Shown here: positions 1 through 64,000 of the stretch, in pieces
Layout of the letters: each line of letters starts with the position of its first letter
Numbering within the stretch: position 1 is the stretch's first letter
Source: Tritrichomonas musculus
Lineage: Eukaryota; Parabasalia; Tritrichomonadida; Tritrichomonadidae
Reading direction: 5' to 3'
DNA length: 64,000 nucleotides
Assembly: GCA_039105265.1 (NCBI GenBank)
Contig: JAPFFF010000007.1
Location: forward strand, 620,001-684,000
Notes under the pieces: model-generated
Told to the model about the DNA's origin: nothing
The model's input: the letters and a program-made list of their open reading frames with translations, nothing else
The model's database searches: none
Made by a program: the position numbers and the translations under genes

Positions 1-1284
1 ACATTAAAGGAAATTATGAATGTTTTCAGTAACTCTACGACAATAAAATCTCTTCCAGATTCTATAATTGATCAATTTTTCAATATGATTCAAGTCAACC
101 TAAATAGAGGACTTCCCTCCATTCCCAAAAAATACTTGGTTTATGATGATGAGCCATCTCTTGTTGATATCGCTTGGACTCATTTATCTCTTGTTTATCA
201 AACTTTATTAAAATATCAGAAAATAAATCCAAAAGATAAAAGGTTTGACCATAATTTTTTGAACTTAATGTTTTCATTGCTACATGCACCTGATATAAAT
301 GAAAGAGATTCAGTATTGAACTTTTTCACTTGTTATTTAGAAACATTTCCTGACCGTGAATCGAATGTGATGGAAATTCTTTCAAATTGTTTGATTGGAT
401 ATAGAGATAAAGTTTATGGACCATTTTGCGTAATTCCAAGTTTAAATATATTCCTTACTAGATTTAAACTTAAGACAGAAATATACCAACCTCATATTGA
501 TTATTTTTACAATTCAATTTTACCTTTACACATATCATCTCATGTGTTTTCATATTATGATCTAATAACACAAGCAATTAGTTTCTTTGTTTCACTGAAC
601 TCAGAATTATCTATTGTGATCTTCAATAAAGTAATGAAAACATATCCTGAAGCACGACCATCAAAGCAAATTCTATTTATTAATCTAATTATTTTTATAG
701 TTGAGCGAATACCTCCAGACAAATTTGAAACCATCGCAGTTCCTCTATTTTCATTCCTTGCTCGTACATCTCAGAGTTGTCATTACAAAGTAGTCAATTC
801 TTCATTTCAGATATGGGGTAATGTTACTATTCTCCCAATGATTCTTGATAATACTAAAATCATATATCCCATTGTATACCCATGGTTCAATAAAACAATG
901 AAAGAACACTGGAGCACAAAAACTCAAAATGCTGCATTAAATACTTTAAAAAGCATGCATGATACAGATCCTTTTATGTTTGATGAATTATCTCAAAATC
1001 AGAATAACTCCGGAAAAAATAAGTCACAGCAACCTCCTCCACCAGTTGACCAAGGAGCAGCTCAATTACATAAAAATTGGGCAATGGTTGCAAGGGCTGC
1101 AGCCAAAGTCGACAAAAACGTTAATCTGGCTAGAGTCCTAACAGAAATTCAAGTTAAATTTAATACAAATAATACCAACGATAAAAATTCTGGAAATAAG
1201 AAGAAGACTTCAAGTACTCCTAATTTAGGAAACCAGAATTCAGGACCACAGATTTTGAGTCCAAATGTGCGGAGAATGTTTTAA
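1..1284 (+). CDS. PP2A regulatory subunit B56 (B'), 5' partial
   Basis: B56 subunits bind the PP2A A/C core and choose phosphatase substrates. The reading frame is open from base 1: the five codons before the first ATG (base 16) read TLKEI and fit the B56 stretch that continues into that ATG, so the true start probably lies outside the window. Visible B56 hallmarks, numbered from the ATG, are DEPSLVDIAWTHLSLVYQ near residue 45, the LL..PD.NERD turn near 90, a PLH segment near 170, a PLFSFLAR segment near 242 and the HWSTKTQNAALNTLKSM stretch near 300. All are HEAT-like helices of the B56 solenoid. The tail after residue 325 is Asn, Pro and Lys rich and not conserved. It converges on the CAP-H2 gene. 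Family call is firm; the paralog type (alpha to epsilon) cannot be said. Confidence 0.88.
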   Translation, partial: TLKEIMNVFSNSTTIKSLPDSIIDQFFNMIQVNLNRGLPSIPKKYLVYDDEPSLVDIAWTHLSLVYQTLLKYQKINPKDKRFDHNFLNLMFSLLHAPDINERDSVLNFFTCYLETFPDRESNVMEILSNCLIGYRDKVYGPFCVIPSLNIFLTRFKLKTEIYQPHIDYFYNSILPLHISSHVFSYYDLITQAISFFVSLNSELSIVIFNKVMKTYPEARPSKQILFINLIIFIVERIPPDKFETIAVPLFSFLARTSQSCHYKVVNSSFQIWGNVTILPMILDNTKIIYPIVYPWFNKTMKEHWSTKTQNAALNTLKSMHDTDPFMFDELSQNQNNSGKNKSQQPPPPVDQGAAQLHKNWAMVARAAAKVDKNVNLARVLTEIQVKFNTNNTNDKNSGNKKKTSSTPNLGNQNSGPQILSPNVRRMF

Positions 1285-1590
1285 CAACAGAAATGTTATT
1301 TTATATGTATTTTACATTTTTATATTGTTTTTGATAAGAAACCAAAACTCTAAAAATAAAAATGTAAAATGATATTAATAAATGCAGGAAAATGTTTATA
1401 TATATCTAAGTTTTTGGCTCAAAAAATTTAAGGAACAAAGATTTCATTTTTATTTTAAATATTCAAATGAATTCTTCTATAAACGTTTTGGGTATGCTAA
1501 TACATGTAAATGAGATAAAATGATTGCTTCAAAAAACTTGCTCATATTCACTTGTTTTATACTTCTTCAATGTAAAATACAAATAAATGT
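1285..1590. other. Convergent intergenic spacer
   Basis: AT-rich 3' spacer between the B56 gene (plus) and the CAP-H2 gene (minus). A short antisense frame reads across it into the CAP-H2 3' end, but it has no protein-like features. I see nothing else here. Confidence 0.5.
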
Positions 1591-3324
1591 TTACTTAACA
1601 GCTAATTTGATTAAAAAATCATTTGTAATAGTTGGCGGGGTTTCAGAAGGAAGAATAACTTCTCCTGCATTTCCCAACATTAGTATTGCTAAGAATATTC
1701 GAGATATTTCAAAATCATATACATTACTTGTTAAATCACGAAAGTAAATAGATCCATTATGTGACATAAGCGTATCCTTTACCCACTCTTGAACATCAGG
1801 TACAAAGAAAGGTTTGTGCTTAACTTCTTCTTCAAGAATTGGTGTAACTTTTTTTTCCCAATTTTCTAAAACTTCGGCTGTATGCGTTTGATGAACTTGC
1901 ATTTTTCCCATTTGGATTAAACGATTTATAATCTCTTGACATTTAGCTCTGTAATCAGTTGTTTCAACATTATTTAAATTATTAATTTCATCATCATCAT
2001 TATTATCAATTATTATTTCATTATTGATTGGATTCCCATCATATTCACCATATCCATTGAAATCATTTTTTTGAGAATTTGGATCATAAAAATCAGTTGA
2101 CAAGTCTATAGGTGGGAGAGGTGGTTCAATAAAGGTATCTATATCTTTTAAAACATGGTCAAGACCACTTTCTTCTGGAATTAAAATTTCGAGTGCTTCT
2201 TTGTCTTCTTCTTTTGTTCTCTTTTCGCGATATCTCTTTCCCTTTTCGAAAATTTCGATAAAAATTCCATCATGAAATGGCTTTTTAGTAACTTTCTTGG
2301 CCTTACGCTTGTCATCTAAAAATGTTGTTGGAATTCGTATTTTCTTCATCTTTTTAAAAGGTCTCGACGTAAATTGAAGTTCAGTAGAATTTGGATCAAG
2401 CATTGTAAAAGCTTTTGGATCAGACTCTTGCACTTCTTCTTCTTCTTCATATTTACCTTTATCGTCAGGCAGTTCTGGAGGAACAGGAATTTCTTCTAAT
2501 AAATTATTATTAATTTGATCATCATTTGCATTTTTATTATCTTCTAATTCTTTAATAACATCATTATTTTCTGCATTTTCATTATTTTCAGGGATATTAA
2601 TCATATCTGGCTTTTCTAAATTTTCACTATCTAAAAGATTATCAATTCTTTGCGGGGATTGAAAAGATGCACTATTATTAAGATTATAATCATCATTTAA
2701 AATCGAAGGTATTGTTTGATCGCTTTCATCGCTTTTATATGCGTTTTCAGTTTCGTTAAATTTTATTGATTTGTCAAGAAGAATTACACAATAATCCTGT
2801 GAAGGAACTTCGTTTATTCGATAAGAGTTTCCACTTGATTTTGATGAATCTAATGAACTAAGAAGACAAAATGGTATTTTTGGCATTGTTGTTATTTCAA
2901 ATTGAGATTGATCAGCGTCATTTTTCATCGTTGGGTCGCATTCTACTAGATCATCAATATCTACAAGTTTATCATCGACTACAAATTCAATAACTTTTTT
3001 CTTTCTTTTTTTTTGTTCTGTATTATTTTCGTTATTTTCAGAGTTTGAAGCAGAAGAATTGATAACAAGATCGTATAGATTTTTAACTTTTTTTGCTAGT
3101 ACGTTTGTTGATCCTTGAAGAAAAAGACCAGCTTGAGAAAAATTTAACATTTTTGGATCAAAATCCTTACTGAGATCGACATTACTGAGATCATTTAGAT
3201 AAGAATCTAAATATTCTTTCAATGGAATATCCCAAACAGCGGCTATCTCTCGAATTGGACGTAATAAATCTTCTAAATGTTCGATATCAAACGATTGCGA
3301 TGAAGGCGGCGTTTCAAAAGACAT
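1591..3324 (-). CDS. Condensin II kleisin subunit CAP-H2
   Basis: CAP-H2 is the kleisin that bridges the SMC2/SMC4 heads in condensin II, acting on mitotic chromosomes. Residues about 15-95 match the CAP-H2 N-terminal domain: LEDLLRPIREIAAVWDIP, a LDSYLNDL helix, then FSQAGLFLQGSTNVLAKKVKNLYDLV, close to the animal and plant sequence in the same order. The middle (about 100-460) is acidic and low complexity with DDKLVDIDD-like patches. The C-terminus (about 470-577) has EIINRLIQMGK, VLENWEKKV and a winged-helix-like end (SRIFLAILMLGNAGEV), where kleisins contact the SMC head. Length 577 is near the human 605. The ATG at 3324 is chosen because the conserved domain starts about ten residues later and an initiator-like motif lies just upstream. 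Confidence 0.85.
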   Translation of the reverse strand: MSFETPPSSQSFDIEHLEDLLRPIREIAAVWDIPLKEYLDSYLNDLSNVDLSKDFDPKMLNFSQAGLFLQGSTNVLAKKVKNLYDLVINSSASNSENNENNTEQKKRKKKVIEFVVDDKLVDIDDLVECDPTMKNDADQSQFEITTMPKIPFCLLSSLDSSKSSGNSYRINEVPSQDYCVILLDKSIKFNETENAYKSDESDQTIPSILNDDYNLNNSASFQSPQRIDNLLDSENLEKPDMINIPENNENAENNDVIKELEDNKNANDDQINNNLLEEIPVPPELPDDKGKYEEEEEVQESDPKAFTMLDPNSTELQFTSRPFKKMKKIRIPTTFLDDKRKAKKVTKKPFHDGIFIEIFEKGKRYREKRTKEEDKEALEILIPEESGLDHVLKDIDTFIEPPLPPIDLSTDFYDPNSQKNDFNGYGEYDGNPINNEIIIDNNDDDEINNLNNVETTDYRAKCQEIINRLIQMGKMQVHQTHTAEVLENWEKKVTPILEEEVKHKPFFVPDVQEWVKDTLMSHNGSIYFRDLTSNVYDFEISRIFLAILMLGNAGEVILPSETPPTITNDFLIKLAVK

Positions 3325-3882
3325 TGATGGGAAAAGTGAATTTTAATGCTTAAAATTATTAAACGGTCACATTTCTCAGATTATATTCATCAATATTATA
3401 GAGGAAAACACCAATAATTTTCATCAAAAATGCTTGGATATCAGTGATTATCATACAAAAAAATTATGTTTTTGATAATAATTGATTTGAATATTAAATA
3501 TTAAATGCTGATTAATCTCCTGAATATTAAAAATTCAAATGTAAAAAAATGATTACTTTCATTAAAATGCGTGCATGTTACATTAGACTTGTGCAATCAA
3601 CATAATTACTACGTTTTTTTCAAAAAAAATAAACAATTATACTAATTGAGCATTAATGATTTTTTTTTCAAAATATCTTCATATTAAAATAATAAAAACA
3701 ATTTTATTTTTATTTTTTACTTCCAACAAAATATATTAAATAAAAATATATTAGATTTTAATTTTAAAAATAAGGTATATACAGTATTTTTTTATTTTAT
3801 TCCAGGTAACGTATCAAATTCAATTTGTATTACAAACTTGATCGTAAAGGTATAAATTTATACCTAAAAATGCAGTTGGAAC
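3325..3882. other. Divergent intergenic region (CAP-H2 / pseudo-cyclase)
   Basis: 558 bases of AT-rich DNA between divergent genes. Apart from the CAP-H2 initiator candidate and the upstream ORF before the cyclase-like gene, I see only homopolymer A/T runs. Confidence 0.5.
3332..3339 (-). promoter_or_regulatory. Trichomonad-type initiator (Inr) candidate for CAP-H2
   Basis: On the minus strand the sequence TCACTTTT lies 8-15 bases before the CAP-H2 ATG. It fits the trichomonad Inr consensus TCA(+1)-Py-(T/A). The distance matches the very short 5' UTRs of trichomonads. In such AT-rich DNA the motif also arises by chance. Confidence 0.4.
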
Positions 3883-3899
3883 ATGGAGGGAAATCTTGA
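3870..3899 (+). promoter_or_regulatory. Short upstream ORF overlapping the start of the pseudo-cyclase
   Basis: An ATG at 3870 opens a nine-codon frame ending at TGA 3897-3899, out of frame with and overlapping the main ATG at 3883. If the mRNA starts upstream of 3870, it would compete for initiation. If the leader is shorter than 13 bases, as trichomonad leaders can be, it has no effect. Confidence 0.3.
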
Positions 3900-6800
3900 T
3901 ATGATTCCTGATATTGCAGTACAAGAGGACCATGAGAATAAACAACGCAGACGGCTTTCATCGACATTTAGTTTATACCAATCTGAGCGAGAAACTTTTT
4001 TTTCGAGTGCTTGTACTCTTTTTCGTGAAATTGTGAAAGTACAGATTAATTCTTTATTATTTTTCTTTTTCCAAAATATAATTGTTTTATTTCAACTTAT
4101 TTCCTCATGGTTTTATGGCTTTTTCCCTTTAGTTTGGGATAAATCTCATTTCGCAGGTAAACTAATTATCGGAATAAATTGTATTTTACAATTTTCAAAC
4201 AACAACGATTCAGAAAGCTTAAATTTACCTGGCGTTATCATTCCTTTCGTAATTAATTTGTTGATTGACATTTTCTTTTTTTCATTACTTTTACTTCTTA
4301 AAAAAAGAGGTCTTATTTCGCATCAAACTGCGATTGCTGCTTCTTTAACATTCCAGTTTTTACTATTGATCATATACCTTCCAACATTTTCAGGCTTTGC
4401 TTCCACATGCAAATTTGTTGCAGAAAAAGATCCGGTAGCGATAACATTTTTTATTTTATACATTTTTGTAATTGGCTTAATGGTTGTACTATTTCGGCTT
4501 TTGTCTAGTGTAATTTATTATCCATCTAATCCAAGCATATCATTAATCGCCACTTATAATGGCAAGCATTTTGCCAATATATTTTTTTTTGAAGGCATTA
4601 AAATCATCCTGGTCAAATTTACTGAATTATATGATAAATGGTTTTTTATATTAGTGTTAATTGCTCATATTCTATTTGTTTCCTATCAAATTTATGATTT
4701 ATTAAGTTTTCCATTTGTCCGTTTTTGGTGTATGCCATTCTTTTTTGGTATTTATTCTTGTATAATAACAATTGATATTTTAACAACTGCTTCATTATTT
4801 GGCCCAGAGATTACCTTAATAAGATTTATAATACCTATAGCTGTGTTTATTTGCAGCTGGGTTATTTCATATTTCATTTTCCGAAAACGTTATAATTCAA
4901 TTGCAGAATTATTAAATCCAAAATTAATAACTGATCTTGAAAAAATTCGCTATTATGAAGAATTGCCAATTAAAAGTATTAGACAAGCTACGACATATAT
5001 TCGAGTTGGATTTTCCAAATTAATTCCATCCGCTATTGATGGTTGGTTAGAGATCATTCTAGCACGACAATATCATAACTTTGACTTATGGCTTCTTGCT
5101 GGTAATTTAATTTCATTTTTCCCATGCAATAAACAACATCTTGAAGAATGTATTGATAAGTTATCAGTAATGCATACATCGTCAACTGCCAATAAAGTTT
5201 TATTTGCAAGATTAATTCAAATTTTACATTCACGTGAACGTTTATCATCTACTGAAAATGATGATAAAAGAGAAGAAATGAGAGCCATTACACAAAATGC
5301 GATAAATTCAATTAAAACATTTTGGAAAGATGTTTCAGAGAAAAACGATCGTATTCCAACATCCCGAATTTATTCAATAGCAGGCATTATAGACTATGCC
5401 AAATGGAACTGGAATGAAGTATTATCAATGTATCCTAATGATCCATATTTAGTTGATATTTATTCATGTTTTTTAGTTGAATGCCTTGGTAAATTCAAGA
5501 CAGGATTAAAATGGAAACTTAAATCAATTTATCTTGAAAGTGGATATCATGATGAAATTGATCCACTTTTTAAATCCTTCATAATTTCAATGCCACGTGC
5601 TTGGAATGATCATTTAGTTGATTATTTTGGAAATTTACAGAAAGAATCAACAACAAGAAATACATCATTTGAAATAATGTCTGCTCAAGGCCAATTAGAA
5701 AAAGATATAGATTCAGGGCATTTTGATCGTGAAGCTGAGAAAGTTTATCGCTGGCCTCAATTACGCTTTTGTTTAACAAAAGCAGTTTCTCATTATTTAC
5801 CACGAGGCCTATTTTTATGTCGATTCTTGAAGTATTTTGCGTTTTTATGTTGGTTTGTTCTTTTAATTTATATGACAATTTTTTATACACAGTCATTTAA
5901 TGACATTATTATTCCTTATGAACATATGGAAAATTTTATTACTATTCGAATTGGATTAGATGAATTGAGAAACATAATTTTCTTTAATTTTGCAAATAAA
6001 AAAGGACTTGTTTTCGATGATGATTTATATCATTCCTTCCTTCCTGAAGAAGCTTTTCATGAAGGCAATTATCGAACTTTTAATTATTTGAATTCATCAA
6101 ATTCTTTCAAAATTTGGAGTGAAACAATTATATCTTCTTTCATTCAGATTTATAAAATTAATCCTGATATTTCTAATAATGATCAAGTTTCACGTGTTTT
6201 TGACATGTTTTTGAATGAATCAATTCCAAGACTTAGGAAGAAAGAGAATTTAGAAAAATCAGTAATTAGAAATATTTCATCAAAAGATGCAATCATTTAT
6301 TTACTTTGGAATTACCATTTTTATTCATCAATTACAAATGATGAATACGATTCATTTTTAAGTAATTCCACCATTTATGAAACAACTTACTTACATCCTT
6401 ATTATACATCTTTTAGCGATCAGATTCTTGCTGATTTAGTTTCTCAAGCTTATGAAAACTCAGATAGTGTTAAATATTTAATAACTGTCTTTATATTCCT
6501 TAAGCTTTTCGTTCCACTTTTAATTCTAGTTCCAGTTATAATTATACCGTTAATCATCATTCATTTGAACACTTTAAAAGTTTTCAAGATATTAAAAACA
6601 GTTGATGCAGATAGTGCTAAAGTAGCTTCACAAAAACTCTCAAAACTCTCTAAATTCTCAATTGATTATTCCTCTGTTAATAAAACTCAATCAAAGAGGA
6701 ACACAATAATAATCTTAATAGTTCTTTATACATTTTTCATGATTGTTCCTTTTGTTTTATGCATTTTTGCTTTCTTAGTGATGCGAGATTACATAAATTA

Positions 6801-9009
6801 TTGCACCAATTTGATTGATTTGTGCCGTTTTGGAAGTCAAAGAGAATGTATTGCTTCTGAAATCTTTTCTTATGCATTAATGATATCAATATCTCTTAAC
6901 CTAGATGATGATGAATTTATGGAGTTCATTCAAAAAGGAGTTCACATGGATATACTTTATCAAGAAGCAATTGATATGCTGAATTCATACAGCTCAACCT
7001 TTTTCCATGGCTACGATGGAAAAGAAGGAATTTATTCGTCATCAAGTAAAATTCGTAATTTACACTTGATTGACAAATGTAATGCTGATTTATCACAAGC
7101 AGATTTACATCCATATTATAAATGCATTGGGCTTGAAAGATTAATATCATCATTTGAATTTTATTCATCATCATTTGCTTCATTTAATACATTTCAAAAA
7201 CCTGACATGAAAGGCGAGCTTTTTGTTAATCTTGTCCATTTATCATCAGGCGAACTTTATAGAAATTTGAATGAATCACGTAATTATATGTATGAGCTTA
7301 TTCAATATTCATTAAGTTATACGAGAAAAGTGACAATTTCTCTCTTGATTGTTTCAATTATTTCTATTGCTATCAACATTTTTGTAGATTTCTTCTTAGA
7401 ACATGAACTTCTTCAGAATCTGAATGCAATGTTGATACTTCTCTTACATCTTCCTTCACCTACAATTGCAGAGAATCCTTCTTTGTATAAAATTTTTATT
7501 AACAACAAGAAAAGTGATGATGACAAGAATTCAGCTGAAGATGAAGATAAAGATCAATTAGTTGACCCTAAGCAGATAATTTTTAATACAACCCAAACAC
7601 CTATAATGTGTATTGGTGATGAATTTATTATTGAGGCAGTTAATAAAGCTTTTCGTGTTGCTTTTGATTATTCAAGCGAACAACTTGTTGGTAAAAAATT
7701 AACGTCTTTTATTGAAAATCCACTTAAAGACAAAATTAGATCACAAGGTGGTGCTACTTATCGCAGTAACTTGGTTTCTCAAGATAACATCAACGAAATT
7801 GATGAAAATGCAGCCGAATTTAGATCAGAGTACAGAACAGAAATAAGATCGGATGGAAATGATAGTCTCGTTAAATACACAAACGAAGAAAAAGGAGCAA
7901 TTCGAATGTACGAAAAGATGAGAAACAACAATGGACCTCACGTTAATTCAAGAAGTAAATATCCTATTCAATGCATATGCGGTAATGATAGTATTATCAA
8001 TACAACAGTTACGGTTTATCCTGTTCATGATGCTGATAATAAATCAACAATTTCCAATTTCATTTTGAAAATCGAAAATAATAGACAATTTAAAGATGTT
8101 CAAAGGAAGTTGGAAGAAGCAAATTCGCAATACAATCATCTCTTACAACAACTCATACCTAGAGAACTTGATAATTATTTGAAGGATAAAAATTTGGATG
8201 TTGCATTCTCAGCAAAATGTGTGACTGTCGTTGCTGTGCTAGCACTTGACCCATTTGATGATTTAAATGAAGTGAATGATAAATTCTCTGACATAATGCA
8301 ATCAATTGAAAATACTGCTTCAAATCATCCACCATTTATGAAAATGAAGTGTCTTTTTCATATTTTAATGTTTATTGGAGGTTTATTTTCAAATAATAAT
8401 GAAAATGAAAATGGAGAAATAATTGAAGATAAAAAAGATGAAGAAAATGACAATCAAAAAGAAAACAATAATAATCTTCAAAACAACCAAAATGCTAATA
8501 ATAATAATAACAATAATCAGAATCAAAACCAGAGTGATGATGCTATTAATGCTAATACTCAGAATAAAAATGAAAATGCTAGTAATAATAATAATAACAA
8601 TTCAAATGCAAATGATAATCATAAAACTGAAAATGAAGAAAACGCATTGCATGCAAATGTATCAATCGAATTAGCAAAAGATGTTAGGAAGGTACTGAAC
8701 AAGATACTCCCAGCTCAAATTCCAGAAGATACAAGAAGTGACTCAATGAGCAGTTTTAGAATTGGGAAATCCAAATACGCAATTGCGATAGCAACAGGCG
8801 GCCCAGTTGTTTGTTGTTTAACTGGCGAGAAACATAAATCTTTTGAAATAGTTGGCGATGTTATTGACAACGTTTTTGACCTGCTCTCTTATGCTCCTCC
8901 AAAATCAATTATCATCAAAGAATCGACAAAGAAACTCTTAAACCAAGATAATATGAAAGATTTGGAAATTGGTCCAGATGTATCAAATGAAAGAACTTAT
9001 GTGTTATAA
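3883..9009 (+). CDS. Multi-pass membrane protein with PAS and degenerate class III cyclase domain
   Basis: This 1708-residue protein has the layout of the large trichomonad adenylate/guanylate cyclase-like family. Hydrophobic membrane segments are clustered at about residues 55-350, singly near 640-665, and at about 855-885, 945-975 and 1150-1180. A PAS-like domain follows at about 1230-1285 (NTTQTPIMCIGDEFIIEAVN). The cyclase domain begins near 1410 with a coiled-coil and LIPRELDNYL, is interrupted by an Asn-rich insert (about 1500-1590), and ends with FEIVGDVIDNVFDLL. Both metal-binding Asp positions look lost: the usual FAD-I motif reads VTVVAVLALDP, and the usual IGD motif reads CLFHILM. 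I infer a catalytically dead cyclase that may serve as a receptor or scaffold. A short upstream ORF overlaps the start. Confidence 0.75.
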   Translation: MEGNLDMIPDIAVQEDHENKQRRRLSSTFSLYQSERETFFSSACTLFREIVKVQINSLLFFFFQNIIVLFQLISSWFYGFFPLVWDKSHFAGKLIIGINCILQFSNNNDSESLNLPGVIIPFVINLLIDIFFFSLLLLLKKRGLISHQTAIAASLTFQFLLLIIYLPTFSGFASTCKFVAEKDPVAITFFILYIFVIGLMVVLFRLLSSVIYYPSNPSISLIATYNGKHFANIFFFEGIKIILVKFTELYDKWFFILVLIAHILFVSYQIYDLLSFPFVRFWCMPFFFGIYSCIITIDILTTASLFGPEITLIRFIIPIAVFICSWVISYFIFRKRYNSIAELLNPKLITDLEKIRYYEELPIKSIRQATTYIRVGFSKLIPSAIDGWLEIILARQYHNFDLWLLAGNLISFFPCNKQHLEECIDKLSVMHTSSTANKVLFARLIQILHSRERLSSTENDDKREEMRAITQNAINSIKTFWKDVSEKNDRIPTSRIYSIAGIIDYAKWNWNEVLSMYPNDPYLVDIYSCFLVECLGKFKTGLKWKLKSIYLESGYHDEIDPLFKSFIISMPRAWNDHLVDYFGNLQKESTTRNTSFEIMSAQGQLEKDIDSGHFDREAEKVYRWPQLRFCLTKAVSHYLPRGLFLCRFLKYFAFLCWFVLLIYMTIFYTQSFNDIIIPYEHMENFITIRIGLDELRNIIFFNFANKKGLVFDDDLYHSFLPEEAFHEGNYRTFNYLNSSNSFKIWSETIISSFIQIYKINPDISNNDQVSRVFDMFLNESIPRLRKKENLEKSVIRNISSKDAIIYLLWNYHFYSSITNDEYDSFLSNSTIYETTYLHPYYTSFSDQILADLVSQAYENSDSVKYLITVFIFLKLFVPLLILVPVIIIPLIIIHLNTLKVFKILKTVDADSAKVASQKLSKLSKFSIDYSSVNKTQSKRNTIIILIVLYTFFMIVPFVLCIFAFLVMRDYINYCTNLIDLCRFGSQRECIASEIFSYALMISISLNLDDDEFMEFIQKGVHMDILYQEAIDMLNSYSSTFFHGYDGKEGIYSSSSKIRNLHLIDKCNADLSQADLHPYYKCIGLERLISSFEFYSSSFASFNTFQKPDMKGELFVNLVHLSSGELYRNLNESRNYMYELIQYSLSYTRKVTISLLIVSIISIAINIFVDFFLEHELLQNLNAMLILLLHLPSPTIAENPSLYKIFINNKKSDDDKNSAEDEDKDQLVDPKQIIFNTTQTPIMCIGDEFIIEAVNKAFRVAFDYSSEQLVGKKLTSFIENPLKDKIRSQGGATYRSNLVSQDNINEIDENAAEFRSEYRTEIRSDGNDSLVKYTNEEKGAIRMYEKMRNNNGPHVNSRSKYPIQCICGNDSIINTTVTVYPVHDADNKSTISNFILKIENNRQFKDVQRKLEEANSQYNHLLQQLIPRELDNYLKDKNLDVAFSAKCVTVVAVLALDPFDDLNEVNDKFSDIMQSIENTASNHPPFMKMKCLFHILMFIGGLFSNNNENENGEIIEDKKDEENDNQKENNNNLQNNQNANNNNNNNQNQNQSDDAINANTQNKNENASNNNNNNSNANDNHKTENEENALHANVSIELAKDVRKVLNKILPAQIPEDTRSDSMSSFRIGKSKYAIAIATGGPVVCCLTGEKHKSFEIVGDVIDNVFDLLSYAPPKSIIIKESTKKLLNQDNMKDLEIGPDVSNERTYVL

Positions 9010-9349
9010 ATATTTTTTCTGCGATGTCATTTTTTTTTATTTTATTTTATTTTATTTTATTTTTTTTTTTTTTTGTAAATTGACCAGAGTAGGCCAATTA
9101 AAATGATTTATAATAATATTAATTTATTGGGATAAAAGAAAAGATTTAAATCTTATTTACAGCTATTCCTTACGCAATAAATGATGCAAACAATCTTTAC
9201 AAATTTTGGTTATTAAAATTCAAAAATAAATTTATTTAAATTTATGCTTTTACTGATATTAACTTCGATTTACTTTACTTGTTGAAATGTTTGCATTATT
9301 TAAATATTATTAATTGCTTTACTTATTGCTTTGAGATAAAAACATCGCT
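9010..9349. other. Convergent spacer with ATTTT microsatellite
   Basis: 3' spacer between converging genes. At about 9033-9074 it holds several TTTTA pentanucleotide units followed by a T run. No gene-like content is visible. Confidence 0.5.
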
Positions 9350-9907
9350 TTATTCATCATTGTTCATAATATTCATGTTTTGAGATCTAAAGTTTTGCCT
9401 CACATCTTCTTCATTCATATTCTTTTCTTTCAATCTTTCTTGTAAAACTTCACGATATGACTTCATAAGTTCCCAGATATTTTCAATCACAGCAATTGAT
9501 TTTCCATTTGTTTGATAGAAATCTTGGGTTTCATTGTTGTTGGTTAGATTTTCGAGTTGATTTTGGAGGCTCATAACCCTTTTTTGCTCGGATTTCAACT
9601 CTTTTTCCAAACTCATGAGTCTATTTACGTAGCTTTCTTTTTCTTTTTGATATTGATCTCGTAATTTCATATAGTTATCTTTCAACAAAGTAAGTTCATT
9701 GTTGTTTTGCTTGATAATTTCTTGATCAGATTTAACATAAACATTACTTTTACGTGGAGTTTTAACTGCTAATGATGAAGAATTTGAAGAAGAATTTTTA
9801 GATGTTGGCGTCATTTGCATTGAACTATTTGGCGTGGAAGGTTTATTTGATTTTGTAAATTGATACCTTCCTAACCCGCTACTTACTCTAAACATGTTGG
9901 TAGACAT
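9350..9907 (-). CDS. Small coiled-coil protein, function unknown
   Basis: A 185-residue protein I do not recognise. Residues 1-60 are Ser/Thr/Asn rich and probably disordered (SSSNSSS, TPTSKNSS). Residues about 63-125 form a clear coiled coil (KEKESYVNRLMSLEKELKSE). A second amphipathic helix at about 145-165 (WELMKSYREVLQERLKEK) precedes an Asn-rich end. There is no signal peptide or membrane segment. It lies tail-to-tail with the pseudo-cyclase, and its 5' end faces the C2-domain gene on the same strand, 189 bases away. The clean frame, biased low-complexity head and ordered helix support a real gene. Confidence 0.6.
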   Translation of the reverse strand: MSTNMFRVSSGLGRYQFTKSNKPSTPNSSMQMTPTSKNSSSNSSSLAVKTPRKSNVYVKSDQEIIKQNNNELTLLKDNYMKLRDQYQKEKESYVNRLMSLEKELKSEQKRVMSLQNQLENLTNNNETQDFYQTNGKSIAVIENIWELMKSYREVLQERLKEKNMNEEDVRQNFRSQNMNIMNNDE

Positions 9908-10096
9908 AATATAAAAAAAATGTTTATAATAATAAACAATAAAAACTCAAACGCATAATGAAAAGGCAAATACAAAAGAGACAACAACCATTTAGTAATA
10001 GAAAAATTTATAATGAGAAAGAAAAATTTTTGTTTTATCATTGATTTTTATTTTTGAATTAATTTAACTAGAAAGAATTGAACATTTAGAGTTGTT

Positions 10097-11152
10097 TTAT
10101 ATGTTAGAATAAGGATTTGGAGCTCCACTTAATTGCTGCTGTGTATATCCTGCTGTTGGATATTGAGGTTGACCTGGATAACCTTGATTTTGCTGATTTG
10201 GATCTTTAGGTTGCTGCTGTGGATATTGTTGTTGTTGCTGCTGCTGTGGATATTGTTGCTGTGTAGTTGAATACTGTGGTTGTGATCCAGGATATTGCTG
10301 TGCTGGATACTGCTGCTGAGGAGGATATTGCTGATTTTGCGATGTTGGATATTGTTGCTGTGGATAACCTTGCTGCCCTGGCATTTGCTGTCCTGGCATT
10401 TGCTGGGCTCCTGGAAGTGGTTGTCCAGGATATGGCTGAGTTCCAGAAATTGGCTGATTCATTACTTGCCCAGGATATGTCTGCTGTGGATATTGCTGCT
10501 GCGTATATTGTGGCATCGTTCCTGGTTGCATTCCTGGTTGCATTCCTGGTTGCATGGGATATCCAGTATTGTATTGTGGCATCATTCCTGGTTGCATTCC
10601 TATTGGAACTGCTCCCATCATTGAATTACCAACGTTGACCATTCCCATCATTGCACCTTGGAAACCCATACCAGGTTGCATTGGCATCATTCCTGGCTGC
10701 ATCATTCCTGGTTGCATCATTCCTGGTTGCATCATTCCTGGCTGCATCATAGGTATGTTTACGAATGGAGTTGCTCCCATAGGTGCAAGATGGATAACTA
10801 AGTGGATTTGTCCCCCTTTTTTAGCACGCCTTGAAGGAACCAAATCATACCATTGGTCTAAAACCATACCAAAAGGTACGGAAGTCAATTGAATTTCAAG
10901 TGACGACATATGATCATCTTTATTAACATCTTCATCATACATATTAAGAATAAGACATTGCCTTGAGATATCATTAATTGTAAAGTGAAATTCTTCATTC
11001 CAACGTGGAGTTAGTGTATTCATCTTTGTTTTTGTTTTATTTTTTTTAGCTCCATCTATTGAAAGAACGACATAAGGATCGCTTTTAGAAAAAACATCCA
11101 TTTTAGGAATATTTTTTGCTTCGATTACTTTGACATTAAGTTGATAAGACAT
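10097..11152 (-). CDS. C2-domain protein with Met/Pro/Gln-rich tail
   Basis: Residues 1-125 form a complete C2 domain: VIEAKNIPKMDVFSKSDPYV, then TKTKMNTLTPRWNEEFHF, then YDEDVNKDD. The Asp residues that bind calcium (about D19, D25, D73, D75 and D79/80) are present, so calcium-dependent phospholipid binding is likely. Residues 137-215 carry repeats of MQPGM, and residues 215-351 are rich in YPQQ, YPGQ and QQQ, a flexible tail of the kind seen in plant SRC2-like and other C2 proteins. The tail's simple repeats also make the antisense frames look open, which is a composition effect. Single C2 domain, no membrane segment; probably a cytosolic membrane-recruited protein. Confidence 0.8.
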   Translation of the reverse strand: MSYQLNVKVIEAKNIPKMDVFSKSDPYVVLSIDGAKKNKTKTKMNTLTPRWNEEFHFTINDISRQCLILNMYDEDVNKDDHMSSLEIQLTSVPFGMVLDQWYDLVPSRRAKKGGQIHLVIHLAPMGATPFVNIPMMQPGMMQPGMMQPGMMQPGMMPMQPGMGFQGAMMGMVNVGNSMMGAVPIGMQPGMMPQYNTGYPMQPGMQPGMQPGTMPQYTQQQYPQQTYPGQVMNQPISGTQPYPGQPLPGAQQMPGQQMPGQQGYPQQQYPTSQNQQYPPQQQYPAQQYPGSQPQYSTTQQQYPQQQQQQQYPQQQPKDPNQQNQGYPGQPQYPTAGYTQQQLSGAPNPYSNI

Positions 11153-11665
11153 GGATTTTAGCTAATCAAAAAAAAATTAATTTTTAGTGATTTTTTGTGA
11201 AAATTTTGACCGTAAGTTTTAAAATTTTTTTTCAATATGAAAAATTTTGATTTTTTTCAAAAAGTTATCTCTTTAAACTAAAAAACTCTTAATATTCATT
11301 TCAAATATATTATTAATATTAATTACAAGTATATTTTGAATTAAATTAAAAATTTGATAATTAAAATTTATTTTTACTACAAAAATATTATTTTTTTAAT
11401 AAGATATATAGATTTTTATAATTATCAATTAAAACATTAATATCTCCTGAAATTTTAAGAAAAAATAAAAATATTTAAGGATACTTATGATATGTTAAAG
11501 TATTTATATTATTTCATAATATAATAAATTAAAAATGCGAATTTATAAATGAAGTAAAACAAGATAAAATTTCAATGAGTTCACACAAAAATTTATTAAT
11601 AAAACGAACTTCACTTTAATTTTTAATTCACTAGGTGAAATTGATATTTAGTCTGTTTATAAATT
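11153..11665. other. Divergent intergenic region (C2 protein / POLA2)
   Basis: 513 bases of AT-rich DNA. TCACTTT at 11611-11617 fits the trichomonad initiator consensus on the plus strand, but it is 49 bases before the POLA2 ATG, farther than typical. Otherwise only poly-A/T tracts are visible. Confidence 0.4.
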
Positions 11666-12799
11666 ATGTCTTCAATCCGTCATATTGATGCATTTAAGGG
11701 CCAACACCCCCGCTTTTTTAATCAAAATGTAGATAGTTTGCAAAAAGACTTACAAAAATATGTCAAAATGATGGGGAAGCGTCTAAAAAAAAGGAATAAC
11801 ATTGAACATTATACGTATAATTTACAAGAGGCAGGAACTGATGAAGTTTATGTTTATGGTAGAATTTATGCAGGTTTTCAAGATGATGATCCTACAGAAA
11901 AATTAACAGAAAAAAATGCTGAAATTCATTTCATTTCAAAATTCGAAAATGTACCTTATTTAAAAATTGATTACCAGAAGGATGTTATCGATGGATTATT
12001 TAGGGGCCAGATAATTGCCGCCCGAGGAACTGTTGATACAAATGTTTTTCATGCATCACAAATTTTTACAGATTGTAGAACTTCAAATCCAACCATACTT
12101 CCAGATGATTTCAATGCACGCATAATCGCTGTTTCTGGTCCATATGACTTTGATACATTTGAACCCCTGGATGAACTTAACGCTAAAATTAAAAGCTACA
12201 AACCAGATCTTGTCATTTTCTTTGGTCCTTTTGCATCGCAGACATGTAAACAATTAACATCCAAAGATTGTAAGTATACCGCTCAAGAACTTACTGAAGA
12301 AGTTATGAACCACTTGGGAAATGGCATTGATGATGCTATCTTTATTCCATCGAGTACTGACCTTCTTTCGATTCCAACAATTCCCCGTCCAATTTTCCCA
12401 TATAATTCAGATCAAATTTTAAGTTCTGATCCGACTTTTATAACTGTGAAAGGTGATCTAGAAATTACAGCAACTGCAAACGATCTTCAAATGCTTATTG
12501 GTCAACAATATAATGGACATGGTTCAAAACGTGAGGAAATTCCTAAGCAAATTGCTCATCAATGTAGTGCTTGCCCTGCTATGGATTCAACGGTTCAAAT
12601 ACAGTATTTATCATCACTTGTTCCCGAATCAACTCCACATATATTTTTAAGTTCTACCATATTCTTCGATCTAATTAGTAATATTGATGGAACAAATGTG
12701 ATATATGTTAGACAATATATTAAATCATTGAGTTTTACAGTAATTAATGTGAAAGGTAATGAAATTACTGCAGAAGTTAAAAAAGACTTTAATCAATGA
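11666..12799 (+). CDS. DNA polymerase alpha subunit B (primase-polymerase accessory subunit)
   Basis: The B subunit holds the Pol alpha catalytic subunit and primase together at replication origins and Okazaki starts. Residues about 1-60 match the family entry (MGKRLKKRNNIEHYTYN). An OB-fold follows (DEVYVYGRIYAG, then FRGQIIAARGTVD). The inactive phosphoesterase-fold domain starts with RIIAVSGPYDFDTFEPLDEL near residue 150 and has KPDLVIFFGPFAS and IFIPSSTDLLSIPTIPRPIFPY, each aligning with POLA2. At 377 residues it is much shorter than the usual 550-600, because the N-terminal helical domain that binds partners elsewhere is missing. The gene stands 470 bases left of a transposon. Confidence 0.85.
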   Translation: MSSIRHIDAFKGQHPRFFNQNVDSLQKDLQKYVKMMGKRLKKRNNIEHYTYNLQEAGTDEVYVYGRIYAGFQDDDPTEKLTEKNAEIHFISKFENVPYLKIDYQKDVIDGLFRGQIIAARGTVDTNVFHASQIFTDCRTSNPTILPDDFNARIIAVSGPYDFDTFEPLDELNAKIKSYKPDLVIFFGPFASQTCKQLTSKDCKYTAQELTEEVMNHLGNGIDDAIFIPSSTDLLSIPTIPRPIFPYNSDQILSSDPTFITVKGDLEITATANDLQMLIGQQYNGHGSKREEIPKQIAHQCSACPAMDSTVQIQYLSSLVPESTPHIFLSSTIFFDLISNIDGTNVIYVRQYIKSLSFTVINVKGNEITAEVKKDFNQ

Positions 12800-13268
12800 T
12801 TTTTAAGATTAAAATAATAGATATTGTTACAACTTACTCTTTCTATTTATATTAATATTTTGTTAATAATCTCATTTCTATGAAATATCAAATTAAATTA
12901 TTTGGAAAATGCAATGATTTAAAATAAGCTAACAGACATGTTATTTTTCTAATATTGATTACCTTCATAATTATTGCACTACTGTCCTGTATTAGCAATA
13001 TTTTTACCATATAAAAAAATAAATATGATGATAATTGAATATTTTCTATGCGAATTATTAAATTTATTCATAATACCATATTTTTAATTAACATTTATAG
13101 CAAGTTTATCTAGAAAAATTTTAAATATTATAAGCAATTTGAAACATATACAAGCAAATACATCATACTTTTATTAAAGCTTTTTATGAAATACAAAATA
13201 AATCATTTTTCTTTTGAAATGATTTTCTCAGAATGTCAAATAGTTCACAAATCATAATTAAAAAAAAA
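12800..13268. other. Spacer between POLA2 and the transposon
   Basis: 469 bases of AT-rich DNA with no protein-like frame or obvious repeat. It was probably part of the original spacer between POLA2 and CYFIP before the transposon inserted. Confidence 0.4.
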
Positions 13269-13308
13269 TACCCATGTTTTCACCTTTGACTATGAGTTTT
13301 CCACTTTT
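13267..13308 (+). repeat. Left terminal inverted repeat of the transposon
   Basis: 42 bases starting AATACCCATGTTTTCACC, the exact reverse complement of 19182-19223. The repeat includes the TA target site at 13269-13270. Confidence 0.9.
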
Positions 13309-13770
13309 CTTAGGTTTATTCAATTCATGTCACTTCATCTTTTTTTGATATAATTTCATGAAGATAATGAAATTAAGTTAAAAGTGAATTGACATTTCTT
13401 TTTTCATGAATTATTTGGTTATTTTTAAATTTTGGTAAAATTAAAAGGGAATATTATTTTTATCAATATATATTTAAACTAAAAATCATATAAATTTATA
13501 ATTTTAATTGGATGAAATAAAGATAATTGAAAATATATTTATTTAGAATGATAATATTTGAATATTTGAAAGATGATATTCAAATTTTATCTTTCAAATT
13601 CAATAGGGATTATCAATTAGATGAAGGCCAAAGGATCAGACAAAATTCTGTTAAATTGAGCTAATAGTAATAGATTGCAATAGAAATCGTATTTTCACGG
13701 TAAAAAAGTGATACTTTTAACAAGGTAAAAAAGTACCAAATATAAATTTATTTTTATGATCTAATGAATT

Positions 13771-14027
13771 CAAAACAAACGAAGAACATCTTCATACTAA
13801 ATGTACATTAATACACAAATGTATTTTACTATTTGATTTCAAAAAATTATGTTTAAGTGATGAATTATCTAACAATTTAAAATTTTTAAATTTAAAACTC
13901 AAAGCAAACGAAGATCATCTTCATACTGAATGTACATCAATACACAAATTTATTTTACTTTTTGATTTCACAAAAATTTTCCGGTGATGAATTATCTAAT
14001 AATTTAAAATTTTTGAATTTAGAATTA
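13771..14027 (+). repeat. 129-bp direct tandem repeat inside the transposon
   Basis: Two imperfect copies with a 129-base period (13771-13899 and 13900-about 14027), each beginning CAAA(A/G)CAAACGAAG and containing CATCTTCATACT and TGATGAATTATCTAA. Transposons often carry subterminal repeats as transposase binding sites, so this could be one; that is inference. Confidence 0.7.
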
Positions 14028-14402
14028 ATTAATCAAAGACAAACCAAAAATAATCAAAGCCAGATTAATTCAAAACCAAATCTAGCAAAATGTGAGTAAT
14101 AAATTAAGATAAACCTAGCGGCAGTGATATGAAATATAATTTCTATTATAAAGTGCCCCAAAAAAATAGGGGTCACATTCAATAAAATAGGGGTTGACGA
14201 TCAAGTTAAGAAAAAATTGAATATTTTTTCAGAAAATATAATTTTAAGAAAAAAAAATTTTTCAAATATTTTTTTCTCAAAATAAATTTTTATTATCGTT
14301 TTCCCTTGAAATTAATTATTTTTTGAATTGACCCCCTTTATTTCTCTCACTTTAGATATTTTGGTTTTTCTTAAATTAATTTAAGAAATAATATAATAAA
14401 TA

Positions 14403-16655
14403 ATGAGTTCACGTAATGTTTTACAAGCATTTGCTTCTCTATACAGGTTCCTAGATGATAATTCAGACAATAGCGAAGAACATTTCGATGACATATTATC
14501 AAAGCCTCAAAACAGTTCTGCGCAAAATCTAATAAGCTCTTTTCAAGACCTTCTAAACTCAAAGAAGAATCAGCAAAATCAAAATATTTCGCAGTCTTTT
14601 TGTCATCAATATTTTACTCTTCCTCAAGTCCAAATCAAATCTAGTATTGGACAGCCTAATTCGTCGTTAAGTATTATTAATAATAACACAGAGAATACTT
14701 CGCAATCTTTGAGTCATCAATATTTTACTCTTCCTCAAGTCCAAATCAAATCTAGTATTGGACAGCCAAATTCATTTACAAATCCTTCAATCCAGCCTAA
14801 TTCGTCGTTAAGTATTATTAATAACACAGATAATTCAAATGCAAATTATGAATCTCAGCATTTCATAGTAACGGATGAATTTTTGGAAAAATGTTATGAA
14901 GCACACCTTTTACATTCATACAACAATTATAAATCATTGAAGAAAGAGATGGAAAAGCATTACAAAGGACTTAATAAAGTTAGTTTAAAATCATTCAAAA
15001 ACATTTGCCAGACTGCATTCACATTAATAAAATCTAGAGGAAAAAGTAATTTTAATTTCAATAACATAATTGATCTGTTAAACTTGGAATACGATATTGT
15101 GAAAGATGAAGATTTAAAATACAATAAACAATATCGTATTCCTCAAAATGGACTGATATGCATGAATGGTCCTTGGTCATCTGACGAAACTGATAAACTA
15201 ATAAATGTTATAAATCGGGGCCTTTCAACAGGAGAAATACTTTCTAATAAGCATAATATAGATTGGATCAAGGTATCGAAGCATATGGTTGGAAGATCTG
15301 GAAAACAATGTTACGATAAATTCAGATCCTTACCGAAAAGCGACATGGTCCTTCGCCATAAAGAAACAATAAAAAGTTATAACTTCAACACAATGCTTCT
15401 TGGATCATTTTCTGATTTTGAGGAAAACGAAATGGCCACAGAAATTATCAAAAGAATAAATAACAAAGAAGTCGTTACCTTATTAGATGTTGCTGGGATG
15501 GCCATTAAGAAATATTATAGTCCAATTTCTTTGGCAACAAGATATCTTATAATCAAATCTATTCGCCAACATAAATGGCCTTTCGACGAAAATGGAGAAA
15601 TTATTATCTCTAATTTTGAAGAAAAGGTTCAAAGTTTATTCGATATCGCAAGTGATACACCACATATACTAATGAACGAGGTTCAAATGCGAAATTTTTC
15701 AGCTAGCTTATCTTGGTGCAGGCGGTTTTTAGATAGACATGGACTTAGTATGCGCAAACCTCATAACGAAAGGCGAGGAGAGGTTAATATGAGATTTGTT
15801 AAAAAATACTTAAAAGCTCTTGCAAAAGCAGTAGCAAAATATGGAGCATCAAGAATAATCAATATGGATGAAACCTTCATCCATACTTACAATTTTGAAC
15901 AAAAAGTAGTCGGCATTAAAAATCAAGAAACAAGAGAAGTTGTTAGAGGGGAGAAGTTTAATGCAAAAGAGGGAACAACAGTTATTGCATCGATTCAAAT
16001 GCAGTTAGAACAAAGAATTCCCTTGGTTATTGTAGCCAAGGGAAAAACTAAATTATCAGAGAAGAAGTATGGAGTTGAAGACACAGAAGAAGAAGAAGAA
16101 GAGGAAGAATGGAACAGTGAAATAGATGAAGAGAAAGAAGAAGAAGATAAGGAATTAATTGTCCATTCACCAAGTGGATGGACAAATAGAGAAGTCATGG
16201 TGAAATATCTGAAATGGCTCTCAAAGAAAATGAATGATGAGCCATTTGCACTTGTTTTTGACGTTTACAAATCCCACCTTGATAAGGAAGTCAGAAAAGA
16301 AGCTAAAAGGTTAGGAATCAAATTAATTTATGTGCCAGCATGTGGGACTGGTAAGTACCAGCCCCTCGACATCAGAGTATTTGGTGTATTAAAAAAAGAA
16401 ATAGCAAATTATGAAAAAAAAAATGCAATACCAGAAGACATTGCGAGATATAAATATATTTATAAAATGCTGAAAAATATTTGGAAGAGAATGAACATAA
16501 AGGTTCTCGAAGAGGGGTGGAAAATTCCTGGATTCTCAAACGATAATGAGTTATCATCTAATGTAAATACTGAATCATCAGATGAATTAGAAGAAATAAC
16601 AAATACCGATGACACTGATTACCATCCATCTAGTGATGAAGACAATTCTTCTTAA
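14403..16655 (+). CDS. Pogo/Tigger-like transposase with N-terminal Myb/SANT domain
   Basis: A 750-residue DDE transposase. Residues 1-150 are Ser/Asn/Gln rich and contain an internal duplication (HQYFTLPQVQIKSSIGQPNS at about 68-87 and 106-125). A Myb/SANT domain spans about 255-310 (GPWSSDETDKL, then WIKVSKHMVGRSGKQCYDKF). A CENP-B/Tc5-type helix-turn-helix follows at about 425-460 (SLSWCRRFLDRHGLSMRKPH). The catalytic DDE_1 domain has D489 (INMDET), D620 (LVFDVYKSH) and D656 (YQPLD), the DDD set of pogo elements with 35 residues between the last two. An acidic insert (about 558-585, EEEEEEEE) interrupts it. The acidic tail after 690 is disordered. All catalytic residues are present, so the enzyme may be active. 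Confidence 0.85.
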   Translation: MSSRNVLQAFASLYRFLDDNSDNSEEHFDDILSKPQNSSAQNLISSFQDLLNSKKNQQNQNISQSFCHQYFTLPQVQIKSSIGQPNSSLSIINNNTENTSQSLSHQYFTLPQVQIKSSIGQPNSFTNPSIQPNSSLSIINNTDNSNANYESQHFIVTDEFLEKCYEAHLLHSYNNYKSLKKEMEKHYKGLNKVSLKSFKNICQTAFTLIKSRGKSNFNFNNIIDLLNLEYDIVKDEDLKYNKQYRIPQNGLICMNGPWSSDETDKLINVINRGLSTGEILSNKHNIDWIKVSKHMVGRSGKQCYDKFRSLPKSDMVLRHKETIKSYNFNTMLLGSFSDFEENEMATEIIKRINNKEVVTLLDVAGMAIKKYYSPISLATRYLIIKSIRQHKWPFDENGEIIISNFEEKVQSLFDIASDTPHILMNEVQMRNFSASLSWCRRFLDRHGLSMRKPHNERRGEVNMRFVKKYLKALAKAVAKYGASRIINMDETFIHTYNFEQKVVGIKNQETREVVRGEKFNAKEGTTVIASIQMQLEQRIPLVIVAKGKTKLSEKKYGVEDTEEEEEEEEWNSEIDEEKEEEDKELIVHSPSGWTNREVMVKYLKWLSKKMNDEPFALVFDVYKSHLDKEVRKEAKRLGIKLIYVPACGTGKYQPLDIRVFGVLKKEIANYEKKNAIPEDIARYKYIYKMLKNIWKRMNIKVLEEGWKIPGFSNDNELSSNVNTESSDELEEITNTDDTDYHPSSDEDNSS

Positions 16656-19181
16656 TTATTTTAATAAATTTTTATCTTTATCTTTGATTTTTATTTTTTA
16701 AATAATACCAATTAAGAATATAAATCATAAATGAATAAAATTCATAAGAAATATTATTTAAAAATAATTTCATTTTAATATATATATATATTTTTCTTTT
16801 TTTTAACTATTTCAAATTTCGACTTCAGAAGGTGAATTATATGGTGAAAAATCAAACACGGCTTGTTAAAATTTATCTTTCATGGCTCTTACTCATCATT
16901 TTTTTTTTTTTTTTTTTTTTTTTACTAAGTGAAAAAGAAAGTTTAAAAAATAATTTAAAAGCAAAATAAAACTTGAATTAAGTTAAATAGCAGTTTTAAT
17001 TCATTTTTTAATTTGAAAAAAAAATTTATTTTTTATTTTAGAGGTGAGACTGCGAAATTTTAAATGAACTTTTTTAGGAATAATAATCAACAAAATTAAA
17101 AATAAATTAAAAATATAGTATTATGGTTTTGTTACCTTTTCATATCATATACTTTTTTTCAGATTTAATCAAAAAAAATTGAAATTGTATTGATATTTCA
17201 AAATGTCATAATTCATATATTCGTCATTATTTTTTCTTTTCAACCATTAAATTTCATTTGTATATAGATGATATCTATTTTTTAATAAGAAAGCTATTCA
17301 ATGAATGCGTTTTTGGTCAAAATTCAAAAAAATATTTTTCAATTTAAAGAGAAATTTTCTTCTATATTAAAGACCAAAGGGATAACTATAGTTTATCTCT
17401 TAACTTATCTGGTGCTGGCAAACATATCAAAATATTTTTAAAAAATTTTTTACAATTTTAGCTAGGATTGAGGTTTAATATTGAATATAATTCTATATAC
17501 GTTAATGATGTAAACTTCACAAATATCTAAATAATTTCATTTGTTTTTATTTTGGTATCAACCTCACAATAAGTATTTATTTTAATATTTATCAATAATT
17601 TACCAAAAAAATCATGCTTATAATTAGATGATAGTTAGTTAAGTCATAAAAAATCATTATTTTGATTTATAATTCTTAGTCGAAGATTTTAATATTATAT
17701 TCACATCTATATATTAAATATTGATAATTAAATTATTTATTATTTTGAGTAAATAGAATTTTTTTATTAAGATAAAATTGAAATTATAATAAGATAGATG
17801 CTATTCAATTTTAAAAATAGATTTATAGCTAAAAATCTGAAAAAAATATTAGTGAAATTATCATAAATAGCATTTAATTCTGGAATAAAATAATATGTAT
17901 TAATATTATTAAAAAATACCAAAAATTTTCGCAGCCTCACCTCTTTTATTTTTGTTCATGAAAAAAGTTTTTTCTGATTTTTCAAATAGTCTTTTAGTTT
18001 AAATTGATACTATTAAAAAATGTTTATTATATATTTTTAAATAAATAAAATAATAATAAAAATAGTCTGAATTAATACTAATTTTAATATTCCAAATAAA
18101 AGAGAAGCTTTTTATTTGATAATTAGTTCAAGTTATGATGTGAAATGAATATGAAAATATGATTTAAAATGGAGTAACAATGCGATTTATCTGAATTTTT
18201 GAATATTTTAAATTAGAAATTGTGAATTATTGATAGTTGCATCTTTTTCAATGATTTTATCATTGAATAATTGAGTATCTAAAATTCATATTTTTTTTAA
18301 TAATATCTCATTGTTTTTTATTTGAAAAACGATATTTTTATTATTTGTTAAATTTCTTAAATATATAAAAAATTATTATTAACAATGAAAAAACAATTTT
18401 TAAAAGCAGTGATATAATGATTTTTTTTCTTTGATGATGACTTAATGAGAGTATAAATCATTATAAAATTATGCTAATTAATAGTTTCTCTTTTCTTAAA
18501 ATAGATCAAATATTAATATAAAGCTATTCATAAAATTTTCCGAATTATTATTTTTAATTATCATTTTAAAATAACTAAAAAAAAAAAAGAGTTTAACTCT
18601 TGTGATAAATAAATATCATGTTTATTTTTCATGAATCCAAAAAACCGTTGTGATAAAAAAGAAATAATATGGTCGATGAAAAATTAAAAATCACTTTTTT
18701 TTGTTTTTTGAAAAATTCTTCCAATAAATAAAAAATTTTAAAAAAACAAATTTGTCGAAAATGCTTCAATGGCTATAAAAATGGATATGAATATTGAACT
18801 TTTTGAACCAAAAATGTAAGATTTTGGTGATCATATGTTTATCTAAAAATTTATAAATACAGTATTTTCATTTTTTATTTTGACTTTTCAATTGATCTTA
18901 TTGGTCGAAATATTTGTAAATCAAATATGATTGGAAAATCAAAAATTTTGAGTTATTACCATTAAACAAAAGAGGATCAAGCAATATATAAAAGTTTCAT
19001 ATTTGAGCTTCTGAAATAAACAAATTTGTTAAAAAAAAAAGGAAAAAATGAAGTGAAAATTTTTAAATAACGTATTTTTTACACAACGATCATATTTTGA
19101 ATATTCTCAAAAATTAATATGACATCATAAATGATATGCTATATAGAAAAAATTGAAATACTCATTTCACTGTTTTCTTTC
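16656..19181. other. Noncoding right part of the transposon
   Basis: 2.5 kb of AT-rich DNA between the transposase and the right inverted repeat. It has a T run at 16899-16923, no convincing coding frame on either strand and no clear repeat. Its length is unexplained; it may be a dead second gene or another inserted sequence. Confidence 0.5.
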
Positions 19182-19223
19182 AAAAGTGGAAAACTCATAG
19201 TCAAAGGTGAAAACATGGGTATT
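19182..19223 (-). repeat. Right terminal inverted repeat of the transposon
   Basis: 42 bases ending GGTGAAAACATGGGTATT, the exact inverse of 13267-13308, with the TA target site at 19221-19222. Confidence 0.9.
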
Positions 19224-19278
19224 CAAATTGATTTAATATTTGAAAAAGTTATGAGGAAAATATCTTAAAAATTTTAAC

Positions 19279-22200
19279 ATGCTTAAATCTGTTTTTGTTC
19301 CAACACCATCTGCAATTGAAAATTGGAAAAATATAGATACTATTCCTATTGTTGGAACAGCACCGCGATGCGTTCCTTTGTCTGTTTTTGTTCGTTATCC
19401 AGCTGAAACTGTGTTCGATCTTGTTCTCCCAGTTAGAGCTGGTCTTCAAGCTACAGAAGTTATAGCACTCATTCAACTTGTTTCCCAAAATGTAAAAGAT
19501 GCAGATGATCTACTTTCTGAATTATATTCTAAAAGAAGTATTTCAAAGCCCATTTATACATATATGGAAAAGCTTGGACAATTTTCACAGAATATGAAAA
19601 GTGCAGTTATATCAATTTTAACTCCTCAAATTGATTTCTTATCAAAAATTCAACTTTCAACTACATCTATGATTGAAAATATTACGCTAGTATTCAAAAA
19701 CGATGATATATGGAATAATGGCAAATATAATGATCAATTATTAGATCAAATATCCATTTTAATTTACAAATTAACCTCTCTTGAACATTTACTTATATCA
19801 AAATCTCTTATTAATGATATATCAAGGCTCCTTAAACTCATTAACGATCAAGAATTTGCAAGTTCAACTCAAAAACTTCGTATTTGGGCTCTAACCAAAA
19901 AAGTATTAACATCCCAGCTTATTGATAAAATGAAGGATCTTGACGAAAACCGTTTTATAACACTTTTTAAGATTTTTATTGATTACATCAGATTAAGAAT
20001 TGAAGATGACGATTTTATATATCCAGACATGCAGTTTGTTTATGTTAACATGTACATATTTTTAATTCGTTTTTACCAAGCACAAGAACAAAATGAAAAA
20101 AACAAACTTAAAGATGCTAAAAAACCTAAGCCAGTTTTAGGCGATATTGATATCGAAACCAAATTTTTCTTATCAACATTAATTAAATTTTATCCAACCT
20201 TACCACTATATTTTGATAATTCAATTTTAACAATTGATAATACACCAGAAGAATTTTTGGTCAATATTTCAAATAAAAACCAAAACGTTTCAAATTTACC
20301 AAAAATCAATCCAGTTCCACTCTATAATCTTATTGAAATAATACGCATAGAATTTTCGAATTTATCTGCTGCTGTTTTGCAAGCAAACTCACATAACCCA
20401 CGCTATGAACGTTCAAAACATTTATCAGAAACATTAATTAAAGTTCTCCACCTTGTTTCAACATGCCTTAATCGAGTTCGTCAAATTCTATCAAAGCATC
20501 TCTTAAAAGTACCTCCAGCTCCAGATACTGAAGCGGGGCAAAAAATGTCAAAATACGAACTAAGTATGAAAATTGGCCTGAAAGATGATTTAACAAAAAT
20601 TCTCCTTACCTTATGCTTATGCAGGACAATTAAAGAGTTCATTATAACCAATCTTGCAACTATTACTGAAAATGTAAGCTACTACATCCAATCGTACTTT
20701 CAAAACTTTGCTCATAATAAATTACCACCAGCTTGCATTCGATCTGAAAAAAACCCTGATCAAAAGAAGATTTTTGAAACTTTACGAACTTTGATAGGAT
20801 CTTTTGAAAAAGACGAATTCTTAATTAAAGATCAAATTAAGAAGTATGGAAATATAACACCAAAAGTACCAAAATGCCCACCACAGGCATCGATTGCCGA
20901 ACTTGCTCGAATTCAACTACAAATGGTAGCTAATCCATATCTTTCTTCAAAGAAAAATGTTTTAAAGACAGCTAAGTTATCAAATGACGATAAGAAAGAA
21001 ATTGATGAATTCCTTAAAGATACTAGATATTTCATTGAACTTTTATTGTTACCAACGACAATTGAAGTAGTATTTGATCAATCTAACTTATTCTTCAAAG
21101 AATATTTTCTAGACTTATATGATGTTTCTTTCTTCCCAGTAACAGCATCACTTCCAGTTATTCTTTCTGAATATGCTCTTAGAAACTATCACAAAGTTGA
21201 TCTTACTTATGCACTATTTTATCCATTATCAATTTATGACGATGCTGCTCAAACAGCCTTACATAGTCTTCATTCAAAAATGCTTTATGATGAAATTAAA
21301 GCAGAAGCAGAAATTTGTTTAGCAGCAATTATGCGAACAATTGCAGATTCTTCATTCCATCCAGTTCGACGATTTATCACAATTAGTTCATTATCAAGGA
21401 CAATGCTAGATAATTTAAATTTAAAAGTTGAAGCTGCTAAAGTTTTGAAACAATCATCATCTGCAGTTCGAATTGGAACTCTTCTTGAGCAAAATCAATT
21501 GACACTTCTTGGATGCTCTATTGATACGAAATCATTGATTGCTGAGCGTGTTGACTCATTAATTTACAAAGCGATAGAACAAGCAATTGATTTCTTTAGA
21601 TCACATGGTGTATTGGTTTCAATAGCAGTTAAAAGGATATTGGACGTCTTACGCTCAACTCATAGCTTCTTCCTTGAACATAATATACCGACCATGCCAT
21701 TCGATGACATGTTATCAATTGTTATGTCAACAGATACACCAAACTCACTTCAATCAAAAGTTTTCTTCTATATTGTTGATCATTTGCAAAACACAGTCAT
21801 ATATGATTATTACTTATTAACAACTCCATTTAGATTAATTCCAAAGAAACAACCAAAAATTCAATTTTATGATTCAGCTTATAAAGATGGATCAGAATTC
21901 TTACAAAAAGTTCTTTTACCAACTACATCAATGATAACAATTGAAAACTTCCGTGAACTATTTTGGCTATTAAACGATGGTTCAATTGTTCTTCTCCAAC
22001 AACAACTTTTACTCGAAATGGACGAAATATTACAAAACTTTTGTTCTTTATATGCAAGTATACAGAAACGCCTGAGAAGAATTAAAAATGCACCACTTTC
22101 TTCAAATTGTGTTGAAGTATTCGAACTTTTTGAAGGTGCTTATCGTTATTTTGTCGACGATGATGAGGTAAATCAACTTTTTGGGATAATGGCCCAAATT

Positions 22201-22854
22201 GGAAATATATTTGCTATTTCTGAAATGATGGATGACGCTTTTATTTTAAAGAAATCTTCAATAGATCAATACACTTCATTTATTTTTAACAAAACAGCTG
22301 ATGATGGCAACACTGATATATCATCAAACGAAGTTTTTCAAATTTTTGAAGATAAAGCAATTGGAAGACACTTTAGAAATTATTCAAAGCTTCCAGCAGA
22401 AAATGAGGTTATTCAGCCTTTTCTTTATAATGCTTTATTCACCTTTTCTGACCGTTTATCAAGTCAACAAGGTGCGTCTGATATGTTGGCTGAGACTTCT
22501 CAATATTATTTAGATCTTCAAACTTTAACAGGATTCGCCTCAACATGGAGTGTTCTTGAATTTTTATTTGTTCTTCGTGAATCAATGTCTGAAAAACATG
22601 AGCAAGACTTCACTTTTATTGGCGAAGGTGTACAATTATGCGCTGCTGCCATTCTTTGTATGTCAAAACAGATCGGTTTGTATGATATTTTATGTATCAG
22701 CAATATAATTAAGGCTCATAGACTCACTGATTTCAACGTGTTGAAGGATCAGAGAGTTAAAACATTCCTTTCATTGAGTGATAGTTTTATAGCTTCATTA
22801 CGATGCGCAATTACTTCTTATTTACCAATTTATGAACATATTTATAATTCATGA
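19279..22854 (+). CDS. CYFIP/Sra1/PIR121 homolog, WAVE regulatory complex subunit
   Basis: CYFIP is the Rac-binding subunit of the WAVE complex, which controls Arp2/3-driven actin polymerisation, here probably in amoeboid adhesion. The 1191 residues are close to the animal length (about 1250), and family landmarks occur in order: YMEKLGQFSQNM near 100, a long helical N-terminal half, SNLFFKEYFLDLYD near residue 605, YALFYPLSIYDDAAQTALHSLHSKMLYDEI near 655, and the C-terminal half with LLGCSIDTKSLIAERVDSLIYK (animal proteins have LLGRSIDLNRLITQRV). No membrane segments. The N-terminus lacks part of the animal start. A transposon end lies 58 bases upstream of the ATG, so the native promoter may have been displaced. 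Confidence 0.88.
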   Translation: MLKSVFVPTPSAIENWKNIDTIPIVGTAPRCVPLSVFVRYPAETVFDLVLPVRAGLQATEVIALIQLVSQNVKDADDLLSELYSKRSISKPIYTYMEKLGQFSQNMKSAVISILTPQIDFLSKIQLSTTSMIENITLVFKNDDIWNNGKYNDQLLDQISILIYKLTSLEHLLISKSLINDISRLLKLINDQEFASSTQKLRIWALTKKVLTSQLIDKMKDLDENRFITLFKIFIDYIRLRIEDDDFIYPDMQFVYVNMYIFLIRFYQAQEQNEKNKLKDAKKPKPVLGDIDIETKFFLSTLIKFYPTLPLYFDNSILTIDNTPEEFLVNISNKNQNVSNLPKINPVPLYNLIEIIRIEFSNLSAAVLQANSHNPRYERSKHLSETLIKVLHLVSTCLNRVRQILSKHLLKVPPAPDTEAGQKMSKYELSMKIGLKDDLTKILLTLCLCRTIKEFIITNLATITENVSYYIQSYFQNFAHNKLPPACIRSEKNPDQKKIFETLRTLIGSFEKDEFLIKDQIKKYGNITPKVPKCPPQASIAELARIQLQMVANPYLSSKKNVLKTAKLSNDDKKEIDEFLKDTRYFIELLLLPTTIEVVFDQSNLFFKEYFLDLYDVSFFPVTASLPVILSEYALRNYHKVDLTYALFYPLSIYDDAAQTALHSLHSKMLYDEIKAEAEICLAAIMRTIADSSFHPVRRFITISSLSRTMLDNLNLKVEAAKVLKQSSSAVRIGTLLEQNQLTLLGCSIDTKSLIAERVDSLIYKAIEQAIDFFRSHGVLVSIAVKRILDVLRSTHSFFLEHNIPTMPFDDMLSIVMSTDTPNSLQSKVFFYIVDHLQNTVIYDYYLLTTPFRLIPKKQPKIQFYDSAYKDGSEFLQKVLLPTTSMITIENFRELFWLLNDGSIVLLQQQLLLEMDEILQNFCSLYASIQKRLRRIKNAPLSSNCVEVFELFEGAYRYFVDDDEVNQLFGIMAQIGNIFAISEMMDDAFILKKSSIDQYTSFIFNKTADDGNTDISSNEVFQIFEDKAIGRHFRNYSKLPAENEVIQPFLYNALFTFSDRLSSQQGASDMLAETSQYYLDLQTLTGFASTWSVLEFLFVLRESMSEKHEQDFTFIGEGVQLCAAAILCMSKQIGLYDILCISNIIKAHRLTDFNVLKDQRVKTFLSLSDSFIASLRCAITSYLPIYEHIYNS

Positions 22855-23190
22855 TTTTTATTCTCAATAAACAACAATGAAAAAAATAATAATTAAAATG
22901 AAATGCTTATCTTTATAGTTCTTAAATATATTTTGTCCATCCATTAGTAACAAACCTAATTTGTATAAAATTAATAATAATAATATTATTTCTTTTTTTT
23001 ATTAAAGTTAAACATATTTAATTTTTATTTATTTTTGTATTTTCCTATTTTGGAGAGATCAAATTAATGTATATACCAAGATAAATGAATATTTGGATTT
23101 CGTATAATCAATGAACTTTTTCTAATAAAATTTTGATTTGACCATTTATCTTCTTAATTGAACTTGAAACTTTGGTCATGTAAATTTTAC
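22855..23190. other. Spacer between CYFIP and NIP7
   Basis: 336 bases of AT-rich DNA between two plus-strand genes. The last part contains a start-stop pair ATG TAA at 23178-23183, listed separately. Nothing else is visible. Confidence 0.5.
23178..23183 (+). promoter_or_regulatory. Minimal start-stop upstream ORF before NIP7
   Basis: ATG immediately followed by TAA, seven bases before the NIP7 ATG at 23191. Start-stop elements can stall initiating ribosomes in other eukaryotes. It matters here only if the leader includes it. Confidence 0.3.
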
Positions 23191-23733
23191 ATGAGGTTTT
23201 TAAACAAACAAGAAGCTCGTTTATTATTCGAAAAATTTGCTCAATTTATTGGCGATGATGTAAAACCTCTTTTAGAACGAGAAGGTTCTACATGGACTTT
23301 TGGTGTTCACAAAAATCGAGTTTATTATATGAAGCAAGATCTTTATAATCATTGTAAAAACTTTGGAGAAAAGTGCCTCCTTTCCGCTGGCGTTTACATT
23401 GGCAAATTTACAAAGAAGGGAAGATTTTTCTTCAATATTACAGCTCTCCCAGTCATTTCACCACTTGCAAAATATAAAGTATGGATTAAATCATCTGCAG
23501 AAGTTGGCTTCTTGTATGGACAAAATATCATGAAAGAAGGTGTTGAAAATATTCAAGAAGGCACACCTCGAGGAGCAGGTGTTGTTGTATATAACGCAAA
23601 TAACATGCCAATTGGATTAGGCGTTGCAGTGCAATCAAGCAACCAACTTCACAGATGCCTTCCCACCATAATGGCTGTAGCCAGAATCGGCGATATTGGC
23701 GAATACCTCCGAAGTGAAAACACCCTATCTTAA
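23191..23733 (+). CDS. NIP7: 60S ribosome biogenesis protein NIP7
   Basis: NIP7 binds pre-60S particles and is needed for 27S pre-rRNA processing. From the ATG at 23191 the protein has 180 residues, the same as human NIP7, and starts MRFLNKQEARLLFEKFAQFIG, the family start. An earlier in-frame TTG at 23158 is rejected because it would add residues that the family lacks. The N-terminal domain contains VHKNRVYYMKQDL. GKFTKKGRFFFNITALPVISPLAKYKVWIKSSAE links to the C-terminal PUA domain (YGQNIMKEGVENI, then RGAGVVVYNANNMPIGLGVA), which binds RNA. The end IGDIGEYLRSENTLS also matches the family. Confidence 0.93.
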   Translation: MRFLNKQEARLLFEKFAQFIGDDVKPLLEREGSTWTFGVHKNRVYYMKQDLYNHCKNFGEKCLLSAGVYIGKFTKKGRFFFNITALPVISPLAKYKVWIKSSAEVGFLYGQNIMKEGVENIQEGTPRGAGVVVYNANNMPIGLGVAVQSSNQLHRCLPTIMAVARIGDIGEYLRSENTLS

Positions 23734-24315
23734 ACATTTGTTATCTTATTTTGATATGCATAAATAATGCTCTTACTTATTTTGGTTTATAAACGAAATG
23801 AATATGTAACAACTTTTTATGATTTAATAAACTTGAATTTCTCTTACAAAAAGATTTATCAATAATAATTTTATACAAATATCATACAGTCAACCCTCAT
23901 AAATATGAATTAAAATCATCATCAAAATAAAATAATTCCATATATTTTTATTACAATATATTCCTAATAAGAAATAAAATCTTTATACTTATATTGCAAG
24001 ACTAAATGAAGATAATATGACTAGAATTCTTTTTGAAATACGTTTAAAAAAAGGTATGGAAACTTCTATCCACTCGACAGATCATTTTTCTTTCAAAATA
24101 TAATTTTTAAATGGCAGTATTAATGATAAATATAATATAAAAAAGACATATTTTTCTAGAGGAATTTAAGATAAAAATAAATTATTTTTTTTGCAAAAAA
24201 TTGAATCCTAATCTGGTTATCTTAATTCAAAAAACAATTTTTTTTATTTTTTAAATATATTATTTTTAAATAGAATTATATAAGTAATTTATATTTCATG
24301 GGGAAGAACTCGAAA

Positions 24316-24999
24316 TTTATCATTTTTTATATTCATATCACAAGTGATATGAGTTATTTTAACCTAAAAGGCGAATATTTTTTTACCTAAAAGGCGAATT
24401 TCAAAATTTTGAAAATTATGAGTTTATGCAGGAAATTGTTTTATAATTTTCTTCATATTGATATTAAAAATTCTGTTCCCAATTCGTTCAAATCACTTTT
24501 TCCATTTTTATTGCTGATTATAAAGCATCATGGATAAGCAAACCAAGCAAAGATTATTCATTTTTAATATTTTTTCCTAAAACTCAAGCAAATTCGCCAA
24601 ATTTACTAAATAAAAGCGATTTACAAAATAACTATCGTACAAATTCCAGCACATAGTTGGCAGATGAAAAAACTATCGATAATTCATTTGTTTATAAGAA
24701 AAATTATTTTGTAAATCGCTTTTATTTAGTGAGTTTTTTGAATTTGTTTGAGCTTTAGGAAAAGACATTCTAAAATAATTATCTTTGCATGGTTTACTTT
24801 TCCACGTTGCGCTGGGATATACCTAAGAATTGTTTTGTAAACTACTCTTATTTAGTTATTTTGTTGAGTTTATTTGTGTCTTTGGAAGAAATATAATAAA
24901 TAAAATAAATTAACCTTTTTGGTCAAAAAATTTTCATCTTTATTGGTCAATAATAAAATTCATATCATCAATGATATGAAGTATACAAAAAATTGATAA
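24316..24999. repeat. Large foldback (inverted-repeat) structure
   Basis: A symmetric imperfect palindrome. The inner arms 24605-24630 and 24705-24730 are perfect over 26 bases (ACTAAATAAAAGCGATTTAC...). Outward, CTCAAGCAAATT pairs with AATTTGTTTGAG-like sequence and AAACCAAGCAAAG with CTTTGCATGGTTT. The outermost arms (24316-24340 and 24972-24999) share TTATCA and TTCATATCA. All pair around a centre near 24660. The left arm also has a short direct repeat, ACCTAAAAGGCGAAT, near 24363 and 24386. This resembles a foldback or MITE-type element. Confidence 0.65.
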
Positions 25000-25983
25000 C
25001 ATCATATAAGATCTCCAAATCCACTCGAAAAACATGGCCTTTTTTTATTTTATTTTCTAATAAATAAAAAAATGAAGAACATATAAAAAAACTAAAAACT
25101 TTTGTCGACTAGTTCATCTTTAAATTGATTTTTTCTTAAAAAAACATTTTTTTCTCATTATGCCTTTTATGAGATTTGAATTAAGCACTTTCATGCTATT
25201 TTTAAATATGTTAATAATATGATAAAACAATATTAGACATGTATTAAACTTTGATGAGGTTTTTTCCGTTAATCAAAAATTACAAATTTTTGGATTTTAT
25301 TTTTTTCTTGTTTTTCGGTAATAAAATTAAAATTTTTTTTTTTTTTGATTTTATATTTATGCTACAAATATTATATACATGACTATGGACTAATTTTTAA
25401 TAAAAAATGATCAATATTCGAGCTTTTTTTGCATAAAATAAAATAGAATTGAATTTAATCTTTACTTTTTTTACATCACATTTTTATTAACGTAACATTT
25501 TAACGTAACTTTAATATAAAATCAAAAATTTTGATGTAAATCAGTTATTTATGTTTAAAACAATATTTTTATTCATAATCTAAAGATAAAAACTATTTTT
25601 CATTAACTCTTGCTAATTTTGGTCAAAAAACCATGTTATCGCAGATGATTCTATCTGATAGATATAATTAGAAGCAAAATATCATAGAAAAAAAGGTTTT
25701 GTACGTCGGTACTATTATAAAATAATTCAAATGCATCGAATAAATAAATCAAAACGATTTAGCCAATCATAATAAGTCGAAATAAAATCAGAATTTTTTA
25801 ATAAATATAAAGTGCCATTTTACACCATCAAAAGAATGATCAAAGAAATATCAAAGTTTTAATAATTTATTAGCAATAATAACTGAATAAAAATTATTTC
25901 TGCTTTATATTCATGCTTTTTTTATTTTAATTGACTAAATTTTTGAAGATAAAGATATTTTTCAAATAAAAAAATTAACGGAA

Positions 25984-26011
25984 AATTACATATGTATTTA
26001 CATATGTAATT
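25984..26011. repeat. Short perfect palindrome
   Basis: 13-base arms AATTACATATGTA and TACATATGTAATT separated by two T bases. It may form a cruciform or hairpin; no neighbouring gene suggests a function. Confidence 0.6.
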
Positions 26012-26045
26012 TCTATCGTCCTGTGTAATTACATTGTAAACTAAG

Positions 26046-26117
26046 ATCAAAAACGATAAGACACCCAAAGGTGAAATTTAATTCAATTTTGACCAGAGGT
26101 GCCTTATCGTTTTTGAT
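26046..26117. repeat. Stem-loop with 20-bp arms
   Basis: 26046-26065 (ATCAAAAACGATAAGACACC) and 26098-26117 are inverted copies with one mismatch and a 32-base gap. Unusually GC-containing for this region. Could be a small MITE remnant or an RNA hairpin. Confidence 0.6.
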
Positions 26118-26175
26118 TCAAGTGTATATACAAAAAGTAAAGATTATTGAATTGAAAAAGAGTTTCCATACCTTT

Positions 26176-26832
26176 GTTTAAAAAGAGGTGGGGGAGCAAA
26201 GTTTTTTTTTTAAATCAGTTCAAAATTATAATATAAATTCTTATATATATATGGTAAATTAAATCACAAAGTTTCAAGATGATTGGACTGGCGCATTCCA
26301 AAATCAAAAAATAAAAAAAAATTCTGGTGCTATATGGTCAGAAAAACAATTATTATAGTTAATTTGTTCTTAGTTTGGAATTGGCCAGCGTTTTATTTGT
26401 TATATTTTAATATTATTTTATTCAAATATTACTATTTTTATTTGATTCGTCAAAACTAGATTTTCTTTTATATTTGAGAAGAATTTCGTAAATCATTACA
26501 CATGCAATATTTATCTATAATTTTTTTCATTTAAAAATTATTAATAATAGTATTTGAAGAAATAATAATTTTTATAATTGTTTTTATATAATAAATATAT
26601 TATAATTTTTATTATAACTTATTTTTATATCGAGATAAATATATTTTAATGATAAATAAAAACTTCATATTTAATCAATTTAGGCATAAGATATACGGAT
26701 TAAATAAAATAAAATAAGTTTTCATACTTATTCTTCCAATAACAAGAAATAAATCTTTTTTTATACTGTTAAAATTGGTATTTTTTTAAATATAAAATAC
26801 GTTATTTTTGGCTCCCCCACATCTGTTTAAAA
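26176..26832. repeat. Inverted repeats bounding 0.66 kb, possible MITE
   Basis: 26176-26197 (contains GGTGGGGGAGC) and 26811-26832 (GCTCCCCCAC) are inverted copies matching 19 of 22 bases, again with TTTAAA at the outer edges. The left end overlaps the right end of the 24043-26182 structure at a shared TTTAAA. The interior is AT-rich and noncoding, with a weaker inner inverted pair (about 26290 CTGGCGCATTCC and 26380 GGAATTGGCCAG). Confidence 0.5.
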
Positions 26833-27234
26833 TGATAAATAAGTGCGGTTTTTTCGTTATTAATATAAAAAAAAAATTTAATATCGCCATATTTTATTAA
26901 TAAATAACAAAAACAAATAAAAATTATTATTATTATATTATTTAATATGCATTATATAGAATTAATGCATAAACAAAATAGATTTTACAAAATATAAAAA
27001 TAAACAACAAAAATTTTTTATACAAAAAGTGGATTTATTATCAAAATTTTCAATTATCCAAGATCAAACATCATTTCATTTACTTCTTTGATTTGCAATG
27101 AAAAATTGGTTAACATTATAAAATGTGAAAAATTTATGCCCATTATGCAATTTTTTAAATTCCTCAGAAAAAGTGAATTAGGATTTCTCGAAATTTTTTA
27201 AAGGATGACCAGTTGACTGATTTTTGACAAAATA

Positions 27235-27240
27235 TCATTT
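27235..27240 (+). promoter_or_regulatory. Initiator (Inr) candidate for the ankyrin gene
   Basis: TCATTT ending five bases before the ATG at 27246; it fits the trichomonad TCA(+1)-Py-T initiator and the expected very short leader. Confidence 0.45.
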
Positions 27241-27245
27241 TTATT

Positions 27246-28976
27246 ATGAGTGATATACAAAATGCTCTTGATCAAATCTTAACATTCTGTGATGAATACT
27301 CGGAAATTCAATCATTGCTCCTCACTTATCTTGATACATCCGATAATAATCAAGATACAAACAGCCAAAACTTGTCAAATTTAATTCAAGAATTAAAAAA
27401 AAAGAAAATTGAAGATGACAGATCAAGTTTAGATGATTTTCTCCGAATGCTTGTTCATATTGCATCTAATCATCACCGCTCAATCGATTTCTTCCCTAAA
27501 ATTGCAAATTTACTTGTATCACTCAAAACTGAAATCCAAAAATATTATAGTAACGAAGATCTTTTCAATCTCTTTAGTCACGCCGAGCCAGTTATTGTCC
27601 TTCTTAAGGACAACCTTTTCCAATTTACAAATGAAGTTAATACTATTATAAATAGCAAAGATAATCAAGATCTTAAACAATATTATTATCCAGATGACAA
27701 AAAAAATGAAATAGAAAATCAAAAAACAGGGGAAAACCATAATCAAATCTGCACTCTAATCAGATTAGATGAAGCACCAAATCTCATCGATCTTGTGAGC
27801 CACGAAAACATATCCCTTGAGGCAAAAATCGACCCATCTCCATTTGAGACCAATGATTTCCTTAAAAAACATTCAGAAGTCACTCTATTACAATATGCCG
27901 CATTTTGTGGATCAGTTGCTGTTTTTAACCATATATCTAATGCCAAACCAGAATTATTGGAAAGTGACATTTGGGAATATGCAATTCATGGAAGAAATTA
28001 TGAAATCATTAATACTTTGAAAGAAAAAACAGTTTCTGCGCCAAATGATAATTATGAATCGTGCTTAAATCTTTCAATATCATCTCATCATTCTGAACTC
28101 ATTAGAACTATTCAAGATGATCTCGCAAACCCACCCGAAAATGCTGAAGAAGAAGAAGAAGAAAAAAATGATCAATCCGTGTCTCCCAAATATGTTCTTG
28201 ATCCTCATTTAAAGACTGCAATTATTTCACATAATTATATTGAAATTGCATCTAAATTAAGCTCTATCAAAGATGAAAAAGACGGAATTTTGCAAATCTT
28301 CCGCAAATCAAATCTATATTCAGATGTTCCTGTAAGAGGAATTAATGAATTATTCCAAGTTGCCGCTAAATATGGTTTCAATAAAATTGTCGAGATTCTC
28401 ATAAAACTTCCATGTATCAATATAAATTACTGTGGTAAATATACCGCTCTTCAAAAAGCATGCAGAATTGGCGATTTCAGCCTTGCCGAATTATTATTAA
28501 AAATCGATAACATCGATATTAATAGGAAATCAATTCCACATGTTTCTGATATCAACAAAGATTTCGATGGTTTAACAGCTTTAGGCATTGCTGTTCGATA
28601 CCATAACAATTCAATTGTTAAATTACTTCTTCAACAACCAAATATAGATATTAATCAAAGATCTCAATGGATTTCAAATACACCATTGATTGCAGCTGCA
28701 ATTTATGGAAATACAGAAGCAGCAACTCTCTTACTTAAACGCGAAAACATTGACTTAAATCATCAAAGCAATGACAGATATAGCATTCAGCAAAATAAAG
28801 TTATTGCAGGTGGAGAATCAGCATTACATAGTGCTTGCTTATATAACCATCCTGAAATCACTAAGCTTTTATTGTCCACTAGCGGAATTGATGTAAATCT
28901 TGAAAATTGGGAAGGAAAGAAGGCTTTTGATTGCACTGAAGATCCTGAAATCAAAGCTTTATTCTCCAATCATTAA
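27246..28976 (+). CDS. Ankyrin-repeat protein with DUF3447-like segment
   Basis: A 576-residue member of the very large trichomonad ankyrin family. Residues 1-150 are a helical N-terminal region common to that family. About 170-270 (TLLQYAAFCGSVAVFNHIS, then IWEYAIHGRNYEIINTL) matches the DUF3447 pattern. An acidic linker (AEEEEEEKND) lies near 300. Ankyrin repeats run from about 360 to 570: NELFQVAAKYGFNKIVEILI, TALQKACRIGDFSLAELLL, TALGIAVRYHNNSIVKLLL, TPLIAAAIYGNTEAATLLL and SALHSACLYNHPEITKLLL, each followed by an IDIN-type turn. There is no signal peptide or membrane segment. It probably acts as a cytosolic protein-binding scaffold; the partner is unknown. Confidence 0.85.
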   Translation: MSDIQNALDQILTFCDEYSEIQSLLLTYLDTSDNNQDTNSQNLSNLIQELKKKKIEDDRSSLDDFLRMLVHIASNHHRSIDFFPKIANLLVSLKTEIQKYYSNEDLFNLFSHAEPVIVLLKDNLFQFTNEVNTIINSKDNQDLKQYYYPDDKKNEIENQKTGENHNQICTLIRLDEAPNLIDLVSHENISLEAKIDPSPFETNDFLKKHSEVTLLQYAAFCGSVAVFNHISNAKPELLESDIWEYAIHGRNYEIINTLKEKTVSAPNDNYESCLNLSISSHHSELIRTIQDDLANPPENAEEEEEEKNDQSVSPKYVLDPHLKTAIISHNYIEIASKLSSIKDEKDGILQIFRKSNLYSDVPVRGINELFQVAAKYGFNKIVEILIKLPCININYCGKYTALQKACRIGDFSLAELLLKIDNIDINRKSIPHVSDINKDFDGLTALGIAVRYHNNSIVKLLLQQPNIDINQRSQWISNTPLIAAAIYGNTEAATLLLKRENIDLNHQSNDRYSIQQNKVIAGGESALHSACLYNHPEITKLLLSTSGIDVNLENWEGKKAFDCTEDPEIKALFSNH

Positions 28977-29339
28977 ATTTCATAAAAAAAAAATATTTCT
29001 AATTAAGCTCTCTTTTTTTATATATATTCTATAAGCACAAAACGTTTATTCAATTGAATTTAATTATCTGAAGACATTGAATCTTTCAGTTTCGGCAATT
29101 TTTTAAAATACTAATGGATAATAATCTAATAATTATTTTATAAAATAATATGAATTTATAAATTCATAAAAAATTGGAACCAATATGCAGCCATTTTTAT
29201 ATAAATTTCTTTCTTAATTCATTTTTTAAGCATATTTTCTAAATCAATTGTGCCTTCATCAATTACCAATTATTTTCCAAAGTTTTCAGCAAATTACTCG
29301 ATGAGAATTGTACATATCAGTATTTTGATGCTTCATTTT
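28977..29339. other. Convergent spacer
   Basis: 363 bases of AT-rich DNA between the ankyrin gene (plus) and the orphan gene (minus). I see nothing in it. Confidence 0.4.
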
Positions 29340-29843
29340 TCATTTAATTTGATCATAAATTTGGCGTGAAAGGTTTATTTGCTTTTTATCTTCATCAAGC
29401 AGGCTTATATTGTAAATATGTGGCTCAATTATTTCCCAATTATCATCAAACCATTTTATTAATACAGGAAATGAACGATGGCAACTTCTTGAAATATTAG
29501 GAACACCAAATAAATAAATCAAAATTTCAGCTATTGAAATGAGCTCTGTATGCCTAATTCCTGTTGAAAAAAGCTCTTGAATTTTCTTCCAAGTATTTGA
29601 TGATTCATAATTAAAATTTTTTAATATTTTTTTAATATAAGTTGCTTCTTTTCCTGTTTTAATTTTTTTTTGGATCTTTTTTGATTGATTATGATTATGT
29701 TTCATTTTGTTAAAATCGTCATATTTTAAACAATCATTTATTTTTTCTTCATTATGGTGCTTATTTTTAGAATAAATATATAAATCGTCATCATGAACTA
29801 AATCATAATCATCCATGTTAATGACTTGAGAAATTTTGCTCAT
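29340..29843 (-). CDS. Orphan protein, 167 residues
   Basis: I do not recognise this protein. Residues 1-75 are charged and low complexity (acidic start, then Lys/His/Asn with KKIQKKIKTGKEA). Residues 78-167 look like a folded helical domain with aromatic and Arg landmarks: YESSNTWKKIQELFSTGIRH, then IAEILIYLFGVPNISRSCHR, then SFPVLIKWFDDNWEIIEP and a LLDEDKKQINL end. No membrane segment. The basic middle could bind nucleic acid, but that is only a guess. A lineage-specific domain family is the simplest reading. Confidence 0.55.
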   Translation of the reverse strand: MSKISQVINMDDYDLVHDDDLYIYSKNKHHNEEKINDCLKYDDFNKMKHNHNQSKKIQKKIKTGKEATYIKKILKNFNYESSNTWKKIQELFSTGIRHTELISIAEILIYLFGVPNISRSCHRSFPVLIKWFDDNWEIIEPHIYNISLLDEDKKQINLSRQIYDQIK

Positions 29844-30161
29844 TATAAATGCTCAGACAAATATAAATTACATCACCTAATTTGATACAAAATTGAAATA
29901 TTATGATGTCGAAATTAATTTTCAATTTGTTTCAGACTCAATTATTTGTGAAGTTCTGAATTTATTTATCAAAGTTTTGGAAAATATTTCATATCTCTCT
30001 GAACAAAATCAATTCAATACGAATTTTGGTAATATAAAATAATGAACATATATTTATACCTACTTTTTGTTTCAATATACTATAGAGATTTTGCAAAAAT
30101 TAAAATTTTATTTTTGATGCAGCTTGATAAAAATCTTTCAATTTTCAATAAAAAAAACATA
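29844..30161. other. Spacer left of the TA element
   Basis: 318 bases of AT-rich DNA upstream of the orphan gene (minus strand), so its promoter should be here. No initiator close to the ATG is evident. Confidence 0.4.
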
Positions 30162-31044
30162 GGTCGGTTCAACGGACGGTTTGTGTCAGAGAATTTAAAA
30201 AAACGTTAAATTAGCTTTATATTATTATATATTATATAACATTATATTTTGATTAAAATTTTAAAATATAAAACAAATCCCTGAGTTGAATTTTGAGAAA
30301 TTGACGTTTAAAAATTTAGACTAAAAAAAAAAGATATTCCAATGTATAAGTATACTTAAATCTTTATCATTATTTAATAAATATTTATAAATAATAATTA
30401 TCCTAATATCATAACTTTTTTTTGAACAATACGTAAATGATTCATGTATATTCCTATATTTGCATTTTTTTAATTTTCTAAATAAGCATTTTCAATGATA
30501 TTCAAAAATAATTATTAGATATCATTATTTTATATATTTATGAACTATATTTTTATATTATAGTTACTATTAATAGTAACAATGTTTATAATATAATTTA
30601 TAATAAATAATTACAATTTTAAATTATGTTTTTTTACAGAGATAAATTTAATTTATTTTAGTTAATGAATAAAAAATAATAATTGAATTTTTCTCCTCAG
30701 AAAAGTTACCGCTCAAAAAATTCTATAAGTACTGAATTGTAAATATATTTTTATAAAATATTGATATCTTGATTAATTATTTAACTATTAAGTAAAAAAT
30801 AATTATTATCAATTATATATATTTATTTAAATTATATAATAAAAAATTAACATGAGTTTTAATGCATGGATGAAAAAAAATAAAAAAAAGTTTATAAAAA
30901 AAAATTCAACTCAAGAAATCTCACCAAAATTTTATATTTTATTCCAAATATAGTAGTGAAATATATATCCTAAAACCAAGCATTTCCAACGTTTTTTTGA
31001 TTTTGGCTTTGCTTTTTTGACACAAACCGTCCGTTGAACCGACC
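30162..31044. mobile_element. Non-autonomous TA-flanked DNA element, 883 bp
   Basis: Perfect inverted ends: 30159-30188 and 31018-31047 are exact reverse complements over 30 bases (core GGTCGGTTCAACGGACGG). The ends GGTCGG...CCGACC are flanked by TA (30160-30161 and 31045-31046), the Tc1/mariner-type target duplication. The interior is AT-rich with no coding frame, so it must be mobilised in trans. The ends do not resemble those of the 5.95 kb element, so a different transposase family is needed. Perfect ends suggest a recent insertion. Confidence 0.8.
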
Positions 31045-31046
31045 TA

Positions 31047-31671
31047 TAAAAAAACTAAGAGTTTTTTACATGGTGTTTTATTTATATATTTATTTATTAA
31101 GAATGATTCAAAATAAATCATAATTTATGATTGGTTTAATCAATCTATTTGAATACTAATGAATCAGTAATCAAGCATATCAATAACAATGAATTTCATT
31201 GAATGAAAGAGTTCAAAGTAATTATTCAGGGTTCTATTTAACAAATAAAATTATTTAAAGAAAACTCTTCACTTCCTATATTTTTCAAGTTTTTGGTGAA
31301 TAATTCACTTTTTAGTTTGTTTTAAGCAATTTGCTTTAATTCTATTTTTGAATTATGAATATACTCCAAATAAATGTACCTGGTTCTTTTTTTCTACCTG
31401 TTGAAATACAAAGATTAATGTCATTAATGAAATTTTTTTGAATCAAGTAATGAATTCAGTATCTTAAATCAATTCTAAGATATACTTATATTCCAAATTT
31501 ATTTAAACTAATTTAATTAATTTATTAAAAAATTTTCAAATCATATTAAATTCTATCTCTGTTTAAATAATGATAAATTTGCATTTTCATGGTGCTTAGT
31601 TGAAACAAACAAAAATAAATCGCATGATTTCAATCGCGTTTTTATATTTTATATTTTATTAAATAAAGACA
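31047..31671. other. Spacer right of the TA element
   Basis: 625 bases of AT-rich DNA between the TA element and the 3' end of the SMP-like gene. No genes or repeats seen. Confidence 0.4.
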
Positions 31672-32544
31672 TTACATTAAATTAAGTTCAGCTTGAATAA
31701 CATTCTGTTCTTCGATAAAACTTCTGAATACCTCAAAATTTATCATCGAAGAACTAATAATGAAATTCAAGTTTCGCTTGATAATTAAATATAAGAGAAT
31801 TTTCTTAATCAAATTACCCAAAATCGGGCAATTTGTTACAGTAAACTTTTTATCGTTCAATATAAGAGAAGAATCAAAATCCAAAAAATTATTGTCACCA
31901 TCTAACTCAATTGTTAGATTTAGATTAAAATCGTTATTAGAATCTTCATTAATTTTTGTATTTTGAATTTCAAAAGAAGCACGTATTGTAGCTTCAATTC
32001 TTCTAAAGTCAAATTCAAAAAGTGGTATTTGAATGAAATTATTATCTTTATTTTTTTCATCAATTTGGCTAAATATGGTGAAAGAGAGTCCATTATACAT
32101 AAAAGGAATGCTAATTTGTAGAATTTCTTCATTCGAGTTTAAACCATTGTTTTTTTCTTTGGATTCTTGTACGCAAAAAAGCTCCGGTTTCCTAATAATG
32201 ATGTCTTTGCCTATAGAATCTAATTTAAAACTGAATCCTGGTGGAAGCTTATTTGTCAATGCTTTATTCAAAGATTCTACATCACTGTTGTCTGAATCTC
32301 CTCGAAAATGGGAAAATATATGAGAAAATATTGTATTAATCCATTTAATTGTTTCATCTGTCAAAGGTATTTTTCTTTTAAAAGATTCAAATTCTTTTTT
32401 ATTTGATTGATGTTTAAAATGAAAAACATTTTTTTCATCTAACAATGCTTGAAATTCGCTATTTTCTGTAAATTGATGTAGATGATAAAGAATTAAAATA
32501 AAAATGATTAATATTGTTGTTACACCTAGTAAAAAGGCAATCAT
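31672..32544 (-). CDS. Single-pass membrane protein with SMP-like lipid-binding domain
   Basis: The ATG at 32544 gives 290 residues. The open frame runs 17 codons further upstream to a TTG, but no upstream ATG precedes the in-frame stop. Residues 1-23 form one strongly hydrophobic anchor (MIAFLLGVTTILIIFILILY). The rest resembles an SMP (synaptotagmin-like, mitochondrial, lipid-binding) domain: ETIKWINTIFSHIFSHFRGD, then LTNKLPPGFSFKLDSIG, then ILQISIPFMYNGLSFTI and FDFRRIEATIRASFEI. SMP proteins such as TEX2, E-Syt and Mmm1 move lipids at ER contact sites, often anchored by an N-terminal helix. No C2 domain follows. The SMP call rests on pattern only. Confidence 0.5.
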   Translation of the reverse strand: MIAFLLGVTTILIIFILILYHLHQFTENSEFQALLDEKNVFHFKHQSNKKEFESFKRKIPLTDETIKWINTIFSHIFSHFRGDSDNSDVESLNKALTNKLPPGFSFKLDSIGKDIIIRKPELFCVQESKEKNNGLNSNEEILQISIPFMYNGLSFTIFSQIDEKNKDNNFIQIPLFEFDFRRIEATIRASFEIQNTKINEDSNNDFNLNLTIELDGDNNFLDFDSSLILNDKKFTVTNCPILGNLIKKILLYLIIKRNLNFIISSSMINFEVFRSFIEEQNVIQAELNLM

Positions 32545-32928
32545 AAAAACTATTTTTCTATTTATATTTGGCCGCTTTTTTAAAGATTGATACAAGAGAA
32601 TATTCTAAAAATAACAAAAAATGAAATCTTATTGCATAATAAAAACAGAAAGGTAAATTCATAAATAATAAACATATTTATTGAACATTACACATAAAAT
32701 AAAATAGAAAATGGAGAACATTTGATAATAGAAATTAAAAATGAAATCTTATTGCATAAGATTTTGGTTTCCCTATAATTCAATAATTAATAACATATGT
32801 ATAATAAATTATAATAATGGATAATTGTATAATATATAAATACTGATATATTCAAACAAATAAATAAACATAAAGCAAATATCAAGGAAATGAAACAGTT
32901 AAAATCCCAGATAAAATAACTGCTTCTA
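32545..32928. other. Spacer between SMP-like and kinase genes
   Basis: AT-rich spacer between two minus-strand genes. Its left end includes the 17 in-frame non-ATG codons upstream of the SMP-like start. A 21-base sequence, AAAATGAAATCTTATTGCATAA, occurs at about 32617 and again at about 32738; it may be a small local duplication. Confidence 0.45.
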
Positions 32929-34062
32929 TCAACCTTGGCCCTGCTGTTCTTGCTCTTTCATATATTCATCGAGACATTCTGCAAACCATCTATGGTTTAG
33001 TGCCTCTTCTATTGTATATCTTGTTTTGGCATTTTTATCAAGCAAATGGCTGAATAGATCGCGAAGATCGTTTGAAATAGGAATACTTTCTGAATATGGA
33101 AAATCATCTTCAATAATTTTTTGTGAAATTGAGAAAAATTGTGAAAAGAATACCCCTCCATCATCAGGATCAAAGAAAGGCAACTTACCATATATCATTA
33201 CATAAAGAGTCATTCCATAGGCCCAAACATCAGCCGGCTTTCCATAATATGGATCACCACGACATTCCTCAGGCGAGTAAAAGGCTGGGGTTCCATCTGT
33301 GTCATCTAATAATTCATCTCCTTCAGGAGCTTCTAATATTTTTGAAACCGAAAAATCTGCAATTACAACATGCCCATCCTTGAATTTGAGAACGTTATCT
33401 GGCTTTATATCGCGATGAATAATATTCATAGAATGAATATGTTGAAGGCCCAGACCAATTTGAAAAAAATATTTTTTGGCTTTGTCTTCTGGGCAAGGAT
33501 CTGCTTTATATGAATATGACGATAATGCCCCATCATCAGCATACGGTAAAATAAGAATAATCGTGTTGGTAAATTCATCTTGTAAGAGTTCGATGAGATT
33601 AAGACAATTTCTTTGCGAGACTGTTGACATAATTTGAACTTCTTGTGCAAATTTTTCGATAGGCCTTTCGGCATCCCCAATTGAATTTCGGCAAAGATAA
33701 TTTTGATCATAAACTTTTGCGGCATAATACTGACCTGTTTCTATATTAACTGTTAGAAAAACATCGGATTGAGCTCCATGCCCAATATGCTCTTTAAACT
33801 TATACTCAAAAATTGTTGGCTTCTCTTTCGAGCTGAAGAAAGATTTTGTTTCAGAAATACCTTTTGGTTGTTGCGCAAAATTTGGAGGCGGTTCTACGAT
33901 TTCATAAGTATCTTCAGCAGAACCTGCTGAATTTGATTTTGGTTCGTTATCGGTTTGGTCGTTGTGAATTGGTTTTTCTTGCTGAACTTCTTCTTCCTTG
34001 TGAACAGGATCCGGATCAGGCTGTGGAGTAATCCGCTTTTCAGCGGAGTGATTACATCCCAT
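32929..34062 (-). CDS. CaMKK-like protein kinase with acylation signal
   Basis: A 377-residue Ser/Thr kinase. The N-terminus MGCNHS fits dual myristoyl (G2) and palmitoyl (C3) modification, so membrane anchoring is likely; residues 10-80 are acidic, Pro/Gln rich and disordered. The kinase domain spans about 88-365: glycine loop IGHGAQSDVF, Lys116 (YYAAKVY), HRDIKPDN with D218, ADFSVS with D236 (DFS in place of DFG), activation segment DTDGTPAFYSPEECRG, then PADVWAYGMTLYVMIYGKLPF. The GTPAF...ADVWA...TLY pattern is that of the CaMKK/SNF1-activating kinase group, which phosphorylate AMPK-type kinases. A calmodulin-binding tail is not evident; the protein ends soon after the domain with a Glu/Gln run. 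Confidence 0.8.
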   Translation of the reverse strand: MGCNHSAEKRITPQPDPDPVHKEEEVQQEKPIHNDQTDNEPKSNSAGSAEDTYEIVEPPPNFAQQPKGISETKSFFSSKEKPTIFEYKFKEHIGHGAQSDVFLTVNIETGQYYAAKVYDQNYLCRNSIGDAERPIEKFAQEVQIMSTVSQRNCLNLIELLQDEFTNTIILILPYADDGALSSYSYKADPCPEDKAKKYFFQIGLGLQHIHSMNIIHRDIKPDNVLKFKDGHVVIADFSVSKILEAPEGDELLDDTDGTPAFYSPEECRGDPYYGKPADVWAYGMTLYVMIYGKLPFFDPDDGGVFFSQFFSISQKIIEDDFPYSESIPISNDLRDLFSHLLDKNAKTRYTIEEALNHRWFAECLDEYMKEQEQQGQG

Positions 34063-34694
34063 TTTAAGTAAAAGCCTTCTTTGTTATTATAAGAAATTGA
34101 AAAAAAATCCTTTGAATTCTTCTTTAAACACAAATAATTAACTTTTTCTGAAGTATAATAACGATCAGTACGTTTTTTCAAATTCTGAATAATAACGTGT
34201 TTTGTCTGTTTAATATTTTTGATAAATAGTTCCCAATTTAAATTCACCGCCAATTGCTGTTCAAATTATAATTGGTGGAGTATCAATAAAATAATTTTAT
34301 TTATGAATTGAGTTATTTGTTTGAAAAAGATGCGTAAAATATAAACTTTTTCTTTGTAATAAATTTTTTTATAATAACTTTTTGAAATATTTATAATTAT
34401 ATATATTAGTAAAAAAAAAAAAAAAAAAAAAAATAATAAGAATGAAAATTATCATATACCTATTAAAAGAATAATTTAATAAAAATTTGAAATAACATTT
34501 ATTTAATTGATCTATTCATTTCAAATATATATAAAATTGTATTCTTATTCACTTAGATGAAATGAATGGAACCCGAAGGAAGAATGAAATCATTATTTTA
34601 TAAAGATGCAATATCTTCATTGAAGAAATTCATGAATTGATTATTATAACGAGTTTCTCAAATATATTGAAAAAGTTATATTTTAAACAGAAAT
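34063..34694. other. Divergent intergenic region (kinase / CASC1)
   Basis: 632 bases of AT-rich DNA with a 23-base A run at 34411-34433. Promoters of both flanking genes should lie here; I see no convincing initiator at either start. Confidence 0.4.
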
Positions 34695-36722
34695 ATGAGT
34701 ACAGATCCTCCTGCAGAGATATCAATTGCACCGCCTGATTCGGATGCAGCAACACCTGAGCAATTACCACCAGACACCCAAGATACAGCTGTTCCATCTG
34801 ATCAACCAACTGGAAAAAAGGGAAAAGGAAAAAAGGAAAAAAAACCAAAAGCAAAAAAACTCTCTAAAAAGGAGCGGTTGAGATTAAAGAAAGAAAAAGA
34901 AGAACAAGAACGTTTAGAGCAAGAAAGAAGAGAAGCGGAACTACGAGATCAACGCGAACGAGAGTACGAGCAAAAGAAACGCGAAGAGCAACAACAAAGG
35001 CTTATAGAAGAAGATTCCTATATTAAAAATCTTCGTAAAGAAAGAACAGAAGAAGGAAGAAAAATAAGAGCTGCTAAGGCACAAGCAGATGATTGGGAAA
35101 TTTTTAAAGAATGCAATCATTTTGTAGATGTTAGATCACAATCTGACGTTAATACATTTATTACACAGTGGAGAGAAATCAATGAAACAGATTTACCGAT
35201 TCTTTTTGAGCACTTCAAACAATCAAATACAATCAAAAAACAATTGATTTCAATGATGGAAACAGCAGAAGTTTCACAAGAAACGGATGAATATAACAAG
35301 TTTAAAGAACAAATTGATTCTCTTAATGACATTGTTTCGTCAAAGATGGAACAAATTACAGGCCGCCACCTTATTTTCAGTGATAAATTCGCTGGAGCAA
35401 AAAATGAAGTGCAAGTTTCTGCTCAAACAGATGGAATGATTTTTGGCATGTGGGTTAATTTATCTAAAAATCCTCGTATTAAAGAAATTGAATTTCCTGG
35501 TTTAACAGTTGAAATTCCAAAAGCAGTGGCAATGACAAGTCTTGCTATTCGCATGCTAATGACCCCAGAGAAAAAGTTTAATGATGAATATCTATTTTTA
35601 TTCAAGCAAATCTTATGTGACTTCTTACAACTTCCAACGCCGCCAAAAAAGATAGGAACTATGACTCTTCGTCAATCACCACAAAAAAATATATTAGTAA
35701 ATATATCTTATCCTCTTCGAAACGTGAATTCAACGCAACCCGCCCTTAATTTTAAAGTACAACTTGAGCCTGGATTTATTACTGATTATGTTAAAGATGC
35801 TACTGTTGTCCAAATTATTCCAAATTCGGATAATTCTAATCAAGATGAAGTTGGTGTTAATACTCAACATATTTCAAAAGTTAATCTTGATCCTGAAACG
35901 AATACCATGATGTTTTCATCAGGAGTTGTTGGTACATTTTGTATTGCTATACAACGATATGCTCATTTTCCTCTTAAAATGTGGGAATTTACAGGAACTA
36001 GTGAAACAAGTGTTGAAATTTATATTAAAACATGTTTAGATGTTGAATTATCAATTAATATTGATAAAGATGGACTCTGTTCTTGTGAATCACCAGAGGA
36101 TATAGCTTTTAAAGATCTTTCACCTGTTTCTGCTATTAAATTCTTAATGGAGAAAGGAATCAATCTTGTTGCTCCAAAGAAGGCGATTGCCGAACTCACA
36201 CCCAAGACACCAGACTTGGAAGAAGTTTTAAATAAAGGAATTGCAGATACTGCCACAGGTTTTATGGTTTCTTGGTCAAAATGGAACGAAATGCTTCCAC
36301 AAGATAGGGCTATGCTTATAATGAAAGAAATGAAAACATTTGATGAAGATGAAAATGAAGATGAAAATGAAGAAGAAAATAATGAAAATGAAAATAATCA
36401 AGAAAATAATAATGGCGAAGAAGAAGATAAATTAGATCAAAGTAAGAATCAATCTTATCGTAAAAATAAAATGAGAGCTATGCTTGTTAAATCTAATCAC
36501 ATTGTTGAGGTCCCTTATACAGAAGATCAATGTGAGTGTAATATGAAGCCAATTGATGATGCTCAGATTCATCAGCATATTTTGCCAATGTTCTTCGAGA
36601 AATCATCTGAAGAAGTGAAGGAAAGAGTGAAAAAAGCACCAACTTTCTTGTGCGATGCATCATATTATTTCTTGAAACAACTTCGTCTCTTTTCAATGAC
36701 AAAGGCGGAAACTGCTGAATGA
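34695..36722 (+). CDS. CASC1/IC97 homolog, axonemal dynein-associated protein
   Basis: CASC1 (IC97/FAP94, DNAI7) is an accessory subunit of the inner-arm I1 dynein of cilia and flagella. The 675-residue protein begins with a disordered Pro/Glu head and a highly charged KKEKKPKAKKLSKKERLRLKK to EEQERLEQERREAELRD helix (about 38-110), as in CASC1. The body matches next: ECNHFVDVRSQSDVNTFITQWRE near 140-165, the DIVSSKMEQITGRHL segment near 210-225, MIFGMWVNLSKNPRIKEIEFPGLTVEIPKAVAMTSLAIRML near 245-285, then beta-rich domains to the end. An acidic Asn/Glu insert lies near 550-580. Fits a flagellated cell. Confidence 0.85.
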   Translation: MSTDPPAEISIAPPDSDAATPEQLPPDTQDTAVPSDQPTGKKGKGKKEKKPKAKKLSKKERLRLKKEKEEQERLEQERREAELRDQREREYEQKKREEQQQRLIEEDSYIKNLRKERTEEGRKIRAAKAQADDWEIFKECNHFVDVRSQSDVNTFITQWREINETDLPILFEHFKQSNTIKKQLISMMETAEVSQETDEYNKFKEQIDSLNDIVSSKMEQITGRHLIFSDKFAGAKNEVQVSAQTDGMIFGMWVNLSKNPRIKEIEFPGLTVEIPKAVAMTSLAIRMLMTPEKKFNDEYLFLFKQILCDFLQLPTPPKKIGTMTLRQSPQKNILVNISYPLRNVNSTQPALNFKVQLEPGFITDYVKDATVVQIIPNSDNSNQDEVGVNTQHISKVNLDPETNTMMFSSGVVGTFCIAIQRYAHFPLKMWEFTGTSETSVEIYIKTCLDVELSINIDKDGLCSCESPEDIAFKDLSPVSAIKFLMEKGINLVAPKKAIAELTPKTPDLEEVLNKGIADTATGFMVSWSKWNEMLPQDRAMLIMKEMKTFDEDENEDENEEENNENENNQENNNGEEEDKLDQSKNQSYRKNKMRAMLVKSNHIVEVPYTEDQCECNMKPIDDAQIHQHILPMFFEKSSEEVKERVKKAPTFLCDASYYFLKQLRLFSMTKAETAE

Positions 36723-36873
36723 TTTTAGCTAAATTTTTATTTAATGTTAATATTTTATGTATAAATAAATAAATAAATAAAAAAAAATATGTTATTAAAC
36801 TTATATTAAACTCGAGTTTATTACAACAATATAGAAGTTTTTATGTTTGCAAATTTCAAGTCATATGTAATAG

Positions 36874-38850
36874 CTAATTATATTCAGTGATCAAGTTTTG
36901 AGACATTATATGCAGTTTCTTTTTAATATCACAATCTCCTTTTTGATAATCTGGCTCACTATCAAATAATCCATTATTATTGTATTGAGCCATTGTCATA
37001 CAATTTGCCCTCAAACGCGATTCAACTATTTCTGCATGATTTAAATGCCTTTCAAGTGCAAGATTTTCCTTATCTCTGTAATCAAGCTCTATTTCTAATT
37101 GTCCAATCTTCTCATGTGCATTTGAAAGCTGTTTTTGTACATTTTTATTTGATTTTTCTGATAGTTTCAAATAATTATGCTGCATTTTTCTACGCTGTTC
37201 AAGATTTTGAATTTGCTCGTTTAGAGAATTGATTTCTTGATCTTGACTTTTAATAAATTCTTTGGTCGCCTTTAAAGCAGCTTTTGTACTTTTATATTTC
37301 GTTAGAATTTCTTCAAAATCATTTTGATCAATCATTGATTTCATTTGTTCTGTTAATTCATCTAATTTTGTATTTAGTTTTTCGATTTGATTTTCTTGAT
37401 TTTTATTATTTTCAATTTGCTCATCCAAATCCTTCGCTATTTTTTGGTTTTCTTCTGTAAAATGACTTAAATTGATTTTAAGATTTTTAATTTCAACTTT
37501 TTGATCTTCGTTTGTTTTATTTCTTTGATCAATATATTCCAAAATTGAATCAATGTTATTATTACTCGCAGTTATATTTTTAGAAGATTCAGTAGGAACA
37601 AGCCACCACCACCAAATTCTAATATCTCTTTCATATAACTTTTGAAGTCCAATTATCGAAGACCATCGCTTTAAAGCAATTATCATTATAAAGATTGAAC
37701 GAAAAGATGGTTTTGCGATTTCTGGATTAATTTTGGTTTCAATAAGCGATAATTTGTTTGTCAAATATGTGTTAGCTTTCAAGATTGATTTTCCAATAGT
37801 TTCTCTAAAAACAAATTTATCAATTCGCTTCTTCAATTTAATAATTTCATTCTCATAATCATTAATCTGTTTTTGAAGAGACAAAGCATTATCTTGAACA
37901 TCGCTTAAATCGCTTGCAGCTCCTTCCATCGCACGTGTTTGCTCGTTGAGTTTGTCGACGGCAATTGAAAGCTTTTTTTGACATTTTTGATACTTCATCT
38001 TAATTACCTTACAAATATTTTTTCGATTCATAAAATCATTTTTAAGTTCTTCTGGTGTCTTGGCCTTAGGATTAATAGATTGATATTCAGACACTTTTTT
38101 TACCAGCTCCTCGATTTGATTTGATTGTGTTTCTAGAATAGATGAATCTTTATTTTGTTGTTCTTTCAATATTTTGATTTCTTTTTCTTTATTCTTTATT
38201 TCGTGTTTCATTTTATCAATAGTGCTGAGTAAAGAATTGTTTTGCTTCTGTAAATCATCTAATTTGTTTTGAAGGTTACTATTTTTTTGTTTGCATTTTT
38301 CTAATTTTTCTTTAATCGTAGAAAGTGAATATTGTAATTGTTCTATTTCTTTTGATTTTTGTTCTATTATTGATGAATTTGATTGATCTTTTGCCTTAAG
38401 TTCGTTTAATTCTGATGAAATTTCGTCTAATTGCTTATCTTTATTTTCGCATTGGATTGATAATTCTGTTGCCTGTGCTTGGATTTGTTCCTTGAATGAT
38501 TGTTTAGAAGATTTTTTGTATAATTCAAATTGGTTTTTAAATTCAGTTAATTCTTTTTGAATTTGTGATTTTTCGTTTTTTAATTTCTGATTTTTTTTTG
38601 TTAGTTCATTGATTTTATCATCATTATTTTTATTTGTTGTTTCGAGATATTCTATTTTTTCTAATAAAGATTTTTTTTCAATACTATATTCTTTGTGACA
38701 TTGTAATAAAATCTCATTTTGATTTTTTGATTTGCACAGCTCTTGATTCACTTTTAATAGTTTGCCATTTTCCGCTTGTAACTGATCAATAATTTCATCT
38801 TTATCTGCAGATTGTTGTAAAGCATTTAGATTTGGGAAAGAATCATTCAT
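36874..38850 (-). CDS. Long coiled-coil protein with a WWWW core segment
   Basis: A 658-residue protein dominated by coiled coil (about 15-370 and 430-620; heptads rich in Lys, Glu, Gln and Asn). Between them, at about 375-420, sits a non-coiled hydrophobic segment: SFRSIFIMIIALKRWSSIIG followed by YERDIRIWWWWLVP with four consecutive Trp. The two coil arms around a hydrophobic knot suggest a filament or scaffold protein of the cytoskeleton, but I recognise no family. No signal peptide. Alternative: a golgin or tether-like protein with an embedded membrane-binding segment. Confidence 0.65.
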   Translation of the reverse strand: MNDSFPNLNALQQSADKDEIIDQLQAENGKLLKVNQELCKSKNQNEILLQCHKEYSIEKKSLLEKIEYLETTNKNNDDKINELTKKNQKLKNEKSQIQKELTEFKNQFELYKKSSKQSFKEQIQAQATELSIQCENKDKQLDEISSELNELKAKDQSNSSIIEQKSKEIEQLQYSLSTIKEKLEKCKQKNSNLQNKLDDLQKQNNSLLSTIDKMKHEIKNKEKEIKILKEQQNKDSSILETQSNQIEELVKKVSEYQSINPKAKTPEELKNDFMNRKNICKVIKMKYQKCQKKLSIAVDKLNEQTRAMEGAASDLSDVQDNALSLQKQINDYENEIIKLKKRIDKFVFRETIGKSILKANTYLTNKLSLIETKINPEIAKPSFRSIFIMIIALKRWSSIIGLQKLYERDIRIWWWWLVPTESSKNITASNNNIDSILEYIDQRNKTNEDQKVEIKNLKINLSHFTEENQKIAKDLDEQIENNKNQENQIEKLNTKLDELTEQMKSMIDQNDFEEILTKYKSTKAALKATKEFIKSQDQEINSLNEQIQNLEQRRKMQHNYLKLSEKSNKNVQKQLSNAHEKIGQLEIELDYRDKENLALERHLNHAEIVESRLRANCMTMAQYNNNGLFDSEPDYQKGDCDIKKKLHIMSQNLITEYN

Positions 38851-38955
38851 TATATTTTTTTTTAAACGTACTAAAAAAATAACTTTATAGAATCAAACAA
38901 TTTATTCATACAGTTTAAATAGGGAAAATGATAAAGATAAAATATTACATGATAT

Positions 38956-40593
38956 TCAAATAAATTTTTTTTGCTGAATAAGAGTGTATCTAATATTTTC
39001 TGAATTCCCAAAATCATGTAGAGTAAAAGGTGGATTAAGAGAAATGAAATAATCTAATATTTTTGGAAAATACTCTTCCATTTGTTCTGGATTTAAATTG
39101 AAAAATTGATATGGATCCATTTTAATAATTTGTAAAATGTATTCTGGATCAACTTTAACTTTTATTTCACCTGTTGGATCTCTTAAAATGACATTTAATG
39201 TGAAATATTTTTTGGTATCATTGTGCAAAAAAAAATCAGAACAATCGACAATTTCAGCATAAGTCATAATTGTTTCAAAGCATCCTTCCTGAGGAATATT
39301 TTTCTTAGTAATTAATTCACGCACTGAAAAAAAAGAATTTTTGCTTTCATGATTTATATTTTGGTAAAATTGGCTTTCATCCAAATCCATGTAGTCATCA
39401 TCAGTCTGTAAGTATCTCCCATCATTTTGGTGTTTTTCTTTATCAGAGTCGTTTTCACTAATAATAGAAACATCACTTTCTGAGGAATCACTAATGTAGT
39501 TATTGTATTGATTATGACTATTTTTGCAATTTTGAGTTGGCGTTTTGTCATCATTTGAATTTGGTTTTATTATCTGATCGCTTGTTTTATTATTACTATT
39601 TTTTAATTTACGTTTTTCATCATTTGATGGAAGCTTATCAAAATCTGAATCATCCACAGGTTCAATACCATCATATTCATCAAGAAATTGTGAGTCAAAA
39701 TCGCTTGATGCTAAATCGATAAATCTTTTATTTGTGTTATCTTTAGTATTACTACTAGCAGCGCTCTCTTCTTCTTCATTTGAAAAGTTGTCGCTTTCAT
39801 CATTTGAATCGCTTAAAAATCGTTGATTGCTTTCTCTTATTTGTTGAGGATTATTTCTAGGCATTGGGTTAGTTTGTTTTTCTTGTGATTGTATATTTTG
39901 AGTTGATTTCGTTTGATTAGATTTCTTTGAATATATAAACTTTTGATGATCAATTTTAGATTGAGATTTTCCTTTCAAAAATTCAATTTTTTCATCTGAT
40001 AAAAATATAATACCATATCTTGATTCGATTGGAATCTTAATAAATATTTTAGATCCAGGAGTTATATCAGTTGAAAATGAAAATATAGGTTTTTTTGAGA
40101 TAGCAACAAAATTCCTGGTGCCATCAGACATTAAAATTTTCAATGTGCCTCGTTCAGATCTTTCAAGCGCTCTCCTTTTTTCCAATGGTAATGAAATGTC
40201 AATAACTTCGTTAATTTGAAGAAATATTTGAGGTAGCGTATAACTTTGATTAACATTTTCCCCTTGATAAATAAATTTTCAATGTTTTCAAGCGCTCTCC
40301 TTTTTTCCAATGGGAAATGTCAATAACTTTAGCGTATAACTTTGATTAACGCGAGTTATATCTGGCAGAGGGCATGGTTCGCATGTTTCCAAAATGTCTA
40401 ATTCTATTAAATGTGCGAATATTAATTCATAACTTTTTAATCCAGAATCAATCATTGAATGAAGCCATGAATCTTTTAAAAAAATTCCCTTATTTATGAA
40501 GCTTCTTTTTAAGTTATCTTTAATCATGAATTTTGCTTGAACATATATTAATTCAATTTTTTTTAGCACGTTTACTTTAGGTTCTTCCATCAT
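38956..40593 (-). pseudogene. RMI1-like gene interrupted by a local duplication
   Basis: RMI1 partners topoisomerase III and the BLM/Sgs1 helicase in dissolving Holliday junctions. The N-terminal part, from the ATG at 40593, has WLHSMIDSGLKSYELIFAHL and LDILETCEPCPLPDITRVNQ, and runs out of frame at 40288. The rest reads from about 40267 to 38956: LPQIFLQINEVIDISLPLEKR, then the first OB-fold (LKILMSDGTRNF, PGSKIFIKIP, GIIFLSDEKIEFLKG), an acidic Ser/Asn linker, and a second OB-like C-terminal domain (FFLHNDTKKYF, then GEIKVKVDPEYIL). No usable ATG begins the second part before the OB-fold. The two reading frames are joined through a repeated stretch (40161-40350). It is either a broken gene or an assembly error; the protein parts look well conserved, which favours a functional original. 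Confidence 0.75.
40161..40350. repeat. Imperfect tandem duplication breaking the RMI1-like gene
   Basis: Copy A (40161-40254, 94 bases) and copy B (40286-40350, 65 bases) share TTTCAAGCGCTCTCC and AGCGTATAACTTTGATTAAC. Copy B lacks 25 and 4 internal bases, 29 in all, which shifts the frame. 31 bases (40255-40285) separate them. Copy A carries the intact coding version. Confidence 0.85.

Positions 40594-40594
<1 letters not shown>

Positions 40595-40639
<45 letters not shown>
40595..40639. repeat. 45-base T homopolymer
   Basis: An uninterrupted run of 45 T directly upstream (minus strand: poly-A) of the RMI1-like ATG. Such runs are unstable and hard to sequence, so its length and the neighbouring assembly are uncertain. 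Confidence 0.9.
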
Positions 40640-40640
<1 letters not shown>

Positions 40641-41306
40641 ATTATTATTAATTAAAAAAGCTTTTACCATATCATTAATAATAGTCTTCACTTCATCAGG
40701 AAAAAAATAATGTATAAATGCAGTATTTGATTCCAAAATTGTAAAAATTATGTCATTAAAAATAATTCAAAAAGTGGATTTTAAAATATGTCGAAATTAA
40801 ATGTTCATATCTTTTAAAAAAATGGTTTTATTACATAATTTTATGTTGCGTTTAGATACTAATATTCAATACATATTTTAATTTAATATATTGATAGTAA
40901 ATGCTATATATGCTGATTATATTGTATTCATTTTACTATCAAATAATTAGGCATGCATTATTGATAAATAATGCTAAAGCATTTTTCTTTGTTTTTGAAT
41001 AATCAAAAAGTTATATGTATTCAAAATCACTCCAACATTTTATTTAATGATTAGCACTCATTTCAAATTTCTTTTTAAACTCTATGATATTAAACATGTG
41101 CATGTGTTAGGCATAAATTATTTGTTAAAATAAAAATAATTAAATAAGATATTTTAGTTTTTTCATCGAATCTTTTGAGAGCAGATATTTTTTTAAAAAG
41201 TTGCATATACTAACTATATAAATATTTTTGAAGGGATTTTGTAAGATTTAACGATCAATAACTTCTTTTTAATAAATCTACCTTTTAACAGAAAGAACAA
41301 AAACAA
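40640..41306. other. Divergent intergenic region (RMI1-like / vWA gene)
   Basis: 667 bases of AT-rich DNA. A CCTTT motif lies about 24 bases before the ATG at 41307; CCTTT (M5) is a described trichomonad core-promoter motif, but it is too short to be sure. Nothing else seen. Confidence 0.35.
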
Positions 41307-43094
41307 ATGAAACTGGTTGGACAGCATGCTGTTATTATCTTCATTGATAATTCAGCCATGTCTATTGACGGCGATTTTTTGCCTAATCGACTTGCGGCAC
41401 AAATTAATACTGTTGAAAATTATGCTCAGTGTCTCTTTTCAGAAAATACAAGTCTAAATAACAGTTCTGATGAAGCTAATGGAAATTCTAACATGAATGG
41501 TTTTAATTCTTTTAATCTCGATTATGACAACATTTATGACTATCAAGAAAGAGATTTATTCTCAAATGATTCATTAATTGCAGTTGGAACGATTGGAAGT
41601 GAAGAATTTGGGATTAGAACTTCGTTTACGTCAAATTATATGCGACTCCAAAAAACTTTATCAACAATTACAACTGGTGGGACAGCTTTACTTGATCGAG
41701 CAATTAAACTTGGGTTTATGGCTCTTAAGCATGCTCCGCCTTTGGCGCAATTGAAAATGATATTTTTTCTTAATTCATCCGAATTAACTATTTTAGAAAA
41801 TACATTAGATGACAAAAAAGTGAATGAATTAAACAAAAAGATTTTAGAAAACAAAAAAATCACAGTAAATTTTATCGTTATTGGTGAAAACGACTCTCTT
41901 CTTAAATTCAATAATGTATCAAATATGCAAACCGTTCAAAATTATAATAATACTCCACAAAATATATCAAGTAACAATAATCCACTAAATATTCAAAATT
42001 TGCAAGCAATTCAACCAAATCCAATTCTTCAAAACATGGTTCAAAATCAACAACTTTGTATGCAAAGCCAACAAATAAAGTCGGTTGATACGAGCTCAAA
42101 AAAATCATCGAGGTCAAAAAAGAGTTCATCAAATACTAATGAAACATTATCTGTTTTACAAAGAATTATCAAAAAAGCAAAAAATGCATCGATAATGATT
42201 GTTCAGACATGCAATACAATTTTAAGTGATGTAGTTATGGCTATTGAACTCGGATATCAATTACCTCCAGGTGTACAAATAATACATGGATCTGCAACCT
42301 GTGGAAGCCGTAAACGGAATAGTGCTAATATTAATAGCTGTGTTAACATTAATAACACCAATATTCGAAATGTAAATAATAATCCTGCAATATTTGATCC
42401 TGAGCATGAATTTGATATGGGATATGGGTATAATCCAAGATTTAATGCCAGTAACGTTAATATTAATGTTCCAGATATGCATATTCCTCCTATTGCTTTA
42501 TCCTCTTCAGCCTCAATTCCTTCATCTCCTACAGCAATAAAAAAAGAAAGAAAAGCACAAACCATAAAATCAATTGTTTTCACGAATTCTAATCCATCAG
42601 ATAACCAAAATATTCAAATTCCAGTTGTCAATAATCAAAATTATGAGCAACAAAAGCCGAAACAAACTAGAGGTAGGAAGCCGAAATATATAGCACCATT
42701 CAATATGGATCAAATTGTTTCCTCAAATTCCTTGCCATCTGCTGAAAATAATCCTTCATTCCAACAAATTTTTAATATGAATTATGCTAATATTAATATG
42801 GGTTCAAATGGGAAGAGAGCCACAAAAGAGAAGAAACCAAATAAAATCGCGCTCTCAACATCTTCTTCTGTTGTTTTTTCTACTCCATCTCAAGTTTTTC
42901 CCATAATTCAAACAGATAATATGCCACCAATCCAACAAGCACCTCCTATAGATATAGAAAACCAAAAAAAAAGAAAAGAAAAAAGTGCAAAAAGTAACAA
43001 TCAAGAATCTGAAACAGAAAAAGTTTCTGATGCTTTGAATACTGGAGTAAAGCAAACAAGACAAGTTAAACAAAGAAAACAAAAAAAAGTATGA
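41307..43094 (+). CDS. Divergent Rpn10-like vWA-domain protein with AT-hook
   Basis: The first 200 residues match the vWA domain of Rpn10, the ubiquitin receptor of the 26S proteasome: AVIIFIDNSAMSIDGDFLPNRLAAQINTVE (Rpn10 has IDNSEYSRNGDFPRTRFEAQIDSVE), then LIAVGTIGSE, LQKTLSTITTGGTALLDRAIKLGFMALKH and LKMIFFLNSSE, ITVNFIVIGE. An acidic/Asn insert interrupts it near 48-85. The remaining 395 residues are Asn/Gln/Ser rich and basic, with an AT-hook-like RGRKPK near residue 452 and a Lys-rich end (RKQKKV). The LALAL ubiquitin-interacting motif of typical Rpn10 is not visible, so this may be a nuclear paralog rather than the proteasome subunit. Confidence 0.6.
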   Translation: MKLVGQHAVIIFIDNSAMSIDGDFLPNRLAAQINTVENYAQCLFSENTSLNNSSDEANGNSNMNGFNSFNLDYDNIYDYQERDLFSNDSLIAVGTIGSEEFGIRTSFTSNYMRLQKTLSTITTGGTALLDRAIKLGFMALKHAPPLAQLKMIFFLNSSELTILENTLDDKKVNELNKKILENKKITVNFIVIGENDSLLKFNNVSNMQTVQNYNNTPQNISSNNNPLNIQNLQAIQPNPILQNMVQNQQLCMQSQQIKSVDTSSKKSSRSKKSSSNTNETLSVLQRIIKKAKNASIMIVQTCNTILSDVVMAIELGYQLPPGVQIIHGSATCGSRKRNSANINSCVNINNTNIRNVNNNPAIFDPEHEFDMGYGYNPRFNASNVNINVPDMHIPPIALSSSASIPSSPTAIKKERKAQTIKSIVFTNSNPSDNQNIQIPVVNNQNYEQQKPKQTRGRKPKYIAPFNMDQIVSSNSLPSAENNPSFQQIFNMNYANINMGSNGKRATKEKKPNKIALSTSSSVVFSTPSQVFPIIQTDNMPPIQQAPPIDIENQKKRKEKSAKSNNQESETEKVSDALNTGVKQTRQVKQRKQKKV

Positions 43095-43473
43095 AGAAAA
43101 AGATCCAAAGTGCGATTTTTGTTTTCTTTACAAATGATTTTGAGCAATCTCTGCAAATTGTTGCTTTAGAATCATTATTTTTAATTTTTGATAGTTGGAT
43201 TTTATAGATTTGTTATATGCTTTTGTTACTATTTGTTTATGATTATTTTTATAATATTATGAATTAGTTGTTTTTATTTTATAAATTATAATTATATATC
43301 ATACATTATTTCAAATTGTTATTCAGAAAATGTTAAATAGTCCAATAACAATGATGGTGCATATAAATAAATAAAATAATTATTAATTGTATTAAAAATA
43401 TTAACAATTTATAAATATATATTATAACGAATAATAATACAAGTTTGTTAATCAAACAAAAATAATAAGAAAA
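43095..43473. other. Convergent spacer
   Basis: 379 bases of AT-rich DNA between the vWA gene (plus) and the HECT gene (minus); nothing identified. Confidence 0.4.
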
Positions 43474-45603
43474 TTACTTGAGTCCAAATCCTTCGGTGTA
43501 TTGTAATGCTAATTTCACCTTTTCAACAAGGTCTTCTTTTGTTTTATATTTGGGTAGTACTAATATACTAAAACATGTATGTGCTGTTGGAAGATTTTCA
43601 ACATTCTTACTTGCTTTAATCTTCAAATTTATTTTTCCAAGACCACCTATTGGAGCTCTGTCGGTGCCGGTTGCAAATTTCAAAAATCTTAATTTATCAT
43701 CTTTTGATAATGTTTTAAAGAATTCCCAGAACCATTTGATTTGTCTTGATTTATCTGAATATCCATTAGAACAAGTTGTGCCTGACTTTAAAGCTTCCCA
43801 ATCATAAACTTCAACACCGCTCACTAGAATATCCATTTCTTCTGGTTCAAGAAGTCGATAAGTTGAACAATTGCAAGTCATATCAAAACCTTTTTGAAAA
43901 GAGTTAAAAGGTTTCTCAATTTGTTTTATAAGTTTAAAGTCAATATAACTCTGAATATATTTTTCAAGATTCTGATTTGTAACTGGCGTTTCCATTGGTA
44001 TTTTATCAGAAATTGGAACTTCCTTTTCATCATCGAAAATTGAAACTGTGGCTGAAAATGTCAAATCAGCTTGTGAAACATCTCCGTCATTTTCTTTTAT
44101 TTCTCGGAGACTTAAGAAGCCTGATGCAAGATCTGCATCAATCTCCTTTAAATCATTTATATTTAGTTTTTTGTTGGGATATAGAAGACGTTTATAAACA
44201 ACAAGAGGAAATCGAATTGGTAGAAGTACTGAATTGTGTATTGCTAGTCCAACAACGCAGCCAATAAGGAAAAAAGATCGTTCAGTTTCAAATGTGCAAT
44301 GTGAAAACCACATGTACCGGTCGTTTGTAACGACAAACATTGAAAAATCAGGTGAAAAAAGTTTTTCTGTGATCGAATATAAGAATTCTCGACTTGGTCC
44401 GCCAACATCAACTGCCGCTTCTCCTTCGAAGACAACTTTCAATTTTTTCAGAAAAGATTGTGAATCTTGTCGTGAAAGTTGATTGATTGCGTCTCTAAGT
44501 AGAAATTTACGGCGTATCTTAATAGTCATATAGGATTCGCCTTTAAGGTTTGATTGGTTTGAAGTCATCATTGAATGTTGAGCCATTAGCTGCATTAATT
44601 GCTTAGATTCAGCTTTAGTTACACTCTCTTTTGTTTGCAAAGATAAAGCAAATGGACACTTTTTAAGCAAGCTGGCCCTTCTGCCATGGACATTTTTTCG
44701 TGTGTACAAATCCATTTCTTCGTCTAAGTTAAAGTATTGGTTGATCAATTCATCATAAAAACATGAAACAGGAATAGGGCTATCTGATTCACAGTTTGCT
44801 ACATAGAGAAAAGACATAGCTTTGAGAATTGAATGTATTGTTTCAGAATGAGGATTTGTATTAGGATGATCAGCATAATATGTTGCAATAGCTGTATGAA
44901 AGAAGCCAACCATTTGTTTTCGGAGAAAATGGAGTTGAGATAGCCAAGAACAAAAAACTTTTTTTTCTTCAGATTCTATTGAAGATAAAAGCTTGATTAA
45001 GGGAATAAGCACAGGAGGAGAAATCAAAGGAGAAATAATATCTGGAAAATAAAATAAAATGACAAAAATTCTCATGTTGAGATAAGAATTAAAAAACTTC
45101 TTGTTTCCAGTGACCCATTGAGCAGCAGCTGTTAAGCATGCTAACAGAATATTGCTTACATTTTCCATTTTAGTTAGTTTATCTGAAAACTCAAAAAAGA
45201 ATGAATCATCAATTCTTGAATTTGTAATAGAAAGAGGCATTTCATTTGAATTAAGAATGTGAGCAAAAATTTGTTTATCACTAAATATAGAATTGACTTG
45301 CTTAATGCAAATTTCAGGATTATTAAATTCAGACTGAGCAAAAGTCATTATAGAACTTAAAGTTTCTCTTTGTGTTTCTCCGTAAGTGATATTTTTCATT
45401 GATTCACATAATTTTGGTGATTTCTGATGATTATTAGCATATTGTTGAGCCAACTCAATTAAATCACCTTTTGATTCTATTTTTGATGATAATTTAAAAT
45501 CCTTACAACGCGCACATGATGTATTCTTGCATATGATTTTATCGCACCCAGTTGTAAATTGTTTGTAATAAAGGCGAGAGAGTTGATCGGAGGTGTTTGC
45601 CAT
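43474..45603 (-). CDS. UBE3A (E6AP)-type HECT E3 ubiquitin ligase
   Basis: From the ATG at 45603 the protein has 709 residues; a longer frame upstream begins with TTG and is rejected. Residues about 5-40 form an AZUL zinc-binding domain (RLYYKQFTTGCDKIICKNTS, then CARC), unique to UBE3A ([22 protein letters not shown]). The middle is helical. The HECT domain spans about 365-709: KVVFEGEAAVDVGGPSREF, then RYMWFSHC, the GLAIHNSVLLPIRFPLVVYKRLL stretch, FDMTCNC, GTDRAPIGGLG, and the catalytic LPTAHTCFSILVLP with Cys677. The C-terminal ALQYTEGFGLK mirrors UBE3A (AITYAKGFGML). It should accept ubiquitin from an E2 on Cys677 and pass it to substrates. It is divergent from the neighbouring SUMO-fold gene across 504 bases. 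Confidence 0.9.
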   Translation of the reverse strand: MANTSDQLSRLYYKQFTTGCDKIICKNTSCARCKDFKLSSKIESKGDLIELAQQYANNHQKSPKLCESMKNITYGETQRETLSSIMTFAQSEFNNPEICIKQVNSIFSDKQIFAHILNSNEMPLSITNSRIDDSFFFEFSDKLTKMENVSNILLACLTAAAQWVTGNKKFFNSYLNMRIFVILFYFPDIISPLISPPVLIPLIKLLSSIESEEKKVFCSWLSQLHFLRKQMVGFFHTAIATYYADHPNTNPHSETIHSILKAMSFLYVANCESDSPIPVSCFYDELINQYFNLDEEMDLYTRKNVHGRRASLLKKCPFALSLQTKESVTKAESKQLMQLMAQHSMMTSNQSNLKGESYMTIKIRRKFLLRDAINQLSRQDSQSFLKKLKVVFEGEAAVDVGGPSREFLYSITEKLFSPDFSMFVVTNDRYMWFSHCTFETERSFFLIGCVVGLAIHNSVLLPIRFPLVVYKRLLYPNKKLNINDLKEIDADLASGFLSLREIKENDGDVSQADLTFSATVSIFDDEKEVPISDKIPMETPVTNQNLEKYIQSYIDFKLIKQIEKPFNSFQKGFDMTCNCSTYRLLEPEEMDILVSGVEVYDWEALKSGTTCSNGYSDKSRQIKWFWEFFKTLSKDDKLRFLKFATGTDRAPIGGLGKINLKIKASKNVENLPTAHTCFSILVLPKYKTKEDLVEKVKLALQYTEGFGLK

Positions 45604-46107
45604 TAACTTCCAACCTTTGATTTTACGAAAGAAAAAATTTGAAAGCTTTTTATTCAAAGAAATTCAACTAATTTATGTATTAAATTTTTTAACTGTTCAT
45701 ATTTATCTTAGCATATTTATATATATACATATATATATATTAATAATTGATGATGAAAAAATATATTTATATATAGTTAATAATGAAAATATAGATTTTT
45801 TTAAACATTGACCGAAATAAAAAAAAAAAAAAAAGATTTATTAAAATTAACCTGATTATTTTATTCAATTTTCAAATTTCAATCAATTTTAATTCGACCA
45901 TTCATAATAAGAAATCGAAAAAGATTTATAATATGCTTACTATATTAATTATTAAAATTGATTTCATGATGAAAAAAAAAGTATCATAACTTCAAATTTT
46001 TTAAACTTCCTTTTTATGATAAAAAAAATTTTTTATTAACTTATAAATGAAATCAATTTGACCTTTTTTGATAGTTTACTATTCTTATTTGATAAATTGG
46101 AAATCAA
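45604..46107. other. Divergent intergenic region (HECT ligase / SUMO-fold gene)
   Basis: 504 bases of AT-rich DNA, including a run of ATAT units near 45718-45740 and an A run near 45820. It must hold both promoters. A CCTTT lies about 45 bases before the SUMO-fold ATG. Confidence 0.4.
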
Positions 46108-47013
46108 ATGACAATTACACTTAAACTTAATGAAAATGAAATCGGCTCAACAGAACCTTTTAGAGAGATTTCTGTCTACAGAACTAACACTTTTAATGCA
46201 ATTTTCGACGAATATGAGTCTCAAAAAAACATTAAGCATAAACAATTGCGATATATCTATCGAGGTCGTTTAATCAAAGGTACTGAAACGCCATCATCTC
46301 TTAGAATGAAGAATGGCGATACAATAAAGGTCATTTATTCAAACTCTAATAACCCAATAAATACTATAAACAAATCTGTTAAAATCACCCTTTCTCTAAT
46401 AGATCCCAATGGAATTGATCATCCATTTGAAATAAAGATTGATAGAAAAATTAAAGGTTGGCTAAAAAATAGCTGCCAGATACTTAATCTTGATTATGAT
46501 TCGTTAGCATTTTTTGTAAACGACAAGCTTATTGATGTTGAAAAGACACCTCATCAAATGAAACTTTCTAGTAGTGATAAGGTTTATGCCAAAGATCGTA
46601 TAAATGTTCAGAATGTTGATGATAACGCAATCAAATGTCATGAAGTGCAATCAAAATATTATTCACCCCCTACAAACACAACTCCAATTGCAAACACATC
46701 CAAAAATCCGGTAATTCTTAATCTTAATATTAAAAAGCCAAATAATGAAATAATTCATGTACAAATTGATTCAACTGAAACATTCAAGCACTGTTTTAAA
46801 CCGCTTCTAAAGAAATACAATATCAAAGTAACTGATTACCATTTCATTTATAACAATAAAAGTTTAAATGGAAACGATACTCCAAATGTTCTTCAAATGA
46901 AAGAAGGAGACACAATTAAGATGAAAAAGAAGAATGTTCAAAAGCATAATGACGAAGACTCGCATAATTCCAAATCTGAAGATACTCAAGCATTTACATG
47001 CCTTCTAATTTAA
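46108..47013 (+). CDS. Triple SUMO-fold protein with C-terminal CaaX box
   Basis: A 301-residue protein made of three ubiquitin-like folds of the SUMO/Rad60 SLD type. Domain 1 (about 2-77) ends LRYIYRGRLIKGTETPSSLR then MKNGDTIKV, very like SUMO ([27 protein letters not shown]). Domain 2 (about 90-165) is more divergent (SLAFFVNDKLIDVEKTPHQM). Domain 3 (about 200-277) has YHFIYNNKSLNGNDTPNVLQ then MKEGDTIKM. There is no C-terminal GlyGly, so it is not a conjugated modifier. The last four residues are CLLI, a CaaX box of the kind used by geranylgeranyl transferase I, so membrane anchoring is likely. I infer a membrane-tethered scaffold resembling in principle the prenylated MUB/UBL3 proteins, which have a single ubiquitin fold. 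Confidence 0.78.
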   Translation: MTITLKLNENEIGSTEPFREISVYRTNTFNAIFDEYESQKNIKHKQLRYIYRGRLIKGTETPSSLRMKNGDTIKVIYSNSNNPINTINKSVKITLSLIDPNGIDHPFEIKIDRKIKGWLKNSCQILNLDYDSLAFFVNDKLIDVEKTPHQMKLSSSDKVYAKDRINVQNVDDNAIKCHEVQSKYYSPPTNTTPIANTSKNPVILNLNIKKPNNEIIHVQIDSTETFKHCFKPLLKKYNIKVTDYHFIYNNKSLNGNDTPNVLQMKEGDTIKMKKKNVQKHNDEDSHNSKSEDTQAFTCLLI

Positions 47014-47106
47014 TTTTTATTTTAACCCTTTATATGTTCATATAGTAAATTAAATTAAAAAATATGTGATCTTTATAAATTTACATATAAGACTAATTAT
47101 TATTAT

Positions 47107-50100
47107 TCAAGCATGAGATATTTCTTCAATTGTCTTTCCTAATGTCTTTTTTATCTTTATAAGTGATCGAGTAATTCCTTCTTCAAGAAGTTGATCTTGA
47201 TCATAAGGTCTTGAAAGCAATCGATAATTTCCCAAATTATTAGCTTGTCTAAATGAAACAATAAAGACAGAGATATTAATAATGGTATTTATGATTAGTT
47301 TCCTGTTTTCCAGTGTATTTGTTTTACTTTTAGTAGCTAATGCATTTTTTATTTCTTCTAATTGATGAATTTTTTCTGTTAATTGTTCTAACTCGTCCAT
47401 CTTGTCCCTAAGTATCTGCTCTGGTTCTATTAATTCCGTTGTGGAATCAATCAATTTTTTCTTTTCTGTCAAACGTTCTGTGAGCTCTTTTGCTATCTCT
47501 TCATTTTCCGATTCAAGAGACACTGGTTCAATTAGTTGAGATTCATTGATTTCTTGAGCAATGGATATAAAAGAATCTTGGATTTCTTTCATTTTTTCTT
47601 CGTATATTTCATCTAGGTATTTGGCTTTGAGCTTTTCTTTAAGAGCTTCAAAGAATTTGAGTTTATATGCTTTTGAATATGCTGCCGGTTTAATATCATC
47701 AACTGATTTTTCGGTATTAGAATTTGTCGAAATATTCTTTTGTGATTCACCTGGTTTAGATATAGCTTGATCTTCTGAGTCGTCCATTCTTGATGAAACA
47801 TGGCTTTGTGAGTCACCTAATTTGGATGAAACATGGCTTTGTGAGTCACCTAATTTGGATGAAACATGGCTTTGTGAGTCACCTAATTTGGATGAAACAT
47901 GTTTTTGTGAGTCACCCATTCTTGATGAAACATTGCTTTGTGAGTCACCTAATTTGGATGAAACATGGCTTTGTGAGTCACCTAATTTGGATGAAACATG
48001 GCTTTGTGAGTCACCTAATTTGGATGAAACATGGCTTTGTGAGTCACCTAATTTGGATGAAACATGGCTTTGTGAGTCACCTAATTTGGATGAAACATTG
48101 CTTTGTGAGTCACCCATTCTTGATGAAACATTGCTTTGTGAGTCACCCATTCTTGATGAAACATTGCTTTGTGAGTCACCTAATTTGGATGAAACATGGC
48201 TTTGTGAGTCACCCATTCTTGATGAAACATTGCTTTGTGAGTCACCTAATTTGGATGAAACATGGCTTTGTGAGTCACCCATTCTTGATGAAACATTGCT
48301 TTGTGAGTCACCTAATTTGGATGAAACATTGCTTTGTGAGTCACCCATTCTTGATGAAACATTGCTTTGTGAGTCACCCATTCTTGATGAAACATTTCTT
48401 TGTGAGTCACCTAATTTGGATGAAACATGGCTTTGTGAGTCACCCATTCTTGATGAAACATGGCTTTGTGAGTCACCTAATTTGGATGAAACATGGCTTT
48501 GTGAGTCACCCATTTTTGATGAAACATTGCTTTGTGAGTCACCTAATTTGGATGAAAGATTTCTTTGTGAGTCACCTAATTTGGATGAAACATGGCTTTG
48601 TGAGTCACCTAATTTGGATGAAACATGGCTTTGTGAGTCACCTAATTTGGATGAAACATGGCTTTGTGAGTCACCTAATTTGGATGAAACATGGCTTTGT
48701 GAGTCACCTAATTTGGATGAAACATGGCTTTGTGAGTCACCTAATTTGGATGAAACATGGCTTTGTGAGTCACCCATTCTTGATGAAACATTGCTTTGTG
48801 AGTCACCTAATTTGGATGAAACATTGCTTTGTGAGTCACCTAATTTGGATGAAACATTGCTTTGTGAGTCACCCATTCTTGATGAAACATTGCTTTGTGA
48901 GTCACCTAATTTGGATGAAACATGGCTTTGTGAGTCACCCATTCTTGATGAAACATGGCTTTGTGAGTCACCTAATTTGGATGAAACATGGCTTTGTGAG
49001 TCACCCATTTTTGATGAAACATTGCTTTGTGAGTCACCTAATTTGGATGAAAGATTTCTTTGTGAGTCACCTAATTTGGATGAAACATGGCTTTGTGAGT
49101 CACCTAATTTGGATGAAACATGGCTTTGTGAGTCACCTAATTTGGATGAAACATGGCTTTGTGAGTCACCTAATTTGGATGAAACATGGCTTTGTGAGTC
49201 ACCTAATTTGGATGAAACATGGCTTTGTGAGTCACCTAATTTGGATGAAACATGGCTTTGTGAGTCACCCATTCTTGATGAAACATTGCTTTGTGAGTCA
49301 CCTAATTTGGATGAAACATTGCTTTGTGAGTCACCCATTCTTGATGAAACATTGCTTTGTGAGTCACCCATTCTTGATGAAACATTGCTTTGTGAGTCAC
49401 CTAATTTGGATGAAACATGGCTTTGTGAGTCACCTAATTTGGATGAAACATGGCTTTGTGAGTCACCTAATTTGGATGAAACATGGCTTTGTGAGTCACC
49501 CATTCTTGATGAAACATTGCTTTGTGAGTCACCTAATTTGGATGAAACATTGCTTTGTGAGTCACCCATTCTTGATGAAACATTTCTTTGTGAGTCACCC
49601 ATTCTTGATGAAACATTTCTTTGTGAGTCACCTAATTTGGATGAAACATGGCTTTGTGAGTCACCCATTCTTGATGAAACATTGCTTTGTGAGTCACCCA
49701 TTCTTGATGAAACATGGCTTTGTGAGTCACCTAATTTGGATGAAACATGGCTTTGTGAGTCACCCATTTTTGATGAAACATTGCTTTGTGAGTCACCTAA
49801 TTTGGATGAAAGATTTCTTTGTGAGTCACCTAATTTGGATGAAACATGGCTTTGTGAGTCACCTAATTTGGATGAAACATGGCTTTGTGAGTCACCTAAT
49901 TTGGATGAAACATGGCTTTGTGAGTCACCCATTCTTGATGAAACATGGCTTTGTGAGTCACCTAATTTGGATGAAACATGGCTTTGTGAGTCACCTAATT
50001 TGGATGAAACATGGCTTTGTGAGTCACCTAATTTGGATGAAACATGGCTTTGTGAGTCACCCATCCTTGATGAAACATTTCTTTGTGAGTCACCTAATTT

Positions 50101-53100
50101 GGATGAAACATGGCTTTGTGAGTCACCCATTTTTGATGAAACATTGCTTTGTGAGTCACCCATTCTTGATGAAACATTGCTTTGTGAGTCACCTAATTTG
50201 GATGAAACATGGCTTTGTGAGTCACCTAATTTGGATGAAACATTGCTTTGTGAGTCACCTAATTTGGATGAAACATGGCTTTGTGAGTCACCCATTCTTG
50301 ATGAAACATGGCTTTGTGAGTCACCTAATTTGGATGAAACATGGCTTTGTGAGTCACCTAATTTGGATGAAACATGGCTTTGTGAGTCACCTAATTTGGA
50401 TGAAACATGGCTTTGTGAGTCACCCATCCTTGATGAAACATTTCTTTGTGAGTCACCTAATTTGGATGAAACATTGCTTTGTGAGTCACCCATCCTTGAT
50501 GAAACATTTCTTTGTGAGTCACCTAATTTGGATGAAACATGGCTTTGTGAGTCACCTAATTTGGATGAAACATGGCTTTGTGAGTCACCTAATTTGGATG
50601 AAACATGGCTTTGTGAGTCACCCATCCTTGATGAAACATTTCTTTGTGAGTCACCTAATTTGGATGAAACATGGCTTTGTGAGTCACCTAATTTGGATGA
50701 AACATGGCTTTGTGAGTCACCTAATTTGGATGAAACATGGCTTTGTGAGTCACCTAATTTGGATGAAACATTTCTTTGTGAGTCACCTAATTTGGATGAA
50801 ACATGGCTTTGTGAGTCACCCATCCTTGATGAAACATTTCTTTGTGAGTCACCTAATTTGGATGAAACATGGCTTTGTGAGTCACCCATCCTTGATGAAA
50901 CATTTCTTTGTGAGTCACCTAATTTGGATGAAACATGGCTTTGTGAGTCACCCATCCTTGATGAAACATTTCTTTGTGAGTCACCTAATTTGGATGAAAC
51001 ATGGCTTTGTGAGTCACCCATTCTTGATGAAACATTTCTTTGTGAGTCACCTAATTTGGATGAAACATTGCTTTGTGAGTCACCCATTCTTGATGAAACA
51101 TTGCTTTGTGAGTCACCTAATTTGGATGAAACATGGCTTTGTGAGTCACCCATTCTTGATGAAACATTTCTTTGTGAGTCACCTAATTTGGATGAAACAT
51201 GGCTTTGTGAGTCACCCATTCTTGATGAAACATTGCTTTGTGAGTCACCTAATTTGGATGAAACATTGCTTTGTGAGTCACCTAATTTGGATGAAACATG
51301 GCTTTGTGAGTCACCTAATTTGGATGAAACATTGCTTTGTGAGTCACCCATTCTTGATGAAACATTGCTTTGTGAGTCACCTAATTTGGATGAAACATGG
51401 CTTTGTGAGTCACCTAATTTGGATGAAACATTGCTTTGTGAGTCACCCATTCTTGATGAAACATTGCTTTGTGAGTCACCTAATTTGGATGAAACATTGC
51501 TTTGTGAGTCACCCATTCTTGATGAAACATTGCTTTGTGAGTCACCCATTTTTGATGAAACATGGCTTTGTGAGTCACCCATTCTTGATGAAACATTGCT
51601 TTGTGAGTCACCCATTCTTGATGAAACATTGCTTTGTGAGTCACCTAATTTGGATGAAACATGGCTTTGTGAGTCACCCATTCTTGATGAAACATTTCTT
51701 TGTGAGTCACCTAATTTGGATGAAACATGGCTTTGTGAGTCACCTAATTTGGATGAAACATTGCTTTGTGAGTCACCCATTCTTGATGAAACATTTCTTT
51801 GTGAGTCACCCATTCTTGATGAAACATTTCTTTGTGAGTCACCCATTCTTGATGAAACATTGCTTTGTGAGTCACCTAATTTGGATGAAACATTGCTTTG
51901 TGAGTCACCTAATTTGGATGAAACATTGCTTTGTGAGTCACCCATTCTTGATGAAACATTGCTTTGTGAGTCACCTAATTTGGATGAAACATGGCTTTGT
52001 GAGTCACCCATTCTTGATGAAACATTTCTTTGTGAGTCACCTAATTTGGATGAAACATGGCTTTGTGAGTCACCTAATTTGGATGAAACATTGCTTTGTG
52101 AGTCACCTAATTTGGATGAAACATGGCTTTGTGAGTCACCTAATTTGGATGAAACATTGCTTTGTGAGTCACCTAATTTGGATGAAACATGGCTTTGTGA
52201 GTCACCTAATTTGGATGAAACATGGCTTTGTGAGTCACCTAATTTGGATGAAACATGGTTTTGTGAGTCACCTAATTTGGATGAAACATTGCTTTGTGAG
52301 TCACCCATTCTTGATGAAACATTGCTTTGTGAGTCACCTAATTTGGATGAAACATGGCTTTGTGAGTCACCTAATTTGGATGAAACATTGCTTTGTGAGT
52401 CACCTAATTTGGATGAAACATGGCTTTGTGAGTCACCCATTCTTGATGAAACATTTCTTTGTGAGTCACCTAATTTGGATGAAACATTTCTTTGTGAGTC
52501 ACCTAATTTGGATGAAACATGGCTTTGTGAGTCACCCATTCTTGATGAAACATTGCTTTGTGAGTCACCCATTCTTGATGAAACATGGCTTTGTGAGTCA
52601 CCTAATTTGGATGAAACATTGCTTTGTGAGTCACCCATTCTTGATGAAACATTGCTTTGTGAGTCACCTAATTTGGATGAAACATTGCTTTGTGAGTCAC
52701 CCATTCTTGATGAAACATTGCTTTGTGAGTCACCTAATTTGGATGAAACATGGCTTTGTGAGTCACCCATTCTTGATGAAACATTGCTTTGTGAGTCACC
52801 CATTCTTGATGAAACATTGCTTTGTGAGTCACCTAATTTGGATGAAACATGGCTTTGTGAGTCACCCATTCTTGATGAAACATTGCTTTGTGAGTCACCC
52901 ATTCTTGATGAAACATGGCTTTGTGAGTCACCTAATTTGGATGAAACATGGCTTTGTGAGTCACCCATTCTTGATGAAACATTGCTTTGTGAGTCACCTA
53001 ATTTGGATGAAACATGGCTTTGTGAGTCACCCATTCTTGATGAAACATGGCTTTGTGAGTCACCTAATTTGGATGAAACATGGCTTTGTGAGTCACCTAA

Positions 53101-54570
53101 TTTGGATGAAACATTGCTTTGTGAGTCACCCATTCTTGATGAAACATGGCTTTGTGAGTCACCTAATTTGGATGAAACATGGCTTTGTGAGTCACCCATT
53201 CTTGATGAAACATGGCTTTGTGAGTCACCTAATTTGGATGAAACATTGCTTTGTGAGTCACCTAATTTGGATGAAACATGGCTTTGTGAGTCACCCATTC
53301 TTGATGAAACATTGCTTTGTGAGTCACCCATTCTTGATGAAACATTGCTTTGTGAATCACTTAATTTTGATGAAGAATGATTTTGTGAATCACTTAATTT
53401 TGATGAAACATGATTTTGTGAATCACCTAGTTTTGATGAAACATAGCTTTGTGAATCACCTAATTTTGATGAAGCATAGCTTAATGAATCATTCAATCTT
53501 GATGACACGTTATCTTGTGAATCATTCAGTTTTGATTGTATATAGCTTTGTGAGTCACTCATTATGGACGATGCATAGCTTTGAGAGTCATTAAATGTAG
53601 ATGAGATATTGTTTTGTGAACTATTCATTTTTGATGAGGTATTACTTAATGAGTCATTCATTCTTGATGATGCATTGCTTAATGAATCATTCATTTTTGA
53701 TGAGATATTGTTTTGTGAATTATTCATTTTTGATGAGGTATTACTTAATGAGTCATTCATTCTTGATGATGTATTGCTTAATGAATCATTCATTTTTGAT
53801 GAAATATTGTTTTGTGAATCATTCATTTTATGTGTAGATTCATCTGATTGAGAATCATCGAAATTCTGCAAATCAGGATTAACATTGCTTTCAATGTTAT
53901 CGGTATTATCTTCGGTGTTATTGTTATTATTGGTGGAGTCATTATTGTTTTCATTATTATTACTGTTATCATTGTTAGTGACGCTAGGATTGGGCTCATC
54001 ATAATCGTATTCGGCGTATGAATCTGCATAAATATCTGAATGCATAGCAAAATTTCTTATTTGTTCACCGGTACGTTTTTTGAATTGACTATTGTTTAGA
54101 CCTAAGTTGAAATCTTCTCCATTTTTTGTTGATTTTTGAAGTGAACCTGACAATGATGTCAAATTGTAATAATTTATTAGTGAATGAGAACTATAAGCAG
54201 CTTTAAACAAAAGTTGATTATTTTCAAGATCAGTAGTTAATTTTTTATTCACTTGTGCTCTCAAACTATGGGTAATACTTTGAAAGCATTCCAAATCAGC
54301 GTCCCATGTTTCTCCAAGATATTCTTTTATATTGGGATATTTGTATTTATTGAATAAAGCTATAATTTTGGTTTTTGCTCCTTCACAAATTTCATTTAAT
54401 ATGTTTTGATATTTTTCCATAAAGTTCGGAAAATTATCATGGTTAAGCTTATATTTTTGAATTTCAGATAATTGGTTAGAGTCAATATTAGGAAAATCAT
54501 TTCGGAAATTGCTATTTAGGTATTCTTTTATTGTATCTAAGTATGCAGTAGTTTGTTCAATATCAGCCAT
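47107..54570 (-). CDS. Giant tandem-repeat protein with paralogous end domains (paralog 1)
   Basis: A 2487-residue protein of no recognised family. Residues 1-165 form a helical N-terminal domain (YLDTIKEYLNSNF, ETWDADLECFQSITHSL, LENNQLLFKAAYSSHS, STKNGEDF). An Asn/Asp-rich linker follows (190-240). Residues about 246-2264 are about 183 copies of an 11-residue unit, GDSQSxVSSKL or GDSQSxVSSRM; the first dozen or so copies at the N-terminal side are degenerate (NDSLSNTSSKM). A helical C-terminal domain follows (about 2275-2487) with coiled coil (ELEQLTEKIHQLEE) and IINTIINISVFIVSFRQA. Both ends match the neighbour at 55744-59349 in the same order. There is no signal peptide or membrane span. 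The frame is open through all 183 units, which argues for selection. Function unknown; the layout suggests a long spacer between two interaction domains. Confidence 0.75.
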   Translation of the reverse strand: MADIEQTTAYLDTIKEYLNSNFRNDFPNIDSNQLSEIQKYKLNHDNFPNFMEKYQNILNEICEGAKTKIIALFNKYKYPNIKEYLGETWDADLECFQSITHSLRAQVNKKLTTDLENNQLLFKAAYSSHSLINYYNLTSLSGSLQKSTKNGEDFNLGLNNSQFKKRTGEQIRNFAMHSDIYADSYAEYDYDEPNPSVTNNDNSNNNENNNDSTNNNNNTEDNTDNIESNVNPDLQNFDDSQSDESTHKMNDSQNNISSKMNDSLSNTSSRMNDSLSNTSSKMNNSQNNISSKMNDSLSNASSRMNDSLSNTSSKMNSSQNNISSTFNDSQSYASSIMSDSQSYIQSKLNDSQDNVSSRLNDSLSYASSKLGDSQSYVSSKLGDSQNHVSSKLSDSQNHSSSKLSDSQSNVSSRMGDSQSNVSSRMGDSQSHVSSKLGDSQSNVSSKLGDSQSHVSSRMGDSQSHVSSKLGDSQSHVSSRMGDSQSNVSSKLGDSQSHVSSKLGDSQSHVSSRMGDSQSHVSSKLGDSQSNVSSRMGDSQSHVSSKLGDSQSHVSSRMGDSQSNVSSRMGDSQSHVSSKLGDSQSNVSSRMGDSQSNVSSRMGDSQSHVSSKLGDSQSNVSSRMGDSQSNVSSKLGDSQSNVSSRMGDSQSNVSSKLGDSQSHVSSRMGDSQSNVSSRMGDSQSHVSSKLGDSQRNVSSKLGDSQRNVSSRMGDSQSHVSSKLGDSQSNVSSKLGDSQSHVSSKLGDSQSNVSSRMGDSQSNVSSKLGDSQNHVSSKLGDSQSHVSSKLGDSQSHVSSKLGDSQSNVSSKLGDSQSHVSSKLGDSQSNVSSKLGDSQSHVSSKLGDSQRNVSSRMGDSQSHVSSKLGDSQSNVSSRMGDSQSNVSSKLGDSQSNVSSKLGDSQSNVSSRMGDSQRNVSSRMGDSQRNVSSRMGDSQSNVSSKLGDSQSHVSSKLGDSQRNVSSRMGDSQSHVSSKLGDSQSNVSSRMGDSQSNVSSRMGDSQSHVSSKMGDSQSNVSSRMGDSQSNVSSKLGDSQSNVSSRMGDSQSNVSSKLGDSQSHVSSKLGDSQSNVSSRMGDSQSNVSSKLGDSQSHVSSKLGDSQSNVSSKLGDSQSNVSSRMGDSQSHVSSKLGDSQRNVSSRMGDSQSHVSSKLGDSQSNVSSRMGDSQSNVSSKLGDSQRNVSSRMGDSQSHVSSKLGDSQRNVSSRMGDSQSHVSSKLGDSQRNVSSRMGDSQSHVSSKLGDSQRNVSSRMGDSQSHVSSKLGDSQRNVSSKLGDSQSHVSSKLGDSQSHVSSKLGDSQSHVSSKLGDSQRNVSSRMGDSQSHVSSKLGDSQSHVSSKLGDSQSHVSSKLGDSQRNVSSRMGDSQSNVSSKLGDSQRNVSSRMGDSQSHVSSKLGDSQSHVSSKLGDSQSHVSSKLGDSQSHVSSRMGDSQSHVSSKLGDSQSNVSSKLGDSQSHVSSKLGDSQSNVSSRMGDSQSNVSSKMGDSQSHVSSKLGDSQRNVSSRMGDSQSHVSSKLGDSQSHVSSKLGDSQSHVSSKLGDSQSHVSSRMGDSQSHVSSKLGDSQSHVSSKLGDSQSHVSSKLGDSQRNLSSKLGDSQSNVSSKMGDSQSHVSSKLGDSQSHVSSRMGDSQSNVSSRMGDSQSHVSSKLGDSQRNVSSRMGDSQRNVSSRMGDSQSNVSSKLGDSQSNVSSRMGDSQSHVSSKLGDSQSHVSSKLGDSQSHVSSKLGDSQSNVSSRMGDSQSNVSSRMGDSQSNVSSKLGDSQSNVSSRMGDSQSHVSSKLGDSQSHVSSKLGDSQSHVSSKLGDSQSHVSSKLGDSQSHVSSKLGDSQSHVSSKLGDSQRNLSSKLGDSQSNVSSKMGDSQSHVSSKLGDSQSHVSSRMGDSQSHVSSKLGDSQSNVSSRMGDSQSNVSSKLGDSQSNVSSKLGDSQSNVSSRMGDSQSHVSSKLGDSQSHVSSKLGDSQSHVSSKLGDSQSHVSSKLGDSQSHVSSKLGDSQSHVSSKLGDSQRNLSSKLGDSQSNVSSKMGDSQSHVSSKLGDSQSHVSSRMGDSQSHVSSKLGDSQRNVSSRMGDSQSNVSSRMGDSQSNVSSKLGDSQSNVSSRMGDSQSHVSSKLGDSQSNVSSRMGDSQSHVSSKLGDSQSNVSSRMGDSQSNVSSRMGDSQSNVSSKLGDSQSHVSSKLGDSQSHVSSKLGDSQSHVSSKLGDSQSHVSSKLGDSQSNVSSRMGDSQKHVSSKLGDSQSHVSSKLGDSQSHVSSKLGDSQSHVSSRMDDSEDQAISKPGESQKNISTNSNTEKSVDDIKPAAYSKAYKLKFFEALKEKLKAKYLDEIYEEKMKEIQDSFISIAQEINESQLIEPVSLESENEEIAKELTERLTEKKKLIDSTTELIEPEQILRDKMDELEQLTEKIHQLEEIKNALATKSKTNTLENRKLIINTIINISVFIVSFRQANNLGNYRLLSRPYDQDQLLEEGITRSLIKIKKTLGKTIEEISHA
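47777..53831. repeat. 33-bp coding minisatellite, about 183 units
   Basis: Period 33 bases, e.g. GAGTCACCTAATTTGGATGA followed by AACATGGCTTTGT on the plus strand. About 170 units are nearly identical and those beyond about 53350 are degenerate. Two sites vary: CCTAATTTG (K-L) or CCCATTCTT (R-M), and ATGGCT (S-H), ATTGCT (S-N) or ATTTCT (R-N). Rare variants recur at multiples of the unit: CATTTTTGAT followed by the GAAAGATTTCT variant is at 48511, 49006 and 49765, that is 15 and 23 units apart, showing block duplications. A CATCCTT synonym is confined to about 50050-50970. Confidence 0.95.
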
Positions 54571-54575
54571 TATTG

Positions 54576-54582
54576 AGAATGA
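54576..54582 (-). promoter_or_regulatory. Initiator (Inr) candidate for paralog 1
   Basis: On the minus strand TCATTCT lies five bases before the ATG at 54570, fitting the trichomonad TCA-Py-T initiator. Confidence 0.45.
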
Positions 54583-54801
54583 TTACAATCGACAAAAAAA
54601 TTTTTTTTGCCGAACATAAAGAAGAAAATATCGATATATTTCAAGAATCAAATAATTTATGCCTATAAAATATTTCATTATAAACATTGTTTTACTTTAA
54701 ATTAAATTTATTTTCATTTTTATATGACCAATATCGGGATAGAATAATTTTTATATTTTGAATATGGTGTGCCAAATCATTTCAAAAAAAAAACTCTATC
54801 C

Positions 54802-55519
54802 AAAATTTTGATAGATTCCAAAATGCAGATTTTTCGGAAAATTTTCATTCAATTTTTTTTCAATTGAAAAAAGTACAAAATTTTGGAAAATCGCATTCAA
54901 TTTTTTTTTCCCGACGGTTTAATAGAAAATGGCATGAGGATAAAAAAAATAAAAAAGTTACTTAAAAACCTGATTATTTTTATTAAAACTTTAAAAATAC
55001 CTTTTTTTGTGACGGAACACTATTAGGATAACCTTAATTATCAGAATAGTATAAATTTGTTCATTTTTGTCGAATAAATGATAGAGCTAGTATTAATAAA
55101 ATTATTCCGCCATGAAAATAGAGTAAAACTAAAAAGGATTTCATCAATATTCAGGGCAAAAAAGGAAATATGCATAGTGAAAAACTTTAATATAAGAAGA
55201 ATACATGGATCAAATGCATTAATGCCATCATTAAAATCATACTCGTAAACATTTTTTGGAATATAATTAAGTAAAATGTTATATAAAAAGTTGAAATATT
55301 CTTAAGTCTGTAAAAAAAACGTAAAATCCAAGATCGTCATTACTTATGGCTTATGGGAAAAAACGCTTGTCTTTATAGTTGCTTGGTAAGCCGAAGAGTG
55401 ATTAATATTCGCCAAAGAAAACAAATATGAGTGTGGCCACAACCGTAAAAATAACATTAAAATATTTGACCTTAACGTTTTTTCTAAAAAATCTGCATTT
55501 GAAGATCTATCAAAATTTT
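54802..55519. repeat. Inverted repeats bounding 0.72 kb, possible decayed element
   Basis: 54802-54839 and 55482-55519 are inverted copies over 38 bases with about six mismatches (shared AAAATTTTGATAGAT and AAATGCAGATTTTT). The interior has no gene. It may be a decayed non-autonomous transposon. Confidence 0.55.
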
Positions 55520-55743
55520 CTACTTAATATTTCACGAAGTAGCTGAAAAATTATGTTTTCTCTCTTGTGTTCTCAATTGAGTTTTTTTAAAATGGTAATG
55601 ACTCAGATTTTTTATAAAATTATAATATCCATCTTTCCATTCATAAAAGTAAAAAAGAGTTAATAGTCATTTTGATTTCGTAAAAGTATATAAAGTTGAA
55701 GTTAAAAAAAAAAGTATAAATAAAATATTTAAAAAAAAAATAA

Positions 55744-58700
55744 TTATTCTTTAATATCACTAATTGTTTCACTAATTAATTTTTCTACAGCTTTCAATAC
55801 AGTTGTCATACTTTTTGATTCGATAAGTTTTTTGAAATTTTCAATTGTGCTTGTTGTTTTATAACTTAATTCTTTTATATTCATGAGTTGGGTTTTCTGA
55901 CGTATATTTTGAACAAAACTACAAATTGCGAACAAACATTCAATGACTGTTTGTGCTTCTTCATAAATGTTCTTAAATTCAAGTTTATAATCTTCCATTT
56001 TTTCATCGTGATCTTTGATTAATTTTATAAGTTGCGTTTTAGCTTGATTGCCATCTGCATGTCTCTGTTCTAGTTCGTATAATTCTTCTTGCTTACTTTC
56101 AAGTGCCTTTTCAGATTCCTGTAATTTTTCTCGTGCTTCTATCAGTTCTGGATCATCTTCAACTGATCTTGACTGAATGTTATTTAATTCTTCATTAAGA
56201 TGAGCAATGACGGCATCTCGATCATCTGTATCTACTTTAGATAAGTCAACTAGTTTTGAATCGGTAATCTTTTCGATTATTTCATTGGTTGATTCTTTTA
56301 ATTTACATGCTAGATCGTCTCTTGCATCTTCTAATTTACTGAGCTCGTCATCTTTTTGAGATTTGAGTTCCTTCAACTTACTAATTTGGGCTTTGTATTC
56401 ATTCGCAAATTTTTGTTTCGCTTCATCTTTTTTCTTTTGGGTAATCTCTGCGATTTTTTCGTTTCGTTTTTGATTGTAGGCTTCTCTATATGCGTTTCTT
56501 TTGGCTTCTTCTTCTAATCTCTTCTTTTCTGCTTCTTCTTCTTCTTGTCTCTTCTTTTCTGCTTCTTCCTCTAATCTCTTCTTTTCTGCTTCTTCTTCTA
56601 ATCTCTTCTTTTCTGCTTCTTCTTCTAATCTCTTCTTTTCTGCTTCTTCCTCTAATCTCTTCTTTTCTGCTTCTTCCTCTAATCTCTTCTTTTCTGCTTC
56701 TTCCTCTAATCTCTTCTTTTCTGCTTCTTCCTCTAATCTCTTCTTTTCTGCTTCTTCCTCTAATCTCTTCTTTTCTGCTTCTTCCTCTAATCTCTTCTTT
56801 TCTGCTTCTTCCTCTAATCTCTTCTTTTCTGCTTCTTCCTCTAATCTCTTCTTTTCTGCTTCTTCCTCTAATCTCTTCTTTTCTGCTTCTTCCTCTAATC
56901 TCTTCTTTTCTGCTTCTTCCTCTTGTTTCTTCTTTTCTGTTTCTTCTTCTTGTTTCTTCTTTTCTGCTTCTTCTTCTTGTCTCTTCTTTTCTGCTTCTTC
57001 TTCTTGTTTCTTCTTTTCTGCTTCTTCTTGTCTCTTCTTTTCTGTTTCTTCTTCTTGTTTCTTCTTTTCTGCTTCTTCTTCTTGTTTCTTCTTTTCTGTT
57101 TCTTCTTCTTGTTTCTTCTTTTCTGCTTCTTCTTCTTGTTTCTTCTTTTCTGCTTCTTCTTGTTTCTTCTTTTCTGCTTCTTCTTCTTGTTTCTTCTTTT
57201 CTGTTTCTTCTTCTTGTTTCTTCTTTTCTGCTTCTTCTTCTTCTTGTTTCTTCTTTTCTGCTTCTTCTTCTTGTTTCTTCTTTTCTGCTTCTTCTTCTTG
57301 TTTCTTCTTTTCTGCTTCTTCTTCTTGTTTCTTCTTTTCTGCTTCTTCTTCTTGTTTCTTCTTTTCTGCTTCTTCTTCTTGTTTCTTCTTTTCTGCTTCT
57401 TCTTGTTTCTTCTTTTCTGCTTCTTCTTCTTGTTTCTTCTTTTCTGTTTCTTCTTCTTGTTTCTTCTTTTCTGCTTCTTCTTCTTGTTTCTTCTTTTCTG
57501 CTTCTTCTTGTCTCTTCTTTTCTGCTTCTTCTTCTTGTCTCTTCTTTTCTGCTTCTTCTACTTGTTTCTTCTTTTCTGCTTCTTCTACTTGTTTCTTCTT
57601 TTCTGCTTCTTCTTGTTGTTGTTGCTTCTTCCTTGCAATATCTCCGCTATTTCCTGCTTTAATTTCAGTTTTCTTTTTGGCCTTCTTGTCCTCAGCTCCT
57701 TCTACTTTTCTTTGTTGTTTTTTCTTGTGTTTTTCTTCCTGTTCAGTTGAGTCAGTTTGCTTAATTTCTTTTTTTGAAAATGTTGCTGTTTCAGTGTCTT
57801 TATTAATTGATGAATCATTTATAATTGGGATTTCAGCCTTCAGATTAAAAGATGCTTTCATTGGCTGGAATTTCATATTTAGTGAAATTTTGTATTTCTC
57901 ATTATATATATTGTATAAGTCGTAGAAACTAATCAAATTACTGTTATTATTATCATTGATATTGCCAAATTTGGTGTTATCAACATTAGTGTTATCAGGA
58001 TTGGTGTTATTAGCATTGGTGTTATCAGGATTGGTGTTATTAGCATTGGTGTTATCAGGATTGGTGTTATTAGCATTGGTGTTATCAGGATTGGTGTTAT
58101 TAGCATTGGTGTTATCAGGATTGGTGTTATTAGCATTGGTGTTATCAGGATTGGTGTTATTAGCATTGGTGTTATCAGGATTGGTGTTATTAGCATTGGT
58201 ATTATCAGGATTTGTATTATTAGCATTGGTGTTATCAGGATTGGTGTTATTAGCATTGGTGTTATCAGGATTGGTGTTATCAGGATTGGTGTTATCAGGA
58301 TTGGTGTTATTAGCATTGATGTTATCAGGATTGGTGTTATTAGCATTGGTGTTATCAGGATTGGTGTTATTAGCATTGGTGTTATCAGGATTGGTGTTAT
58401 TAGCATTGGTGTTATCAGGATTGGTGTTATTAGCATTGGTGTTATCAGGATTGGTGTTATTAGCATTGGTGTTATCAGGATTGGTGTTATTAGCATTGGT
58501 GTTATCAGGATTTGTGTTATTAGCATTGGTGTTATCAGGATTGGTGTTATTAGCATTGGTGTTATCAGGATTGGTGTTATCAGGATTGGTGTTATCAGGA
58601 TTTGTGTTATTCGCATTGGTATTATCAGGATTTGTATTATTAGCATTTGCATTATTAGCACTGGTATTATTATCATCATCGGAATTATTATCACTATCAT

Positions 58701-59349
58701 CAGAATCATCAGAGCCTTTACCAAATTTTTCCCCATTTGTTGACTTCATATTAATTATCGTGTTAGAAGCATCCATAATTACTTCGTCATCATCCTCATC
58801 ATTGTCATCATGATATTCCATAAGCATCTCCTGATAATATTCCCAATTATCTTTAATTTTTAAGCATGAATATGACATGTATCCAATGGAAAACAACAGT
58901 CTTGAGTCAGATATTTTTGAACAAGTGCTACTGATTTTTTTATTAAGATCAGTTTGTTTACCAACTTTATGCTTATATTTATGATTTTTAATTTTTCCAA
59001 TAATCTTTGAAATATCATTAAAATTGGCTAAACTATCTTCCCAGTTTAATCCAAGTATATGAATACCCAATATTTTGGTATTTGTGTTTACATTCGTGAA
59101 TTTAATAAAATCATCAATAATTTCTTTCATCTTATCGATTGCCATTTTTTTACATGATTCAAGCGGCTGTTCCATTGTTTCAGCAAATGAAATGATTTCT
59201 TTTGCATTTGGATTAAAATCAGTCAAATATTTTATTTGACTTTCTGAAACATTGATTAAATCGTCTAAATCTTTATTGTTATTTAAAAAATAATCTTTAA
59301 TTTCTTCCATATAAGATTCGACAGTGTCAGCGTCTATCTCTTCGCTCAT
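55744..59349 (-). CDS. Giant repeat protein with paralogous end domains (paralog 2)
   Basis: The ATG at 59349 (MSEEIDADTVESYMEEIKDY) is chosen because it aligns with the start of paralog 1; another ATG at 59466 adds 39 hydrophobic/basic residues that paralog 1 lacks. This gives 1201 residues. N-terminal domain, about 1-180: ESYMEEIKDYFLNN, LNWEDSLANFNDI, DSRLLFSIGYMSYS, and STNGEKFGKG near 200. Then about 24 copies of NTNPDNTNAN (220-463), a Lys-rich linker, and about 41 copies of RLEEEAEKK / QEEEAEKKK (574-948), which by its E/K spacing looks like a single alpha-helix. The C-terminal domain (950-1201) has coiled coil and ECLFAICSFVQNIRQKTQLM. A cytoskeletal or spacer role is inferred. Function unknown. 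Confidence 0.75.
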   Translation of the reverse strand: MSEEIDADTVESYMEEIKDYFLNNNKDLDDLINVSESQIKYLTDFNPNAKEIISFAETMEQPLESCKKMAIDKMKEIIDDFIKFTNVNTNTKILGIHILGLNWEDSLANFNDISKIIGKIKNHKYKHKVGKQTDLNKKISSTCSKISDSRLLFSIGYMSYSCLKIKDNWEYYQEMLMEYHDDNDEDDDEVIMDASNTIINMKSTNGEKFGKGSDDSDDSDNNSDDDNNTSANNANANNTNPDNTNANNTNPDNTNPDNTNPDNTNANNTNPDNTNANNTNPDNTNANNTNPDNTNANNTNPDNTNANNTNPDNTNANNTNPDNTNANNTNPDNTNANNTNPDNINANNTNPDNTNPDNTNPDNTNANNTNPDNTNANNTNPDNTNANNTNPDNTNANNTNPDNTNANNTNPDNTNANNTNPDNTNANNTNPDNTNANNTNPDNTNANNTNPDNTNVDNTKFGNINDNNNSNLISFYDLYNIYNEKYKISLNMKFQPMKASFNLKAEIPIINDSSINKDTETATFSKKEIKQTDSTEQEEKHKKKQQRKVEGAEDKKAKKKTEIKAGNSGDIARKKQQQQEEAEKKKQVEEAEKKKQVEEAEKKRQEEEAEKKRQEEAEKKKQEEEAEKKKQEEETEKKKQEEEAEKKKQEEAEKKKQEEEAEKKKQEEEAEKKKQEEEAEKKKQEEEAEKKKQEEEAEKKKQEEEEAEKKKQEEETEKKKQEEEAEKKKQEEAEKKKQEEEAEKKKQEEETEKKKQEEEAEKKKQEEETEKKRQEEAEKKKQEEEAEKKRQEEEAEKKKQEEETEKKKQEEEAEKKRLEEEAEKKRLEEEAEKKRLEEEAEKKRLEEEAEKKRLEEEAEKKRLEEEAEKKRLEEEAEKKRLEEEAEKKRLEEEAEKKRLEEEAEKKRLEEEAEKKRLEEEAEKKRLEEEAEKKRQEEEEAEKKRLEEEAKRNAYREAYNQKRNEKIAEITQKKKDEAKQKFANEYKAQISKLKELKSQKDDELSKLEDARDDLACKLKESTNEIIEKITDSKLVDLSKVDTDDRDAVIAHLNEELNNIQSRSVEDDPELIEAREKLQESEKALESKQEELYELEQRHADGNQAKTQLIKLIKDHDEKMEDYKLEFKNIYEEAQTVIECLFAICSFVQNIRQKTQLMNIKELSYKTTSTIENFKKLIESKSMTTVLKAVEKLISETISDIKE
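56506..57626. repeat. 27-bp Glu/Lys-coding repeat array
   Basis: About 41 units of 27 bases (plus strand CTTCTTTTCTGCTTCTTCCT then CTAATCT), with 24-base and 30-base length variants that keep the frame. The left block (56570-56930) uses CTAATCT (R-L) and the right block uses TTGTTT or TTGTCT (K-Q, R-Q), so the array has two homogenised parts. Confidence 0.9.
57960..58690. repeat. 30-bp Asn/Asp/Pro-coding repeat array
   Basis: About 24 units of 30 bases (GTGTTATCAGGATTGGTGTT then ATTAGCATTG), coding NTNPDNTNAN. In two places, near 58270 and 58565, PDN units are doubled. Very low divergence indicates recent expansion. Confidence 0.9.
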
Positions 59350-59961
59350 TTTTGAAAATTTTGGTGTTTTTTTTAGAAAATTTTGGAAAATAGATTTATT
59401 TTTTTGCCATATTATCAATTTAATTAAAAAAGCATAAAAATGTAAAATTTTCTTTAAATAAAACATTTTAAAAATTGCTCAATTTAATATTTTAAGACTT
59501 AAATAATTGTTATTTTAAATTATAATATTAAAAAATCAAAGATATTTATATTTCAAAAGTTTCAATTATTTGATAAGGAATTCAATTAATTTTTTTCCTT
59601 TTTCATAAATATATTTACCAAAAATCGTTAATAATAAATATTTATTATAGAAATAGATTAAATATTTGTTACTGAAAATAAAAATATAAATATTTTTTGT
59701 TCTGCCTAAAATATCGCACAAAAATATGCAAATTTATTATTCAATCATATAAAAATATTGAATCTTCTTTTACAAAGGATTTTATGCTTTGGTATTTAAG
59801 TATAATAAATAAAGATGTAAATTTTAGATATAATAGTGAATTCTAGCAGTTTAATAATAAAATAAATAAAATAAAATAAAATAAAAGGAGCAAAAAGATA
59901 TTTTGTGAATAATTCAATGAACTATTTTTTAACTTTGTTGTATTCATTAATTGGTGAAAAT
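59350..59961. other. Spacer between paralog 2 and the ArfGAP gene
   Basis: 612 bases of AT-rich DNA with an AATAA/AAATA pentanucleotide tract near 59860-59885. 59350-59466 could be coding if the upstream ATG of paralog 2 were used. Confidence 0.4.
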
Positions 59962-62900
59962 TTAGAATGGATTTATGTCAGAGAAAGGATTGTTGCTGTT
60001 ATTTGTTGAAGACTTTCCTGAAGTTTTCTGCTGTTGTTGTGATGGCTGTTGTTGTTGTCTAGGCTTCTGTTGTTGTTGTGGTTGTGGCTGTTGTAATACT
60101 GTAGGTTTCTGGCCATAGCCGTACCCAGATCCGAACAACTCCGAGCTGGGAGCATTTCCTCTTGAAGGAGTTGTTCCAAACATAGCGTAAGGATCAATTG
60201 GAGCCTTCTTTTGTTGTTGTTGTTGTTGTTGAGCAAGTGGTGGTTTCTGTGGTGAATTTTTACTTGATGACTGTTGTTGAGGTTGAGGTTGAGACTGCTG
60301 TTGTTGTTGAGCTGGAGGAGCTGTAAATGAAGAAGTATCAAAGAAGTCCAATAAGTCATCTTTCTTCTTTGGAGCATTATCATTTGTGCTGTTTTGTGAT
60401 GGCTGAAGTGGAGATGAATCGAAAAGATTATAGATTGTGCCAGAATTGTTGTCTTCACGAGCTGGCATTGTTTTCATCATGTTGGCTTGATTCTGAAGAT
60501 TTGCATTTGGTTGTTGACTGTTATTTTGGAAGCCAAAGAGATCATCTGTGATGACTGCTGTACTAGCTGGTCCTGGTGGAGGCGCTGGACTGTCATTTGA
60601 GAAGAGATCATCTATTGATCCATGATTTGAAGTTGGAAAAGTAGAAAATCGATTTCCTGAAGCTGGTGCGCCTAATGAGTCAAAGAGATCATTGGAAGCA
60701 TTGGCTGAGAGTTCAGCTGATAAGTTCGGAGTTCTGTTGGCACTATTGTTGGTACTGGTATTTTGAGGTGCACCCTTGAATGGATCAAATAAAACGCTGC
60801 CACCATTATTATTGTTGCTTGTGCTATTTGTACTGTTCATGCTGACGTTGCTTGCTTTTGGCGAGAGTGTGGCTGGTGTTCCGCTAGAAAATGGATCAAA
60901 TAATCCGGTTGAATCTCCATGACCACCAAGTTGAAGCTTTGTATTGGCATCAGAACTGCCGAAAGGATCATATAAATCATTCGAGGATTGAGGCTTTATG
61001 TTTTGTGCTTGAGGTTGAGAATTATCACCGAAATTATCAAATAAATCAGTAGAGGCATTTGCTGAGACTTTCTGTTGTTGCTGTTGTTGCTGTTGTTGCT
61101 GCTGCTGCTGCTGCGGGGCTGGTGTTGAAAATGGATCAAATACATTGTTTTGTTTTTGTGGTTGAGCATTGTTGCTTTGTCGTGGCTTGCCTTCAAATGG
61201 ATCAAAGAGATCATCATCCTTCGCTGGTTCTTGTGGTTTGTTATTATTTTGTTCACTTTGATCTAAAATATCAAATAAGTCCTCGGAACTTTGTTGTTTC
61301 AATTGTTGTTGTTGTTGAGCTTTCTGAGATTGTGCTGCAAATGGGTTGTTTTGTTGTTGTGGCTGCTGATTATTGTCATTTTCTTGATCAAGCATGTCAA
61401 ATAAGTTACTTGAATTTTGTGGTTTTGAAGGTGGTTGTGATTGTTTTTGTTCTTGTGGTTGAGCAGCAAATGGATTCTTTCGTTGTGGTTGTGGTTGATC
61501 TTCTTGATCATCGTCGTTGTCAAGCATATCGAATAAATTTCCAGAACTTTGTGGTTTTGAAGGTGGTTGTGATTGTTTTTGTTCTTGTGGTTGAGCAGCA
61601 AATGGATTCTTTCGTTGTGGTTGTGGTTGATCTTCTTGATCATCGTCGTTGTCAAGCATATCGAATAAATTTCCAGAACTTTGTGGTTTTGAAGGTGGTT
61701 GTGATTGTTTTTGTTCTTGTGGTTGAGCAGCAAACGGATTCTTTCGTTGTGGTTGTGGTTGATCTTCTTGATCATCGTCGTTGTCAAGCATATCGAACAA
61801 ATTTCCAGAACTTTGTGGTTTTGAAGGTGGTTGTGATTGTTTCTGTTCTTGTGGTTGAGCAGCAAATGGATTATTTTGTTGTGGTTGTGGTTGATCTTCT
61901 TGATCATCGTCGTTGTCAAGCATGTCAAATAAGTTACTTGAATTATGTGGTTTTGAAGATGGTTGTGATTGTTTTTGTTCTTGTGGTTGAGCAGCAAATG
62001 GATTCTTTCGTTGTGGTTGTGGTTGATCTTCTTGATCATCGTCGTTGTCAAGCATATCGAATAAATTTCCAGAACTTTGTTGCTTTGAAGGTGGTTGTGA
62101 TTGTTTTTGTGGTGGTGGTTGAGCAGCGAATGGATTCTTTCGTCTTTGGTGTGGTTGTGGTTGATCTTCATCCTCTTCTTCATCTCCTTTTTGGTCTATC
62201 ATATCAAATACGCCACCTGAGCCTTTTGGCTTTGGAGATGGTTTCGATTGTCTTTGTAATTGTTCGGCAAATGGATTCCTTTGTTGTTTCTTACTAACAG
62301 GTTGACGAGGCTCATCATCATTGTCATCTGAGCCTGATGCAAAAGGTCTTTGATTTGATTCATTTTCATCATCTGATTGATCTTCTTTATGATTGCGCTT
62401 GTGGCTCATTTGGTGTTCCTCTTCATCACTGTTAAATTTGTCATTATCCATAAGGCCAGTATCTTGTCCTTCATCGTCATCATCATTAAATACAGAATTT
62501 TGAGCTTGTTGCATTTTCATGCGTCTCTTTTCTTGTTCAGAAAGATTGGCATCATTGTTCTTATGCTTATGGCCATGTTTCTCTTTTTGTGGTTTCTTTT
62601 TAGGTATATATAAAAGGTTGATTCCTGCATTGAAAATAGATTTTGCTTTTTCTTTGAAATTCTCAACATTTTTCTTAATTTGAGGAGCGATGCTTTGATT
62701 TTGTTTCTTCTTATGCTCTTTACGATCATGATGGCGTGGAGGTTCATCGTCAGATTCATCGTTATGATTAAAGTCATGATCGCTATCATCGTCATGATTT
62801 CTTTCGATATCATTCGATTTAAGAGCTTTTTGTTGTTGATGTTTTGGTTGTGGTTGTTGTTGTTTTGGTTGTGGCTTTTGTTTTATTCCTGAAAATGGAT

Positions 62901-63999
62901 CAAATGTGTCATTATCACTGTGATCATCGTCAGTATTATTATCATGGTGTTGTTGGAATGGATTTGCTCGGCTTTTACGAATTTGCTGTTCTCGTTCATC
63001 ATCAGAACCAGATGCATTGATTGCATTTGAATCATTGTCTTGTTCAGCAGATTGCTGGTTGAAAGGATTTTGACGTCTCTGAGGCATTGGTTGCTGTTGT
63101 TGTTGTTGTGAAGGTGGTCTTCTGTTATGTAAATGATGTTGCCTCTCTCTTTCAATGTGTTCTTCTTGAAGCTGATGTAGTTTTTCTTCTTCTTCTAAAA
63201 GCTTCATTCGTTTTTCACAAGAAAATGGATCAAAAATGCCATCAGAAACTTGGTGATTTGAAAAATCTTGAGACATAAGAGGTGCAATTGGATCGCATAA
63301 GTCATATTGGTCGCCGACAAGAGGTAATTGGTCAATCTTGAATTGATCAAGAAAATCATCAAATGGGCCATTAATAATGACACCTTGGAAATTAGAGAAG
63401 TCATCATCATAATAAGTTGACTCCTGTTGTTGAAATTGCTGATTGAATGAATTCATCTGTGGTTGAGAGAATTGTTGTTGACTAAATGAGTTTTTGTGAT
63501 CATTTTGGTTTTCAAATTGTTGGTCCTGAGGTTGTTGATAATTTTGTTCATAACTATCGCTCATCTGTTGCTGATTTTGATCTGGATTCTTCTTTCTTCT
63601 TCGCCTTCTTGGTTCATTTGGTGGTGAACGATTTGGGTCTGCCCATTTTTTCATTTCATATTTTTGTCTAATAAATCTTGTCATCCCTGAAGTATCATCA
63701 GTATTTGGTCTCTGGTAATCTTGAGGAAGGAGAGCCTCCCAATATTCGTTTGCTATCTTATTGCCAACTCTCTCCATCATTGCTGCTTCCTCTTCTTTCC
63801 AGATATCAAGATCAACAGATCTAACGAATGAGATGTGTGTCCCCAATGATCTGTGGATTCCACTGCAATTAAGGCAGATAAAGATACCTAATTTTGATGA
63901 AGCCCATTTTGGATTCTTGGCACCACAATCTGCGCAATACTGGTTTTCTGGTAACTGAAGTAGAGCCATAACGCGCTTTTGGTAATTCTCGCCTTGCAT
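59962..63999 (-). CDS. ArfGAP protein with NPF/DPF endocytic repeat tail
   Basis: The N-terminal 125 residues are an ArfGAP domain: [20 protein letters not shown] then [20 protein letters not shown], with zinc Cys22, Cys25, Cys42 and Cys45 and arginine finger Arg50. It should trigger GTP hydrolysis on Arf, as in the SMAP/AGE2 group. The other 1200 residues are Gln/Pro/Asp rich and disordered. They carry more than a dozen NPF motifs (EH-domain ligands), many DPF motifs (AP-2 appendage ligands) and LFDML/LFDPF boxes. Six near-identical 44-residue units ([19 protein letters not shown] plus a KNPFAAQ segment) lie at about 61390-62120. The combination indicates a clathrin-coat adaptor. At 1345 residues it is far longer than SMAP (about 430-470). 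The ATG is one base from the window end but matches the family start. Confidence 0.87.
61389..62120. repeat. 132-bp coding repeats in the ArfGAP gene
   Basis: About six units of 132 bases coding 44 residues with one LFDML and one NPF each. For example CAAGCATATC at 61521 recurs at 61653. Outer copies are more divergent. Confidence 0.85.
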
Positions 64000-64000
64000 C

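Follow-up and report, generated by a model that had tools for sequence, protein, structure and literature searches.

Two adjacent genes of the mouse gut protist Tritrichomonas musculus, A and B, have homologous N- and C-terminal regions, and the same pair of ends is present in two other genes of this species, C (1535 aa) and D (908 aa). Together with a fifth open reading frame (ORF), E (350 aa), which carries the C-terminal region only, the fetched sequence showing no N end, these four full-length genes constitute a small paralogous family that is apparently undescribed. Every full-length member has the same layout, an N domain followed by a hydrophilic repeat middle and a C region, and the repeat spacers differ between members. 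Constant ends combined with changing repeat middles suggest linkers in which the ends do the work, and our preferred explanation, to which we assign a probability of roughly 0.45, is that the proteins are soluble two-ended linkers that would self-associate through a coil in the C region and whose spacer is kept for its physical type, a function that we infer from the genes. An account in which the repeats grew neutrally has almost the same probability.

Genes A and B both lie on the minus strand of the window, the 64,000-nt stretch of DNA that was analysed, and all positions given for their parts refer to that strand. Gene A (P0001; 47107..54570) encodes 2487 aa in one uninterrupted ORF and is separated by a 1173 bp intergenic gap (54571..55743) from gene B (P0002 from Met40; 55744..59349; 1201 aa), the ORF of which is open further upstream, to an ATG at 59466. 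The A protein begins with an N-terminal region (54082..54570; residues 1-163, the profiled N domain being residues ~1-151) and an Asn/Asp-rich linker recognised in the sequence (53863..54081), followed by a Ser-rich 11-mer array (47773..53862; commonest unit SSKLGDSQSHV) and a C-terminal region consisting of a Y..AY head, a predicted coil and a helical tail (47110..47691). The B protein begins with an N-terminal domain (58723..59349; residues 1-209) and an acidic linker, likewise recognised in the sequence (58669..58722), and carries an Asn/Thr/Pro/Asp 10-mer array (NTNPDNTNAN; 57979..58668) and a charged 9-mer array of 370 aa (EKKKQEEEA; 56503..57612) with the composition of a single long helix, ahead of a C-terminal region with the same head, predicted coil and helical tail (55747..56502). 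Between the two arrays of B is a short stretch, M (57823..57939), that is similar to one in genes D and E, although its assignment is weak for B.

Held-out profiles retrieved 4/4 N and 5/5 C regions above the level of shuffled sequences (1000 each) and of 600 control reading frames. The N region of A scored 43.8 bits (best shuffle 9.4), or 37.4 bits in the run that included control frames (best shuffle 10.4, best control frame 7.9), and its C region scored 41.4 bits (best shuffle 6.4) and 39.2 bits (best shuffle 6.7, best control frame 14.7), respectively. For B, the N domain reached 86.6 bits (best shuffle 9.7) and the C region 49.2 bits (best shuffle -0.5), or 49.0 bits alongside the control frames (best shuffle 9.6, best control frame 11.1). 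Profiles built independently for the two subfamilies described below align almost end to end. The initial annotation had proposed that A and B share their end domains, and had named a lack of profile similarity as the contrary outcome; similarity was found instead, and the homology is borne out by both kinds of profile. The N and C ends are not copies of one another (hhalign probability 0.2%, E 0.33). By held-out profile, D (29.9 bits) and E (37.1 bits) clearly contain the M stretch; in B it falls below its best shuffles (11.3 bits against 14.5 and 13.6), in C it is unsupported (0.9 bits) and A gives nothing of note.

A number of candidate members were dropped. The locus C4:590451 matched the N domain of C (E 6.1e-4) but appears transposase-like by eye and was missed by the N profile, and C42:400595, which matched the C region of B (E 1.2e-5), is a GTPase-like ORF by eye, scored 4.2 bits against the family profile as a whole and 11.3 bits in its best stretch, and had no N-profile match listed. 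No N-profile match was listed for C3:2845855 (E 0.042), C56:810192 (E 0.08), or C1:1810192, C7:846064, C43:482430, C59:319907, C34:400485, C15:800445, C18:67622 and C5:5300056 (E 0.3-3.4), and beyond these named rejects the genome searches gave many more weak matches at E 0.1-10. A kinase-like ORF (by eye) on C2 (L064) likewise had no N-profile match within the 1201 bases fetched. Two scans of viral contigs and one of prokaryote contigs, which detect mainly close relatives, returned no relative. Protein-database searches gave nothing at E <=10, and since the query with gene B did not list even gene B itself, these negatives say little about other trichomonads.

The ends were also assigned to no known family, as the initial annotation had expected: none of the four N or five C regions matched Pfam at E <=0.001, the lowest E-values being 0.0026 and 0.014, and against solved structures the sequences resembled a generic coiled coil only. 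The C-region profile matched the keratin 1 coiled coil (E 2.7e-4) and Hook3 (E 6.9e-4), which we read as a probable general coiled-coil likeness, and the sole match of the N profile at E <=10 had an E-value of 0.18. When the whole of D was searched, its array (residues 505-645) matched Plasmodium_HRP at 58.5 bits (cut-off 45.8), a match that we read as low complexity. Structure models of the N and C regions are all-helical but poor (mean pLDDT 56.0 and pTM 0.56 for N; 50.4 and 0.20 for C), and a PDB fold search with the low-confidence N model gave no match at E <=0.001 (best E 0.94, TM-score ~0.16), the BAR domain of APPL1 appearing at E 2.1 and 2.3; with models this weak, the fold matches are uninformative. 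No membrane span was found in A-E using 19-residue Kyte-Doolittle windows (maximum means 1.54, 1.22, 0.76, 1.23 and 0.89 for A to E, respectively).

Amphipathic 11-mer repeats are a feature of the perilipin family, and the 11-residue period of A, together with sub-threshold Pfam matches of the B N domain to Perilipin (PF03036; 15.3 bits, cut-off 33) and of the C N domain to BAR_3 (PF16746; 17.4 bits, cut-off 31.7), could indicate a coat of lipid droplets or membranes, with the 11-mer acting as a perilipin-like amphipathic helix and the N domain as a perilipin- or BAR-like bundle. This is very improbable, and perilipin or BAR membership was rejected: each match occurs in one of the four members and lies under its cut-off, the 11-mer array is found only in A among A-E, and the helical moment of its unit (0.269) is no better than that of shuffles (mean 0.215, P 0.31).

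The trees of the two ends agree. In the N tree B groups with D (87) and A with C, and in the C tree B groups with D and E (100) and A again with C, implying that the two ends travelled together and pointing to two old subfamilies, A/C and B/D/E. Under this division the neighbours A and B did not arise by recent duplication followed by exchange of the centre. The proposal that a central spacer had been replaced after duplication of one gene into A and B thus fails on trees that split the two; sequence identity between their ends is 22% (N) and 25% (C).

That the middles are unrelated is confirmed by their units, Ser-rich 11-mers in A, of which 183 were counted as first estimated, and the 10-mer and charged 9-mer in B. 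The A middle is 35% Ser and that of C 27% Thr and 20% Pro, and the charged arrays of B, D and E (K+R 0.32-0.33, D+E 0.32-0.43, V/I/L/M/F/W/C/Y 2-4%) are by composition of the single alpha-helix kind, with long runs of acidic and basic blocks in alternation and few large hydrophobic residues; the arrays of A and C are not. Among the candidates scored, 43/46 genome hits of the A 11-mer fell inside gene A, 28/28 of the C array inside gene C, and 5/7 of the B 10-mer inside its own array; as only the best candidates were scored, the arrays may also occur elsewhere. On these gene-private hits, capture of the array from another gene was rejected in A and C, and to a large extent also for the B 10-mer, and the middles, including the A array with edges that are degenerate by eye, look to have grown in place. 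KKAEEA-type arrays are common in the genome, and outside D and E nearly all matches among the best 116 of 652 candidates cover the array part of the query, the kinase-like ORF on C2 being one of them.

Growth of this kind may have been neutral, with the tolerant linker of a two-domain, partly coiled-coil protein swelling in a repeat-rich genome and the middles having no role. According to the T. musculus paper, 42.67% of the genome was masked as repetitive, and arrays also occur inside unrelated genes, namely a Ras-like GTPase (L029:249-1814), an ArfGAP (59962-63999) and the kinase-like ORF noted above, so that a long array need not imply a spacer function. Ratios of nonsynonymous to synonymous change (pN/pS) were calculated from units chosen without regard to residues, values for units picked by residue pattern being biased and set aside. 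The A array appears weakly constrained (0.63-0.72; wrong frames 0.96 and 1.05), and the main array of C, with no amino-acid constraint (ratio ~9), looks DNA-driven and young because it has almost no synonymous change. Neutral growth fits less well with the B 10-mer (0.21-0.25; wrong frames 0.84 and 1.29) and the D 6-mer (0.17-0.24; wrong frames 1.51 and undefined), which hold their amino acids while synonymous sites vary, with the long hydrophilic middles of all four full-length members (shortest array 282 residues, in D), or with the main type of middle tracking subfamily, a correspondence seen as one contrast in a tree of five genes. The B 9-mer (0.25-0.42) is under hardly stronger constraint than one of its wrong frames (0.43). 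If the neutral account is right, the family would be a clean example of rampant repeat growth tolerated within a conserved protein.

The initial annotation had further suggested a cytoskeletal ruler, in which repeat number sets the distance between two attachment points, as two conserved ends around a repeated middle might allow. At a helix rise of 0.15 nm per residue, the charged helix would be ~42 nm long in D (282 aa) and ~55 nm long in B (370 aa). This role is unsupported and appears improbable. Array length varies ~7-fold between full-length paralogues (282 to about 2030 residues, the latter in A; that of E has 79), the flexible composition of A and C could not fix a distance, and the 183 units of A comprise 27 distinct DNA units with higher-order periods of 66 and 99 bp, a sign of continuing unequal exchange under which length would not be held. 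Somewhat less improbable, although still unlikely, is a condensate or network scaffold, with the arrays serving as many weak stickers and the C-region coil gathering chains into a gel or dense body. The 183 near-identical units of A and the coil at one end would suit such a scaffold, and PYCO1 is described as a repeat linker protein that phase-separates through sticker motifs (PMC10288592). Against it are unit types that are wholly different between the subfamilies and the charged single-helix arrays of B, D and E, which would be atypical stickers.

If the proteins are instead soluble, cytosolic two-ended linkers or scaffolds, the C region would self-associate via its predicted coiled coil, the helical N region would bind a putative partner, and the solvated middle would set reach and hold neighbours apart. 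The middles of A and C would act as long flexible Ser/Thr-rich chains and those of B, D and E mainly as stiff charged helices, B carrying in addition a presumably non-helical Asn/Thr/Pro array; the lack of an N end in E means that 'two-ended' is not true of every copy. Repeat units may be born and expanded within each gene through slippage or unequal exchange, and unit sequence and length would then drift while the ends would be kept, as would the residue content of the B 10-mer and D 6-mer arrays. A more doubtful extension is that selection fixes the two ends together with the physical type of spacer (flexible versus mainly stiff charged helix) and leaves each gene to invent its own unit; were this so, the material properties of the connector, not its sequence, would be heritable, giving a natural series of interchangeable linkers. 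With truly exchangeable middles, the family would offer a ready-made comparison of spacers that differ in stiffness and length but join the same pair of ends, and a direct test of selection on low-complexity repeats for physical behaviour. A-E would also be concrete candidates for trichomonad structural proteins without known domains.

Alternating blocks of Glu and Lys/Arg (ER/K-type) form lone stiff helices, and the middles of B, D and E are of the same alternating kind, which is found in three of the five members and occurs in the family alongside other kinds of middle. Alveolins are described as protist membrane-skeleton proteins with multi-repeat domains; conservation in the present family sits in the ends rather than the repeats, and no alveolin family was among the Pfam matches of the A-E ends. 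A study of the parabasalid costa describes 44 costa-fraction proteins without conserved domains, costains identified by their costa location, and costa or filament proteins that are predominantly alpha-helical and likely coiled coil (PMC13071381). Like costains, the present proteins come from a trichomonad and may be largely helical, a C region that matches generic coiled coils and models that are all-helical but poor being unspecific features; compared by description, shared ends over differing arrays are a feature of the present family. FAZ10 has an annotated ORF of 13,005 bp, two coiled-coil domains and a demonstrated FAZ location (PMC5358337). This and other high-molecular-mass cytoskeletal proteins of trypanosomatids resemble the present family in being very large, repeat-rich, coiled-coil proteins of a flagellate (PMC5358337), whereas what the T. 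musculus proteins conserve is a pair of ends around unrelated middles.

Two neighbouring minus-strand genes of the window, A (47107-54570, 2487 aa) and B (ORF 55744-59466; 1201 aa from the conserved start Met40 at 59349), lie 1173 bp apart, and three relatives, C (1535 aa), D (908 aa) and E (350 aa), are found elsewhere in the Tritrichomonas musculus genome, which was searched over 193.4 Mb in 746 contigs. Isolate EAF2021 of this species is described as a commensal of the mouse gut (PMC11978803). The initial annotation had A and B sharing their end domains, and this was borne out at both ends by profiles built without the tested member, which scored above both shuffled sequences and control frames. 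For the N domain, lacking in E, scores were 43.8 (A), 86.6 (B), 74.9 (C) and 79.5 bits (D), with a best of 6.8-9.7 bits among 1000 shuffles per member; for the C region, comprising a Y..AY head, a predicted coil and a helical tail, they were 41.4 (A), 49.2 (B), 67.8 (C), 149.1 (D) and 76.0 bits (E), with shuffles reaching -0.5 to 8.5 bits. The weakest true member scored 37.4 bits with the N profile and 38.9 bits with the C profile, versus 12.3 and 16.8 bits for the best of 600 control frames, many of which are not genes because they were defined stop to stop (≥60 aa, six frames) from non-family loci and the window, including ORFs retrieved on weak coil matches. When the C region was divided into pieces, each scored more weakly than the whole. 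The head alone separated in B, D and E, and by a modest margin in A and C. The last 70-77 residues exceeded shuffles in C, D and E; A was marginal (14.5 versus 13.9) and B fell short (10.2 versus 10.9), though both exceeded the control frames (7.1 and 6.0). Compared directly, the two subfamily profiles matched with E-values of 5.5e-14 (N) and 6.5e-7 (C).

The N tree of four genes joined B with D (support 87) and the C tree of five genes joined B, D and E (support 100), each leaving A with C, and C-region identities were 55% (D-E), 41% (A-C) and 25% (A-B). On these trees and identities, A and B are old paralogues, one from each subfamily, with C and the D/E pair as their dispersed relatives. 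The C regions of genes A and C are near synonymous saturation (dS 2.55, dN 0.51); divergence between the C regions of D and E is relaxed (dS 0.49, dN 0.30), which suggests that E may be decaying.

The middle of A consists of 183 11-mers (~2030 residues) with just 27 distinct DNA units and higher-order periods of 66 and 99 bp. B has two arrays, 230 residues of 10-mers and 370 of charged 9-mers. C carries Thr/Pro/Glu/Gly repeats (~1050 residues), and KAEEAR-type 6-mer repeats occupy 282 residues in D and 79 in E. Genome matches fell inside gene A for 43 of 46 with the A array, at the C locus for all 28 with the C array (both strands counted) and inside gene B for five of seven with the B 10-mer. 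KKAEEA-type arrays are common elsewhere in the genome; at one locus (L064, contig C2:8124760-8125960) a same-strand match lies beside an ORF that is protein-kinase-like by eye, the two probably forming one protein. The initial annotation proposed that one duplicated gene had its centre replaced. In B, however, a short stretch in common with D and E lies between the two arrays, so the middles may reflect array growth at either of two linker sites and not the swapping of one cassette, a reading resting on a weak B match. Antisense to the arrays run open frames at 47790-53594 (+; 1934 aa) and 56490-57662 (+; 390 aa), which reflect repeat units without stop codons and are probably not genes.

Codons were compared with those one, two or three periods off, residue-blind, with wrong reading frames as control; since units within an array are not independent, the pN/pS values are descriptive rather than statistical tests. 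Ratios were 0.63-0.72 in A (wrong frames 0.96, 1.05), 0.21-0.25 in the B 10-mer (0.84, 1.29), 0.17-0.24 in D (undefined, 1.51) and, from few sites, 0.05-0.10 in E (0.58, undefined). The B 9-mer gave 0.25-0.42, close to one wrong frame (0.43; the other 1.25), and the short C array 0.64 from few changes (0.45, undefined). The main C array gave ~9 at pS ~0.03 (0.11, 0.69); nearly all of its codons end in A, and its units are irregular and match the 9-base offset poorly. The main type of spacer material, judged by composition, tracks subfamily, flexible in A/C and charged-helix in B/D/E, which with five genes on one tree is effectively a single contrast. Selection on the spacer is the best explanation, to which we assign a probability of roughly 45%; that the spacer is merely tolerated is nearly as likely.

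At E ≤0.001, Pfam gave no match for the N ends (0/4) or C ends (0/5). Whole D matched Plasmodium_HRP via its array, read here as low complexity, and the C-region profile matched coiled coils among solved structures (keratin 1, Hook3), read as generic coiled coil. A common hydrophobicity threshold for a membrane span is 1.6, and no stretch in A-E reached it (highest mean 1.54). Together these results suggest that the family probably comprises soluble, helical, self-associating two-ended proteins with a hydrophilic spacer, acting as linker or scaffold; the ruler version of the spacer role, also raised initially, is unlikely. Among the open-access papers searched, none described the family, judging by title and opening of abstract.

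Adjoining gene D on contig C10 (L029:249-1814) is a GTPase of the Ras family (Pfam Ras, E 1.2e-24) whose protein sequence contains a long internal NENINNN repeat array. Within the window, an ArfGAP-domain protein (59962-63999, minus strand; E 3.3e-43), its ORF starting at the window edge, has 5.8 copies of a 132-bp tandem repeat in its long tail. Convergent to gene A, a small protein (46108-47013, plus strand) has two ubiquitin/SUMO-like stretches (Rad60-SLD, E 4.1e-20) and adjoins an AZUL-domain HECT E3 (43474-45603). One plus-strand ORF (14403-16655) joins a Myb-like DNA-binding domain to a DDE_1 transposase domain, which marks it as a mobile-element or domesticated-transposase gene. A large plus-strand protein (3883-9009) shows several hydrophobic spans by eye, PAS-like (26 bits) and TmcB-like TPR (22.7 bits) stretches below the cut-off of 27, and an end reminiscent of a cyclase remnant. 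Pfam matches over cut-off were FragX_IP (CYFIP; 19279-22854), Casc1_N and Casc1_C (34695-36722), CNDH2_N and CNDH2_C (condensin II CAP-H2; 1591-3324) and DNA_pol_E_B (11666-12799).
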